Assembly (NCBI GenBank): GCA_964036195.1
Contig: OZ038459.1
Coordinates: 4,027,206-4,091,205, forward strand
Origin: Sphaerolaimus hirsutus
Taxonomy: Eukaryota; Nematoda; Chromadorea; Monhysterida; Sphaerolaimidae
Direction of reading: 5' to 3'
DNA length: 64,000 bases
The position numbers and the translations under genes were made by a program. This document shows, one piece after another, positions 1-64,000 of this stretch. The notes below the pieces were generated by a model. It did no database searches. It saw nothing but the letters and a program-made list of their open reading frames with translations, and had not been told where the DNA came from. Position 1 is the first letter of the stretch, and every line of letters starts with the position of its first letter.

Positions 1-179
1 ATCAGGCAAAATGAATCGTTGGGCGCCTCGAAAAAAGCACGTGCCAAGACCCGGGAAAGCCAGAATTTTCAAGAAACTCAAACATTAAAAACCGCTTTTT
101 CAAATGTTAACTGAAAGTTTTCATCACCTGATTATTACCATGTAAATATCAATTTAGTAATTTAAAAAACAACGTTTTT

Positions 180-262
180 TTCCATCCCTTGCCAGCGAGA
201 AATGGCGCCAGTGAGCAAAGGGACTATGGCGCTCTTTAAAAAATGGCGTTCGCGCCAAAGGC
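180..262. repeat. GGCGCC-rich repeat fragment
   Basis: This is a short tract of degenerate GGCGCC/TGGCGC motifs, partly palindromic. The same motif clusters recur at 4440-4700, 7315-7620, 26330-26415, 30478-30540 and 39519-39580, and inside the MITEs at 6174 and 22076. It looks like the internal part of a MITE family rather than coding sequence. Confidence 0.5.
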
Positions 263-461
263 GCATGGCGTTGTAGCGTCGCTATTTCTCACACGCATTC
301 AGGGCAATCGTGGATTCATGACACACCCAATCACAAAACCACATGGCCAGGCAAATAATCGACCGCTCGCCGATTTTCGACCATTATCTAGTCGATCAAA
401 GAATGTGACAAAAAGTCGAGCGGAACCGAAAAAGACACGAATCGACAAATCGACTGTCTAA

Positions 462-929
462 AATCGACGACACAAAAATGGCCAGGAGCAAACGAAGGGG
501 ACCCCCGGAAATCGGACAAAATGGCCGGCAATCAATCAGACGTCGCAAATCGCAAGCGAAACAGCGCAGAAGGCGGAGTCAGAGACGGTCCCCATCGCCG
601 CCGACAACGAGCACATCCTGTTCGACATCGGCGAGCTATCGGAGCCCCAGGACGCGTTCGACCAGGTGTTCCACGTGCACCAGCGGCTACTATGGAAAGT
701 CCCGTTCCAGTGGCCCCAGTTACAGTTTGGATAGTTACAGTTCCAGTTCCATGGCGAGGAGTAGAAATGGCCGATCGTGCAAGGCTTGCGAGTGCACTTG
801 TTACAATACAATGTGCTCCAGTGGAAGCTATGAGACCTTTTACAGGTGGTTTTTGTGGGCAAAAAATCTATCTATGATGAAAAAGCATTCGGAGGGGGCT
901 TCCGCTTAACCTCGATTCACTATCAATAA
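462..929 (+). CDS. Possible last two exons of an unrecognised gene
   Basis: I do not recognise this protein. One frame is open from 462 and, from about 552, reads as an acidic protein-like stretch (…ILFDIGELSEPQDAF…HQRLLWK) up to 698, where GTCCCG could be a donor. After a 147-bp intron, an acceptor TTTTACAG at 845 leads in the same phase to VVFVGKKSIYDEKAFGGGF…, with stop TAA at 927-929. AATAAA at 925-930 overlaps the stop and could be the polyadenylation signal. No ATG lies in this frame inside the first exon, so earlier exons would lie to the left or in a small upstream exon. It is followed closely by the SLC44 gene on the same strand. The pairing of the two exons rests only on phase and signals, so chance is possible. 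Confidence 0.3.
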
Positions 930-1281
930 AAATACATTTGCAATCTGTCCACACGTCCCACAATCTCTGTGTACCCGATATGCATTGTAAATGTCCAAAC
1001 CCCCAAACAGTCTATTTTGAACCAATGTCTCACAAAAATCATTGTTCAGGATTTGGTGCCCAAATAAGCATGTTACACAATAACCGCTATCATAATACCC
1101 ATCACTAGAGAATATTTCACATCTTCTCAGAGAAAAAAGCCTCCACTATACTATCCTTCCATCATAGGTGCAAAATCAGAAAACCCCTAGCAATGTCAAA
1201 ACCTACACACTACAAATACATATGTACCTCCCACAAACCCCCCAACCCTCAACCAGCCTCAGCTCAACCGACCAGACCAAC

Positions 1282-4200
1282 ATGTCCACCAGAGGCGAGC
1301 TCATGCTCAGGTGCGGCACGCCGCCCGCCTACGCATCCAGACCAGGTTCACCCAGACTGAGACAGGCTTGGGGGAGGGAGGAGGCTAGGCAGTATATGCA
1401 GCCTGGGCATAATCCTTACTTGGCTAAGAGGTGCAATTGAAGCAGCCTGTTTTGTTGGAGGTTGAATGTAGGCTGTTGTAGGCTTTTAGGGTAGTGGATG
1501 CTTGTGTTGGACTTTCATGAAATATAATTTAAGGGTATTATTTTAATCCTTCTAAGGTTTTTGCATGGTCAATAATATGTGGCACAAGTCAAGTGCTGCT
1601 TTTCAGTATAAAATATTCCAACATAAATTCCATGTATTTGCAATTCACACCACACTATCACAGATCTTGCACCGATGTGATTTGCTGCTTTTTACTACTT
1701 GGCTTCATAGCTGTCTGGTCAGCAGTTGGCTATTTTTGTCAGTTTCATCTTACCAAAAATTTGCATGTACCTCAAAGCAACCTACTAAAACCCTGCCCAA
1801 AAACCATACAGCCTACCTCTATGGGAACCCAGAGCGTTTACTATTTCCCAGTGATTCACAAGGCAGACTGTGTGGCAGGCAGGTTGAGGGGAGGTACGAT
1901 TTGAGGGATAGACCCTACTTGTACTTTTTTGACCTGGCACAGTGCACAAGTGCCGCTGCAGCGATTGATGGATGCCCTACACCACAGGTTATTTGAGGGT
2001 GGTTTTTTCTATGTATGGTGAGAAAAGGGTGTACTGAGGTATTGGGACCTTTGGTGGGTCATAATCAAAGGGTCGAGAGATACAGTATAGTTTATTTGTA
2101 AATAAAACTAATGCTGTGATACAGGAAAAATGGATGTTTAGTTACAGTGTGTTTGGAAATGAGTAAAGATAAATAAAAGAAAATTTGACATTTGACATCA
2201 CTTTTTACATAAATATTGACATTTTGCATGAAATTTTACATTTTTCATGACATTTTACACATTACAGGGCATTCTACAGGACACATTTTAGTTTTATTGG
2301 CACCAACACACCAAATTCAAGACCGAAAACCCCACCCCAGGTCTGTGTCTCCGAGTGCCCCAAATACTACATGTCCTACATAATGCTCAAGGAAAACATT
2401 CTGCTAGCAGCCCAGGGGGGAGCCTTTGCCTTTGGCCTCCCCCAGCCCCCATTTAACACATTTGAACAGGGTGTCAAACAGATGGTGTGCAAGGAAAATG
2501 TGGACAAAAGTCTGTGGACAAGTTTTGAGGATGTTGAAAGGGCTGTTAGGATGGGTGACTGTGCTTCTTATGTGATTGCCAGTGGACAAGGTGTGTTGGG
2601 ATTGGATTTAAAACCGGCTTTGAAATGAACTCAATTAACATTGACTTGACCATATTCTGGTAAATACTTGTAAAATTCATAGGTGTTAAATTTCAGAACA
2701 TTGGAATTCATGCTAAACATTTATAGGATCTAAATACCATTTCAGTTGTCACTTGGAACTGAGTGAAATGTTTTTGAAATGTATTTTGAATAAATGAATT
2801 TCAGTCAATGATGTCAACTTTCCATTTTGAAAATATTTTTGAATGGTGTTTTGAATGAATGACTTTCAGTCAATGATGTTAACATTCCATTCTGTGCCAG
2901 GACAAGTTTTTGACACCCTATTTCTCACATGACTTCTCAAATTAATTTTGGGGTCGGATACCCATTCAAACCTAATTCAACCTACAAAACCCTCTACAGT
3001 GGTAGGCAGATGTGTACCCAGTGTACTTTTGCACCTCGGCAACACTACCTCCGTGGGTAGGGAACAATTGACCAACATGAGTGAGGCCCTGGGAAATGGA
3101 ACAGATCTATTGGCCGCTCAAACGGCTCCAAATGTGCAGGCGTTGTTTGGAGATAAAAGGTAGGTTGAAAAGGGAGGGTGGGAGGTTGTTTGGAGGTTAA
3201 AGTAGGGTGGGGATGGGAAAATTATTTTTCAGCATTGCACCAGGGATTTTGGGATCGAGTGTGGTTTGTTTTAAAGTCCAAATTGGGTAGTGGGGTCCAA
3301 TAGCAGGTATCAGATCCAGTCCCGCACCATGTAAAATGTAAAATGCTCTTATGGTGAAATTTGCTTTTTACTGGGAATGTTACACTTAACATGAGATTTT
3401 GACAAATTTTACATGAGTGTGGGAAATGGCCGTCATAATGTTGCAGGGTTCCGTATCAGGTACCTTCTCTCACCTTCTCGCAAAGTATCTAAATATAAAG
3501 TAATTTGTGACTGAAATAATTCCCCCATGCACCACAAACTTCAGATTAGTAAAATGGCTGTTCAATGCGCGTCAATACGGCCAAAACATTCTAATGGACC
3601 TAAACAAGGCGTGGCCGCAAATAGTCACCCTCTTATTAACCGCCGGTTTAATAGCATTCATATGGATAGCGCTGATGCGATGGCTAGCCGGCCCCATGAT
3701 CTGGTAAAAATTTGTAGTAATTTACGTGATGTTTTTCATTGGGCAGTTTGATTTATATGTTATTGAAATTAAATGTTTTGTGCAGGGGTTTAGTAGGGGG
3801 TTGGGGGAGACCCCCCCAAATCCGCCAGCATCTATCTATTCCGGAAGCCCGCTCAGCTATCTATAGATCCCGGAAGCAAAATTTTGGGCTACTATCCCCT
3901 AAACCCCCCCCCCCCCAATCGCCCAGCTATCATCTATCTATCTGGAGCGATTTTAAAGAAATTTTGCTCCAATTTTCGCTCAAAATCGCTAATTTTCGTA
4001 CCTTTTATAGTTTTTCACCTTCAAAATTCTAATTCATGTTCCGTATTGCCTATTTTCGAATATTTATATTGAACCCTGCGAACCCCCCCCCCCCCGCCCA
4101 AAAAAATGTTCAGCTATCTATCCCTCCGGAGGAGCGATTTACTATCTATATGAACCCCCGCGGGGGTCCAAATCTACAAAACCCCTGGTTTTGTGGTGCC

Positions 4201-7200
4201 AAGACAAAAAAATAGAGCTCGGCACAAGTTCAAATCAGTATAAAAAGATCTCTGACATGCAATCATATCATACAATTAAATCTGCCATTTTATTTACATC
4301 TGATAAAAATCTCCACATAAAATCGCCCTCACTCCTTCAGTACTGTGAAATTTTTCCCTCCACAATATTCACCAAAATCCGACAACATTCTCTGAACAGC
4401 GTGCTGATAAATCCCACAAAAATCGGGTTGCTAAAAAATAAACCGTTGGGCAACATAAACCTAGCGATATAAAAAGCGCTAGGATTTTGGCCAACGGCGC
4501 CAAAATAAAAAACACTAAGAGCGCCATGGCACTTTCCGCCTTGGCGCTAGCACCAGGTGCTTTTTCCTGGCGCCATTAAAAGCTAGCGCAAAGTCCCAAG
4601 AAGACCATGGCGTTTTTCCAACCCCCAGCCCCAGCGCCGATAGCGCCACCGCAAAATGCCGCTAACCGCACCGTGGCGCCATTCTGTTTTGGCGCCAGCG
4701 CTTTCACAACACACATTTCACAATCTAAACCCCCACAGGTCTTCGATAATCTTCGTGGTGGGAATCTTGGCGGTGGGCACGTCGGGCAGCTGGTGGAGGT
4801 GGTACACGCTGGACGAGTCGGGCAGCGGCACCGATGTTAGGTTGACGGCCGATTTGCACGCGTACTTGGAGATGACCGATTTGATTTTTTGGATCGGTCG
4901 GTTTTGGGTGTCGATTGAGGTGTCGATAGTGCTACAAGTCGATAAATCCATAATTTCGATAAATTTTATTGAACTGAATTGAACGGCGCATAGAATTGGT
5001 TCCGAACATTTTCCTTCATTTTCCAAATTTTTTTCAGCGTCCTTGCTACCATCTAATGCTGCCTTGTGTCATATTTTGACACTTTGGGGTAATTAGGAAA
5101 AAATTTCAAAAATCTCAAAGAATTGGCAATAAAAGACTTAAAATAACATTTTCTCGAAATCTGTTTTTCAAGATATTCAACATAAAAAATGTCGATATTT
5201 AATACACATGTTATTTCAACCATTAACTTTAGGTAGCGTAATTTTTGGATAAGGTCCAAAAACCCAATTTTTTACCCCACAGCCGTGGTCCTATCGATTC
5301 TGTTCGCCATAGTCGCGATATTTCTGCTGATCATGCACAAACGGATACAAATTGCGGTGGCCATGATTATCGAGTCCAGCAAGTCAGTTCACATACTAGT
5401 TGACAAAGTTTTCAAACGTGATAAATCTGTTTTAAACGCTTTTGAGTTAACTGTAATGAAGAGTTCGTCAACTACTATTAATGGAAACCAAAAATGATTC
5501 ATTATGGCAAAAACAAATGTGTTGGAAACAGATTTTTATCAATATTGCAACCTTTGGTTGTCAACTACATAGTGTGCTAAGTAGGGCGGCATAATTACCG
5601 TACCATACCGCACCGCATTTTTGAAAAATTTACCGTACCGTACCGTCTACCGCACTTTTAGAAAGTTACCATACCGCGCGCTTTACCGCAAGGCCGTACC
5701 GTCTGCCACACTTTCTCAATACGCCCACTGCAACGCGACCCCACCCCCGCAAATAAATAGACCCCCCTGCAAAACCGCACCCCCCACATTCCAGGGCGCT
5801 AACCCACATGATGTCGGCCCTATTCTTCCCAATAGTTCCGTTCATCCTACAAATGGTCGTATTCATTTACTGGGCTTCAGTGGCGACCTACTTGCAAAGT
5901 TGGGGCGAGCCGAATTGCCAGCGATTGGGGGTGCCCAATGTCAATGATACAGGGAATGAAACCGGCCCGGGGGTGCCAGTGGACAGGGGGGTGCTGTGGA
6001 CGAATGGAAGTAAATGCGACTGTCGATATTTGGGATCGGATTTGGTTGGTTGGGTCGGGGGTCCTGTAGATTTGGACTGTTGGTATTAGAAATGGTTCAA
6101 ACAGAGATAATGAATCACTCCTCCAACGGATAGATAGCTGAACATTTTTCTTCTGGAGGGGGGGTGTTAAGGGCAGGGCGGTATCCAGGGGGGGGGGGGC
6201 GGGGGGGGGGGGGGCTGCAGCCCCCCCCCCCTCCCGGGGCGAGACCAAAAAGTGACCGGAAAATGCGACTTTTTCAACGTCAGCGTAAAAATTTTTGCGC
6301 GCAAGCGCGCATTCTTCACCAGACATAAGGTATTATCATCGGATTTGCTCCATGTGGCCACAAATCATTATAAATACACTCAATGTTGTGTTTTTTTTGC
6401 TGTTTTGTATGTATATTTACATATACATATACAGCATTCCATGGCGCTGACGCCAACGCCAATGGCGCCATAGCGTGGCGCGTACTAATGGCGCCAGCTC
6501 CATGGCGCCATTCCGCCACTATGTAGCTAAAATTTTAGGGGGGGGGGGGCTGAGCCCCCCCCCCTCGCCGGCCTCTGTAAACAAGCAGCCCCCCCCCCGC
6601 TCAAAAATCCTGAATACGTCCCTGGTTAAGGGGGTTCAATATATAGGCCTGTTCAAGGGGTCAAATGCAGAAAATGGGGGAAAACCATTTAAAAATACGG
6701 GAAAAACGGGAAAAATAGGCATACAAACAAAATAGCCAAAATTGTTGAAAATATGAAATAAGGAATACAAAAAAGGAGTGATTTGAAGCAAAAATAGGGG
6801 CTTGCAGCAATGTCCTGACACAAAAAGTGCAACATACCTGGTGAATAAGTAGTGACAATTTCTGCTTTCGGTCCAAAGAAAGCTTTCCTCGCCATAAACA
6901 TCAGAAATTTTCAGAACATCCCTCTCCACGAACCCCGCCCCCCCAACCCCCAGGAGCCATTCTGCACGTTCATCAACGTGTCCAGCACGAACCCCCTGCT
7001 CACGTACGCCAAGCTATTGAACGCGTTCGGTCTATTCTGGGGGCTGTGTTTCGCCGACGCACTGGGGCAGTTGGTATTAGCTGGGGCCTTTGCGAGTTAT
7101 TATTGGGCTTGGCAGAAACCGAAGGATGTGCCCGCCATGCCTGTGCTGCAGGGGTTTTATAGGGCTGTTAGGTGGGTTTTTAAAAAATGTGTTTTTTAAA

Positions 7201-10025
7201 TTGATTTTTTTTTAAATTGACGATGAAGTGTCTTTGAAAGGGATTGGATGTGCGATTGGAGAATTGAGTGCTATTTTCAGTAAATTTCCATTTTACAAGT
7301 GGTGAGTAGTGATGGAAAAGCGCTAGCGAAAAATGGCGCCAAGCGCAAAGCGCCTATGGCTACGTGGATCTGGCACACTTAAGCGCTATTAAACGGCGCC
7401 ATTCCAGGACTAGTAGTAGTAAAGTCGTGGTGACGTGAAAAACGCCAGGACTCTGGCGCTCATTGCCATGGCGTTTTTGCTTCGGCGCTAGCGCCAAGCG
7501 CCAGCCGGCATGATTTCTGGCGCCATAGAAAAATAGCGCCAAGCGCCACGGCGCTTTAACGTATCCCAGCGCCAGGGTAAAATAGCGCCAATCGCCAAAT
7601 TTCGCTTTGGCGGTGGCGCGCAGAACACTCGCAAAACAAAATTACAAAAACGTACAAAACGATTAACGAAAAACGTTACAGGTATCATTTGGGCTCATTG
7701 GCATTTGGATCCCTAATCTTGGCAATCGTTCGATTCATAAGAGCACTTTTTGAATACATTGAAAGCAAAGTGAAGGGAGTGGACAACCCGGTGGCAGATT
7801 GTCTCAAAAAGTGGGTGCAGGTTTTTAGAAACGACTTTTTTAAACCCATTTAAAAACTTTTTTTTTCAAACAAACCTCTATGCAATCCAGGGCACTCAAA
7901 TGGGTCTTTTGGTTGCTGGAAAAGTTTCTGCGTTTTTTGTCGAAAAACGCCTACATCATGGTCAGTTTTCAAACATAAATTCTTTTCAAACATAAATTCT
8001 TTTTTTAAAGTTATGCAAGTTTGAAAAAATTTCAGATGGCCATACACGGGGGTGGATTTTGCAAATCCGCGCGAGATGCGTTTTCGTTGCTACTGCGCAA
8101 CATGCTGAGAGTTTTTGTCCTTGGCAAAGTCACTGATTTCTTGTTGTTTCTGGGAAAAATTCTTATCACTGTCGGAATGGGTGCGTTGGTTCAGTGGGGA
8201 AAATTTCTAAAAACTTGTGACTTTTGGGTAATTGTAAGGTGACAAATTGAAAGGATGAAATTTTAAAAAACAAGGTTCTCTAGATGATCAAAAAAGTTGA
8301 AAGAAAAGATGGATTGAGAGAAAAACGTCACTAATCACTCACTATGTGAAGGTTACCAATGTGGGGAATTTACATAGGTAGTCGCAACAAGTTAAAATAA
8401 AAGTTATTGAATCAGACATATTACATAAATTGAATTTAACATAAATATATGCTTCAGTGAGGTGACATTTACTTCAGTTTATACGCAGTTTGTTACATTT
8501 TCACTGTACGTATTGTCCACGCATTTTAAAAATCTAGTAAACTCATAAAAGAGCCTTGAACGCATTTGAGTATACTGGAATGAATTATTTTTACTCTCCT
8601 TCAATTGCAGTTGACGAACACCTGATTCCAGTCAACTCAAATGCCATTCAAAGTTGATTTATGAGTCTACCAAATATTTAGTTGACTCGCAGTAAACTAG
8701 TGTGTGCAGCGAAATTTTGCGCGCTTATATACCGTATTTCCTCGAATAACCCCCCAGGGGTTTATTTTTTCAGAGTGGAAATTTTGAGGGGGGGGTTAAA
8801 CGAGGGGGGTGTTTCGAGGCGGGGTATTTCGACGAGGGTTTATTATTTCGCCAGAAATTTGTTGAAATCCCAGTACTAAATAAATTGTCGTTTGAAACAT
8901 CGCAGACGTAGAAAAATGCAACAAAAACCGCCATGTATAAGACTCTGTAGACTTGTATAAGTAAATACGTAGACGGTACAAACACTGTTCTTACATAACA
9001 CAGTCATTGTTTTTAACGTGTGTTCTGCGTTCCCCTGATCACAAACCGCAGCTTTTGTCATTTACGTTCTCTATACACTAAATTGGTGGGGGGGAATTTC
9101 GAGGGAGGGAGGTTATAAATTCATAGTGGCCATTTTGAGGGGGTATTTCGAGGGGGTACTTCGAGGGGGGGGGGTATTTCGGGGGGTGCGTATTTCGAGG
9201 AAATACGGTACTCGCGCACCGAGCGCCTCACATTCTAATTTTCTAATTCTAAATCTAATTCTAGGCCTTCTATCCTACTTCTACTTCGAGGGAGCCATAA
9301 AGTTGGATCTAGACGCAAACTTAGACGCATACATAAATGTGGAGCTGAACTATTTTTACGTGCCCGTGATTATCGTCACGTTGGGAACGTATTGCATTTG
9401 TTGCGCGTTTTTTGGCGTTTATGAAATGGCCGTGGGCACTACGTTTATGTGCTTTTGTGAGTGGCGATTTTTACTTTTACTTTTATTTTTGGTGGGATTT
9501 ATATCACCATGAAATTGTGCTTGAATAAAGTTACAATAGAAAATTGATACATTAACAGTGATGTTTCACACTGTAGAAGTATGTGAGAGCACATTTCCTA
9601 GATATTATATATGATAAGATTCAACGGATTATTATTACATCGTAGCATGAAGAAATTGAAGGTTTTCAACTTAAAATACAACAAAACCAATGAAAGCAAA
9701 AGCAATGTTCATTTGTATGTGAAATTTCATGCTTACGCAAAAAAATGAAGGAAAATACCTGGCAAATAAGTACTAAAAAATTCAAATGTATTCAAATTTC
9801 AATTATTAACCTTTACAGTATCAGGCAAAATGCAGATATTTTACGCGGAAAGTAAACGGACCGTCCCTCTAACAACTGTATTTTTGAAGCAAAAAATAAT
9901 ACGCCCCCCCATTTACAGTGGAAGACAGCGAAAGGAATGATGGCAGCGCTGGGAAACCATATTTCATGTCACCTGAATTGATGAAAATACTGAAGAAGGG
10001 TAATGAGATGGACGATGAACCATAG
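1282..10025 (+). CDS. SLC44A: Choline transporter-like protein (SLC44/CTL family), 15 exons
   Basis: This is a multipass plasma-membrane or organelle transporter of the CTL family, whose members carry choline or related substrates. Coding exons: 1282-1430, 1664-1737, 1812-1987, 2341-2590, 3000-3159, 3545-3703, 4739-4896, 5283-5382, 5795-6044, 6954-7171, 7682-7810, 7891-7960, 8036-8180, 9265-9456, 9919-10025. All junctions are GT-AG and every phase agrees, giving about 778 residues, normal for CTL2/CTL4-type proteins. Diagnostic stretches are SCTDVICC at the first membrane segment, the cysteine-rich outer loop (CPTPQVCVSECP), LVLAGAFASYYWA, YHLGSLAFGSLILA, NAYIMMAIHGGGFC and the tail ERNDGSAGKPYFM. 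About ten hydrophobic segments are visible. The start at 1282 is the first ATG giving GTPPAY… before SCTD; the frame stays open upstream to 1168, so the N-terminus is the least certain part. Paralogue assignment (A2, A4 or A5) is not resolved. Confidence 0.93.
3783..4187. mobile_element. hAT-type non-autonomous element in SLC44 intron 6
   Basis: A 405-bp element bounded by CAGGGGTTTAG at the left and ACCCCTG at the right, flanked by a perfect 8-bp target duplication GTTTTGTG (3775-3782 and 4188-4195). The interior has runs of G/C plus repeated AGCTATCTATC motifs in inverted orientation. No transposase is encoded. Relatives without an intact duplication lie at 10256-10654 and from about 41805. 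Confidence 0.8.
4440..4700. repeat. GGCGCC-rich repeat tract in SLC44 intron 6
   Basis: A dense cluster of GGCGCC, TGGCGC and GCGCTAGC motifs, partly palindromic. It lies directly before the exon at 4739. It resembles the tracts at 7315-7620 and inside the MITE at 6174-6624. Confidence 0.5.
5582..5720. repeat. ACCGTACCGT-rich repeat
   Basis: A degenerate array of ACCGTACCGT/ACCGCA motifs in SLC44 intron 8. It begins with TAGGGCGGC, like the left end of the hAT-like elements, but no right end or duplication was found. A related stretch is at 16497-16580. Probably a truncated member of the motif-array elements. Confidence 0.35.
6174..6624. mobile_element. hAT MITE (CAGGG…CGTATCC family), SLC44 intron 9
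   Basis: A 451-bp element with terminal inverted repeats CAGGGCGGTATCC and GAATACGTCCCTG and a perfect 8-bp target duplication GTTAAGGG (6166-6173 and 6625-6632). Inside are long G and C runs, a TTGCGCGCAAGCGCGC palindrome and a GGCGCC-rich tract. It is a close relative of the copy at 22076-22510, which sits in a coding exon. The 8-bp duplication and CAGGG end fit the hAT superfamily. No transposase frame is present. Confidence 0.85.
7315..7620. repeat. GGCGCC-rich repeat tract in SLC44 intron 10
   Basis: A dense degenerate array of TGGCGCC/AGCGCC motifs with local palindromes, ending shortly before the exon at 7682. No coding potential is apparent beyond frames forced by the motif. Confidence 0.5.
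8730..9210. mobile_element. TA-flanked foldback MITE (ACCGTATTTCCTCG family)
   Basis: The ends TACCGTATTTCCTCGAATAA and …TCGAGGAAATACGGTA are inverted copies of each other with TA at both tips, which fits a TA target duplication as in Tc1/mariner-like elements. Near each end are runs such as TATTTCGAGGGGGG. The middle carries a palindrome-prone core with GACGTAGAAAAATGCAAC. It lies in SLC44 intron 13. Complete relatives are at 37049-37500, 49260-49708, 50676-51117 and 60831-61260. Confidence 0.8.
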
Positions 10026-11403
10026 CGGTGTGATAATTTTTTACTAGAGAAGATTCACTACAGACTTTTTTTGGAAACAAGTGACTAAATAATATTTAGA
10101 TATATATTTTTTAACTTTTTTTCACAGATTACTTTTCTATATTCTGCGCTGTATATTTAGTGTTTGCATATCCATATCCATGTTTTTCTCAACATTTGCT
10201 GTAAAGAATTATTTGGTGTCCCAGAATTTAGAGAAGTTCCATTTAGCTGGGGAAGCAGGGGTCTAGTAGGGGGGTTTCCCCCCCCCCCCAACGCTACAAC
10301 CATCTATCTACCCCAGCTGCCATTCATCAACTATCTACATAATTATCCTGGAGCAGAAATTTGGTCTACCATCCCCTGAAACCCCCCACCCCCCACACAA
10401 ATGGCCAGCTATGTAAATATCTAGCGTTCTGGCGCAATATATTTATGATGAGAACATTTTGCCTTAACTTTTGCGCAAAATCGTAATATTTCATATTTTT
10501 GGCCCATTTTCACCATCAAAATCAGTAGCTCATTTTTTAAATGTTTTTTTTTGCTTATATCGAAAGAATGCTTACATGCCTCGGGATAGAAAGATAAATA
10601 CCGGAGAGAGATACACAAATAGATAGCTGGAGCCCCCCCCCTGCTAGAACCCTGCAAAAACTCCCAAAAATATCAGAACACACCAAATATGATTTGAAAA
10701 TATATTATAACTCTAATTAAATATAACTTTAAACTCCAGTATTTCATTTTAACTTTATCCAGATTTTTTTTCCATTTCAGTGACTTAATGTGCTTGCTGC
10801 CAACTTCATTGCTATTTCATACCAATTTTCGATGCTGCACTCTACCTTCAATTTTTCTCACATATTTACATACAGCTGTACTAATAAAAAATTACAAAAA
10901 CATTTCGATCGTTTTGATAACTATTCCATTTGATGGACACTAATTATTGTTGAAAAAAACGAATTAGTCCATTGTATTTAAGTAAATATTTGTTTAGTCG
11001 GCCAGGGTCAATTCCGCAAGCGGAAAAGTAAACGGACGTTACAAGTAAATAAAAACTTTAAAAAGTATAATCTCAACAGAAAAGTAAATTTGTAAGTGAA
11101 ACGTTTACTTTTCATTAAACCTCTCACTTCAAAGTACTTTTGTTCACTTCTCCGAACCGGCACCATAAATTTTATTTGTTCACACTAGTTCAAATGAATA
11201 TGCAGGAAATCAAGCTGAATATAAATGGCGGGAAAACTGATAAGTGAGGAGTGAAAAATATCGGAGTGCGCGACAAAGAAAGGCGGAGCTAAAATTTTTT
11301 TCCCCGCGAACTAAGGTAAAAACGGGACCGAATTTTCTAGAGCAGGATTGTTTTTATTTATTTTCGGGGTACGGATCGTGACCGAGTCGAGCGAAGTATT
11401 TTA
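10026..11403. other. Intergenic stretch, no gene seen
   Basis: AT-rich sequence downstream of the SLC44 stop. It contains a CAGGGG…ACCCTG element (10256-10654) and a fragment starting AGGGTCAATTCCGCA near 11006 that resembles intron family B. No reading frame with protein-like composition was seen. Confidence 0.5.
10256..10654. mobile_element. Relative of the 3783 hAT-type element, no intact target duplication
   Basis: Left end CAGGGGTCTAGTAGGGGG and right end CTAGAACCCTG mirror the element at 3783-4187, as do the internal CATCTATCTA and AGATAGCTGG motifs. The flanks do not match as an 8-bp duplication, so this copy is old or rearranged. Confidence 0.6.
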
Positions 11404-12184
11404 CAGAGTTGTTAAAATACCGGTATTTTTGGAAAGTGTAAGTGTAAGTGTAAATACACTTTCCAAATTTTGAGTATGGATACCAAAAGTGTAAGGTATT
11501 TTAAAAATACCTAGGAAAGTGTAAAAAAAGTGTAAGTGTAAAAATTTTTAGAAAGAGCTCTCACTGTTGAGCATTAAAAAACACCACTGTTTTCACCTTT
11601 AGATCACTTTATTTGTCATTTTCATGCATAATTTCACATTTTACTGCATTTTATAAAACATTTCAGACTGTAACAAATACTGTAGTGGTATGAAGTTCCC
11701 TAATAATGGCACTTTTTCAGTGTTGATATTTGACTGATTAAGCAATGCGATGCACACTGTTTAAATGCAAGAATGGACATGCAGCAAATGTCAATGCAAA
11801 AGCCAGTTGACTTTGTGTCCAGCTGGTGAATTTCCATTGATCTTGTCCTTTTTTACAAAAGTATGATGAACTGTAGAATACCATAAGTACTGATCAAGGG
11901 TTGGAGATCAAAGGCTGGTTTGTACATTTGTCATATTTTCAACATTCAATGCATAACTGCATGTGTGCACTGTGCAGTTATTTTTTGTACATGACCCTAT
12001 TTTATGCTTTCTCAAAAGCATAAAACAGGGCCATCTGAAAGAAAAAAAACACTCTGTACCCGGGTATTTTGCTCAGGAAAGTGTAAAAAAAGTGTATGGG
12101 TATTTTATGAAAGTGTAAGTGTAAATATAAATACCCATTTACCCGGGTATTTCGGGTAAGTGTAAATACACTTTCACAACTCTG
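11404..12184. mobile_element. hAT-like element with AAGTGTAAGTGTA motif arrays
   Basis: A 781-bp element with ends CAGAGTTGTTAAAATACC and CACAACTCTG and a perfect 8-bp duplication GTATTTTA (11396-11403, 12185-12192). The subterminal zones consist of repeated AAGTGTAAGTGTA/GGGTATTT motifs; the middle is unrelated AT-rich sequence. Sister copy at 62018-62860, where AACGTAAACGTA replaces AAGTGTAAGTGTA. Confidence 0.85.
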
Positions 12185-12192
12185 GTATTTTA

Positions 12193-13357
12193 CACTTCAA
12201 TCTACGAGTCACCCTTACTTGATACTTGTCAATTCCGCAATTTGGCACGCGTTGAATTCGACTGAAGGGGTGCCATTGGCAACTTGCCAACGGTGTAAAA
12301 TCCGACGATTTCTGTCAAATTGTAGCTATACCCAAGCGCTAATGCCACAAAAAATCGCATCATATCGCTCCTTTATAAATTTTTCATAGGTATTTACTGG
12401 AATAATTCCCCAATGACAACAGCAGCTATTTCAGTAAATGTTGGCACCAGTAAATGACACAAGTAATCAATTAATCTACAAACTATAAATTACGCAGGAA
12501 ATGTACACTTTTAAATGCCACAAACTTGAGGCAAAAATTAATCGCTGTAATGTTTGGAAAAACTGGCAGAAAATTCGATAATAATCGATATTTCGACGTG
12601 ATTCAGTGCAAACTTTGAAAATAAATTCAAATGGATATTTCAATCAAGAGGGGTCAATCAAGGGCAACAAAACTCAAATTTGGAATAAAAACATTAAAAA
12701 CACAAAAGTCAGAAAGAACCAACATTAAACAAACCCCCATTTTTGTCTACACAACAAGCATAATCAAACATAAAAAGCAATGGATGCTTGAAGCTATGCT
12801 ATTGGTGAATTTAACTAGTTAATGGATAAATTATACATAAACACATATGCAATGGGACTAAATTTATACAGCGGCAAAAATATAGCGAGCGTAATAATCT
12901 GAGACATTGCGAGCAAAATTTATAATGATAACGCACACAAAAGTACAATCCCCATTTACAAAAAAAAAAACAACGATAAACCGTTACATTAAAACCAAAA
13001 ACAGACCCCACGAACAGAATTCAGTTGACCGCATTTCCCGCCAATGCACAAGTACCGTTTTCACCATTTTCCGCCACTGAGTACGAAAGTGTGCCCAAAT
13101 GTGTACCCAATTTTGTAGGGCGAAATTCTACCGTCAGTGGGAGCTTGCGACGCGGCCTGAAAAATGGGTGTTTTTGGAAATTTATACTACAAAATTATCT
13201 CTACGCAGACAAAGTTTGAAGCGATGTAGTTCAATTATAGCGAACTATTCAATATATTTTTATGTCTTCCGATGTCAATTTCGATATTGAAAATGCTCGA
13301 TATAGAAATCTTGAGATTGTCAATACAAGAATTATTCATAGAAATTCTCGGATACCC
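12193..13357. other. AT-rich intergenic stretch, no gene seen
   Basis: Only short frames are present. A TCAATTCCGCA motif near 12229, as in family B ends, is the only recognisable repeat trace. Confidence 0.4.
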
Positions 13358-13365
13358 AACACGAT

Positions 13366-14241
13366 TAGGGTTCAAACGGGACCAGTTTTTCGGACCGGGA
13401 CCGGGACCAGAAATTTTCTTATGTCGGGACTGGGACCGGGACTGGGGGGTCGGGACCGGGACCGGGACTGGCTTTTTTCAATTGTCGGGACCGGGACCGT
13501 GACCGGGACTGGGGGGTCCGGACCGGGACTGGGATTTGCCGAACCAGGTACCGGCACCGCGGTATTGTTTGAACCTTACTGGTATGTAATATCCAGCCAA
13601 TGTTGTTCCACACACCTCCACTGTGTGAAGGACCACTCTCAATATATTAGCCTTTTCTAATAACATTATTCAAGCAGTATTCCATTGCCATCTTCACTTG
13701 AAGTTGTGAATATAAATATGATGAAACGCAATGTACGCAGGATTTTTTTGGGAGGGGGGAGGGGGGGGGCGGCGCCAGTTGTAGGTGCCAACGCCATGGC
13801 AGTATTGGCGCTGGCGTTGGCGCCAACGTCTACAATATAGGTATCTTTATATACCTATATTTCGTACTAGAATCATGTTTGGGACCTTTCTAACGCTGTC
13901 ACATTATGGAAAAATACATAGTCATCATTGGCTGGGTATTTGCGCGCTTGCGCGCAAAATTTTTTTAGATGTTCCTACAAAATCGCTATAGAAAAGTGCC
14001 ATTTCTGGCAAATTTTTTTGAAAAATACGTTTTTCCATCACTTGTCGGGACCGCTATAAATTTCCGGGACCGGGACCGGGACCGGGACTGGGTGGTCGGG
14101 ACCGGGACCGGGACTGGCTTTTTTTAATTGTCGGGACCGGGACCGGGACCGGGACTGGGGTGTCGGGACCGGGACCGGGACCGCCCCAGTCCCGACTTTT
14201 TGCCGAACCATGTACCGGGACCGCGGTCCGTTTGAACCCTA
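13366..14241. mobile_element. hAT-like element with GGGACC motif arrays
   Basis: An 876-bp element with ends TAGGGTTCAAACGGGACC and GGTCCGTTTGAACCCTA and a perfect 8-bp duplication AACACGAT (13358-13365, 14242-14249). Both subterminal zones are arrays of GGGACC/CGGGAC; the middle includes a fragment of a G-rich, GGCGCC-rich MITE. The apparent Gly/Thr/Pro-rich frames here come from the array and are not genes. Confidence 0.9.
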
Positions 14242-14369
14242 AACACGATCCATAATAACGTGGTGACAGTCTCGCACCCTGTAAAGCATAATGAAAAGTG
14301 TCAAATGTCAAGTAAAATGTTGTACAAATTCGTCAAATGTCATACAAAAATTCAAAAAATTCAGTAATA

Positions 14370-15628
14370 CACTACCGTGCAGAATAGTTGAGACTTTTCA
14401 CACATAGAGAAACAGTACGCCGGGGGTCCACCACACTTTTTTGCTTCCCAATTTTTTGTTCCTTGCCCAATTTTGATGCCATTTGAGTATGTCGGGGTTT
14501 GATGCTGGGGCTCCTACGAAAAAATTTTGTTTGCTCAAATAATCCCCCAGGCCCGAGATAAGGGGGGTCTATTAAATGATGGTCAATAAATATACAGAAA
14601 ATGGGTAATCTGGATGAGTGTCTTTGCAGCTTAATAACTCAACCATTTCTGGGCTGATTTGAATGATTCAACACTTAAAATGATCGGGATTACCTGCAAG
14701 TTCTATTTTTGTGGTCGGTTTAGTGATGCCTAAACTCTGTATGTCAATTTGACCCAGTTTTTGAACATGAAAAATTAATTTTTTTTGAACATGCTATCAT
14801 ATACTTTAGATAACGAGGATTCATTTAAAACAAAAATGAGTTCAATATCTCTTTCCAATCAAAAGTTATGGCACTTCAAAGTTTTCAATGGTCTCTAAAT
14901 ATTTTATGCTTTTTTACTGGGTTTTGTAGCATGAAAATTTTGTTATTGAACAGTCTATAACATAATTTAGACAGCGAGAATTAATATGACAAAAACGTTT
15001 TTTCAATATCTCTTTCCAATCAAAAGTTATAGCACTTACCAACTTCCATCTTCATTCCATCCAAAATAATTGCACATTACTCATTCACAGTTGGGCCAAC
15101 TCTTCTCCCTAATAGAGCAAAGCCAAAACCTCAAATTTACACACCAAATAGCCCCACTCAGTAGTATGCCTACCCCCATTTCTGAGTTGTTGGCAATGGA
15201 TTCAAAACTGCAGCAAAAATAAATAAATGCCACATTTCCATATATGCATGGCCATATGCTGTTCATGCTTAGAATGTTTCTTGCTGCACACAGAGGTCAG
15301 CAATGCAGGCAAGCAGTTGCCATGGTGAAAATTTTGTTAAAAAATGAACATAGGGATTGGATATAGACTTTAAAGTGAGATACTGGGTGGCTACTGCCCA
15401 AAACAAGAAAAGTCTCAACTATTCTGAAACATGAACAAACTGAGTTAATATGTTTGTACACTTTCATATGCAGATTTTAACTTGAGGGGCGGTCATCCCG
15501 GGCATGTGTAGTCAACCCCCCAGGGTACCCATGTATAGTATCCAAATGTTTTGCATATCGACCATTTCGAAATTCTGGCAACATGATTCAAGCAGCACAA
15601 AAAGTCTCAACTATTCTGCACGGTAGTG
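14370..15628. mobile_element. TA-flanked Tc1/mariner-like non-autonomous element
   Basis: A 1259-bp element whose ends CACTACCGTGCAGAATAGTT… and …AACTATTCTGCACGGTAGTG are perfect inverted repeats over about 29 bp. TA flanks both sides (14368-14369, 15629-15630). No frame long enough for a transposase is present. It ends 11 bp before the stop of the SPD-2-like gene, so it would supply or disrupt that gene's 3' untranslated region. Confidence 0.8.
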
Positions 15629-15639
15629 TATAAATCTTT

Positions 15640-18600
15640 CTATTCTAACTTCATGTTGTAGGTGGTAAGCGGCAGCACAAAACCGTCCCCGGTCACGCGG
15701 AATGTCACCTGAATTGATTGACATTTTGGAACGTGCATTAGATAACAGTGCGCTGGATAACAAAAATCGTCAAAGTACCTTTTTGGGGAACTCATCCTCA
15801 TTTTTATACTCCACCGTTTTGCTGTCCCAACAGCCGACACTCGTATGCGAGAAGTTCACCTCACCCACTGCGAAGCCGCTGAAAAAATTTTTTAAGTTAA
15901 TTTTTTTATTTTTTTGTGCCAAAAGCAAAAATAAACAAACTTTCTCGATTTGTGCCGCGCGCTGGAAACGCTAGTCTGCGACGCGCCAAAGCCCAAACCA
16001 GTAGTTCTGTGGGGAATGGGGTACATTTAATTTATAAAGACGACCACCAAAGATACCCTCTAAAACTAGCATCCGGGATAATCCCGCGCCATATAATGTG
16101 TAAAGTGTCATAAATGTATTCAAAAACGATAAGCTTTCAATACTGAACTTTTTGACATTTTGCACGGCATTTGACCAATTAATGACATTTTGCATGCCAT
16201 TTGCAAATTTATGACATTTTGCATGACATCTGACACATTTATGTGACATTTCGCATGACATTTGACAGTTTACGCGGAATTGCCATCTGAACTCCCGAAG
16301 GATATGATAGGTTCGAATCAATACAATAATATCCAGATATTTTTCAAGTATCGTTTTGGAATGTCAACGAATAAGATTTGGAATACCAGATATTAACCAC
16401 TCGTTTTAAATGAAATATAACAAAATCAAACGATCGTACCATCAAAATACCAAAAGCTCCCTACAAACTCCGCCCAAATTCAGCGTGGCAAACTTGATCG
16501 CACCGTAACGTTTACCGCAAAATGGACTCTTTACCATACCGTACCGTTTTCCGACAATCCGCACCGTATACCGCGGTATCCACAAGCCCCGCCCCCAAAA
16601 CGCACAAGGTCTGCTGTTGCTGCTGCTGCGACATCTGCTGCAGTCGACTCAATCGACTATTTCTCTCAGCGGCGGGTAAATGCCCAGACGCAGTGCTCAC
16701 GCAACTCGCGTTCAACCCGTCGCTATTGGGCAATTTGGCGCGCCAGTCGGCCATGCGACGCCATTTCGTGTCCATGGTGTTGTCCAACGGCGTCGTGGGC
16801 ACGCCCGTCGCCGACGAATGGGGATCGTTTTGACGATTTGTAGTGTTCGATGGACGGTGCCGCGTGCTGAATTTATTGGGGGGGGGGGGGTATTTGTATG
16901 ATTTTTCCTTATATTTTCGGCGAGTTGAAAATGTTATTATATATCCGCCTATACCGACAGAACTGAATGCTTTGCACCGAATCATATCATAAGTTGATGA
17001 ATAAAGTGTTGTTAAAAATTATGAGCAAAATATTTACCCCAGAAAAATCACATCCACCCCACCACAAGTCAAATTCATCCACTCAAAATCACAATTCAAA
17101 AAAACCAGCCCCCAAAAAACACACATATTCATTGGCTTCTTAAACTGCGCCGTCACACTATCCCTGGAAACGTCGGGCGGGTCGAAGTCCTTACCGGAGG
17201 CGAGCTGCATGCCGCTGCAGCCCAGCATGGTCGTCTGGTCGTCATCGCACGGCCGCAGAGTTGTGAATGTCGCGTCCGATGAGGCGGTCACGTCGCTGAA
17301 GTGGGGGGGTGGGGGGGATTGTGATGTTGGTGGATTAAAAGTTGTAGTTTTTATTTAATTATGACATTCTTGGGGCGGGTGTTTTGTCAATTGTTTAGTT
17401 AAGTTTTTGAATATATAATATAAGGACTAGATTGCATGACATTTTCTATTTTACACGATTTTTGACACTGGATGACATTCGACATTATAACATTTTAGAT
17501 TAGAAGGTACCTCGCATGACTTTTTATACACCAATAGTGAACTGACCTACTACACACAATACCGAAATAGCAGAACAACAATGACTTTTAACCAGTTGTT
17601 AAGTACTTTTCCACGTTCAAAATGTGTGCAAAACCTTCAAAAACTCATAAAAACTGTACATCACAAATACCCAACTCCCCCCCCCCCAACTCACCAAGCT
17701 CTATACTTGCTACTAGCAACACTGCCAGTTCCCCTGCTACTAGCACGCCTAGCTGCCGCGGCTACGGCCCGCACGCCATCATCGATTACTATATCGATTA
17801 AGATGCGTCTGGTGGCGCCGTCGAAAAGTCGCCGGTCCATCGTGGAGACTTCTAGGAGACCCGCTGCGAGGTTTTTGGGGGTTTTTTTGGGGGGGGGGGT
17901 TAAATAAGGTGGGGTTGACTAAATGTCTTAAATCCGATGGTATCGAAGCGGAATATCGAGTGAAGGGCGGTGGTGGTCCCGCGTTGTTACATTTCCGTCA
18001 AAGACAAATATACTGTGCCAAACTGCCGCAATTATCTGAGTTATCACACCCGGTTTATTGTAAAATCGAAGATCCACATTACCGTACCGTAACCACATGC
18101 AGTTATAATTCACCGGACCGTGTCGTTTTGGTTTGGTATGTAAAAACCAATGTTATGTTAAAAAACTCGCTCGAACCCCGGAAACTCCACAGCGGCACAA
18201 TTATCGTATAATAAAATCAATCAAAATCGAGAGAGAAAAACAGAATTCAAAAATTACAAATCGTTTAAAAATTCACAAAATAAAAAAAAATCAACAAACT
18301 ATTCAAATCTCCAACCAAATCCTCTCCTTGAAACCATTCGCTAGCAAAATCGATTCCACCAATGAGCATCGGTTTGACTTGGTGCAATTTCTTCAATCTC
18401 TGCCGATGTAACTCCTCCCCCCAATATAACGCCACCGTGGCAATGTGGCTGCCGGGCGGCATGCAATTCGCTAGCGACTTTAGCGAAAATTGAACACACT
18501 GTATGTTGGGGGGGGGGGGCGATAGGGTGGTGAAACGTTATAGTACGTTATACTGGCGCCCTGTAAAATGTCAAATGTCATGCACGTACGTTTGCCATTT

Positions 18601-21600
18601 TACCGGACATTTTACACGACCTTTGACACTTTGCATGATATTTGACATTTTACAGGCTCTGGGACTGCACCATGGGCGGATCGCATACTATGCAGTTTCC
18701 GGAAAAAAGCTCAATCATGACGTCATCATTAATTTTAAAAAAATTGTCCCAAATTTTCCAAACCAAAACCAGACAAATTTTACCCGTCGGGTGACTTTTA
18801 CACTCACTCCAGATTAGGGTTCAAACGATATATCGTATCGAATATCGGATATCGACCATTTTTTTATATCGAATATCGAATATCGATATCGAAAATTTTG
18901 AAAAAATATCGAATATCGATATCGAAAATTTTGAAAAAATATCGAATATCGATATCGAATATCGACCATTTTTTCGATATATCGAAGCTGTATTGTGTCC
19001 CCAAATTTACTTTTCATTTTCATTTTGAGATGGTTATGGTTGATCTGATGAGCTTATAGAATTGTATTTGATGAGTAAAAGTACAGTATTTATAATGTCA
19101 TTGTTGGTGGAGTGATAAATTTGAAGGCAGAAAACGCTGATATACTTTTTTGGCAACATGCCCTTAAGCAATTAGGTTAGGATGAACTGTAATATCTACC
19201 AATTGTTATTTGTCTGATACACTTTGATCCATCATGTTTTTCTTCCATTTTCTACCATTGAGTGATGTAAAGCTTGTTAAAATCATTTGTACCATTCACA
19301 TTTCAGTAAAGAGTTGATTAACAATGTGTGCAACCACATGAAAATACCAAAGCATATCACAATATCGAACATCGAAAATATCGAAATATCGAATATCGAA
19401 TATCGACCATTTTTCAATATCGAATATCGAATATCGATATCGAGGTTCCATATCGTATCGATATCGAATATCGAGTTTCAGAAAAAAATATCGAATATCG
19501 ATATCGAAAATTTTGAAAAAATATCGAATATCGAATATCGATATCGAAAAGTCATATCGTTTGAACCCTACTCCAGATGAGTATTGGAGGAATTGGCGCA
19601 ATTCCAAAAAAAGTATTTTGTAAAAATAAAAAATTATTTGAGTTTAAAATATATTTTTCTTCTTTTTTGGACAGTGGGGTAAGTTCGATCCCGCTACCCA
19701 AACTGCACGTTACGAAATCGCTAAGCCCCGCCGACCAACCGTACTAGCCCCATTAGGCGCGATCACAAAATTCTCCGGCGACACATCAACACAGTCTTTC
19801 CTATCCACCAACTTCCTATCTGCATACACGACCGCCTTGACGTAGGCGTGCTGCAGCCCGGTGTTCATGACGCGCACGCCGGACGCGTCGCTGGGCAACA
19901 GCTTGAGCACGTGCTGGTGCTTGTTCGCGCCTGGGTTGAGTGAGGGACAACGGGTTGGGTGTTGATGGTATGTTTAAGTAACTAGTTATGATTCTGGTCC
20001 TGAAGGTGTCACTAGTGTGCGATACGAGAGGTGCCGGTTCGGTTCCTGCTGGTGGCAGTGCATTTTTTGCACTTCTAGATGCTGGCTCGTTTGAAGGTAG
20101 CTTTTGGTGCAACAAGGGATCGATATATCAGCGTAGAGGGGTAACGTAAAATGCCAATATTTCAGGATGGGGTCAGCTTTTATTAAACACTACTTTTTAT
20201 TAAAAAATATTTTGACGGTTTTTACAACATACATGGCTGTCAGAAACGGAAAAAAATACGGACGATTCCTAATCTCATGTACCATAGAGCTCCATCACAA
20301 GTCTCAATTTTTCGCCCAAAACCACCCAAAATCCTCACCAGAACTCATCCTCTCGCCGCCATTCAGTCTCAAATTGGCCACGCCCCCTACTCCGCACAAT
20401 CTCACTCGATATTTCTGACTATTAGTTTCCAATCGAATCGAATTCGAGTAAACCGCGCACGCGGTCGGGTGGAATTCGACCGAAATCGGAATTTGATCGC
20501 CGGGACACATGAGCAGCTCTTGTTCCTCGGTGCCGCTGTCCGATTGGGGCAACTGGTTGGGGGGGGGGTATTTGAGTTGACCCGGTTTTGAGAGGAGTTT
20601 CGAATGGGCCCCTGCACACACTAGTTGACAAGTACACTGTCAACTGACAAATGTCAACTGGTTCATACACCAATCCAGTAGGGTTCAAGCGGGACCGCGG
20701 TCCCGGTAAATGGTTCGGCAAAATGTCGGTCCCGGTCCCGGTCCCGACCACCCAGTCCCGGTCCCGCTCCCGGTCCCGGAAGTTATTAGTGGTCCCGACA
20801 AGGGATGGAAAAAATGTCGTTTTTTCCATCCCTTCTACAAAATTTTTTCCCACGCTCCAAATATAGTCTCAAAGCCAAGAAATACAGATATACGAGACAA
20901 GCGGTAGTAATTTACGATGTTATTGATAGCATTCTAAGTGTTGATTTTGGCCAAAAAATCCGTTTATGATGACCCAGTCGCAGTCCCGGTCCCGACAAAT
21001 CCCAGTCCCGGTCCCGACAATTGAAAAATGCCAGTCCCGGTCCCGGTCCCGACACCCCAGTCCCGGTCCCGACATTAGAAAATTTTTGGTCCCGGTCCCG
21101 GTCCGGAAAACTGGTCCCGTTTGAACCCTACAATCCAGTCCACGAGCCGACGAACGACGTTCAAATGCAAAAGTGTTGAATCACGTTGTAAATGAGGCTG
21201 TAGTTTTGGAAAACATATTGCGGCATGTGCAATGTCGTAGGGTAGGCATCGCGGATATGTGTATGCAAAATTGCGCAGTGTCACTCGTCAGCGAGCTTTT
21301 AATTGGGATGGGAACCAGTTGACATTTAGTGTCATTAACTAGTGTGTGTGTGAGGCCATTAAAATGTCCAACTCATTAACCAACATTGAACCGCATTTGA
21401 GTTTACTGGAATTAGGTATTCAGCAACAGATTGACGGAACGTCGAAATCACCCATTCCAGTTAACTAAAATGCGTCTGAGGCTGATTGTTTAGTCTTCCA
21501 AATTCTTCAAATTACATTAATAAACTAGTATCTACAGGGACTCACCCCAAACCCTCTCTGGGGCTGCTGAATGAACGCCTTGAGCGAGAGCATTATATCC

Positions 21601-24600
21601 GTTTTGTGCAAAATGGTCACCTGCTGTTTCGTGTGCGAGTCGAGCGGCCGGCAGCCGAAAAATATCTTCGTTCGATTTGTCTGGAAATTTTTTGCGGGAA
21701 CTTTTTTGGAAGAATGCCAAAAGCTATATATTTATCTGTGATGTTCTATATTTATTTGACATTCGAACCTTATTTTCAGCCAGCAAAAAATCGGACAGCT
21801 TAAAAACGTCACAACACACTATTCGAAAATGGTGCGTCAAAGCACAAAAAGCCCTGCCAAAAGGGCGCATCAACTGGTGTCATCGTGACAATTTTTCGCA
21901 CTGAACTTTAACACTTTACCTGTAATTGTGTCTCGCCCACGCGTACACTTCCCACTGAACTGGCAGCGGAACATGCACTGTTTGTTCTCTGTCTCAAAGT
22001 GTTCACTGCCTCGCAGCTTGCACTTTTTGTAATTTTGGCAGGTTGCCAATTTTGTGCTGGGGCTTGATTTTCCATCAGGGCCGTATCCAGGGGGGGGGGC
22101 GGGGGGGGCTGCAGCCCCCCCCCCCTCCCGGGGCGAGACCAGAAAGTGACCGGAAAATGCGACTTTTTCAACGTCAGCGTAAAAAATTTTGCGCGCAGGC
22201 GCGCATTCTTCACCATACATAAAGGTATTATCATCTGATTTGCTCCATGTGGCCGCAAATCGTTGTAAATACACTCAATGTTGTGCTTTTTGCTGTTTTG
22301 TATGTATATTTACATACATATACAGCGTTCCATGGCGCTGACGCCAACGCCAATAGCGCCATGGCGTGGCGCCTACTAATGGCGCCAGCGCCATAGCGCC
22401 ATTCCGCCACTATTTAGCGAAAATTTTAGGGGGGGGGCTGAGCCCCCCCCCCTCGCCGGCCGCCGTAAACAAGCAGCCCCCCCCGCTCAAAAATCCTGGA
22501 TACGTCCCTGTTTTCCATGGTATTTTCAGAGGGCACTTTTTCGGTTTGTGGCACATTTTCCGGTGGCGTGCCATTTTTCTCAATTGCGTCGCGCTGGAAA
22601 ATAATGAATGGTTTAATTTGGTGTTATCACGCATGCCCACAAAAAGTACGGATCCTGATCAGTTTGATTTCAATCATACACGCACATCAAATTCAACGCA
22701 AACACGTTGGCAACTGATGTCAACTGCTTTCTATTTATGTCAACTCAGTTTTACTTGATATTTCGTAAGACCATTTCAAATGTGCATGACAAAATATAAA
22801 AAATATTAGTACATTGTTTCTATACCAGTTAACTAAAATCTTAATTAGGTGTCAACTGGTGCGCATTCCGAAATCCAATAATACCAACAATCTAGGGTTG
22901 GAAAAAAATCGATTTTTTTTAACGACCCCGATTTTTTTTTAAAAAAATCGATTTTTTTTAAAAAAAATCGCTGGAGTCAAAATAAGCCCTATTTTTCGTC
23001 TAAATAACCTGAGGGGGCTAAAAATGAACTTAAAAAGCCATTTAAAATCATATTCTGGTACTGTTATGTCCTATGTGTAAGTATAACTCCTGTAGGGCTT
23101 TGGAAAAGCTTGAAAAAATTATTTTCAATTCTAGAGGTAGATAATTTGTTATATTTGCACTGTGAATTAGATTTCATTGAACATTTGCAAATTTCTTGGT
23201 AGAAAATGCATGTTCTTACTGAGAACACTGCCTAAAACATTTTGGAAGTGAACATGAATGGCTTTGCATTGATTTTTGAGATATAATCACATCACAGAAC
23301 TGTGTATACTTCCCCTAATGATTCATAGTTTATGCTACACACATAAAAGCATACAGAAAAAGATGCTACATGACCAAATTTGGTGCATAAGCAGTGAAAA
23401 CATGAAATTAAGTTATTTTTTATCTGAAACTGCGCGCTTCCGCACAAAATTTTTGCATTTTACCTAGTGCTTAAGTACCAAAATTTTTGCCAGCGATTTT
23501 TTTTAAAAAAAATCGGTACAGGGGTTGCGATTTTTTTTAAAAAAAATCGCTTAAAAAAAATCGCTTGCCAACCCTACAACAATCAAATACAAAATTCCCG
23601 GCATACCTTCAAATTGGGAACTAAACCGGCGCGCGTACTCCGATCTCCGTGTATAGTTGACGGTAATGACACATCTCCAATAATTTCATCGTAATATGAA
23701 TCGGCAAAAGTGCGATTTCCGGTGGCGGGCGGCACATTTTCCGTTTCCACGGGTTTACTTTTTTCAATCGGCTTTTCATCGGGAACAGTTTTTTCGGACT
23801 CCGCCTTGTTCGCGGTTGGCGCCAAAACTGAAAAAAAGAATTTTTGGAAAAAAATTGAAGATTTATGAGAAATGATTAATGCGTTGTTAGAGAAAATATG
23901 GAATATAAATAGCATCGACCATTTTGACGACTGATTTTGCAATAGAAAATTTAGAAATTTATCAACGTGTCGGATGTCTGCGGCTCTCTGCTGAAAGGAC
24001 CCACATACACTAGTTGACATCAATATCAACTAAATTCGAATACATTTTGGTTAATTATGTGATTTCAACTATTAAAAATGTGATAGAGCATAGTTTATCT
24101 GATATAGTGACACATTGTTTCTGTTAAGTGTGATGCTTTAAAAAATTTGATTTCTTAAGTTGACAAGAATTTGTGATGTCAACTAGTGTGTGCCAAAATC
24201 CACAAGAGAAAAAACAAACCTCTCCTATTGGCATTGCACTGAACAGGGGAGGAAGTGCACTGGGGCGTAAACAAATGCTTATTTCTGCCGCGACTGACCG
24301 CCCCCAATCTGCTAGAATTCTCAGTGTTTTCCACATCCTTCGTTCGGTTCGCAAAAGACCGGGACCGGTTACGCTTTTGCATAGATTCATTTGCGCAGTC
24401 GACCTGGGGTCAATTCCGCAAGTTGAGAAGTTGAGTTGACAGTTTAGAAGTGAGAAGTTTGAAAGTTTTAGTTAACAATGAAGAGGGGTAAAATGGGTAA
24501 ATGGACTTTTTACTTCTCATTTTAATTTTTACTCTGGATTTCAATGCGGTGTTTAATTTTTTCCCCCAATTCGCTTCCTATTTTTTACACCTCACTTCCA

Positions 24601-27600
24601 AACCACATTCTTTCACTTCCCAACATGCGGAATTGGCACCTGGCCAGATCGACTTTTGTCCGAATTGACCGCCGCCAAAACACTATGCGCGTCGTTAATC
24701 GCCTTGGCCAATAGAGCGCCGCTGCTGTCCGACACGTTCTCCTTGTTCGCGTCGGGCGAGCTGTCGGAGCTGACCGACGGTTGGTCGGTGCCGAGCACCT
24801 GGTCAAAACGTTCCGCTAGCTGGCCGCTGGGCGATTTTGAGGCCGATTGGTTGGTATCTGAGAGGGAGATTGTATTGATGTAACCATGCACATTAGTACA
24901 CCAATGAGATTTTAGAAACATTTAAATCTGCATTTAACACATTTGAGTTCACCAGCAGTAGTTGACAGATTCCTGATTCTGGTAAACTCAAATGTGTTCA
25001 AAACATATTTATGAGTTCACGAAACTTCGGCGGTGTACTCACGTGCGCAGCACCGTTGTTCAATTTAATTCGTGATTTTTTACTGTGGCAGCGCAAACTA
25101 GAAAACCGTCAAAATTCGGCAAACTCATAAATTTACAAAGTGCCCCAGAGGAAAAAACTGTTCCAAATTTATCACATACCATTGCCACTTTTCCGGGCCA
25201 ACTTTTTTCGCGCAGAAAAAAGTGTCCTGTGCGGCGGCGAGGGGGGAACGGCCGCGGCGATAGATTTTTCGCCCCGCTGCACACCAGATTTTGGCGTCTC
25301 GCGGCCGCTGGACGTTGGACTGTTTGATGCCTGAAAATGGGGGTTGAACATTTTTATTCAGTGTGATTAAATAGGGGTGGGACGTATCCAGGATATTTGA
25401 GCGGGGGAGCTGCTTGTTTACGGAGCCTGGCGAACGGGGGGGCTCAAATTTTTTGCATTGCACCTTGCAACTGGTATCGAAAGTCGCATTTTACCGTGAT
25501 TTTCAGGTCTCAGCCCGGGAACGAGGGGGGTCAGCAGCCCCCCGCCCCCCCCCCCTGGATACGTCCTTGATTTCGGTATTAGTAATAAATAGTATCATTC
25601 TACCGCCAATATAAAGCAAACACAAAATTATATTCTATATATTATATTCTTCTGCTTTTGCATATATGCAAAATACGAAATATTGAAATATAATGTAAAC
25701 GCAAAACTGACACGCTGCGCGTTTGAATTTGAGTTAGCGGCGGCGGCGCGACTGCCCAGTCCAGAGTCAGTGAAGAAATTCACCGTACTGGCACGTGACC
25801 CATCGTAACCTGCGCAGAAATGTAGTTTTCCAAGAACCAAACAACTTTCGCAACTTATATCACATAAGTATCGAAATCGAAGAAAAAAATTTAATGTAAA
25901 ATATCTAATATTTATCGATATTACAACTCAACATTTCACAAAACTTTTCGCCTGAAAACCCATGATGAACTCAAAGATTGAATAATAAAAACATTAATCC
26001 CGGATCCAATCAAGGCGACATGACATGCCCACCAACGTAAGTTATGTCGCAAACAATAAATTATGAACGCACGGGAAAGGTCACTGGTTATGGTAACGTC
26101 TGGTTCTCCCTCGTCGCTGCCCCATTCATCAATGTAACTGGTAGTTGTTTTATCTGTAAGTTACATATAGGGACATAAGTTACAGTTTTTCAACTTCTTT
26201 ATTCAAAAAATGGCAGCCCATTACTTTTCTCATAGGTAGGTACCAGGTGCGCAATTCGATTCACATAAAAAAGTGCAAATCGAATTGCACACGCATAGTG
26301 ATGTAAAAAGCACCAGAACTGACATGGTGCTTTTCCGACACTCAGCGCCCAGCGCCAAAGAAAAATGGCGCCAGGCGCCAGAAGATTATGGCGCTTCTCA
26401 CTTTGGCGCTAGCACCACGCGCACCCACAAATAAAAAAGCGCCCTTACCGGAAAGTCGCTTTCTCGACATTGACGTGGAGTGCGGCACCGGCGACTTTAC
26501 TGCGGTTCCCCACGATGGCTGAAATGAATCGATCGTTTGGAGTTATCGACTTTCAAATGAAATGTATCAATCGTTTGTTTTTTGGAGTTATCGACTTTCA
26601 GAAGTAGAGGTCGCAAACGCAGATGCATTAGACTGTTCTGCATTCAAACGCATCAAAGACATTTTCCATTTAAAGAATAGTCTCCCCTGACCAACCCTAT
26701 CATCATTTCTGTTCGGCGGCCAGCTGCCCAAAGGACAAGATCGACCCTTCAATGCAGCGGACGCATCCAGAGCTGGAATTTTAAATCATTGTTTTTCAAT
26801 TTGAAAAAAAAAAATCAATTTTTTTAAAAATCTACCAACTAGGCGGGCTGCCATCCTTCGAAATCAACGATCTATTCGCGACCGAGCTGAAATCTTCAGC
26901 CCCGATGCGACTGGAGGTAAAATTGGGTTGGAAATCGACATTTTCCGGCAGCTCCAGGGCGTATACATCGTTGTGCGCTCGCTCTTCGTTGTCGATGAAA
27001 GACTCGTGCATCGAACCTAAGTTTTTAGGGAGTTATGTCCGCTGCTATTAGTATACTGATTAGTGATGTGAAAACGCCGGTTTTCTTACACGTGAGTAAT
27101 CAAAATCCTAATTTTTTTCAACTTTTTCAGCGTTTTTAAGCAGCAAATCGTTTTCATATACTAAAAAAATGAAAAGGTTATCGAATTTTTGTTTAACATC
27201 CTTAATGATAAGCAAAATGCTAGTTGATATGTAGATAAAGTTTGTTGGCTGTAAGCCAAGTGACAGGTTAATGAAGCGTATTTTTATTGATAAAATCACT
27301 TGTGGCATGTTTTACTTGTTACCGCCTCGCAATTAATTATTTACTCACTCAGCAATTTTATCGTCCGCTTAGTGAATATAATTCATACTTCTAAACGAAA
27401 CCCGCACTAAAAAAACTATAAAAAAAACTGACGAAAAGTCATTTCATTCATACTAGCTCCAAAGCCGAAATTTCCCCCGCCAAAATTCGACTGTTCAGCG
27501 ATCGATTTTGGCGGCGCGACCATTTCTGAATTTGCCGGCGGCAGCGAACAGGGTGGCCCATCGAAAGATGAACCAAAATTTGCATTTTTATTTTCTGGTA

Positions 27601-30399
27601 AATTTTTTGTTTTCTGTTTTGTGGCCGGTAGCGGCGGCGACTGAAATTTGTGGGGGGGGGGGGGTATTTTTGAACTGAATTTAGGTTGTGACATTGAAAA
27701 GTACGGTAAAGTTGAAATTGGTGTAAGTCAAGCGACAAGATTGATTAGTGGCAAGTGTTTATTTCCATGATAAAATTTACTATAATTCCACTAAACCATA
27801 GCTCTACTCATCTACTTATCACTTGTCCAGTTACGGTAGAATTGGCCCCTGGAATACTCATAAAAAAATAAAACCAGCCATAAAGTAAAAAAGTAGCTTA
27901 CTTGCACAAAATTTCAACTCAAGCTGTCAAAAAAACATTCCCACATCCCAAAACTCACACGACTATCGTGAAATTCATTCATATCATTTCCAATATCCTC
28001 ATTCTCAGGCTGTTCACAAATCGTGGACATCCTACAAGATCTCATCGACGCCAACGGGTCGCCCACAGCTGCACTTGGCGCAGTGCCAATTTCCTGCATT
28101 TTTAATTAGTTTGTATGCTTGTTTTAGCAATATTCGATTTCCAATTTATTTTGCCTGATTCAAAAAAACTATATCCAACATGCTATGTGCGCGATTAGGG
28201 TTCAAACGGGATCCCGATCCCGGATCCCGTGAAATTCCGGGATTTACCAGACCCGATCCCGATCCCGAAACCCCAATCCCGAAATCCAAAAATGCCAATC
28301 CCGATCCCGATCCCGAAAATTTTCAAATCCCGATCCCGAGAAACTCCCAAGTCCGGGATCCCGATTCCGGAAAAATTAGTGGAAATTATAAAAAGTGAAA
28401 TAATGACGTTTTTGCATGCAAAAAAGTGGATGCAAACCCCCAGTGTCAATTTTATGCCACTTTTCTGGCATCCAACAGTGGTTTGAGACCTTTATGAACA
28501 ACTGTGAATGCCAGAAAAATGGTCAAAATCTCTATCCCTAGAACCCAATCCCGATCCCGGAAAAATGCCAATCCCAATCCCGATGCCGATCCCGTGACCC
28601 CAATCCCGGCCAATCCCGATCCCGATCCCGAAATCTCAAAAAAACAATCCCGATCCCGAAATCTCAAAAAGTGAATCCCGATCCCGATCCCGAAAAGTCA
28701 ATCCCGTTTGAACCCTATGCGCGATATCATAAAGTGTCGAATTTCCAAATATTAGGTTTCGGACAATTTTTCAAAATTGTTGTTTTTTGGTAGAAAGCCG
28801 AACTAATGACATCCATTGGGGCCGAGCACACTGAAACCGAATATTTCGGCATACGCACTTTACGGAATTTTGAAAACGTCTGGACGATTTTGGTTCAGCA
28901 AGTTTTTTTCTATTCAGCATTTAATTCGGCATTTGTCAAAAACGTGCGTATGCCGAAATATTCGGTTTCAGTGTGCGCGGCCCCAATGGCTCCACAGCTA
29001 TTCAATGTTCCAAATAGACATGACAACACATTATGTGCCACTTTACATGAACTTGCAGTTGTCCTTTTCACTTTGAGTGTATCGAGAGAAATCTTATAGT
29101 TCCTTTAAATCAAATTTACATTACAAAATTAATCCCTCCCATCCCACCTGCAACCCATCAGAATCCGCGTCGGCGGGCTCGTTGTCCGCCTCGCCGAACC
29201 TATCGAAGGCGAACGAGTTGTCGTTGAGGCCCAAACCGAGGTCGTTGTCCAAATCGTTCAAGTCCAAGTTGGACTGTCTCGATTGGGACAGTTGCGATTC
29301 GTCAAAGTCCACTTGGTGCGCTTGCATTTCGGCGCCGTTGCGTTCAGTCACAGACGTGGGCTGGGTCGCGGCGCTGAGCGAATTGTCTGAGGGGTGGCAA
29401 AGAAATGAAAGTTGGTAGGATTATTTATTATACGTTATTGGCTTTATGAGGGAAAGCAATGTGCCTGTGTAAATGGGAGGTTTGGTGCCTGTTCCGCAAA
29501 TTGAGAAGTAAAATAGCAAATGCTAAATGAAATGGCCAGTAAACTGGCAAAACAAAGTTAATAAAAATAAAAAGTAATTTCCCTTCACTTTTGCCAATTT
29601 CCTTCTCAATCCACTTCTCACTTCACTTCGCATTTGCCATTTTACTCCTCACTTCTCCTTCTGCGGAACTAATTAAAATACCCCGTAGAATATCATGCAG
29701 AGTCAAAAGTCATGCAAACTGCCCCAAAGAAAATAAAGACTTGACATTTTATAGGGCATCTAACATGATTTTAGACGCTTTGCATGACATTTGTCATTTT
29801 ACTGGGTGGGGCCCCCGATTACCAAATCAGACCTACTGAAGGGGTGCGCGGGGGGTGCAGCTGGTAGGGTTCAAACGGGATTGACATTTCGGGATCGGGA
29901 TTGGGGTCACAGGATCGGGATCGGGATTGGCATTTTTTCGGGATCGGGATTGGGGTCTTGGGATAGAGATTTTGGCCAATGTTTTGGCATACAGTTGTTC
30001 ATAAAGGTCTAAAAACACTGTTGGATGCCAGAAAATGAACGCTGGGGGTTTGCGTTCACATTTTTGCATGCAAAAACATCGTTTTTTCACTTTTGATAAT
30101 TTCCACTCATTTTTCCGGGATCGGGATCCCGGACTTTGGAGTTTCTCGGGATCGGGATTTGAAAGTTCTCGGGATCGGGATTGGTATTTTTGAATTTCGG
30201 GATCGGGACTGCTAAATCCCGAAATTTCACGGGATCCGGGATAGGGATCGGGATCCCGTTTGAACCCTAGCAGCTGGCACAAATTTCGATGTAACCCCCC
30301 CCCCCCCCAAAAAAAAAAAATGTGCAAGGCACCCCTTATCAGTTTATCATCGAGCACTCCTAAGGAACCGCTGGAGCTCCCGCTGCCCGGCCGCGACAT
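15640..30399 (-). CDS. SPD-2/CEP192-like centrosomal scaffold protein, 22 exons
   Basis: Predicted pericentriolar scaffold; SPD-2/CEP192 proteins recruit centrosome material and mitotic kinases. Exons in transcript order: 30399-30333, 29386-29148, 28093-27959, 27640-27454, 27016-26840, 26772-26696, 26518-26449, 25809-25712, 25330-25180, 24857-24640, 24403-24220, 23827-23607, 22593-21920 (interrupted by a MITE), 21680-21546, 20552-20339, 19930-19740, 18498-18300, 17863-17695, 17295-17125, 16866-16606, 15878-15779, 15708-15640. All phases agree and, without the MITE, give about 1187 residues. The N-terminal 600 residues are Ser/Asp/Asn-rich and look disordered. Family assignment rests on YRVRLCGVGGVANLRL near residue 780 and VRVMNTGLQHAYVKAVVY near 825, the conserved SPD-2 domain. 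A second ASH-like segment (EVNFSHTSVGCWDSKTVEY) ends the protein, after a short poly-Gln run. The exon at 18498-18300 has an uncertain donor. Confidence 0.75.
18815..19570. mobile_element. hAT-like element with ATATCGA motif arrays
   Basis: A 756-bp element with ends TAGGGTTCAAACGATAT and ATATCGTTTGAACCCTA and a perfect 8-bp duplication CTCCAGAT (18807-18814, 19571-19578). Both arms are arrays of ATATCGA/TCGATATCGA; the middle is unique AT-rich DNA. It lies in an intron of the SPD-2-like gene. Confidence 0.9.
20679..21130. mobile_element. hAT-like element with GGTCCC motif arrays
   Basis: A 452-bp element with ends TAGGGTTCAAGCGGGACC and CCGTTTGAACCCTA and a perfect 8-bp duplication CAATCCAG (20671-20678, 21131-21138). 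Arms are built of GGTCCC repeats, the same subfamily as 13366-14241. It lies in an intron of the SPD-2-like gene. Confidence 0.9.
21920..22593 (-). other. Coding exon of the SPD-2-like gene split by a MITE
   Basis: The exon begins after acceptor TATTTTCCAG (RDAIEKNGTPPENVPQTEK…) and ends at donor CAG|GTAAAG (…GSVRVGETQLQ). Between them lies the element at 22076-22510 with its 8-bp duplication. Removing the element and one duplication copy restores an uninterrupted 231-nt exon in the phase its neighbours need. Reading into the element meets a stop within about 30 codons. The allele must therefore splice out the element by non-standard sites, be a null allele, or be an insertion not fixed in the species. 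No GT-AG pair exists within the ambiguity set by the 8-bp duplication. Confidence 0.7.
22076..22510. mobile_element. hAT MITE inserted in a coding exon
   Basis: A 435-bp element with ends CAGGGCCGTATCCAGG and CTGGATACGTCCCTG and a perfect 8-bp duplication TTTTCCAT (22068-22075, 22511-22518). The interior closely matches the copy at 6174-6624, including the G/C runs and the GGCGCC tract. The intact duplication and the similarity suggest recent activity. Confidence 0.88.
22893..23576. mobile_element. hAT-like element with AAAAAATCGATTTTTT arms
   Basis: A 684-bp element with ends TAGGGTTGG and CCAACCCTA and a perfect 8-bp duplication CAACAATC (22885-22892, 23577-23584). Arms are made of TCGATTTTTTTTAAAAAA repeats. 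It lies in an intron of the SPD-2-like gene, only 30 bp from an exon boundary at 23607. Confidence 0.9.
24002..24192. mobile_element. Short MITE with CACACACTAGTTGACATC ends
   Basis: Ends CACATACACTAGTTGACATC and GATGTCAACTAGTGTGTG form inverted repeats about 190 bp apart. The same ends occur at 50191-50387, and single ends occur at about 8690-8706, 20615-20632 and 21340-21350. No clear target duplication was found. Confidence 0.6.
24404..24639 (-). mobile_element. Family B introner: a whole intron of the SPD-2-like gene
   Basis: On the coding strand this 236-bp intron begins GTGCCAATTCCGCATGTTGG and ends TTGCGGAATTGACCCCAG. The two ends are inverted repeats (CAATTCCGCA/TGCGGAATTG) carrying the donor and acceptor, so intron and element coincide. 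Flanking exons (24640-24857 and 24220-24403) are both in phase 0 at the junction. A second whole-intron copy is at 39716-40156, and a non-junction copy is at 29485-29672. Confidence 0.7.
25376..25568. mobile_element. Diverged relative of the CGTATCC hAT MITE
   Basis: Ends GGGACGTATCCAGG and CTGGATACGTCCTTG match the 6174 and 22076 elements, with shared GAGCGGGGGAGCTGCTTG near the left end. It is shorter, and no 8-bp duplication remains. It lies in an intron of the SPD-2-like gene. Confidence 0.6.
26330..26415. repeat. GGCGCC-rich repeat fragment
   Basis: A short cluster of GGCGCC/AGCGCC motifs 34 bp from the exon that ends at 26449. Same motif class as 4440-4700. Confidence 0.4.
28196..28717. 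mobile_element. hAT-like element with GATCCC motif arrays
   Basis: A 522-bp element with ends TAGGGTTCAAACGGGATCC and CCGTTTGAACCCTA and a perfect 8-bp duplication TGCGCGAT (28188-28195, 28718-28725). Arms consist of GATCCC/GGGATC repeats. Sister copy at 29865-30269. Confidence 0.9.
28813..28989. repeat. Short near-perfect palindrome (foldback element)
   Basis: About 46 bp at each end are inverted copies (CCATTGGGGCCG… and …CGGCCCCAATGG), including CCGAATATTTCGGCATACGC, separated by roughly 80 bp. The transcript of this SPD-2-like intron would fold into a long hairpin. Confidence 0.7.
29485..29672. mobile_element. Family B element inside an intron
   Basis: Ends GTGCCTGTTCCGCAAATTG and CCTTCTGCGGAAC match the intron-forming family B copies. 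It lies within a larger intron of the SPD-2-like gene (29387-30332) and so does not define splice sites itself. Confidence 0.55.
29865..30269. mobile_element. hAT-like element with GGGATC motif arrays
   Basis: A 405-bp element with ends TAGGGTTCAAACGGGAT and ATCCCGTTTGAACCCTA and a perfect 8-bp duplication GCAGCTGG (29857-29864, 30270-30277). It sits 63 bp from the first coding exon of the SPD-2-like gene. Same subfamily as 28196-28717. Confidence 0.9.
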
Positions 30400-31510
30400 T
30401 CTGCGCGGAAATTTGAAAAAAAAGTCGATAAAGCAATGGAAAAATGGATGGAGCGGCAATATTTAAGGAAAAGAGAAAAAATGGCGCTGCGCGCACAGCG
30501 CCAGAGATATTTGGCGCCGATTTTTAGTGTAGAATGGCGTAAATTGGAGGGCAGTTAGGCAAAAAAAGATCAAGAACTAGTGAATTTGAAGGTGAAAATG
30601 AGCAAAAAGTTATGAAAATTAGTGATTCCGAGCAAATATTGGGGCCAAATTTCTCAAAAAACAACTCACTAAGTTTTCTGGGAAAAGTGTTTTACTCACG
30701 TTTACTCACGAGTAACGGTAAAAATTTCACTTTGCACTTTACTGGGGAGAGTAAACAAGAAACACCTTTAAAGTTTCGTACTTTTAACAACTTTGCTATT
30801 TACTACCATTGACAGATTCGGGTGAACAATTACATTGAGTTTACTCAAATGCCAATGAACGCATACCCAAAAACATACATTAGCATAGCTACTTCGATAT
30901 TCATGGAAAAAAAGGAAAATATTTATGCTGCCATTACAGCAAATTGTAACGCAACAGGTAAAATCGATGTCAAATAATCAAGCTTTTAAGTGGTTACATT
31001 TTATTTTGTCCAGGTGAATTATTTTGTCTCAAAAGTACAAAAAGTAAACACAAAAACAAATACGAAGTTGCACAAAACATAAATAATTATTCCCTTCACG
31101 AAAAAAGGAAACACGAAAAAAAGGAAAGGAAAAAAATGGTTACTGAACATAAACGTACAATATGTTAAAAAAACTGGTGGATGTAAGATGCATAAGTGAA
31201 ATCATGAAATCATGAAAGCGCCAGAAATTATACCAGTTACCAGTATAAACAGCTCAAAAAACCTCCGAAATACCCATTCACTTACGACAAAAGAATTATG
31301 TACAATTTCGTTTTTTACCATGCACAAACGAGGGAATCCAATGATGACATCATTCTTTCTAAAACAGTTTTCCAACGTTTCAGTCGCCAAAAAATTGTGC
31401 AAGCATTAGGTCAGTTCAAAAACTTTCGGTAGGACACGTTTTTCGGTGGGTGTGCATCAAAGTTTTCAAAATCTTCACTTCATGGCAGATAAATACATTT
31501 ATTTCTTTAA
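30400..31510. other. Upstream region of the SPD-2-like gene, no gene seen
   Basis: It holds a GCGCAG acceptor-like site directly before the ATG at 30399, a small GGCGCC cluster (30478-30540) and AT-rich DNA. A non-coding first exon of the SPD-2-like gene probably lies here or further right, but I could not place it. Confidence 0.4.
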
Positions 31511-31932
31511 GGGTCGTTTACACGGTTTCGTGTGCCGACAAAAAAGATAAGCGAGAAAGTTCCATAATTCCGGAATAAAGTTCCGTATCTGCGGGAAAAG
31601 CCAGTGAAGTATACTCACTGGTCAAGTTTACACACATGCCAATTTGCATATAATTTGAGCCTGTCGTTCAAAACTTATTTGCATTTGAAGATGAATTTCA
31701 GTTGTCGGTTCGGTTTCAAAACGAAAACCGAACCGACAACCAAAATTCATTTTCAATTGCCTATAATTCGTGAACGACATGCTCAAATTATCTGCAAATT
31801 GGCATGTGTGTACACATAACTAGTGAGCACAATTCACCGTTTTTTTCTTGCATATATGATACTTAATTCCAGAATTATGGAACTTTTCCACCAAACTTTT
31901 TTGTCGGCACACGAAAGCGTGTAAACGCTGCT
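31511..31932. mobile_element. TTAA-flanked long palindrome (piggyBac/Kolobok-like target)
   Basis: A 422-bp sequence flanked by TTAA (31507-31510, 31933-31936). Ends GGGTCGTTTACACGG and CGTGTAAACGCTGC continue as GTGTGCCGACAAAAAAG in inverted orientation. Almost the whole length is self-complementary, down to a central AACCGAACCGACAAC pair of arms. Confidence 0.65.
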
Positions 31933-32095
31933 TTAATAAATCTTTTGGCGTGATTGACTTTCCGAAATACACATAACTGATCAAATTTCGAAAATTCAGG
32001 ATGCACAAAAAAAGTCTAGCAGAAATTAAACACACTGAAAATTCACGAAAAAAAAACTTTTTAAAAAAACACAAAATTTAAAAAAATCACCATCA

Positions 32096-34794
32096 TCACC
32101 TCCAAGCAACGTCCGGCACAGGGTACATTTTTAAATCAAACGCGTCAAAATATCTATGAGAAACGGCCGCTTTTGCGGACATCCTTCTCGGGGGATCGTA
32201 GCACACCAAACTGAAAATTAAACTCAAAGCCGAGTGATCTTGAATATCCGGAACGATTTCCCTGTCGTCTTTGCGGCGCCATTTCGGGAATTTCGATTTG
32301 AAATCGGGCAAGGAATGCACACCGGGCGGCAGTCCCGTACCTTGTTATATGTCATGGAAAGTGTCAGATGTCATACAAAATTTCATGCAGATTTGACAAA
32401 TGTCATGAGAAACGAAAAAAATTCAGCGATACAATCTTTTATTTTTTATTTTGATTGACAGTTTGACATTTTACATGAGTTTTGACACTTTGCCTAACAT
32501 TTGACACTTTACAAGGCACTTTACAGGGTGCGGGACAGCCACCTGGCCACGTCGACTCGTCGGGCGTGCCGAGATTGCGGAAAATTCGGAAAAGTTGGTC
32601 GATTTCCGAGTCGCCATCGAAAAGCACCTTTTTGGTTAGCTGGGAATTGGGGGGAGCATTTGTAGTGTTGAACTTGGCACGACACGACTTTTCGATATTG
32701 GACATCGATATTCAACAGGAAAAAATGTCAATCTGAACCATACTGATCCAATTTCGACAAAACTCAAATAAAGGTACTACAAAAATAACAACATAAAAAC
32801 AAACCATTTCAGCAAAAATACACCCCAAACTCCACAAATCGACAGACGGAGTATAATAATTTGACCCCAGCAAAATCTCGGGCGCCCTGTACCACAAAGT
32901 TACAACTTCGTGAGTATAAGCTCTCATGGGTACATTATACTCCCTGGGGACACTCCCAGACCCTGTAAAATGCCCTGGAATATGTCAAATGTCATGCTAA
33001 GTGTCGAAAGTCATGTAAAATGCCCTGGAAAATATCTGTCTAAATGTCTAAAGTGTCTAATAAGTCTAAAAACAAGTTTTCATTTTACTGGGCATTTTTC
33101 ATGACTTTTGACACTTTTTATGACACTTGATATTTTACAGGGCATTTTACATGTCTTTAGACACTTTACATGTCTTTTGACATTTTACAAGGCATTTGAC
33201 AGGGTCTGGGAGTGGCACCGGGCGAGTCCAAAATCAGCCAATTTTATGCGTCCTTCTTGAGTGACGAGCAAATTTTGCGGCTTCAAATCTCTATGAACAA
33301 CGCGGTGCGCATGGCAATATGCCAAACCTTTGAGTAGCTGCCACATGAAACTCTGCAAGATTGGGGGGGGGGGGGAGTTATTTGAGGGGGAAACCATGAA
33401 ACAGAACCTAATTGAGGTGTCCAATTCTAGAAGTCGACAAGCCCAAAAAATGAAAATTTCGAGTTAGGCCCGGAAACGTCATCTGGGGCTAAGTCTGCAC
33501 ATTTTTTACAATTTTCCATAAATTTTTTGACTTCACATGCCCATGTGGCATAGTGTCAAATTTGGCATTTTTTGGGAAAAATGCAACAAAAAAACTGGGC
33601 AAGAAGTAGACAATTCCACTTAGTTTTGGGCTAAAAGTCGACAAGTCCATCCTCCGCATCCTTTTTATGGGGAAAAACGCAAGAAATGTGATAAGTCCAC
33701 TGTGGACACCGATTTCTTAAAGACGACAAGTCCATAATTTTCCCAAAAGGCAGCCTCGGCTTCCTCGGGAACAAAAACGTTCTCGCGTGCCGATTTTTTA
33801 TTAAAAAAGCCAGATTTTTTTAAAGCATTTGTAAAAATCAAGTACCATCCCTAACATAAACCAACTCTGACGAGTTCCGACGCCAGTCTCTGGTCGCCCA
33901 TGCGGTCGAAAAGAATCTTCAAATCCATGTCCAAATATTCGAAAACCATGTAAAGTCGATCTTTCACGTGTATAACATCCATTAGGCTGCAAAGTGCGTT
34001 CAAGTTGAGAAAGTGAGTATATTGCCACGATATGGACAAGAGTTTTTTATTAAAGTACGGGCCTTCAGTGGGTTGACAATTTTTCAAATTTACTCCTTAT
34101 TTTGGGTGGTTTACAAAATATGACATAACTCCCAAAATATTTACCAGCCGACAAAATTTAGGGATACAAAAATTGTAGACAAATGTCCGAGATAGCAAGC
34201 TTTGTCGCCCAAACATGGCGCTACCGGGCCAGCGCCAAACCTTAAAATGCGATTTTGAAAAATCGAAAAATCTGGATATGTCAACTTTTGGAATGAAAGT
34301 CCCCACATCAGTTGACAATGACATCGGGTGTCAACTGGGACGACTGGTTACATTCACGATTTAGTTGACCGTCACTAATAAATTTCTTTTCCATATAACC
34401 ACATGTGCGCTTAAAAATTGTTCCACACGACCCGTCAACTAAGATCTGAATTGACATGCAAACCAGCTGACACACTGCGTAACGCCATCAGGCACAAAAA
34501 AAACAAATTCATAAATGAAAAACTCACTCGACAACATTTGCATGACTCAGCGAGCGCAAAAGTACAATTTCCCGTAGAGCTGTACTAGGAATTCCTTCCG
34601 GATCCCTGCGCAGATATTTCCAATAAAAACAAATTTTCAAAAATGGCAAAGTGCCAAAAGTACAATTAAAAAACTGACGAGTCCAAAGCGATTTTTTTCA
34701 GCGCCACCATTTTTCCGCTGGTCAGATGACGCGCTTTGTAAACGACGCCATACGTTCCCTCACCAACTTTGTCGATTTTCTCGTAGCTATTCAT
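32096..34794 (-). CDS. Cyclin-dependent kinase (CDK1/2 group, CDK2-like), 7 exons
   Basis: Ser/Thr kinase that needs a cyclin partner and drives cell-cycle transitions. Exons in transcript order: 34794-34679, 34605-34528, 33986-33866, 33352-33219, 32943-32805, 32639-32543, 32322-32096; 303 residues. Key residues fall at human CDK2 numbers: GEGTYG with Thr14 and Tyr15, Lys33, Glu51 in the C-helix, HRDLKPQN with Asp127, DFG Asp145 and activation-loop Thr160 in [14 protein letters not shown]. That register supports the exon model. The C-helix reads PSTALRE rather than [16 protein letters not shown] favours CDK2/3 over CDK1 (YRSPEVLLG). Two introns are inverted-repeat elements (32944-33218 and 32323-32542). 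The last junction fits precise removal of an element with a GGTG duplication. A GT-AG alternative would insert TGLPPG after Gly229. Confidence 0.9.
32323..32542 (-). mobile_element. Family A introner: CDK intron 6, apparently not GT-AG
   Basis: A 220-bp insertion between Gly229 and Val230 codons. The ends (…CTGTCCCGCACCCTGTAAAG and GGTACGGGACTGCC…) are family A inverted repeats. GGTG is present on both sides (32540-32543, 32320-32323), like a 4-bp duplication. Precise removal gives [11 protein letters not shown], aligned residue for residue with human CDK2. The boundaries then are GT…CG or a shifted equivalent. An internal AG (AACAAG) offers a GT-AG alternative adding six residues. Confidence 0.6.
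32944..33218 (-). mobile_element. Family A introner: CDK intron 5
   Basis: A 275-bp intron starting GTGCCACTCCCAGACCCTG and ending CAGGGTCTGGGAGTGTCCCCAG on the coding strand. Inverted repeats start within a few bases of both splice sites, so the element is the intron. Inside are AAATGTCAT/TGACATTT motifs and inverted TTTTACAGGGCATTTTAC motifs typical of the family. Joining gives [18 protein letters not shown] with CDK2 numbering preserved. Confidence 0.8.
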
Positions 34795-36740
34795 TTTTTC
34801 CGATAAAATTTGAACGCCTTTATGGGGCCATTTCCGGTGCGCTTTTCTTTTTCTTTTTTCTGCGAAACCTCTGACAGGGGCATAAAAATAGCGACTGGAA
34901 ACGAGCCAAATCTTTATTCGCAGTAAGTATTTTTTATTTGGCTCAGTGCTAAGTGTGTGGTAAGTCTCACGCGTGCCGTAAATAAAGTTAAACCGCGCGC
35001 CATCGTATTATCACCTTGAAGAATAGGGATGATTACGGCTAAAGGGTCCATTCGACGTGAATAAAATGGACCCATTAAAAAAGTACGTTAACGCGAAATG
35101 CATAAAGATTTAGTTAAACGTGGATTTGACATGAATAGGTACATTGTTTTGCACATTTTAGAAAATTATCAGCGTTATAGTCCATGTCGGCCTGGAAATC
35201 TGATAGTACCGACTTTACTGAAAAGCGTGAACTTCACGTAAACTGCGAGAGAAAAAAGTGACAGTCGTCGCTCTTCCTACCCACTTCGATCATTTCCACT
35301 GCAATTTTTGCAGCTATTTCAATTCGTTCTTTGTGTTTTTGGTTTTTACGCACCCCATACATTTTTCTAAACTACATTTTCTGTACTCGCGTACTTTCAA
35401 AAAGTGCGCGTAAAGGTGAGTACAGGTATTTTTTCCGGAAGAAAGGAAAACGTATTCTCAGTAAACTCAGTACTCAAGTACCTATACGTATTTTTCGGGT
35501 AACCGTAAATCGGTACGTTTTAACAACCATGCACGTTTCAGACAGTTGGAGTTTCCCAGGTGAATACAAATTCGGTTGCACTATTGTACTCAATGATCGA
35601 GCGTATTAGATAATGTCAATTGTAAATGTAATGGAGTGAATAGTTGCCGTTTGGGTGGAGATGAGATTAATTGTGATCGATTGTGATGCTTTTCTGTTGT
35701 ATTCAATTTATCTACCTATGTGTGTTTAGTGTTTACTGGCTAATTCTGGATATGATTCTGCACTTTGTCAAGTGACAGTGAAGTTTCAAGTTCTCTGAAA
35801 ATGTGTGACATCGGGAATATTTCCCGGGGGCAGATTGTGTACAGGCTATTCTTTTCTAAAAAATTCCAAAAACAAATAAATTATTCACTTTCACAATTAT
35901 TTTCTGAGATTTTCTGAGATTTTTCCAATATAAATCTGCCGAGATTTTTTCAATGCTAGTCACGATGAATGACACTTTGCTACAACTTGAAACCTTAGTT
36001 GTAACTTGACAAATGGTGGAATTGTCCCTATGTAGCATAAAGTGTATCTAAGTGTGGTTTATTAAATACTGTTTATAATATTATTGTTTGTCAATTGTAT
36101 TTAATTTGTGAGTGGTTTAATACATCAGCATAGCTTTCTATTTACCATAAAGATTTGAATAAAAACCCCTTATAAAACAACCCTTTGAATAACTCCCGCC
36201 TGTCAGTTAATTGATGACAAACTAACTCACCCCTCAAATAACTGCCCCTCTCTGTTATAATTCACACCCACTTAATTACACACTAGTTTTCCACATGAAA
36301 ATGAATTGCCGAACTGATCATGCATGGTTACACACTAGCTTATAATAATGATGTACCCCAGTGTTACTAGCGGGATTCTTTCTGGACCTTCGGTTTGGTT
36401 TTTGTTTGACAGTATTCTGCACTTCAATCTGGTAGAAACTGGAATCGACCCAAGAGTCATGCCCTGCCTTTTTCTTAGCTTTATCAATGATTTGGGAGGA
36501 CGGGTGTTGAGTGCAGCAAATAGTACCCTTCTAGGGTGTCAAAAACAATTTTTTTGGAAAACAGAAAGGAAAAAATTTCACTCAATGAAAAGTGAAAAAG
36601 AAAGGTAAAAAAGTTTTATGGTGGAAAAAAATTTCAGCTGCTGGAAAACGTAACACAAAATGTAAAAATTTGTCCTTCGGGAAACAGACACGGAAAGTTG
36701 ACTCCGTAGTGTCTATGAAAACTGATTGGTATAAATTACT
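34795..36740. other. Upstream region of the CDK gene, no gene seen
   Basis: AT-rich, with short frames only. Probably contains the promoter and 5' untranslated region of the CDK gene on the minus strand. Around 36180-36250 are decayed traces of the C-rich foldback MITEs. Confidence 0.4.
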
Positions 36741-36745
36741 GGAGG

Positions 36746-37558
36746 CACTCCCAGACACTGTAAAGTGTCGAAGACCCTGTAAAATGTCATGTGTCATGTA
36801 AAAGACCCTGTGAGAAGTGTCAAATGTCATGTGTCATGTAAAAGGCCCTGTAAGATGTCATGTGTCATGTAAAAGACCCTGTAAAGTGTCACGTGTATCC
36901 AAATACATTTTTCCCTATCCAAATCTTATGTTTTGGATCCAAATCTTATTTTTGGATTTGGATACAAAAACATAAGACTTGGATTCAATCCAATAAGATT
37001 TGGATACACATGACACTTTACAGGGTCTTTTACATGACATTTGATGCATACCGTATTTCCTCGAAATACCCCCCCCTTGAAATACCCCCCCCTCGTTTGA
37101 CCCCCCCCCTCTCGAGACCACTATGAAACAATCACCCCCCCCCTCGAAATACCCCCCCCCCAAATTGAGTGTAAAGGGAACGTACATGACAATAACTGTA
37201 GTTTGTGTTCAGTGTACTGCAGAACACACGTTAAAACAATGTCGGTGTCACGTTAGAACAGTGTACATACCATCTACATACTAATATTAGTCTACAGAAC
37301 CTTATAAATGGCGGTTTTTGTTGCATTTTTCGACGTCTGCGTACGTTTCAGACGACAACTTCGTACTTGGTTTTCAAAAATTTTCTTGTGAAACAATCAC
37401 CCCCCCCCTCGAAATACCCCCCCCCCTCGTTTAACCCCCCCCCTCTCGGGACCACTATGAAACAATCACCCCCCGGGGGGTATTTCGAGGAAATACGGTA
37501 AAGGGTCTTTTACATGACACATGACACTTTACAGGGTATTTTACAGAGACGGGGAGTG
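36746..37558. mobile_element. Family A element with a nested TA-flanked MITE
   Basis: Outer ends CACTCCCAGACACTGTAAAG and TTTTACAGAGACGGGGAGTG are family A inverted repeats. The tips are AGTAATTTATACC-side CTGGAGG and GGCACCAGG, so on the minus strand they would read as GT…AG. Inside, 37049-37500 is a complete foldback MITE that inserted later. No exons were found beside it. Confidence 0.65.
37049..37500. mobile_element. TA-flanked foldback MITE (ACCGTATTTCCTCG family)
   Basis: Perfect-looking terminal repeats TACCGTATTTCCTCGAAATA and TATTTCGAGGAAATACGGTA with TA at both tips. C-rich arms of TCGAAATACCCCC repeats and a GACGTCTGCGTACG core. Nested in the family A element above. Confidence 0.85.
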
Positions 37559-37727
37559 GCACCAGGCATTTTTCTCATCCACCATCAGTCTACTCCCTTA
37601 AACTCATCGAAAGCATTGGCTTATTAGATCTTGTAGTTGTGTTTCCATTCCATGTGCTTTCCTACACGCTGTGTATCCAAATGATGAGCCGTGTTATCCA
37701 CCCGCATCAATTCGCTCTCTATCTATT

Positions 37728-37752
37728 TATAGATAGATAGATAGATAGATAT
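37728..37752. repeat. (GATA)n microsatellite
   Basis: Six or so uninterrupted GATA units next to an inverted TATCTATT, so the tract is partly palindromic. Confidence 0.7.
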
Positions 37753-38136
37753 TAATCTGTACACTGCACTGTTAGGATAGAACGTATAGTATCCATTTAT
37801 TTACTTAGATTGAAGTGCTTTGCCTGCCCATTTATTTCTGCTATACAGACTGGCGAAACGCAAAATTAGCACCATGGAAACCGGTGGCTGTTGTACGCAA
37901 AAACAATTTGTGTTTTTGGCGGGAAAGTTTGCATTTGCGTGAAGATTTAAGATAACGTTTACAAAGATTTGTGATTCGTCAAATGATTAGGTACCTATTT
38001 AGGTTTGGTGGAAGATTACTTCGATGTATAATGTACAATAAAATCCACCATATCCAATCTGAATAAAAAGCAACGCTTGACATTTTTTTCGCATCACATC
38101 AATAAAAAATTAATAATATCACTCATGCTGTGAGCA

Positions 38137-38555
38137 CAGCTCGGGTGTAAAATTGACGGCGTAAAATTGGTTTTTGGGCGTAAAATAAATTACATGTGAA
38201 TCTACAAAGATATGGCGTTGTAATTTCAGTCAAAGAAAGCGCACATGCAGATGTTGCTTGTGTCCAAAGCTCATCAGTTTATTTTAATTGTACTAGAAGT
38301 TATGAGTTTTGGTGCAAATTTTTTTAATTTTACGCCCTGATTTTATGCAACTTACAGGGCATAATTCAAAAAATTATGCTAAAATTCATAAGTCCGACTA
38401 CGATTAAAATAAACTCATGAGCTTTGGACACAAGAAATGTCTGCATCTAAGCTTCCTTTGACTGAAATAACAATGTCGTATCTCTATCCATTCATCTGTA
38501 ATAAATTTTACGCCCAAAATCAATTTTACGCCCGGTCAATTTTACGCCCGAGCTG
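38137..38555. mobile_element. Palindromic element with TTTTACGCCC arms
   Basis: Ends CAGCTCGGGTGTAAAATTG and CAATTTTACGCCCGAGCTG are inverted copies, and the similarity continues inward for most of the 419 bp. The 8 bases outside each end (TGTGAGCA and TAATCGCA) match only partly, so a target duplication is not shown. Confidence 0.6.
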
Positions 38556-38849
38556 TAATCGCAGCATTACATTGATATTATTATACTAAACATTATAAAT
38601 AGTGATTTTGAAAATTCCCTCGTAATTTTATTAGCTCCATAAAACGAGTTTTTTCGAAAAAAAATAATTTTGTTTGATGTAATTTTCCGCCATAAATTTC
38701 TCGGTAATAAATAATGCAGAATAGTTAAAGTTTGGTTGGCGTTCAAGCGCTCGACTCCTAAACAATTTTATGCTTTGTTTGCTGCGAAAAATAACTGAAG
38801 CTGAAGATAGAGTTTAGGACGATACGATTCCGATAGGTATATAAATATA

Positions 38850-39149
38850 TACCGTATTTCCTCGAAATACCCCCCTCAAAATGGCCACTGTGAATTTATA
38901 GACCTCCCTTGAAATACCCCCACCCGAAAATTGTTTGTAAATGACAAAAATGCCGTTTGTTGTCCGGGCAACGCAGGCAAAACACACGTTAAAAACGTAT
39001 TTTGTGGAATGAATTGATAGAAACATGCTTGAAAAGTTTGATGGAACAATGATTACTCCCCTTGAACAATTCCCCCTCGAATAGTTCCCCTCAAAAAAGT
39101 CTGACGAGAAAAATAATTCCCCAGAGGAATTGTTCGAGCAAATACGTTA
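38850..39149. mobile_element. Decayed TA-flanked foldback MITE
   Basis: Left end TACCGTATTTCCTCGAAATA is intact. The right end (GTTCGAGCAAATACGTTA) is degenerate and belongs to the TTGCTTGAATAAT variant seen at 54794-55125. An array of CCCCTCGAA motifs lies between. Confidence 0.55.
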
Positions 39150-39628
39150 CCTACGCATCGTCTTTCGTCACAACTTAATTGAATCATTAAAATTATAGTA
39201 CTCAATTTCATAGCGCTCATTGATTGACTCATTACGGTATATTTTAATTAGTTTCAACTTTAGATACATTCACAGGCGGAGAAAAAACTAATATTTTGGC
39301 TATTTTTGGCATATTTTGGCAATAATTCAGCTCAGCGGTACAAATTGACGAGGTACATTGGTATGGATTCCGGATATACTTCTGGTATGCTAATACATTT
39401 ATGTTTGGGGTGGGGTATTCTACACTATAGAAACTTGAACGTCATTGTTTTTTAAGGTCAACTAAATATCACTTGGCATAGTGTAGATTTTCTGAAAATA
39501 TACAAAAACGTAATTTAGGCGTCCACTTTGGCTGTGGCGCCATTTTGCTGTGGCGCCATTGGCGCTGGCCTGGCGCTTTTCCCTCACTAATGAGTGCTTT
39601 CTACACACCGCCCTCTCACACTTTTTAG

Positions 39629-42600
39629 GTTATGCAGGGTACATCCCCGGAGAAAAATGGCGTTTTGGTTCACGTGAAGCGAATAGCTCTTGCGCACCGC
39701 TTGGATATACTGCAGGTGCCAATTCCGCAAGTGGACAAGCTACAGTGCTAAGTGCTAAGTGGTAAGTTGAGCTGTAAGTGTAAGTCAAGGGACAAGTAAA
39801 ACTTAGTAACAGGTAGATTTTTTATACTCCGCGGACAGCATAGTATGCGTCTACAATACATATCTTACGCGACAATGTAACAGCGCGATATTTACCTGAA
39901 TATTAGGTATGTATTTATGCATTTCCACATAAAATATCTTCTCAAAAAGGCGGAGCCAACATATGCACGAGATACAATTTTTTCGTTTGTTTTTAGAAAT
40001 TTTATTTTTTTAATTATGACGTCACGATGGAGTTTTTCGTTCAGCGGAGTATATCGAAAATGCTCACCGCCTAAATATAAGTCAACTGGTCACTTAACAC
40101 CTCACTTACCACTTTCTCTCGCCACTTCATTTGCCCACTTGTGAAATTGGCTCCAGCTGTGAGGCACGGTGCGGAATCGTTGAACAACTCGGTCAACCTG
40201 AACAGGGTGGACAACAGTTTGGGCAGGCAGAGACGCCCTTCCGTTAATGGGGATTCTATGGATGGAAGTAACGATAGTGGTGGGTAATTTGAACAGATTG
40301 TAAATTCTTTGTGACTTTTTGATCACAAGATTTGAGAGGTGCAATTAGCGCGTCAAAAGTAACGGTGGAGATTTTTATTTTTTAAATGTAAGCTTATGCA
40401 TTCATTGTATTTTTGGCTCTTTTCCAACAATTGTATTTACACTTAAAGTATCAGCAGGCGTCGGCATGGGGCTGATCCGCTCGATGCCCGACCCGAGGGA
40501 GTTCGGCGATGCTGGAAATCCATTCGCAGGTAACTATTGTAGGTTTTGAATCGTTTTGATTGTTGGATTTGCCCGACATTACAATTTGTCGGGTTGCCCG
40601 AAATCTTTGTTGATTATGTACCTATGTATTTACCTATATCGTAAATGGACCGATGCACGGATTTCTATTTTTGTTGTTACACTCGGCGGGCATCACACTT
40701 CGTATCAAAACCTACCATAACCCATCTGAATAATGAACCAAAATTGTACAGTTTTTCATCACAATATTTCGTTTTCTATGGAACAATTTAAAACGAACTT
40801 TATCAATAGATAAATCCATTAAATTCATTAAATTATGGTAGGTTTCTGCACATACCTAAATACCTAATCCGCCGAGTATACAAGGAAATATGGAAAATAT
40901 ATCGATATCTCTGTAAACCCCACAGGTATAAATCATCCATCAGACATGACAAAATATACGGGAAGTGTCGCTCATGGACCTGGCAACAACCATCATAATC
41001 ACGCTCCAGGGACGGGATTTAATTCGCCCGACACATTTTTTTGGGTAACCCGATTTGTCGGATGTTAGAATTACATGGTGATGTTTTTATATTGAATTTA
41101 GTGAACTCGAGTGAATTTTTTCTGTTTTTATTTACAATTCTTCACAAAAAAACAGCCCACTAAAGCAACCTCTAAAGCGCGCTGCGTCAAATATGCAATG
41201 CAAAGTTGGCACTGATCCAAAATTATGAATATTTGATTTCAATTTCGTTCAAAAATGTTGGGATAATTAAAACCAACAGTCAAACAAATCGAAACAAAAT
41301 GGGGTAGAAAAATGCATCAATAACTGACATGTATAGACTCCTGTATACTAAAATTAGTACGTAGATGGTATAAACACTGCTCTCACGTGATTCCAACATT
41401 GTTTTAATGTGTGTTCTGCACTACGCAGAACACAAACTGCAGCATTTGTCATGTACGTTCTCTTTACACTCAATCTGGGGGGGGGTATTTCGAGGGGGGG
41501 GTGATTGTTTCATAGTGGTCTCGAGAGGGGGGGATCAAACGAGGGGGGATCAAACGAGGGGGGGTATTTCGAGGGGGGGGGGTATTTCGAGGAAATACGG
41601 TAGTTACCCGACAAAACGTGTCGTGCTAATGAAATTCCATCCCAGATACTAACAGGACAGATCCGGACCACCTGATGCAGGGTGGAAATAAATTTGCAAA
41701 CCAACGAATGTTGAATGCGTGGCCGAAATCTGGTTTGGGTGATGACGACACGCCCAGGGCACCGACTGTGGGCTATACTGGACATTTGCCAAGTGCGTCG
41801 GGCTGGGGTTTAGTAGGGGGTGTTTACCCCCCCCCCCAAATGTAATAGCCATCTATCTGAGGGGAAATTTTTGCCTGCTCAATATTATACCACACAACAA
41901 AGTAAAAATACCTATTTTTAGCTATTTTCCCCATTTTTAGTGCTACCGTATTTCTTCTAATAGAACGGCATACCTCAAATAGAACAGCATACCTCCAATA
42001 GAACGTCACCTACAATAGAACGGCAGGTTTTGGCACTTTTTTGCACTCACGAAATTAATAGAACGGTAGCCTCAATTGAACGGCACCTCCAATAGAACGG
42101 CAGGTAGAAATTACGGGGCCAGGCCTATTTCGCACATAAGCCTGTTTCGCACAAACGCCCGTTTCGCACACGCATGAACAACGTGTCGCACAAACGCCCG
42201 TGTCGCACAAAAATGATGCCTGTGCGAAACGGGCCTATGTGCGGAACAGGCGTATGTGCGACACAGGCGTCTGTGCGAAACAGGCGTCTGTGCGTGTGAG
42301 TCAAGCGTGTGACCGGGCATCCCAACTTTACCCCACTGTTCTGCAAAGAATGCGACACTAGGGTTGGGAAACCGGAACCGAACTTCGGTACCCGAAACAG
42401 TTTCGGGTTACTTTAGTTTACCAACGCTAGTGCACATTCCATGTTCTGGATGCACTAGCGTTGTTAAACTAAACGAAACCCAAAACTTTTTCGGGTATCG
42501 AACTTCGGTTCCAGTTTCCCAACGCTAGTTCCGCATTGTTCGGAGAATTGAGTTTCCATTTTGCAGGGCATTTTCTAACACTTTTGACCCTGTAAAATGT

Positions 42601-45600
42601 CAAATGTCATGCAAAGTGTGAAAAGTCATGGAAAATGCCCTGCAAAATGGCAACCGAGTTTGGGGTGCCCGGACACGCGCGGGTGACGCGCACATAGGCC
42701 TCTTTCGCACATATGCCTGTATCGCACATACTCCTGTTTCGCACATACGCCTGTTCCGCACATAGGCCTGTTTCGCACAGGCATCATTTTTGTGCGAAAC
42801 GGGCGTTTGTGCGACACGGGTTTCATGCGTGTGCGAAACGGGCGTTTGTGCGAAACAGGCGTATGTGCGAAACAGTGCACCCTCGAAATTACGTTGTAAG
42901 AGTGTCAGAACACAGAAATATTAGAAAAATGGGTGGCGAGAACATCCGATCTGTTCCGAACTGTAATATAGGGTAATATTTTCACATATGGTTTTGTTTG
43001 AATTGATGCTCTGTTAGTAATAGGTTGTTCATTTTTCATTAAAAACACTAAATATGTTGAAATGAGAAATGTCTGAAAAATATTGGTAAAAAAATTAGAA
43101 CGGCGGCCTCCAATAGAACGGCACCTCTAAAAGAACGGCAGGTAAAAAAGTTGAGGAAAATGTAGAACGGCTCCCTTCTATTAGAAGTATTACGGTATTG
43201 TTCCCTGTTCTGCTCATACACATTGAAAATGCATTTTATACCGCAACCATTCCCCCCATCCGTTCAGAAAATATTCCTTCTTGCGTTCCAACAATCTTAA
43301 ATTTATATTTTCTTCAAATAAAATGATATACCTTATTAAAGTTAAAGTAGATGTGGGACGACGCGGGGGCCCACACCCCAAGACACAGTTGGGAGAGTAT
43401 CTTTATTGCACAGTGCTGAACTGAACATGCATCACAAATAGTCACAGGTGGTGTGCACATGAAACATAACAATCGCGGGTTTGGCAATCACCCCAACTAC
43501 ACTACTACTCAACTCCTCGGGGGGTTACCAGATTATACGACCTCGGATAATCATGAAAAGATAAGAGAGATACAATAAAGTCTACATGTTTCACGTATCT
43601 GAATTTACAAAAACCAATTAAACAATCTTATCATGGGAAAACAGAAATGCTTACACACAAGAGTTTCATAAATCAAATCAACATATTTCACTGCTTGCAT
43701 TGGTAGCAGGACTCTCATCCGACATCCATCGACTTGGACTTGGGTCGCACCTTCTTGACCGTGTTGCGTGAGGGCTTGACCACTTGGTGGCTACTGCCAG
43801 TGACATTTGCAGAGTCAACTGTCTTCCCAAATCGATACGCAGGTGGTTGCAAATTGATGTTGTGGGATAATAGATCAGTTAAATCAGTTTGAGTCGCCAT
43901 GTTGCACAGCTTCGTTGGCAGCTTGTCCTTGTCGCGCATGATGTTGTTGTTGTCTGGACTTCCAAACAGGATGGAGCCGTTGGCAGCAACCATTTTGCTT
44001 CCAAGTTTCATCAGCACGTCTTTGCCAAGGATGATCGAGTAGGCAATTTGGTCGGAGACGAGGCAGGTGTGCATGGTTGTCAAACCAGCAAAATTGATGC
44101 GCAGGACGATTTTGCCGTAGACATTGATCGGTGACTTGTTGGCAGCAACCAACTTTGTCATGGTTGGTTTGACACATTGTCCATTGACGTCGATGGAGTT
44201 CAGCAACAATGGGTGAATTATGGTCGCATCAGCACCCGGGTCCACACGCCATGTGTCAGCACGTTTTCCATTCACAGCCGGTACCTCGCAGTCGGCACTC
44301 TGCATCGAGCAGTTGTTCGGTGGATCCATTTCAATCAAATCCACTTGTTCAGCATCAGGATCATCATTGTAGATCAGACAGACATTTTGGAAGTCGCGTT
44401 TGGTGCGCTTCTCCTCAGGAACGGTGTTCAGGTACACGCAGTCCTCAGTGTTGTGTGTGGGCAATTCATGCCAGGTGCACCATTTCTTGGGTTTCTTGCT
44501 GGATTGTTGCTGCGTTTGTGGAGGGTAGTGCGCCTTTCCTCCCCCATTGAATTTGTTCGATGCCATCGGTTTGGCAGCAGACAGCTTCTGTTGGCGCTGA
44601 GCACACAGTTCCAGCACAAATTCACATTCATTCATCAAATGGTCATCACTGTCACAGGCGCTGCAATGTTTCTTGACCAGGGTATTGTTAAACTGCACTC
44701 GTTTGGCTGCAAACTCCAGTCGTTCTGCATTGTCGAGTAGCTCGGCAAATGTCATCATCTCATAGGTTGGGAGCGAGTACAATGAGCTCTGCATTTCTGG
44801 GTGATGTAGACCAGACATGAAGTAGTGTTTTAGTTGGATTGTCAGGCCAATCGTGTCCATGTTCGGCATGGCTTGGCAGACGAGACTTTCGATCAGCAAG
44901 CCGTAGTCTCGCACATATTCATCCGGCGCTTGACTTGAAGTAATCAACTTGTTCATTGCATTCTGAGCAGCAAAGTGATCACTGTACTGTGATTCCAGGA
45001 ACTTGCACACTTGTGCAAATGTTTGGCACTGGTCATCTGGCAAATGTTCAAATTGGCGTAGCGCACGGCCGGCAAGGCAGTTGCGCACATGGATGACAGC
45101 ATATTTGTCAGGCACTTCAGTCAGTTCGACGCGCGCCTTCAGGTCACGCATCCACAGCTTGAATTTGAGTGGGTCAGCACCATCAAAAGTTGGGAATTTT
45201 TCATTCAACAGTGGTGTCCACAGCCGTTTCTGGTCTGACGTGAATTGCTGTACAGCCGATGGGTTGGAAGCGGCAGGTAGAGCAGGTTTGACTGGATTGG
45301 TGCTGGCTGGCGGTGTTATTAGAAGCCGATCTGTAATTTGTTGGAGCAGTTGATTCTGCTTGTCCATCATCTGCACCACATTATTCATTATCGCAGCCAT
45401 ATCTGCAATTGATGGAGTTGCCAATGTGGTCGCAGCAGCGGCTGGCACTGCCGTTGATGCAGATGGTTGCAACGGCCTCAGGAAATCGATGACGCCAGTG
45501 TCATGAATTGTGCTGGCGACAGCTTTCAGCTTGTTGGCATAGCGTTCGAATGCCATTTTCTTCCAGACTTCTTCATCACAGGGTAGGTCGGTTGGACTGT

Positions 45601-46961
45601 GGGACCGCAACAGTCGCCGCAGCTGGTCGAGTTTTTCCCGATTCTTGTCTGCTGCGTACTGGTCGACAAATCCAATAAACGATTCATAGGAAATTGATCC
45701 CATTGCTGCTGTTTAGCACATTGAATCAAACGTTGAGCCGTTGTTGACGCTGCCGTTTCAGTGGTCGGGGCGGCAAGCAACGAGTTGTTGTCAATGCTGT
45801 CGTTTCAGTAGTCGGGCTAGTCGTCCTTGACGCTGCCAGTTTTGTAATCGGCCCAGTCACTTTGTCGACGGGTCGCCCGCTCGTTGTCGGCCAACGTGAA
45901 GTTGATGGTCGACGTGCCCACACGTTGTCAGCGGGTCCAGGCGTCGCTGCTGGTCAGTGGCGGGTTAGGTAGTCAGGCAAGTTCGGGTCCGGTCGGGCAC
46001 AGTCGGGTAGTCGGGCCGAGTCGAACCGGGTCGCGGCACCAGTTAAAGTAGATGTGGGACGACGCGGGGGCCCACACCCCAAGACACAGTTGGGAGAGTA
46101 TCTTTATTGCACAGTGCTGAACTGAACATGCATCACAAATAGTCACAGGTGGTGTGCACATGAAACATAACAATCGCGGGTTTGGCAATCACCCCAACTA
46201 CACTACTACTCAACTTTAAATATTACATTTATTTATATTTTCTCGTGGTTTTTCCAGAGATTTAATTTCCATTTATATATCTGAGTCTAGCTACGTTTGT
46301 ATCCAAAATGACGCAATGTTCCAAATGACGTAAACAAGACAAACTTTGTTTACGACACTTTGCTTGACTATGATTCTTAATATTTAATTAGCCAACAAGG
46401 CTTGAATGGTGCTTGAATTAGGAGTTATAAAGTGAAAATTGTTTTACCTTGTCTATGGTCAAAAATATTCACCGTATTTCCTCGAAATACCCCCAGGGGG
46501 TTTATTTTTCAGAGTGAGTATTTCGAGTGGGGGTTAAACGAGGGGAGGGGGGTATTTCGAGGGGGGTTATAAACTCAGTGTCCATTTTGAGGGGGGGTAT
46601 TTCGAGGATATACGGTACATTGACTTGGTGCACGTCCCGGGGATATAATAACTCCGGGGACTTATTCGAGGATATACGGTAATTGGTGAGGTTTCAAGCG
46701 TCATCATTTAACCATTATTAATGATGATTACCTTGCAAATGTTATTACCGAAACAAAAATCCTTATTACGCTTTTGCGCACATTCAAATTAAATTTGGGC
46801 CCTGTCGAGTGCTGAACATTATACATCAAAATCCCTCAAAACATCAACTTTCAGACATGAATGAACTGACCACTGGACACACTGTAGCCAGTGCCGCTAG
46901 GAATGCAAAAACTCTGCTCAGAGATGCGCACAGGGGCAATTCCGGGTACTCGATGCAGTGA
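39629..46961 (+). CDS. FAM166/CIMIP2-like ciliary protein, 5' end not found
   Basis: Members of this family (UPF0605, FAM166, CIMIP2) are microtubule inner proteins of motile cilia. Exons: 39629-39715, 40157-40279, 40455-40529, 40926-41009, 41646-41792, 46855-46961 (stop TGA). All phases agree, giving about 205 residues in this part. The evidence is GYAGYIPGEKWRFG in the first exon and PTVGYTGHLP in the fifth, which match the family's repeated G-Y-x-G-x-x-P signature. The middle is low-complexity and Asn/His-rich. The first exon found starts in phase with no ATG, so at least one exon is missing to the left. Two introns look like inverted-repeat elements (39716-40156, 41010-41645). The last intron is 5 kb and holds the nested stack with the LTR element. 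Assignment is moderate because the matched motifs are short. Confidence 0.55.
39716..40156 (+). mobile_element. Family B introner: whole intron of the FAM166-like gene
   Basis: The intron begins GTGCCAATTCCGCAAGTGG and ends CCACTTGTGAAATTGGCTCCAG. The ends are inverted repeats carrying the donor and acceptor, as in the SPD-2-like intron at 24404-24639 on the other strand. The internal sequence differs from that copy except near the ends. Flanking phases match (Ala codon split 1/2). Confidence 0.7.
41010..41645 (+). mobile_element. Family C introner: intron with a GG-AG or shifted boundary
   Basis: The exon ends …HNHAP and the next begins TNRTDPDHL…; phase requires the join at CCAG|GGACGGG and CCCAG|ATACT. 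The intron ends are inverted repeats (GGGACGGGATTTAATTCG… and …TGAAATTCCATCCCAG, with CCCGACA/TGTCG further in). CCAG occurs at both junctions, as a 4-bp duplication would. No GT donor fits the phase: the only nearby GT (GGGTAACC) gives the wrong frame. A decayed foldback MITE (to 41602) lies inside. Confidence 0.5.
41280..41602. mobile_element. Truncated TA-flanked foldback MITE
   Basis: The right half is intact, with GTATTTCGAGG arrays and end GGAAATACGGTA. The left end with ACCGTATTTCC is missing. Nested in the family C intron. Confidence 0.6.
41944..43197. mobile_element. TA-flanked element with AATAGAACGGC arms
   Basis: A 1254-bp element with ends TACCGTATTTCTTCTAATAG and CTATTAGAAGTATTACGGTA and TA at the tips. 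Subterminal AATAGAACGGCA repeats lie in both arms. Further insertions lie inside: a TTTCGCACA palindrome (42121-42875), which itself contains a TAGGGTTGG…CCAACGCTA pair (42360-42528) and a family A fragment (42540-42650). A solo left end of this type is at about 47501. Confidence 0.7.
42121..42875. repeat. Palindromic array of TTTCGCACA motifs
   Basis: Repeated units such as CCTGTTTCGCACATA run in one orientation at the left (42121-42300) and in both orientations towards the right (42690-42875), as subterminal motif arrays of an inverted-repeat element. The apparent Cys/His-rich frames here come from the motif. A family A fragment and a short TAGGGTTGG pair are inserted in the middle. Confidence 0.6.
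43341..43514 (-). repeat. 3' LTR (174 bp)
   Basis: Base-for-base identical by eye to 46042-46215. Plus-strand termini GTTAAAGTAG…CTACTCAACT. TTAAA target duplication lies directly to the left. Confidence 0.93.
43715..45703 (-). CDS. gag: Gag-protease polyprotein, 662 residues
   Basis: A Ty3/gypsy-type Gag: the central capsid-like domain (about residues 165-340; FPTFDGADPLKFKLWMRDLK, then a retrotransposon gag fold pattern) is followed by a Cys-His knuckle CSACDSDDHLMNEC (C-x2-C-x4-H-x4-C) and a second cluster CTWHELPTHNTEDC. An aspartic protease follows, with active-site DPGAD in place of the usual D-T/S-G-A and the partner motif ILGKDVL. A basic tail of about 80 residues ends the frame. The ATG at 45703 is the first in frame after the leader. 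There is no pol frame after the stop and no frameshift signal leading into one. The frame is intact. Confidence 0.93.
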   Translation of the reverse strand: MGSISYESFIGFVDQYAADKNREKLDQLRRLLRSHSPTDLPCDEEVWKKMAFERYANKLKAVASTIHDTGVIDFLRPLQPSASTAVPAAAATTLATPSIADMAAIMNNVVQMMDKQNQLLQQITDRLLITPPASTNPVKPALPAASNPSAVQQFTSDQKRLWTPLLNEKFPTFDGADPLKFKLWMRDLKARVELTEVPDKYAVIHVRNCLAGRALRQFEHLPDDQCQTFAQVCKFLESQYSDHFAAQNAMNKLITSSQAPDEYVRDYGLLIESLVCQAMPNMDTIGLTIQLKHYFMSGLHHPEMQSSLYSLPTYEMMTFAELLDNAERLEFAAKRVQFNNTLVKKHCSACDSDDHLMNECEFVLELCAQRQQKLSAAKPMASNKFNGGGKAHYPPQTQQQSSKKPKKWCTWHELPTHNTEDCVYLNTVPEEKRTKRDFQNVCLIYNDDPDAEQVDLIEMDPPNNCSMQSADCEVPAVNGKRADTWRVDPGADATIIHPLLLNSIDVNGQCVKPTMTKLVAANKSPINVYGKIVLRINFAGLTTMHTCLVSDQIAYSIILGKDVLMKLGSKMVAANGSILFGSPDNNNIMRDKDKLPTKLCNMATQTDLTDLLSHNINLQPPAYRFGKTVDSANVTGSSHQVVKPSRNTVKKVRPKSKSMDVG
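46021..46041 (-). promoter_or_regulatory. tRNA primer-binding site of the LTR element
   Basis: On the minus strand this reads TGGTGCCGCGACCCGGTTCG immediately after the 5' LTR. Its complement has the form of a tRNA 3' end (TTCGA-type loop, acceptor stem, CCA). The acceptor part GTCGCGGCACCA is close to the 3' end of animal tRNA-His, which is the most likely primer. The next bases downstream, to 45704, are the untranslated leader. Confidence 0.75.
46042..46215 (-). repeat. 5' LTR (174 bp)
   Basis: Identical to 43341-43514. It should hold the promoter and polyadenylation signals of the element on the minus strand. TTAAA follows at 46216-46220. Confidence 0.93.
46471..46617. mobile_element. Short TA-flanked foldback MITE
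   Basis: Left end ACCGTATTTCCTCGAAATAC and right end TCGAGGATATACGGTA with GGGGGTATTTCGAGG arms. Its core is lost. A second right-end copy with GAGGATATACGGTAA follows to about 46681. Confidence 0.65.
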
Positions 46962-47782
46962 TTTTGTGATTTGTGATCTTGTGGGGGGGGGGGAATGTCG
47001 CTGCACACTAGTGTACTAATGAAACGTTATCATTGAAACCAGTAAACTCGAATGCTATTCAATGTGAATTTTTTGGTTTACCAAATCTTTAGTATACTGG
47101 CAGAAACCTGTGTGCACACCGCCAATGTGTGGAAAAGTGTTTTTTCATACCTAATTATGTATGTGTATGTATTTGTGCGGGACTATTCCTTTTGGGAAAA
47201 TAAAATTACAATTACAAATATTCTGAAAAAGTAGGCCAAGCAATTACGATGGCAAAAATAAATCACCATAAATTTGTACTTGTTTTTAATAAAATTCACC
47301 CAGCCAATGGCAATTAACACAAATTAGTTTTCAGCTCGAAATTAATCGCATGCAGAAACACACTCATGAATTATTGAACATTTCAGATTAAGTAAATGGC
47401 TTTAGAAGCTTCCAGAATGTTCTGAAGTTGCCCAGAAGGGTGGACTGCATTTTGCAGAGTTCATATGAATTATTTGATATTTAGAATGGTTACGGTAAAT
47501 ACCGTATTTCTTCTAATAAAAGGACGCCCCTCTATTTTTTCGTCACGTTTTTACCCGCCCTTCTAGTGGAGACGTCGTTCTATTGGAAGACGCCCTTCTA
47601 TCTTTTCGCTTTTTTCAGTCAATTTTGCAAGTTTTTCCAAGGTTATTCAAAGTGTTAAATCACATTAAGTGATTCATAAACTAAATTCAACGTAATTTTC
47701 CAACGTAATTCCTACCATATTAATCAGCTTTGGTAATGTCAGTTGTCATCTACTGTGTCTTATTTCACATTTTTATTATGAT
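46962..47782. other. Intergenic stretch, no gene seen
   Basis: AT-rich. It holds an imperfect CACACTAGTG…CTGTGTGCAC pair (about 47008-47118) and a solo left end of the AATAGAACGG-type element at about 47501. Confidence 0.4.
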
Positions 47783-47790
47783 GTCATACG

Positions 47791-48843
47791 CAGGGTTGGC
47801 AAAATCTCAGAAAATAATCAAATAAAATAAAAATAAATGGAAAATTGAAGAATAAAATACAATAATATAAAATGGAAAATTTCAAAATAAAAATAAAAAT
47901 TGTATAAAAATTTGAATTTTGGTAAAATTTTTGTAAAATTGTATACAAATTCATACTTTTGTAAAAATTGTATAAAAATTCATAGTTTTTGTAAAAATTT
48001 TTTCTGTTGTTTATAGTTCAACCTGTTCATTCGCGGAGCTGGGGCAGTCCCAAGCCATGTAAAGTGTCAAAATGTCATATGAAATGGAATGGAAAGTGTC
48101 AATTTTCATGAAAATGTTAAGTAAAGTGTCAATTGTCATGACAAACATATATTGAAGTGGAAACTGTAAAGCAAATTGTATCCAAATCTCATCTTTTGTA
48201 TCCAAATCTTGTTGTTTTTGTAACCAAATCTTATGTGAACATTTGGATACAAAAACATAAGATTTGGATACCAAAATATAAGGTTTGTATACCAAAACAT
48301 AAGACTCAGATACACAATTTACACTCTGCACGACATTTGTCATGACAATTATACTTTGCACGACATTTGTCATGACAATTATAGTTTGCTTGACATTTGA
48401 GATGCCAATTGACTCTTTACTACATTTGTCATAACAATTGACACTTTGCATGATGTTTTACAAATGTGCCCAGCACACTCCAGTAATCCTTCTACTGAAA
48501 ATGCTAACCATTCTTATCGATAATTGTAACTTAACACTTGCAACTAGCTAACAATACCTACTGCATGCAACTTTTGCAAAGTAATGGAAAAATTTGTCAC
48601 ACGTTTTTCATGTTTAGGTCTAATTATCACATTTTTCTGATCTTGCATGCAAGATTCTGACTTTTTGTAAAATTTCTGTAAAAATTTTGTAAAATTTTTG
48701 TAAAATGGTCCATTTTATTTTTTTATTATTATTTTGGGATAAAATAAAATATAATGAAACAAGAATAAAATTAAAAAAAAATACATTTTTTATACAATTT
48801 TTATACAATTTGTATACAAATGATTTTTATAAAACCAACCCTG
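47791..48843. mobile_element. hAT-like element with AAAATTGTATAAAA arms and a nested family A copy
   Basis: A 1053-bp element with ends CAGGGTTGGCAAAATC and AAAACCAACCCTG and a perfect 8-bp duplication GTCATACG (47783-47790, 48844-48851). Arms are AT-rich repeats (TTTTTGTAAAATTG). Inside, about 48045-48473, is a family A element (CAGTCCCAAGCCATGTAAAG…). Confidence 0.88.
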
Positions 48844-49259
48844 GTCATACGGTAGATTACCTCGTATAGTGTGCAATCCTTTCAGTCTTTTGAAAAAAAT
48901 GCAATAACGTCAACTTGAAAATGCCCTGACCCTTATCGGGGGCTGACGTGCATAAATTATTTACACCAATAAACGAGTATAAAACAGTGAAAACACTTCA
49001 TAGATTCATTCCATTTAATATCTATACACAAGCCACTTGATTGAAGTGCTATTTCACTTCAAATAAGAGCCAATAAAGGCACCACTTTTGGAAGGGTAAC
49101 CCATGCTGAGTTAATTAAAGTATGTTCAAACATCAAAATGAGTATGGAAAGACAAGTGCCAGGTGAGATGTCCACTGGGACTATGGTATTTATGTGACGT
49201 GTATTCATTTTAGATGATATTTTGCACTCGGCACAATAACACTCTTTGCAAAAGTCATT

Positions 49260-49708
49260 TACCGTATTTCCTCGAAATACCCCCCCCCTCGAAATACCCC
49301 CCCCCTCGAAATACCCCCCCTCAAAATGGACACTATGAACTTATAAACCCCCCCCTCGAAATACCCCCCCCCAAATTTAGTGTATAGAGAACGTAAATGA
49401 CAAAGGCTGCGGTTTGTCATCCCGACAATGCAGAACACACGTTAAAAACGATGACTCTGTTATGTGAGAACAGTGTTTGTACGTCTACACACTTATAAAT
49501 GTCTTTAGAGTCTTATAAATGGCGATTTTTGTTGCATTTTTCGACGTCTGCGTACGTTTCAGACGACATTTTAGTTCTGGGATTTCAAAAAATTTCTGGC
49601 GAAATAATAAACCCCCCCCTCGAAATACCCCCCCCTCGTTTAACCCCCCCTCAAAATTCTCACTCTGAAACAATAAACCCCCCGGGGGTATTTCGAGGAA
49701 ATACGGTA
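49260..49708. mobile_element. TA-flanked foldback MITE (ACCGTATTTCCTCG family)
   Basis: Ends TACCGTATTTCCTCGAAATA and TTTCGAGGAAATACGGTA, TA tips, CCTCGAAATACCCCCC arrays and a GACGTCTGCGTACG core. Complete copy. Confidence 0.85.
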
Positions 49709-50190
49709 GTCAACCCTTAAATCAACCTTGTTTTATTACTCTCCGTCTTTTTAACTCCAGTTGACGTAGTTTCACTGCGGCTTTTTAAACTGCAGTTGAC
49801 GAACACATAATTCCGGAAAACTCAATTGTATTCAAATTTGACTTACCTATGTTTTTAACCAAATTTTTAGTTTGCTGACAGTAAACTTTACCAATAAATC
49901 AACTTGTCACTGTTCCACATTTGTTGCTTTTTATTTTTTGTTTATGCATTTTCTGTAAAATTGTGCCATAAATGACCTCTGTAACAATATTTTTAGATAC
50001 CGATCTGCCAGAGACATACGTACGTATTTTTGTTTCTCTGTGCCAAAAAATAGTTTATCGTCCTTTTTATTATGTTTTTTTATTTTGTTTCAATCGACAA
50101 TATTACTCGCGAAACGTAAAAACCTATTTGACACATTGGGTGGTCAATAAAAATAGCTGGAAAAGTTTAAATTCACAAAGAATGGACCAA

Positions 50191-50387
50191 TACACACTAG
50201 TTGACATCGCAAATTCGTGTCAACTAAATGTCAACTAAATAACACAATTTTTTAAAGCATCACACTTACAGGAAAAATAAAAAGGAGGAAAGTTGAAAAG
50301 AAAGTAGTAAAGTTGAAACCACATAATTAACCAAAATTTAGTAGTATTTAGGTAGTTGACAACAATTTTGATGTCAACTAGTGTGTG
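50191..50387. mobile_element. Short MITE with CACACACTAGTTGACATC ends
   Basis: Ends TACACACTAGTTGACATC and GATGTCAACTAGTGTGTG are inverted copies about 200 bp apart, matching the element at 24002-24192. No clear target duplication. Confidence 0.6.
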
Positions 50388-50675
50388 TGGGCCCAAAATA
50401 GATTAGAAGTTGTTCTATAATGTTCTTGAATCACGTTTAGACTTTTTTCATTTCAATTTTCGACTGTTTCACGCGACGTAAACCCACACGTAAACCAGTC
50501 GCGTGAGGCCGAATTCAAACTATAAAAAACTCAAACTAGTTGACAACCGATATTTTCAAAACCTTTAAATATGTTTTATTAAACCGCATTTAAGTTTATG
50601 AAATGAGGGGTCAATCAACTATTTGACTGTTGACTCTAATAAAAAAAAAACTATTATGGCCAACTCAAATGTGTT

Positions 50676-51117
50676 TACCGTATTTCCTCGAAATACCCCC
50701 CGGGGGGTGATTGTTTCATAGTGGTCCCGAGAGGGGGGGGGGTTAAACGAGGGGGGGGGGGTATTTCGAGGGGGGGGGGTTATTGTTTCACAAGAAAATT
50801 TTTGTCGTCTGAAACGTACGCAGACGTCGAAAAATGCAACAAAAACCGCCATTTATAAGGTTCTGTAGACTAATATTAGTATGTAGATGGTATGTACACT
50901 GTTCTAACGTGACACCGACATTGTTTTAACGTGTGTTCTGCAGTACACTGAACACAAACTACAGTTATTGTCATGTACGTTCCCTTTACACTCAATTTGG
51001 GGGGGGTATTTCGAGGGGGGGGGGTGATTGTTTCATAGTGGTCTCGAGAGGGGGGGGGGTCAAACGAGGGGGGGGGGGGTATTTCAAGGGGGGGGGGTAT
51101 TTCGAGGAAATACGGTA
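50676..51117. mobile_element. TA-flanked foldback MITE (ACCGTATTTCCTCG family)
   Basis: Ends TACCGTATTTCCTCGAAATA and TTCGAGGAAATACGGTA with TA tips. The interior is nearly the reverse complement of 37049-37500, including GTCGAAAAATGCAACAAAAA. Confidence 0.85.
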
Positions 51118-51228
51118 AATCAGATTTATCATTCTTGTAAATGTCGGTTGTCAACTAAATATTTAGTGTGCGTAGGGTCAAACTCATTCTCGCTCCAAAA
51201 TCCAAAAAACTATACCCCCCCCCCGCAG

Positions 51229-51344
51229 CTCGAAATGGCCGTTTGATGCGAATGCAGAACCAATGGTCGCCCAAAAGGGATGCTCTCCGGGAGGATAGCA
51301 TCAAAATCGTCGTCAGTCAAGATCACAATGTGAAGAACAACCAG
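51229..51344 (+). CDS. Candidate exon of an unrecognised protein
   Basis: A C-tract acceptor (CCCCCCCCCCGCAG at 51228) precedes a frame reading RNGRLMRMQNQWSPKRDALR… and …DSIKIVVSQDHNVKNNQ, with a possible donor CAG|GTTCAG at 51344. The frame continues as a His-rich stretch to about 51470 if that donor is not used. The opposite strand also has a long open frame here, so the strand is uncertain. It could be an upstream exon of the FBXO28-like gene or an independent gene. Confidence 0.25.
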
Positions 51345-51518
51345 GTTCAGGGACGGGGTCAGGTCCAAGTCGGGCACCGGCACCAACATCGGCACCGTGG
51401 GCACCATCATCACCATCACCAGCACGAACATCGAAGACACATTCATGGGAATGCGGGGGTCCCGGGGTTGCGTGATCGGTTGCAGGTGGTTGGTTGGAGG
51501 GGTTTGTGGGGTTTTGAG

Positions 51519-52278
51519 TAGGGCTCGAAACTCGATTTTTTTCAAACTCGAGTTCGGGTCACAACCCCAAATTTTTTCCGGTCGAGTCGGCGAGTCGAGT
51601 CAGGCAAGCCAGTGAAAAGTCGAGTCGAGTCTGGCAAAAATCTCGAGTCTCGAGTCGAATCGGATGCATTACTTTTTGGTATGACCGTTGCAAAAATTTT
51701 TGATACTGGTTTCTCTTCCAATGTTTTCACACACACTTAATGAAGTCTAAATGCCAACAGTTCATTTAAATATCAAGATATAGCAAAAATAGAACTTTTT
51801 ATCACTCATGTTGCCACAAATAAAGTTGCAAAAATAAAAGCAGCCTATGGATGTATAATTAGGTAGCACCTTTTACAGCATTTTTTTAGATCAGTGCCAA
51901 CATTGTGCAATGCATTTGAGGTGGTGTGTATATCATGGATGGTGTGTGTATTTCATGGTAACAAGAAATTTGAGTTTTAACACCATTTAATACATACGCC
52001 AAGCCAATCGACAATATATCACACATGTGGTATGGAAATGCGCGCTAGCGCGCAAAATTTTTGAAAAGTATGTTTAAAAGTTCATATCAAAATAGATTTT
52101 CTAGTACATTATTCAATGGAAACCCTGACTCGAAATTTGCCAAAATTTCGAGTCGAGTCAGGCAAAAACCTTGAGTCTCGAGTTTGGGCCATATTTTTCC
52201 AGTCGGGTCAGACAAGTCGAGTCGGTACCCTGTTTTACCCTCGAGTCACGAGTCGAGTCGAGTCGAGTTCGAGCCCTA
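51519..52278. mobile_element. hAT-like element with GAGTC motif arrays
   Basis: A 760-bp element with ends TAGGGCTCGAAACTCGA and TCGAGCCCTA and a perfect 8-bp duplication GTTTTGAG (51511-51518, 52279-52286). Arms are arrays of CGAGTCGAGT; the middle is unrelated AT-rich DNA. Confidence 0.9.
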
Positions 52279-52445
52279 GTTTTGAGGGTTTTATGATGAA
52301 ATTGTGAGTTTTTGAGCGAGTAGTTTTGATGTGTTTATTTAAAATGGCTTTCGGATGGAAGTCTGGATGGAAATCTACCGTGTAAAATACCCGCCGAATA
52401 GTAATTCAAAAAGTGTAACATTTTTTCGCTATTAAGCCGGAATTA

Positions 52446-52675
52446 GAGCTCAGCGTCGATTCGACGTGAAATGATGACGTGAAATGATAAAAATTGAATT
52501 TTTCAATTCGCTCTAGTTGTGGCTGATAACGCTCAGTATTGGACACGATTAAGGTATTGATTCATATATTATCCTTAGAAAATTGTAGACCCGTAGCATG
52601 ATCCACACTCGTGTAATTAATTTCACGACGTCATTTCACGTCATCATTTCACGTCGAATTGACGCTGAGCTCTAA
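52446..52675. repeat. Foldback sequence with TTTCACGTCATCA arms
   Basis: Ends AATTAGAGCTCAGCGTC and GACGCTGAGCTCTAATT are inverted copies, followed inwards by GACGTGAAATGATGACGTG in both arms. The outer arms are near-perfect over more than 30 bp. Confidence 0.65.
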
Positions 52676-53177
52676 TTCCCGCTTTATAAACCGGTTTAAC
52701 AACGACACAATTGAGAAAGGAATTAATAACATGACTTTATTCATCAGATTACGGTACCATTGTGTTAAAAATATAGTTGGTCGCGCTCGGTACACGTTGT
52801 TTGTTTGCACATTTCCTATTAAATACATAGAACTTTACCCTGACTTGTGACGTCATTATACAGTTTTGAATACTCGAACAATTTTACTCATGTATAGAGT
52901 TTTGGTAAACGCTATGGCGGCCAAGTAAGATCATGTTAAGATATCTCATCTAGAAAATTTATGATAACCCAAAATAATACATTGACCGAAGAAGATTATT
53001 CGGCATTTCTTTGAAATAAATCCCACTTAATGACCTAAATTCAGCAAAATTCATTTTAGATATCTGAAGAATTGATGCATAAAATTTATTTCCAAATGGC
53101 TGGATAAATAAATCATCAGTGGTGCGGGTAAAATTAATGAGAAGTTAGAACATCTTGTGGGGAGCTTATTTGAATAG

Positions 53178-53306
53178 CTACCATATTTTCTCGAAATACT
53201 CCAGGGGGTTTTATTATTTCGCCAGCAAATTATGAGAGGGAGTTACTTCGAGGGGAGTAATTTGAAAAAGGCGTAAACCCTGGGGGTATTTCGAGGAAAT
53301 ACGTTT
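53178..53306. mobile_element. Decayed TA-flanked foldback MITE
   Basis: Left CCATATTTTCTCGAAATAC and right GTATTTCGAGGAAATACG remain of the terminal repeats. The short interior has ACTTCGAGGGGAG motifs. Confidence 0.5.
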
Positions 53307-53923
53307 ACAAACTAGTCCGTGTTTACCTGCGATTAAAATTGGCAGCAATTATTAAATAATCTACGTTGCTTCCATGATGTTACATTATTCCAGACGAGGG
53401 GGGGTATTTTTTCCCCAATTTGAGGAAATGCCGTAGTTTACTTATTTGACAATTTTCTCAAGCATTTTTGGACCCATTCATGCAGAATTTTATGATTATA
53501 ATTACCTAGTCAAGTTCATTTTTGAATCGCATCAACAATTTTGATTGGACAGCAAAGTTTTATTTCACTGGGCTAGTTTTGTTGATCATTAGAGCCATTT
53601 TAGTTGCAGTTTAATTGAAAACGTAATCACCTTTTTAGCGGAGTTATGTTGAAAACAGAGATATGCTAGGTAAAATAATTAATGTTTGGATATATTTCAC
53701 AAGCTAGCGTCGACCCATTTTGCTAGACTAGCCTTCTAGCTGAGCTGGGTCTCCTCAGTAGCAACTCAGCAAAATACTTAAAAAACCTAAAGCTTAACTT
53801 AACAGACAAAACATAGCTTAACACAACCAATCAGATACATAGCTGCTGTAACCAGCCGTTTCACGCACCTGCCACACAATGTGGCCATAAAAACCCAAAA
53901 AAGTTCTAAAACCCTCCACAAAC

Positions 53924-54123
53924 CTGATTGTTAAACCTTTTTGCCTCCCCTTGATTTTGCACTGGTGAGTTGAAACGCCTTTTGCCCGCGCGCGCGCCGC
54001 CGCGCGTCCAAGCACCGCCGCGGTGAGCACCGCCGCCACGCTGGGCACCGCCGCCACGTTGGGCTCCGCCACGCTGCACGCCACCACTCCGTGCACTCCA
54101 CAGTCCACTCGGTGCACTCCGCG
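53924..54123 (-). CDS. Candidate exon with RGG repeats (RNA-binding type)
   Basis: On the minus strand, acceptor GACAGCAG leads to a frame ending at donor CAG|GTTTGT with consistent phase. It encodes a run of RGG/QRGGG repeats (GGVQRGGAQRGGGAQRGGG…, then …AWTRGGARAGKRRF) followed by NSPVQNQGEAKRFNNQ. RGG boxes are typical of RNA-binding proteins. The region is CpG-rich like the real exons of this window. Two other frames and the other strand are also open because of the GC-rich repeat, so the call is tentative. It would be transcribed away from the FBXO28-like gene, whose first known exon starts 184 bp to the right. Confidence 0.35.
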
Positions 54124-54307
54124 CTGCTGTCCGCCATGGTTGCAATGGTTATGTCCACCGTGTGGCGACACTCGAGCCATACCTTTAAATACACACTTAA
54201 GTCACTATGTGTAGGCGCAGCCGAATGGCGCAAGAAGTTGACTAGCTATATTCCAGTTTACCACTCTACCCCCGAACTATCCCCCCACAACCACCCACCA
54301 CACACAG

Positions 54308-57300
54308 CCGCCATCGTTGTCCAGCTTCGCGCCGACCACGCCGGACTCGAACCGGTCGCCGCCGCAGCACTTCACCATGGGCGGGGAATCGCCGCAACAA
54401 TCCATGAACCAGTTGAGGCAGGCGGCGGGCGTGTTCGCGAGGTTGCCGCCCGAGATGATGTGCACCATTCTGTCGTATTTGTCGTTTGATGTCATCTCTA
54501 AGATTAGACCGGTGAGCGGTGGTTTTATTTAGGTATAGTATCCTCCAATAACACCCGCTTGAATAACACGCTGCCTTGAATACCCCACCCCATAGGCAGA
54601 TTGAGAGAAAATACCCCCCCTTGGATACTCCCCCCTCTGTGATATATGAAAAGGAGGTTGGGTTTATTTAAAAACAAACAAACAATGAAGTCAGACAGAT
54701 CAAATAAAGCTATGCCTTGGCTGAAAATACAGTGCAGTGTGTGAAACAAAAAATACAAAACAATATTAGCCTACGGCAGCGACGGCAGATAAATACCGTA
54801 TTTGCTTGAATAATCCCATTGGGGGATTATTATTTCGTCAGACATTTTTGAGGGGGGAACTATTCAAGGGGGGAATTATTCAAGGGGGGTGGGAATTATT
54901 ATTTCATCAAAAATTTCAAGAATTTTTCTATACTCTCCTTTCACGAAATATGCTTAATAAACACAATAACGTGCCATTTTTGTTAAAATTAGCTATAAAA
55001 AGTTAATCAAACTTTTTAAGGGGGGATTATTCAAGAAGGAATTATTATTTCCTCACTCGTGTTTCAGGGGGGGATTATCCGATGGGGGATTTATTCAAGG
55101 GGGAACTATTCAAGCAAATACGGTAATGTAATTCTTAGGATAAATAACTCCCCCTCAAATACTCCTACTAAAATAAGGAGACATCGCTCTAGATGCAGAC
55201 ATGCCGTATACAAAAAAGCACTGTAAAGTTGATGCCGGGGTAGTCGAACGAAACCAGAATGAGCGCTAAAAAACTCCCCTGGGGTCTTATTCGAGGATAT
55301 ATAGAAGTTTTTATATATTTTGAATGATTTTGTAGTGATGAATTTCCAGTCCACCAAATTGAATTCCGCGCCAAAACAAAAAAAGCCAACCCATAAAAAT
55401 CCAACATGCAGACGTGCGCCTACATGAACGCCGTGTCCGGCGACCTCTTAAACCAGGGCCTGACCAAATTAGAGCGCTGGCAGCAGACGCTCACTGGACA
55501 AGTGCGCGCGCGCATGCCCAAAAGGGAATCTGAGAGGAGGGCACATAGATTGTCCAGATTTGTGGACATGTTGACGGCTATGGAAACTAGGTATGGGGGA
55601 GTTTTTCGAGGGATTTTCTGGGGTTAATTGTGAAAGTGGAGAAAAAACATTTTTGCGAGAAGTAAAATGAGGAGTAAAAAGTTTACTTAACTTTCAACTT
55701 TTTTGTGTTTATTTTCAATCGGTTTCAGTTTGTGACGGGGAAATGTGTTTTTGAGATGAAAATCTCGCTCGAGACACGAACCGTAAAGATATGACTGGAG
55801 GCAGCAATGGTTGAAAATAAGTGTTAACTCGTTCGGTGAACTGAAGTGATCATGATTTCGAGCGCTTTTGCACTTTGAAGAACGGAAACACTTTTTCCCG
55901 TTATTATTACTCCTCAAAAGGTACATCTATCATCAGAATGGCGCTTTCGGTGTTTGTCTCTGGCACTTTGCCAACACAACACAAAAAATCCATAAACTCC
56001 GCCCACCCCGCAGAATCAATCTGATGCGCATAACCTATGGCAAATTCATTGAATTGGGTTTGTGCTGTTTCATTCCGGGAAAGTTTCTGGACGAAGGTTT
56101 CGCCAGGCTAACAGAAATTGAGGGGTGGCTCAAAAATGGAATCGCACCCCCGAGGCCCCTGCAGGTGCTTCAAGAATGGAGGGATATTTCCAGGTTCAGC
56201 GCTGGCAATTTATTCAGTATGAGGATGTAAAGCAGTGTAAATTCTGTGCGTGAATTGAGAAAAAAATATTTTTTGAGGTGAAGTGTGGAAACAATAACAT
56301 CCAGAGAAAAAAAACGGAAAGCCACCGCGCTCTAAATTTTTGGTTCTTTTTCATATGGTGCCATTTGAGGTTAGCTCTATGCGTTTAGAAACCGATGGTT
56401 CCTTCACACACTAGTTTGATTTTTTTCTACCAAAATCTCAAAATGTCTTAGAAACTAGTCACCTACTTTTTTTCAACCTGAATCCCCATCCTCAAATAAA
56501 ACCCCCACCAAAAATTGAAACACACAGCATGGCAATGGAATATTTCGACGAGCAAATTGCCCCACATTTGCGTCGCAAAGCCGCGGCGCTTTCGGAAAAA
56601 ATGGAAAATACTTTCAACGCGGACGCGGCTGCTTTGGCACGTTCGAGCAGCCCGAAAAACTCTCAAATTTGCTCCACTTCCAGGTGCCAGTGCACTTTGA
56701 TCAATGGTGAGGTGTTTTTGTTGGATATGGGGATAAACATTTGGGGATGTGGAAATTACCTAGGTTAAATAGTTTGAGAGTGATAGGTGTACAGGATTTG
56801 TAAGGAAGAGAATTGAGAAAGCCAGAAGACAGCCTTATTCAGTCTATTTGAATTCGTCAATGGTTTTTATTATTTTTGCAACATCTTTCCATCCAATACA
56901 TAGGGAGAGTTATTCAAAGGGGGGTGTCATTTGTCCGCATCCGGCCAACAGGGGGGGAATTATTCGAGGAGAGGCATTTTTTAAGGGGTCTAATTCAAAG
57001 ATATAGATGTGGTATTTTCACTCAATTAACCCCCTTTTATTAAAATGTTGACTCTAGAGGTTCTGATATTCGGTAGAATTTCGTCAATTTTGAAACCTCC
57101 CCCCTCAAATACCCCCCCCCCAGAATCCCACGACTCGCGCGCCGGAATTCTAGCAGCGGCCATCCAAAATTGCCAGTGCCATAAAGCGCAAAACCACGCG
57201 CATAGGAGGTCGGCGTCCAGTTGCAGGCAGTGCGAATTGGACGCTGCCAGGGGGGTTGAGGGGGGTTGCGCTGATGAGGGACTTGGCAATGGGTTAGATG

Positions 57301-60300
57301 GGTGTTTCGGGTTGCGGTTTTTTTTTTTTTGGGGGGGGGGGGTTGGGGGTGGGGGTTGGGGGTGGGTTGTGAGGACTTAAACTCGATTCGATTGATGACC
57401 TGAAGCCAAAAACTCGAGCCAAAACGCTTGGCTCGACCCGATGGTTGAAAATTATCTCTGTGTGACATGACTTTTGCCTAGTTCACTGACTCAACACCTT
57501 GACTAAACCAATATTTTTTGAAGCTGTGACTCAAACTCGTGACTTGTGTGGAGAATCCTGAAAATATTTTGAAGTGAAGTCATAAAAAATCCATCGCAAA
57601 ACCTCAAAAAAGTGACCACTGTCCACCCAAACTTCACTCAGACAATCCACAAACTCCACGGGTGGCGGGCTGCACAGATCGCGCGGCGGCGGCGGCAGTT
57701 CGTCCAAACTGCAACAGCCGCGCGGCTCAGACCCCAGTCGCAGCCAGGTGCCAGTCCCAGACCCTGTAAAATGCCCTGTAAAATGTCAAGTGTCATGCAA
57801 AGTGACAAAAGTCATGTAAAATGCCCTGCAAAATGGCAACCGAGTTGCCATTTTGCAGGGCATTTTACATGACTTTTGACACTTTGCTTGACATTTGACG
57901 TTTTACAAGGCATTTTACAGGGTTTAGGACTGCTCCCAGGCGGAAGCGATGCTCCGCGCGCAGTTGCATATACTCGCTCCGAAGAAACTCCGCAATGTGA
58001 GGTCAGAGTTGATCAAGTTGCACGCGAAATATAGGTGTGTGGTTGCGGAATTTTGGATTTTTTTTTGCATTTTGAGTTTTTGGTGTGAATATGTGTTTAA
58101 TTTGCGTGTAGATAACGCGCACCGTGTTGAATGCGCGATGGAAAGCATGCCCTTATTAAAAAAAACGTAAAAAAAATTATTTTATAATCTGCTTAATCTG
58201 AAAATAACGATGGGAAAATAGAATCTGTATCCGCTCAATACTACACTTATCATGACATTTGACACTTGACACGTGACTTCACACTTTACGGGGTGCGGGA
58301 CTGGAGGGGGGTTACGGAAGGGCCACACCCCTCCACCCCAATGCCCAAAATTGCCACCCCCTCAAATACCCCCCCCACCCAGAGACCAAGCCACGGCCCT
58401 AATGGTGTATAAAAAAGAACTCTATGCCATGCGGGCTACAAACCGTCGGGTAGAGTCCCGCATGCGGGACCAATTTAGACGGGCCAGTGCACAGGAGAAG
58501 TTACTTGAAGCCCACCACAGGCAATTTGATGAGCATAATAGGAAAATGAAAACGGTTAGGGGGGTTTGAGGGGGTAAGAGTGACTGATTTTTGGGACTAG
58601 ATTTGATTAGGAAGGCAGGCACGCTCGACAAATGCAAATGTATCTACCTAATGTTAATACTAATATATTATTATTTTAATTGATAAAATTGGATGAAACT
58701 ATTCATCGAAATGTTTTCCACACCATTCGAAGACCGCTATTCGATGGGCCATGGCAATTGACCAAATTTGGCAATTTTCTTTATAAAAGACGATGTCATA
58801 ATGACACGCTATATAACTTTTACTTATAACGTCAAAATTGGTTTTTCTTCGCCATTTGAGAAATAGGCACCTGGCAGTGTCTTTTCGTTACGATAAGTCC
58901 GACAAACTATACAACAATCCCTTTAACTTGATCGCAGATGTCTCGCAAAATGGCCGACTACGACACGCGCATGGCAAAAATGCACGACAGTTTGCAGCAG
59001 GTGAGCGGTGTTGCCAAGCTGGTGCCAGTCCCAGACCCTATGTAATGTCATGTGTCATGTAAAATACTCTGTAAAATGTCATGTGTCATGTAAAAGACTC
59101 TGTAAATGTCATGTGTCATGTAAAAGACCCTGAAAAAGGTCATGTGCAATGTAAAGGACCATGTAAAAGGTCATGTGCCATGTAAAAGATCCTGTAAAAT
59201 GTCACGTGTCATGTAAACAACCCTGTAAAATGTCATGTGCAATGTAAAATACCCTGTAAATGTCATGTGTCATGTAAAAGACCCTGTAAAATGTGATGTG
59301 TAGTGTAAAGACCCTGTAAAATGTCATGTGCAATGTAAAATACCCTGTAAATGTCATGTGTCATGTGAAAGACCCTGTAAACTTTCATGTGTGATGTAAA
59401 AACCCTGTGAAATTTCATGTGTCATGTAAGACCTGCAAAATTTCATGTGTCATGTAAAAGACCCTGTAAAATGTCATGTGCAATGTAAAGTACCCCGTAA
59501 ATGACATGTGTCATGTAAAATAAACCCTATAAAATTTCATGTGTGATGTAAAAAAACGTGCAAACTTTCATGTGTTATGTAAGACCCTGCAAAATTTCAT
59601 GTGTCATGTAAAAGATGCTGTATTTAAAATGTCATATGTGATGTGAAAAACCCTGCAAAATTTCATGTGTGTAAAATACCCTGTAAAATGTCATGTGTCA
59701 TGTAAGATGCTGGGCTTCAAGCAACTTCTCCTCCATCATATTAGACCCTGTATTTAAAATGTCATGTGTGATGTGAAAAACCCTGCAAAATTTTATGTGT
59801 GTAAAAGACCCTGTAAAATGTCATGTGTCATGTGGAAGACCCTGTAAAATGTCATGTTGTCTCATGTGAAAGACCCTGTAAAATGTCATGTGCAATCTAA
59901 AAGACCATGTAAAGTATTACGTGTCATCTAAAATACCCTTTAAAATGTTGTGTGTCCTGCAAAAGACCCTGTGAAGTATCATGTGTCCTGTAAAAGACCC
60001 TGTAAAGTGCCATGTGTCGGGTATAAGACCCTGCAAAATTTCATGTATCATGTAAAAGACCCTGTAAAATGTCATGGGCAATGTTAAAGACTCAGCAAAG
60101 TTTCTAAAGTTTATTCTATAGTATCCAAATCTTAATTTTTTATATTTCAATCTGACATTTTGTAGTATTTGATTGAAATATTGTAGTAACTCAATCAAAT
60201 ACTACAATTTGGATTTCATTTGACCTGCTGATCTATAGGCTGATGTAGGCACTTTTTCGTGAACAACATCTAAAACGTTTCAAATCCACACCAAACTTCC

Positions 60301-63300
60301 AGTAACAATCTCACTAGTACTTAAATACCCCCCCCCCCAGGTGAACAGCCGCAAAAGACCGTGCCACAGCGGCACGAGCAGCACCGCCACAACCAATGGC
60401 TCGGGCTATACCAGCAATACTAGCAATGGAAACGGCAGTGGCAGTGGTAGTGGCAATGGCAATGGACATGTGCATGGGCATGGGGACCATGGGCATGGGG
60501 ATCATGTCCATGATAGGGAACATAATGATACGAGTAATAGTGCGGGTAGGTGTTTTTTGGTGTGGGATTAAAAAGGTGCAGTAATTGTGCACTTTTGAGT
60601 TGAAACAAACAAATTTTGCTCGTGACACCAATGACCAACGTGTCACAAACAAATATTTTAAAAAGAACGAGGAGGTGTCTAGTAACATGGTCTTTCTTTA
60701 TTGGAACAATTGTTGTTTGAGTATACTCGGCGGACATGATTCTCTGCCCTCGCACTCATTTATGTCTCACGTTGGAAGCGTGCCAATGGTGATAAATCAT
60801 GCGATTTTTGTATAAAAGATGAAAATGTCATACCGTATTACCTCGAATTATCCCCCATTTGAATTAACCCCCCCTCGAAATACCCCCCCCCCCCTAAATT
60901 TCGGCTGAGGAAATAATAAACCCCCCCTCGAAATACCCCCCCCTAAAATAGAGTGTAACGTGGACAGACATGACAAATACCGCAGTTTGTGATCTGTACT
61001 ATGCAGAACACACGTTAAAACTGATGATTAAGTGTCGTTAGGGAAGGGTTTTTGTGTATATACAGTAATATATGCCTATAAACACATATAAATCTATGTG
61101 ATTGTTCGATTTTTCTACGTCTGCGTATGGGAAATTTCCGAAAATTTCTGGCGAAATAATAGACCCCCCCCTCGAATAAACCCCCCCTCGAATTATCCCC
61201 CCCTCAAATTTTGCTGGCGAAATAATAAACCCCCTGGGGGTATTTCGAGGTAATACGGTAGTTTTGAATAAGTTAACGTAAATGACTTTTTCAACTTTTG
61301 ATGAAAATTGGATCTGTAAAAAATCGTTTGCACGCTTCCAGCGGGAACCACGCGTGCAGGGTTTAAAGTGACTGGAGTATAACTATGACGTCATGATGGG
61401 GTGTTTCGTTCAGAAAAATGCATATCACGCGGTTCCGCTGTGTATATAAAACTCTTTTATGACCACATTATTATGGGTCAATTTTACGCATAATTTTTCA
61501 CGTTATTCATCAGAATATTCTAACACTCGCGACTCGTTGCGTGCACTCTGATCACTTATGTCTTTCTGAACTTTTGTGAAAAAAAGTTCACTTTAAATCC
61601 ACCCACAATCCATCTCCCCCAACCGCCACATCTCATGTATGCTTCTCTACCTCAGACGGGAGTCGCGGAGAACAAAGCGGCGCCCAGTCGCCCCCGCCCC
61701 AAGTACAGCAGGCGGCACGATCAAAGTCTGGGTCTAGTTCACCCCTGTCCATGTCTGGCGATACTTGCAGCAGGTGGGTGGGGGATTTTTTTTTTTTTGG
61801 GGGGGGGGGATTTTTGTGTGATTTGAGTAGATTGTACATGTAGGATTATGAATATGAAAGTGTGGTGTGAAAACAAGATTTGGTTTTTTATTGAAATCGA
61901 AATCATAAATCAGCCATAAAACGCGGTAAATCAGCCTTTTCAGAATAAGTTAACCAGTAACTACCAGTTCTGGGACATTCAAATATTGTATTCCTGTGAA
62001 CTAAAATGCCTTCAAAGCAGAGTTGTTCAAATACCGGTATTTTTGGAAAACGTAAACGTAAACGTAAATACCTTTTTCAAGTTTAAAGTATAAATACTAA
62101 AACGTAAGGTATTTTTAAAATACCAAGGAATACGTAAAAGAAAACGTAAACGTCAAAATTTCAAGAAGTAAATACCCCATATAAGCAGAGCTTCTGAAAA
62201 GACCATTGTTGTGACATTTTCAACAATGTATAATATTCATGATTTCCATCCACATTTTTCACTTGCATTTCATAGCAAACAAAATATCTTTTTTGAAATT
62301 TTTGTCTTTGTAAATGAATGTTGGTGCTGATGGCTTCGCAGTTTAGCAAGCTCTTGGATTAGAACACTTATTCATAAAACATTACATTTCTGCTAAACAT
62401 CAGCACGATATGAATGAAACAAAACAGTGAAAGGTTGTCTAATGCACAATACACACACATAAATACACACATTCCATTTTCTGCTTGTATTTATAGGTAT
62501 TAATATATTCATTCACCACACTGTTCACATTCAACAATTGACACATTGATTACATTTAAAATTGCTTGATTACTTTTATTTAGAATATTTGCGCTGTCAA
62601 AACGACAATTACACAACACAATTGGCATTATGTCCAATTGGTATAACTATTTACACAAAATCAATGTGACTGTGTAGTAATAGAGCACATTTGGCAGACC
62701 GTGGTTGGATTTTTACGTTTTCTCTGGTACCCGGGTAATTGTGCCAGGAAAACGTAACAAAACGTAATGGTATTTTTGGAAAACGTAAACGTAAACGTAA
62801 GTATAAATACCCGAATAACCGGGTATTTCGGGTAAACGTAAATACGTTTTTCCAACTCTGCTTCAAAGTGGATTTACGAGTTCCAAAGTATTTGTTTGTA
62901 ATTGTAGTGAAAAGTTTTTATTAAAAAAGGGTGATTAAAAATGACAAAATTTAAATAATCTGATTCTGATAAAAAAGTTAAAAAAAACATTTTGAGATGA
63001 AAAGTGCGGGATCGGCGGCGCCAGTTCAAAGAACAACTCACAACCCAGCCATCTAATCCCACCACCCGCCACAAGTCATGTCTCACCCTACACCCCCCTC
63101 TTCCCAGGTCGGGCAACTCCAGCACGGCGGCAGAAGGCTCCCGCTCGCCGGGCAGCTCGAGCAGCAGCGGCAACCTGAACGCGGACAACGTGTCCGGCCA
63201 CAATCAGACGCGCAAGCGCCGCGCCCAGGGCAAACTCGCTGGCGCCAAGGAAAGGAAGGTCGGCGCCAAGGGGCAGTTGGCGCTGGGCGCCTACAGGCTG

Positions 63301-64000
63301 CGCGCGCGCCGACACCACAGGAGGAGGCACCATCACGTGCACAAGGTTTGTCGGTGGTTTGATTGAGTGATTAGTATTTAAAAAACTGGCGATTTTGGGA
63401 AAATATAATTTAATAGAGTTTCAGAAAGTCTCTCAAACGAAAGCTATAATAAAATCTCTCTTGAAAAACCTTGGAAGATAGGTATATACAAATAACATCT
63501 ATAGTCGAGCTAGAGTATTTTTTGAGAAATTACCGAAAATCCCCTGGCCCAGACCCCTGTAAAGTGCCCTGTCAAGTGTCACGCAAACTATCAAAAATCA
63601 TGTCAACTCGAACTTGATAAAAAAACTTGATATTTTGCAGAATCTGATCGTGGCATCTGCGGGGTTGTGGCAATTACCAACTAACCAACAGAAAGAAACC
63701 CCTCCCAAATCCTCAATCCATCCAAAACCATGCAATAACCCATTTTCAGCGCGCATTGTGCAGCGGCAGCCTGACGGCGGCAATAAACAACCAAATTGGT
63801 CAAACTCAAATCCGCCGCGCGTCACACCGACGCACGAGGAGTTCCGCGGAAGCTGCCGCCGCGGCACATAGAAGGGAGACTAGACTGCACATGTGAGTGT
63901 GGGTGCTACTGTTGCAGTCCCGGAGCCTGTAAAATGCCCTGTAAAATGTAAAATGTCAAGTGTCAAAAGTCATGTAAAATGCCCGGTAAAATGGCAAACG
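54308..64000 (+). CDS. FBXO28: FBXO28-like F-box protein, continues beyond the window
   Basis: An F-box protein, expected to be a substrate receptor of an SCF ubiquitin ligase, probably nuclear. Exons: 54308-54511 (first ATG in it 54377), 55412-55590, 56014-56193, 56528-56683, 57642-57747, 57940-58034, 58383-58554, 58938-59000, 60341-60545, 61656-61773, 63108-63345, 63750-63892; phases all agree, about 596 residues so far and no stop. The F-box reads LPPEMMCTILSYLSFDVIS. The FBXO28 core follows: PKRESERRAHRLSR, LCCFIPGK, then EWRDISSMAMEYFDEQI across a splice junction. A coiled coil follows (residues about 310-420). After it comes an extension absent from vertebrate FBXO28: Gly/Ser/Asn-rich, a His-Gly run (HVHGHGDHGHGDHVH), then a basic His/Arg-rich part. 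The intron 57748-57939 is a family A element. The frame is open upstream of 54377 to the acceptor at 54307, so an earlier exon may hold the true start. Confidence 0.88.
54794..55125. mobile_element. TA-flanked foldback MITE, TTGCTTGAATAAT variant
   Basis: Ends TACCGTATTTGCTTGAATAA and TTCAAGCAAATACGGTA are inverted copies with TA tips. Arms hold GGGGGGATTATTCAAG repeats instead of the TATTTCGAGG of the main family. It lies in the first intron of the FBXO28-like gene. Confidence 0.8.
57124..57250 (+). CDS. Optional extra exon of the FBXO28-like gene
   Basis: A C-tract acceptor (ACCCCCCCCCCAG at 57123) precedes a Cys-rich frame (SHDSRAGILAAAIQNCQCHK…, …RSASSCRQCELDAAR). It joins in phase if the previous exon ends at the strong donor G|GTGAGG (56706) rather than at 56683. 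Its own end would then be CCAG|GGGGGT, which is not a GT donor. Without it, exon 56683 joins 57642 directly in phase. It may be alternative, non-canonically spliced or not an exon. Confidence 0.25.
57748..57939 (+). mobile_element. Family A introner: whole intron of the FBXO28-like gene
   Basis: A 192-bp intron beginning GTGCCAGTCCCAGACCCTG and ending CAGGGTTTAGGACTGCTCCCAG. Inverted repeats reach within a few bases of both splice sites. The interior is a tight hairpin: AAATGGCAACCGAGTTGCCATTT lies near its centre. The flanking exons join in phase 0 (…SDPSRSQ-AEAMLRAQLH), as in the homologous region of FBXO28. Confidence 0.82.
59022..60110. repeat. Tandem array derived from family A (about 1.1 kb)
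   Basis: Starts with the family A left end GTGCCAGTCCCAGACCCTAT, then runs through roughly 30 units of about 30-35 bp with core ATGTCATGTGTCATGTAAAAG and CCCTGTAAA. Units vary by small changes (GTGCAATG, TTTCATGTGTGATG). One internal segment (59620-59700) is repeated at 59750-59830. No right-hand terminal repeat is seen. It lies in the FBXO28-like intron 59001-60340. Confidence 0.8.
60831..61260. mobile_element. TA-flanked foldback MITE, TATTACCTCG variant
   Basis: Ends TACCGTATTACCTCGAATTA and TATTTCGAGGTAATACGGTA. Both tips carry the same change (TTACC/GGTAA) relative to the main family. TA tips, C-rich arms and a CTACGTCTGCGTA core. Lies in an FBXO28-like intron. Confidence 0.82.
62018..62860. 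mobile_element. hAT-like element with AACGTAAACGTA motif arrays
   Basis: An 843-bp element with ends CAGAGTTGTTCAAATACC and TTCCAACTCTG and a perfect 8-bp duplication CTTCAAAG (62010-62017, 62861-62868). Same terminal and GGGTATTT layout as 11404-12184 but with a different subterminal motif. In an FBXO28-like intron. Confidence 0.88.
63541..63610. repeat. Family A fragment
   Basis: CTGGCCCAGACCCCTGTAAAG followed by GTGCCCTGTCAAGTGTCA matches the left end of family A. No right end before the exon at 63750. Confidence 0.5.
63915..64000. mobile_element. Left end of a family A element, cut by the window edge
   Basis: CAGTCCCGGAGCCTGTAAAATG with the family's GCCCTGTAAAATGT motifs runs to the end of the window. 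It lies in the intron that begins at GTGAGT 63893, so it is inside the intron rather than defining it. Confidence 0.6.

Follow-up and report, generated by a model that had tools for sequence, protein, structure and literature searches.

The source of new introns is a long-standing question, to which introners are an answer for some protists and fungi; in animals, introner activity is a known process but has seldom been described. The locus described here raises it for an animal, as the limits of an inverted-repeat element are also the limits of an intron in two unrelated genes on opposite strands. Did the elements create these introns by inserting into exons, or did they come to fill them in some other way? 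The window (the whole stretch of 64,000 nucleotides that was analyzed) is animal DNA with choline-transporter-like (+), Cep192-domain (-), CDK2-like (-) and FBXO28 (+) genes. A sequence-only reading had proposed that a family of such elements, family A, comprises introners, that is, transposons that bring both splice sites with them.

Elements that occupy entire introns

Four elements bear on this question, one of them as a candidate.

57748..57939, plus strand: family A element forming the entire FBXO28 intron; 192 nt, phase 0, GT..AG
32944..33218, minus strand: family A element forming the entire intron 4 of the CDK2-like gene; 275 nt, phase 2, GT..AG
32323..32542, minus strand: family A element forming the entire intron 6 of the same CDK2-like gene; 220 nt, phase 1; the precise join would be GT..CG
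24404..24639, minus strand: candidate entire intron; 236 nt, GT..AG; interior different from family A, ends similar

The FBXO28 intron and CDK intron 4 lie where the sequence-only reading had placed them, and the family A match spans both, with element limits equal to intron limits. CDK intron 6, a second element intron in the same gene, was absent from that reading. The donor sides of the FBXO28 intron and CDK intron 4 are GTGCCAGTCCCAGACCCTG and GTGCCACTCCCAGACCCTG, and the acceptor sides are CAGGGTTTAGGACTGCTCCCAG and CAGGGTCTGGGAGTGTCCCCAG; the ends first described are broadly right, except that the acceptor motif given as TGGGA reads TAGGA in FBXO28. The inverted repeats claimed for the two introns were found, with arms of 98 nt at 89% (57743-57941) and 94 nt at 85% (32943-33222). 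The FBXO28 intron matches CDK intron 4 at 87% over bases 1-87, the match starting at base 1, and at 86% over 88 nt on the 3' side, up to 2-3 bases from the end. Terminal inverted repeats (TIRs) are present in all four elements, and 17 to 21 of the 24 terminal positions pair.

Family A ends are of the CCNGGTGCCANT type, with inverted partners. A 20-base terminal pattern, allowed at most 3 mismatches, occurs 17 times in the window, compared with an expectation of 0.01 from shuffles; a tandem array at 59-60 kb accounts for 7 of these matches. As an entire intron, family A occurs three times in the window, in two genes, and the shared sequence reaches the splice boundaries. All three intron phases are represented (0 in FBXO28; 2 and 1 in CDK). 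If unspliced, every one of the four elements introduces in-frame stops, and three of them shift the frame (phase 0 is assumed for the 24-kb candidate).

The family has further copies inside gene introns and outside delimited genes, as had been stated.

36738..37566, minus strand: family A copy outside any delimited gene, with ends CCTGG|TGCCACTCCC .. GGGAGTGCCTCCAG|T and a nested TACCGTATTTCCTCG hairpin
18541..18669, minus strand: family A copy within a larger stretch adjoining the Cep192 matches; not an entire intron
59018..60091, plus strand: family A left end (GCTGG|TGCCAGTCCC) that passes into a tandem array of 31-bp units, apparently within an FBXO28 intron (exons read by eye)
63915..64000, plus strand: left part of family A, ending at the window edge
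3319..3424, plus strand: degenerate family A-like copy beside choline-transporter-like exons (read by eye); no CCNGG flank

We rejected an entire-intron reading of the copy at 18541-18669, as it has no clear left exon and its right end falls ~40 nt short of the nearest acceptor. The array at 59018-60091 consists of ~34 copies of the 31-bp repeat, which resemble family A subterminal units.

The interrupted genes

32096..34794, minus strand: CDK2-like gene with seven exons (34679-34794, 34528-34605, 33866-33986, 33219-33352, 32805-32943, 32543-32639 and 32096-32322, stop included)
55514..58034, plus strand: FBXO28, delimited exons (55514-55590, 56014-56193, 56528-56683, 57678-57747 and 57940-58034)

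Joined without the elements, the CDK exons leave 303 codons open and align to human CDK2 over residues 1-255 with zero gaps. The alignment covers both element joins and extends downstream of both insertions, and the earlier statement that CDK2 residue numbers stay in register across the join is correct. Intron 4 interrupts codon 150 at LAR|EYN, and intron 6 interrupts codon 229 at the WPG/VHS boundary. If unspliced, the two elements (275 and 220 nt) bring in-frame stops and a change of frame.

Motif spacing was compared among 120 listed CDK homologues of the 6,780 found at E 1e-80. The distance from DFGLAR to THEVVT is 9 residues in 117 of the 120 (motif missing in 3) and that from WPG to PDY is 4 residues in 113 (motif missing in 7); precise joins give 9 and 4, in what is a check on spacing and not a blind test, the homologues having been retrieved with the joined protein as query. 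The listed homologues are mostly 59-63% identical; they span many animals and include some plants, and none is a near relative. Judged by this spacing, the precise joins would leave mRNA length the same as before insertion.

The gene first called FBXO28-like has homologues named FBXO28 (best E value, 1.1e-26), which bears out its identity. Its join at 57747|57940 is in phase 0, has GT..AG ends and keeps the frame. Because this join sits in a variable, unalignable linker, the splice call there is made from GT-AG ends and reading phase, and its support is weaker than that for the CDK joins.

CCNGG flanks

57744..57748 (left) and 57936..57940 (right), plus strand: flanks of the FBXO28 element, CCAGG and CCAGG; identical, the right 5-mer supplying the acceptor AG|G
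CDK intron 4, minus strand: left flank CCCGG, right flank CCAGG
CDK intron 6, minus strand: left flank CCAGG, right flank CCCGG
24-kb candidate, minus strand: left flank CCAGG, right flank CCAGG

When the four elements are aligned on their TIRs, all eight ends abut CCNGG, including those of the 24-kb candidate, for which the search patterns contained CCNGG and CCAG, so that its flank does not count as independent evidence. Before the motif was noticed, the three family A introns had already been found, and six of six of their ends abut CCNGG. The distance from TIR to splice junction is constant across the four copies, and CCNGG flanks each copy at either end. The two flanking 5-mers are identical in two of the four copies and differ in the center base alone in the other two; the copy at 36738-37566 has CCTGG and CCAGT.

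It is the flanking CCNGG that contains the donor G and the acceptor AG; the element contributes the T and the remainder of the donor side. The introner interpretation offered by the sequence-only reading holds, so far as sequence can tell, for the TIR-transposon anatomy and for the restored CDK frame but not for the idea that the element carries both splice sites whole. In the CDK gene, the left CC belongs to conserved Ala-Arg and Pro codons and is therefore host exon sequence. Both CDK insertions may have hit CCCGG; the right copy at intron 4 would later have become CCAGG, providing AG, and the left copy at intron 6 would have changed to a better donor context while the right copy stayed CCCGG.

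Other left ends deviate from the motif (GCTGG at 59018, CATGG at 18669, ACTGT at 63915 and ATCAG at the degenerate copy at 3319), and the probable target preference, judged from few copies, is for this reason best stated as C-N-G-G, with CCNGG favored. Ordinary splice sites likewise have CAG|G as their consensus, and CCNGG may therefore partly reflect splice constraint and is not wholly separable from target choice. A CCNGG target would account for how insertions come to lie where a splice context already exists.

In a scan of all sixteen 5-bp palindromes for inverted repeats flanked by them (at least 17 of 24 positions pairing), raw counts reached 24 for TGNCA, with 9 for ACNGT, 8 for AANTT and 5 for CCNGG. 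The five CCNGG pairs are the four introns and one TACCGTATTTCCTCG palindrome. The scan alone does not single out CCNGG, because several other palindromes count higher in this repeat-rich window. The hAT superfamily, considered for the CAGGG-like inner ends, was set aside: hAT target site duplications (TSDs) are 8 bp long, and the common flank CCNGG is 5 bp.

Origin of the element-filled introns

The elements are very probably introners, namely, short nonautonomous TIR DNA transposons that gave rise to new introns by insertion into exons. This reading is favored because the same element forms an entire intron in two unrelated genes, because the CDK2 alignment is gapless at both CDK joins, and because the copy outside delimited genes (36738-37566) has the same kind of ends. 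The CDK motif spacing, the in-frame stops of the unspliced elements, the CCNGG flanks and the fold z scores are also in its favor. It is weakened because only two of the four flanking repeats are perfect and because the donors fit GTRAGT, the usual donor consensus, poorly after position +3. The overlap of CCNGG with the splice consensus, the palindrome counts, a branch-site-like motif inside the predicted stem, the paired donor of CDK intron 6 and the deviating left ends likewise weigh against it.

The anatomy of the elements, their flanks, the restoration of the CDK frame and the predicted hairpins are seen directly in the window. In the mechanism that we propose, a putative transposase would recognize TGCCANT-CC-type ends and insert the element at CCNGG, with 5 bp duplicated, to give the product CCNG|G-TGCC...(3 nt)-CCNG|G. 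The duplicated target would then be the source of the donor G and the acceptor AG, and the element that of the donor T and the following bases. In the pre-mRNA, the arms would pair as a long hairpin that draws the splice sites together near its foot, and the spliceosome would excise the whole segment that the two CCNG|G points enclose, so that the mRNA regains its preinsertion sequence. We infer transposition, the origin of the flanks by duplication, splicing and whatever role the hairpin may have.

Family A copies that lie in or near genes without filling an intron (18541-18669, 59018-60091, 63915-64000 and 3319-3424) are what might be expected if the elements had landed in existing introns and the leftover intron sequence had later been lost, leaving the element to fill the intron. 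We consider this improbable. It requires trimming of both ends to the identical element base in separate genes, and it has to contend with a junction-TIR offset that is constant across the four copies, each flanked by CCNGG at either end, and with the CDK left CC being exon sequence (Ala-Arg and Pro codons). Still less likely is spread as an intron, via reverse splicing or RNA copying, with the inverted repeats being secondary. Long TIRs, the repeated 5-mer in the flanks and a similar-ended copy outside delimited genes all speak against such a route, although whole-intron copies with conserved splice ends would suit it and at least some introner families reported by Gozashti et al. (2022; PMC9860276) lack a TIR or TSD. 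That the CDK gene is a dead copy with insertions that were never spliced is the least credible explanation, since the one CDK element without AG at the precise join (GT..CG) would agree with it but 303 open codons and an alignment to CDK2 residues 1-255 that is gapless even downstream of both insertions would not.

Predicted folding and the join at CDK intron 6

The introner reading includes a hairpin in the pre-mRNA, and the predicted RNA fold of the FBXO28 element has an energy of -141.4 kcal/mol, with a z score of -22.3 versus shuffles. The corresponding z scores are -16.9 for CDK intron 4, -7.4 for CDK intron 6 and -5.1 for the 24-kb candidate, versus -0.8 for a comparison intron that is not an element, CDK intron 5. 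The folds predicted for the FBXO28 element, CDK intron 4 and the 24-kb candidate leave the donor GU unpaired at the base of the stem, together with the 6-7 nt that immediately precede the exon; in the fold of CDK intron 6, the donor GU takes part in base pairing. Both the FBXO28 and the CDK intron 4 elements contain TTTAC, which resembles a branch site and has its A at -23. This motif lies inside the predicted stem, a position that would count against easy recognition.

The precise join at CDK intron 6 lacks an AG (GT..CG), and no split of the shared bases yields GT..AG while keeping the conserved protein length. Either this precise join is used or splicing is canonical, at an inner AAG|GT that would add six residues (TGLPPG) in frame; from the sequence, we hold the two about equally likely. 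Use of the inner site would preserve GT..AG and leave the frame open, and introners that add codons are reported for Aureococcus in PMC9860276, but extra residues are found in 0 of the 113 listed homologues having the WPG..PDY motif.

A wider proposal, speculative and on balance unlikely, is that the transposase targets CCNGG, in effect a proto-splice site, and that several unrelated hairpins thereby become introns whose removal is not strictly AG dependent, the GT..CG CDK copy being excised precisely since the hairpin and the flanking repeat define its ends. The AG-less CDK copy would test how much intron structure can assist an animal spliceosome.

A candidate intron at 24.4 kb

The candidate at 24404-24639, which the sequence-only reading had not included, was recovered by a two-end pattern search, with CCAG|GTGCCAATTCC at 24639 (-) and GGAATTGACCCCAG| at 24404 (-), each with 2 mismatches; for the second end pattern alone, 3.7 chance matches are expected. 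Its interior is unrelated to family A and has no match elsewhere in the window. The reading frame is open on both sides, next to CCAGG flanks. Pfam reported nothing in 22-32 kb, and no PDB match was obtained for the 24.4-kb gene; Cep192 domains, one of them below the curated cutoff, were reported by Pfam only at ~19.7-20.5 kb, on the same strand as the candidate. Because the flanking exons are without homology confirmation and have weak codon scores, which antisense frames equal, the intron is treated as a candidate only.

Relationship to known elements

Miniature elements of the MITE type are short and have long TIRs and copies in and out of genes. The window elements share these traits, being short, with no coding capacity seen, with long TIRs and with copies both inside and outside genes; ordinary MITEs are not known to form gene introns themselves. 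Huff and colleagues are said to have described introners of the DNA-transposon type in 2016, and the window elements appear to fit the introner kind.

The survey of Gozashti et al. (2022; PMC9860276) reports 5 to more than 2,000 copies per introner family and, within animals and land plants combined, introners from no more than two groups, both of them animals. As in its DNA-transposon introners, introns of unrelated genes in the window are similar up to both splice ends and have TIRs and short flanking repeats; splice sites derived partly from the duplication, and the unchanged mRNA length of most families there, would be further likenesses. The window elements differ from most introners of the survey in their animal host, in a CCNGG flank that holds the donor G and the acceptor AG, and in the occurrence of a second, unrelated interior with similar ends.

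Introner elements of Amoebophrya, as described in PMC7789003, likewise form an inverted-repeat hairpin, and short direct repeats (3-5 nt) span their exon-intron boundaries. They form one subset of noncanonical introns, whereas three of the four window elements are GT..AG and one would be GT..CG. The larvacean Fritillaria is also an animal, and the corresponding paper (PMC13326754) names weak-splice-site introner transposons as a possible source of divergent splice sites. According to the same source, <10% of F. borealis introns are GT/AG; GT..AG introns make up five of six in the CDK gene and all four delimited in FBXO28, and a Fritillaria-type system, in which most introns are not GT/AG, was set aside. 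A bdelloid rotifer gene with an introner-like intron is described in PMC10597677, where Oikopleura dioica is cited as an early case; the rotifer example, which has been compared to the fungal type, is a single long intron in one gene, and the text available describes neither TIRs nor a flanking repeat for it.

Possible novelty may lie in the host lineage, in the CCNGG flank carrying the donor G and acceptor AG, and in two unrelated interiors with similar ends. Hairpin transposons that fill whole introns in an animal, including a pair within a single cell-cycle kinase gene, would open intron gain to metazoan study.

A possible relic and other repeats in the window

FBXO28 intron 56684-57677 opens with CCAG|GTGCCAGT, a 12-base match to the left end of the elements; three such left-end matches (at most 1 mismatch) were seen versus 0.15 expected. 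An inverted partner was sought by eye at the other end of this intron, and none was convincing. This may be an element intron that is old and has decayed.

Pfam scans of parts of the window reported no transposase. A 665-codon open reading frame at 43715-45712 (-), named gag-like by eye, had no homologue at E 1e-5 among 7,997 candidates scored. Searched against viral contigs, three patterns of 19-25 bases from element termini or interiors had 0 matches; a 15-base pattern had matches in 65 stretches, none similar to the four elements (blastn, E 1e-3), which were taken as chance. The FBXO28 element was without a match in phage records.

More fragments resembling the interior of family A lie at 2203-2280, 16150-16240, 29693-29806, 42588-42660 and 63548-63581. 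A large inverted arrangement of 17-bp tandem repeats, with arms of 170 nt at 92%, occupies 42123-42875 and encloses, at 42552-42654, a hairpin formed by subterminal sequence of family A. Palindromic repeats with TACCGTATTTCCTCGA ends are located at 37049-37500, 49260-49708 and 50674-51119, the first of them nested in a family A copy.
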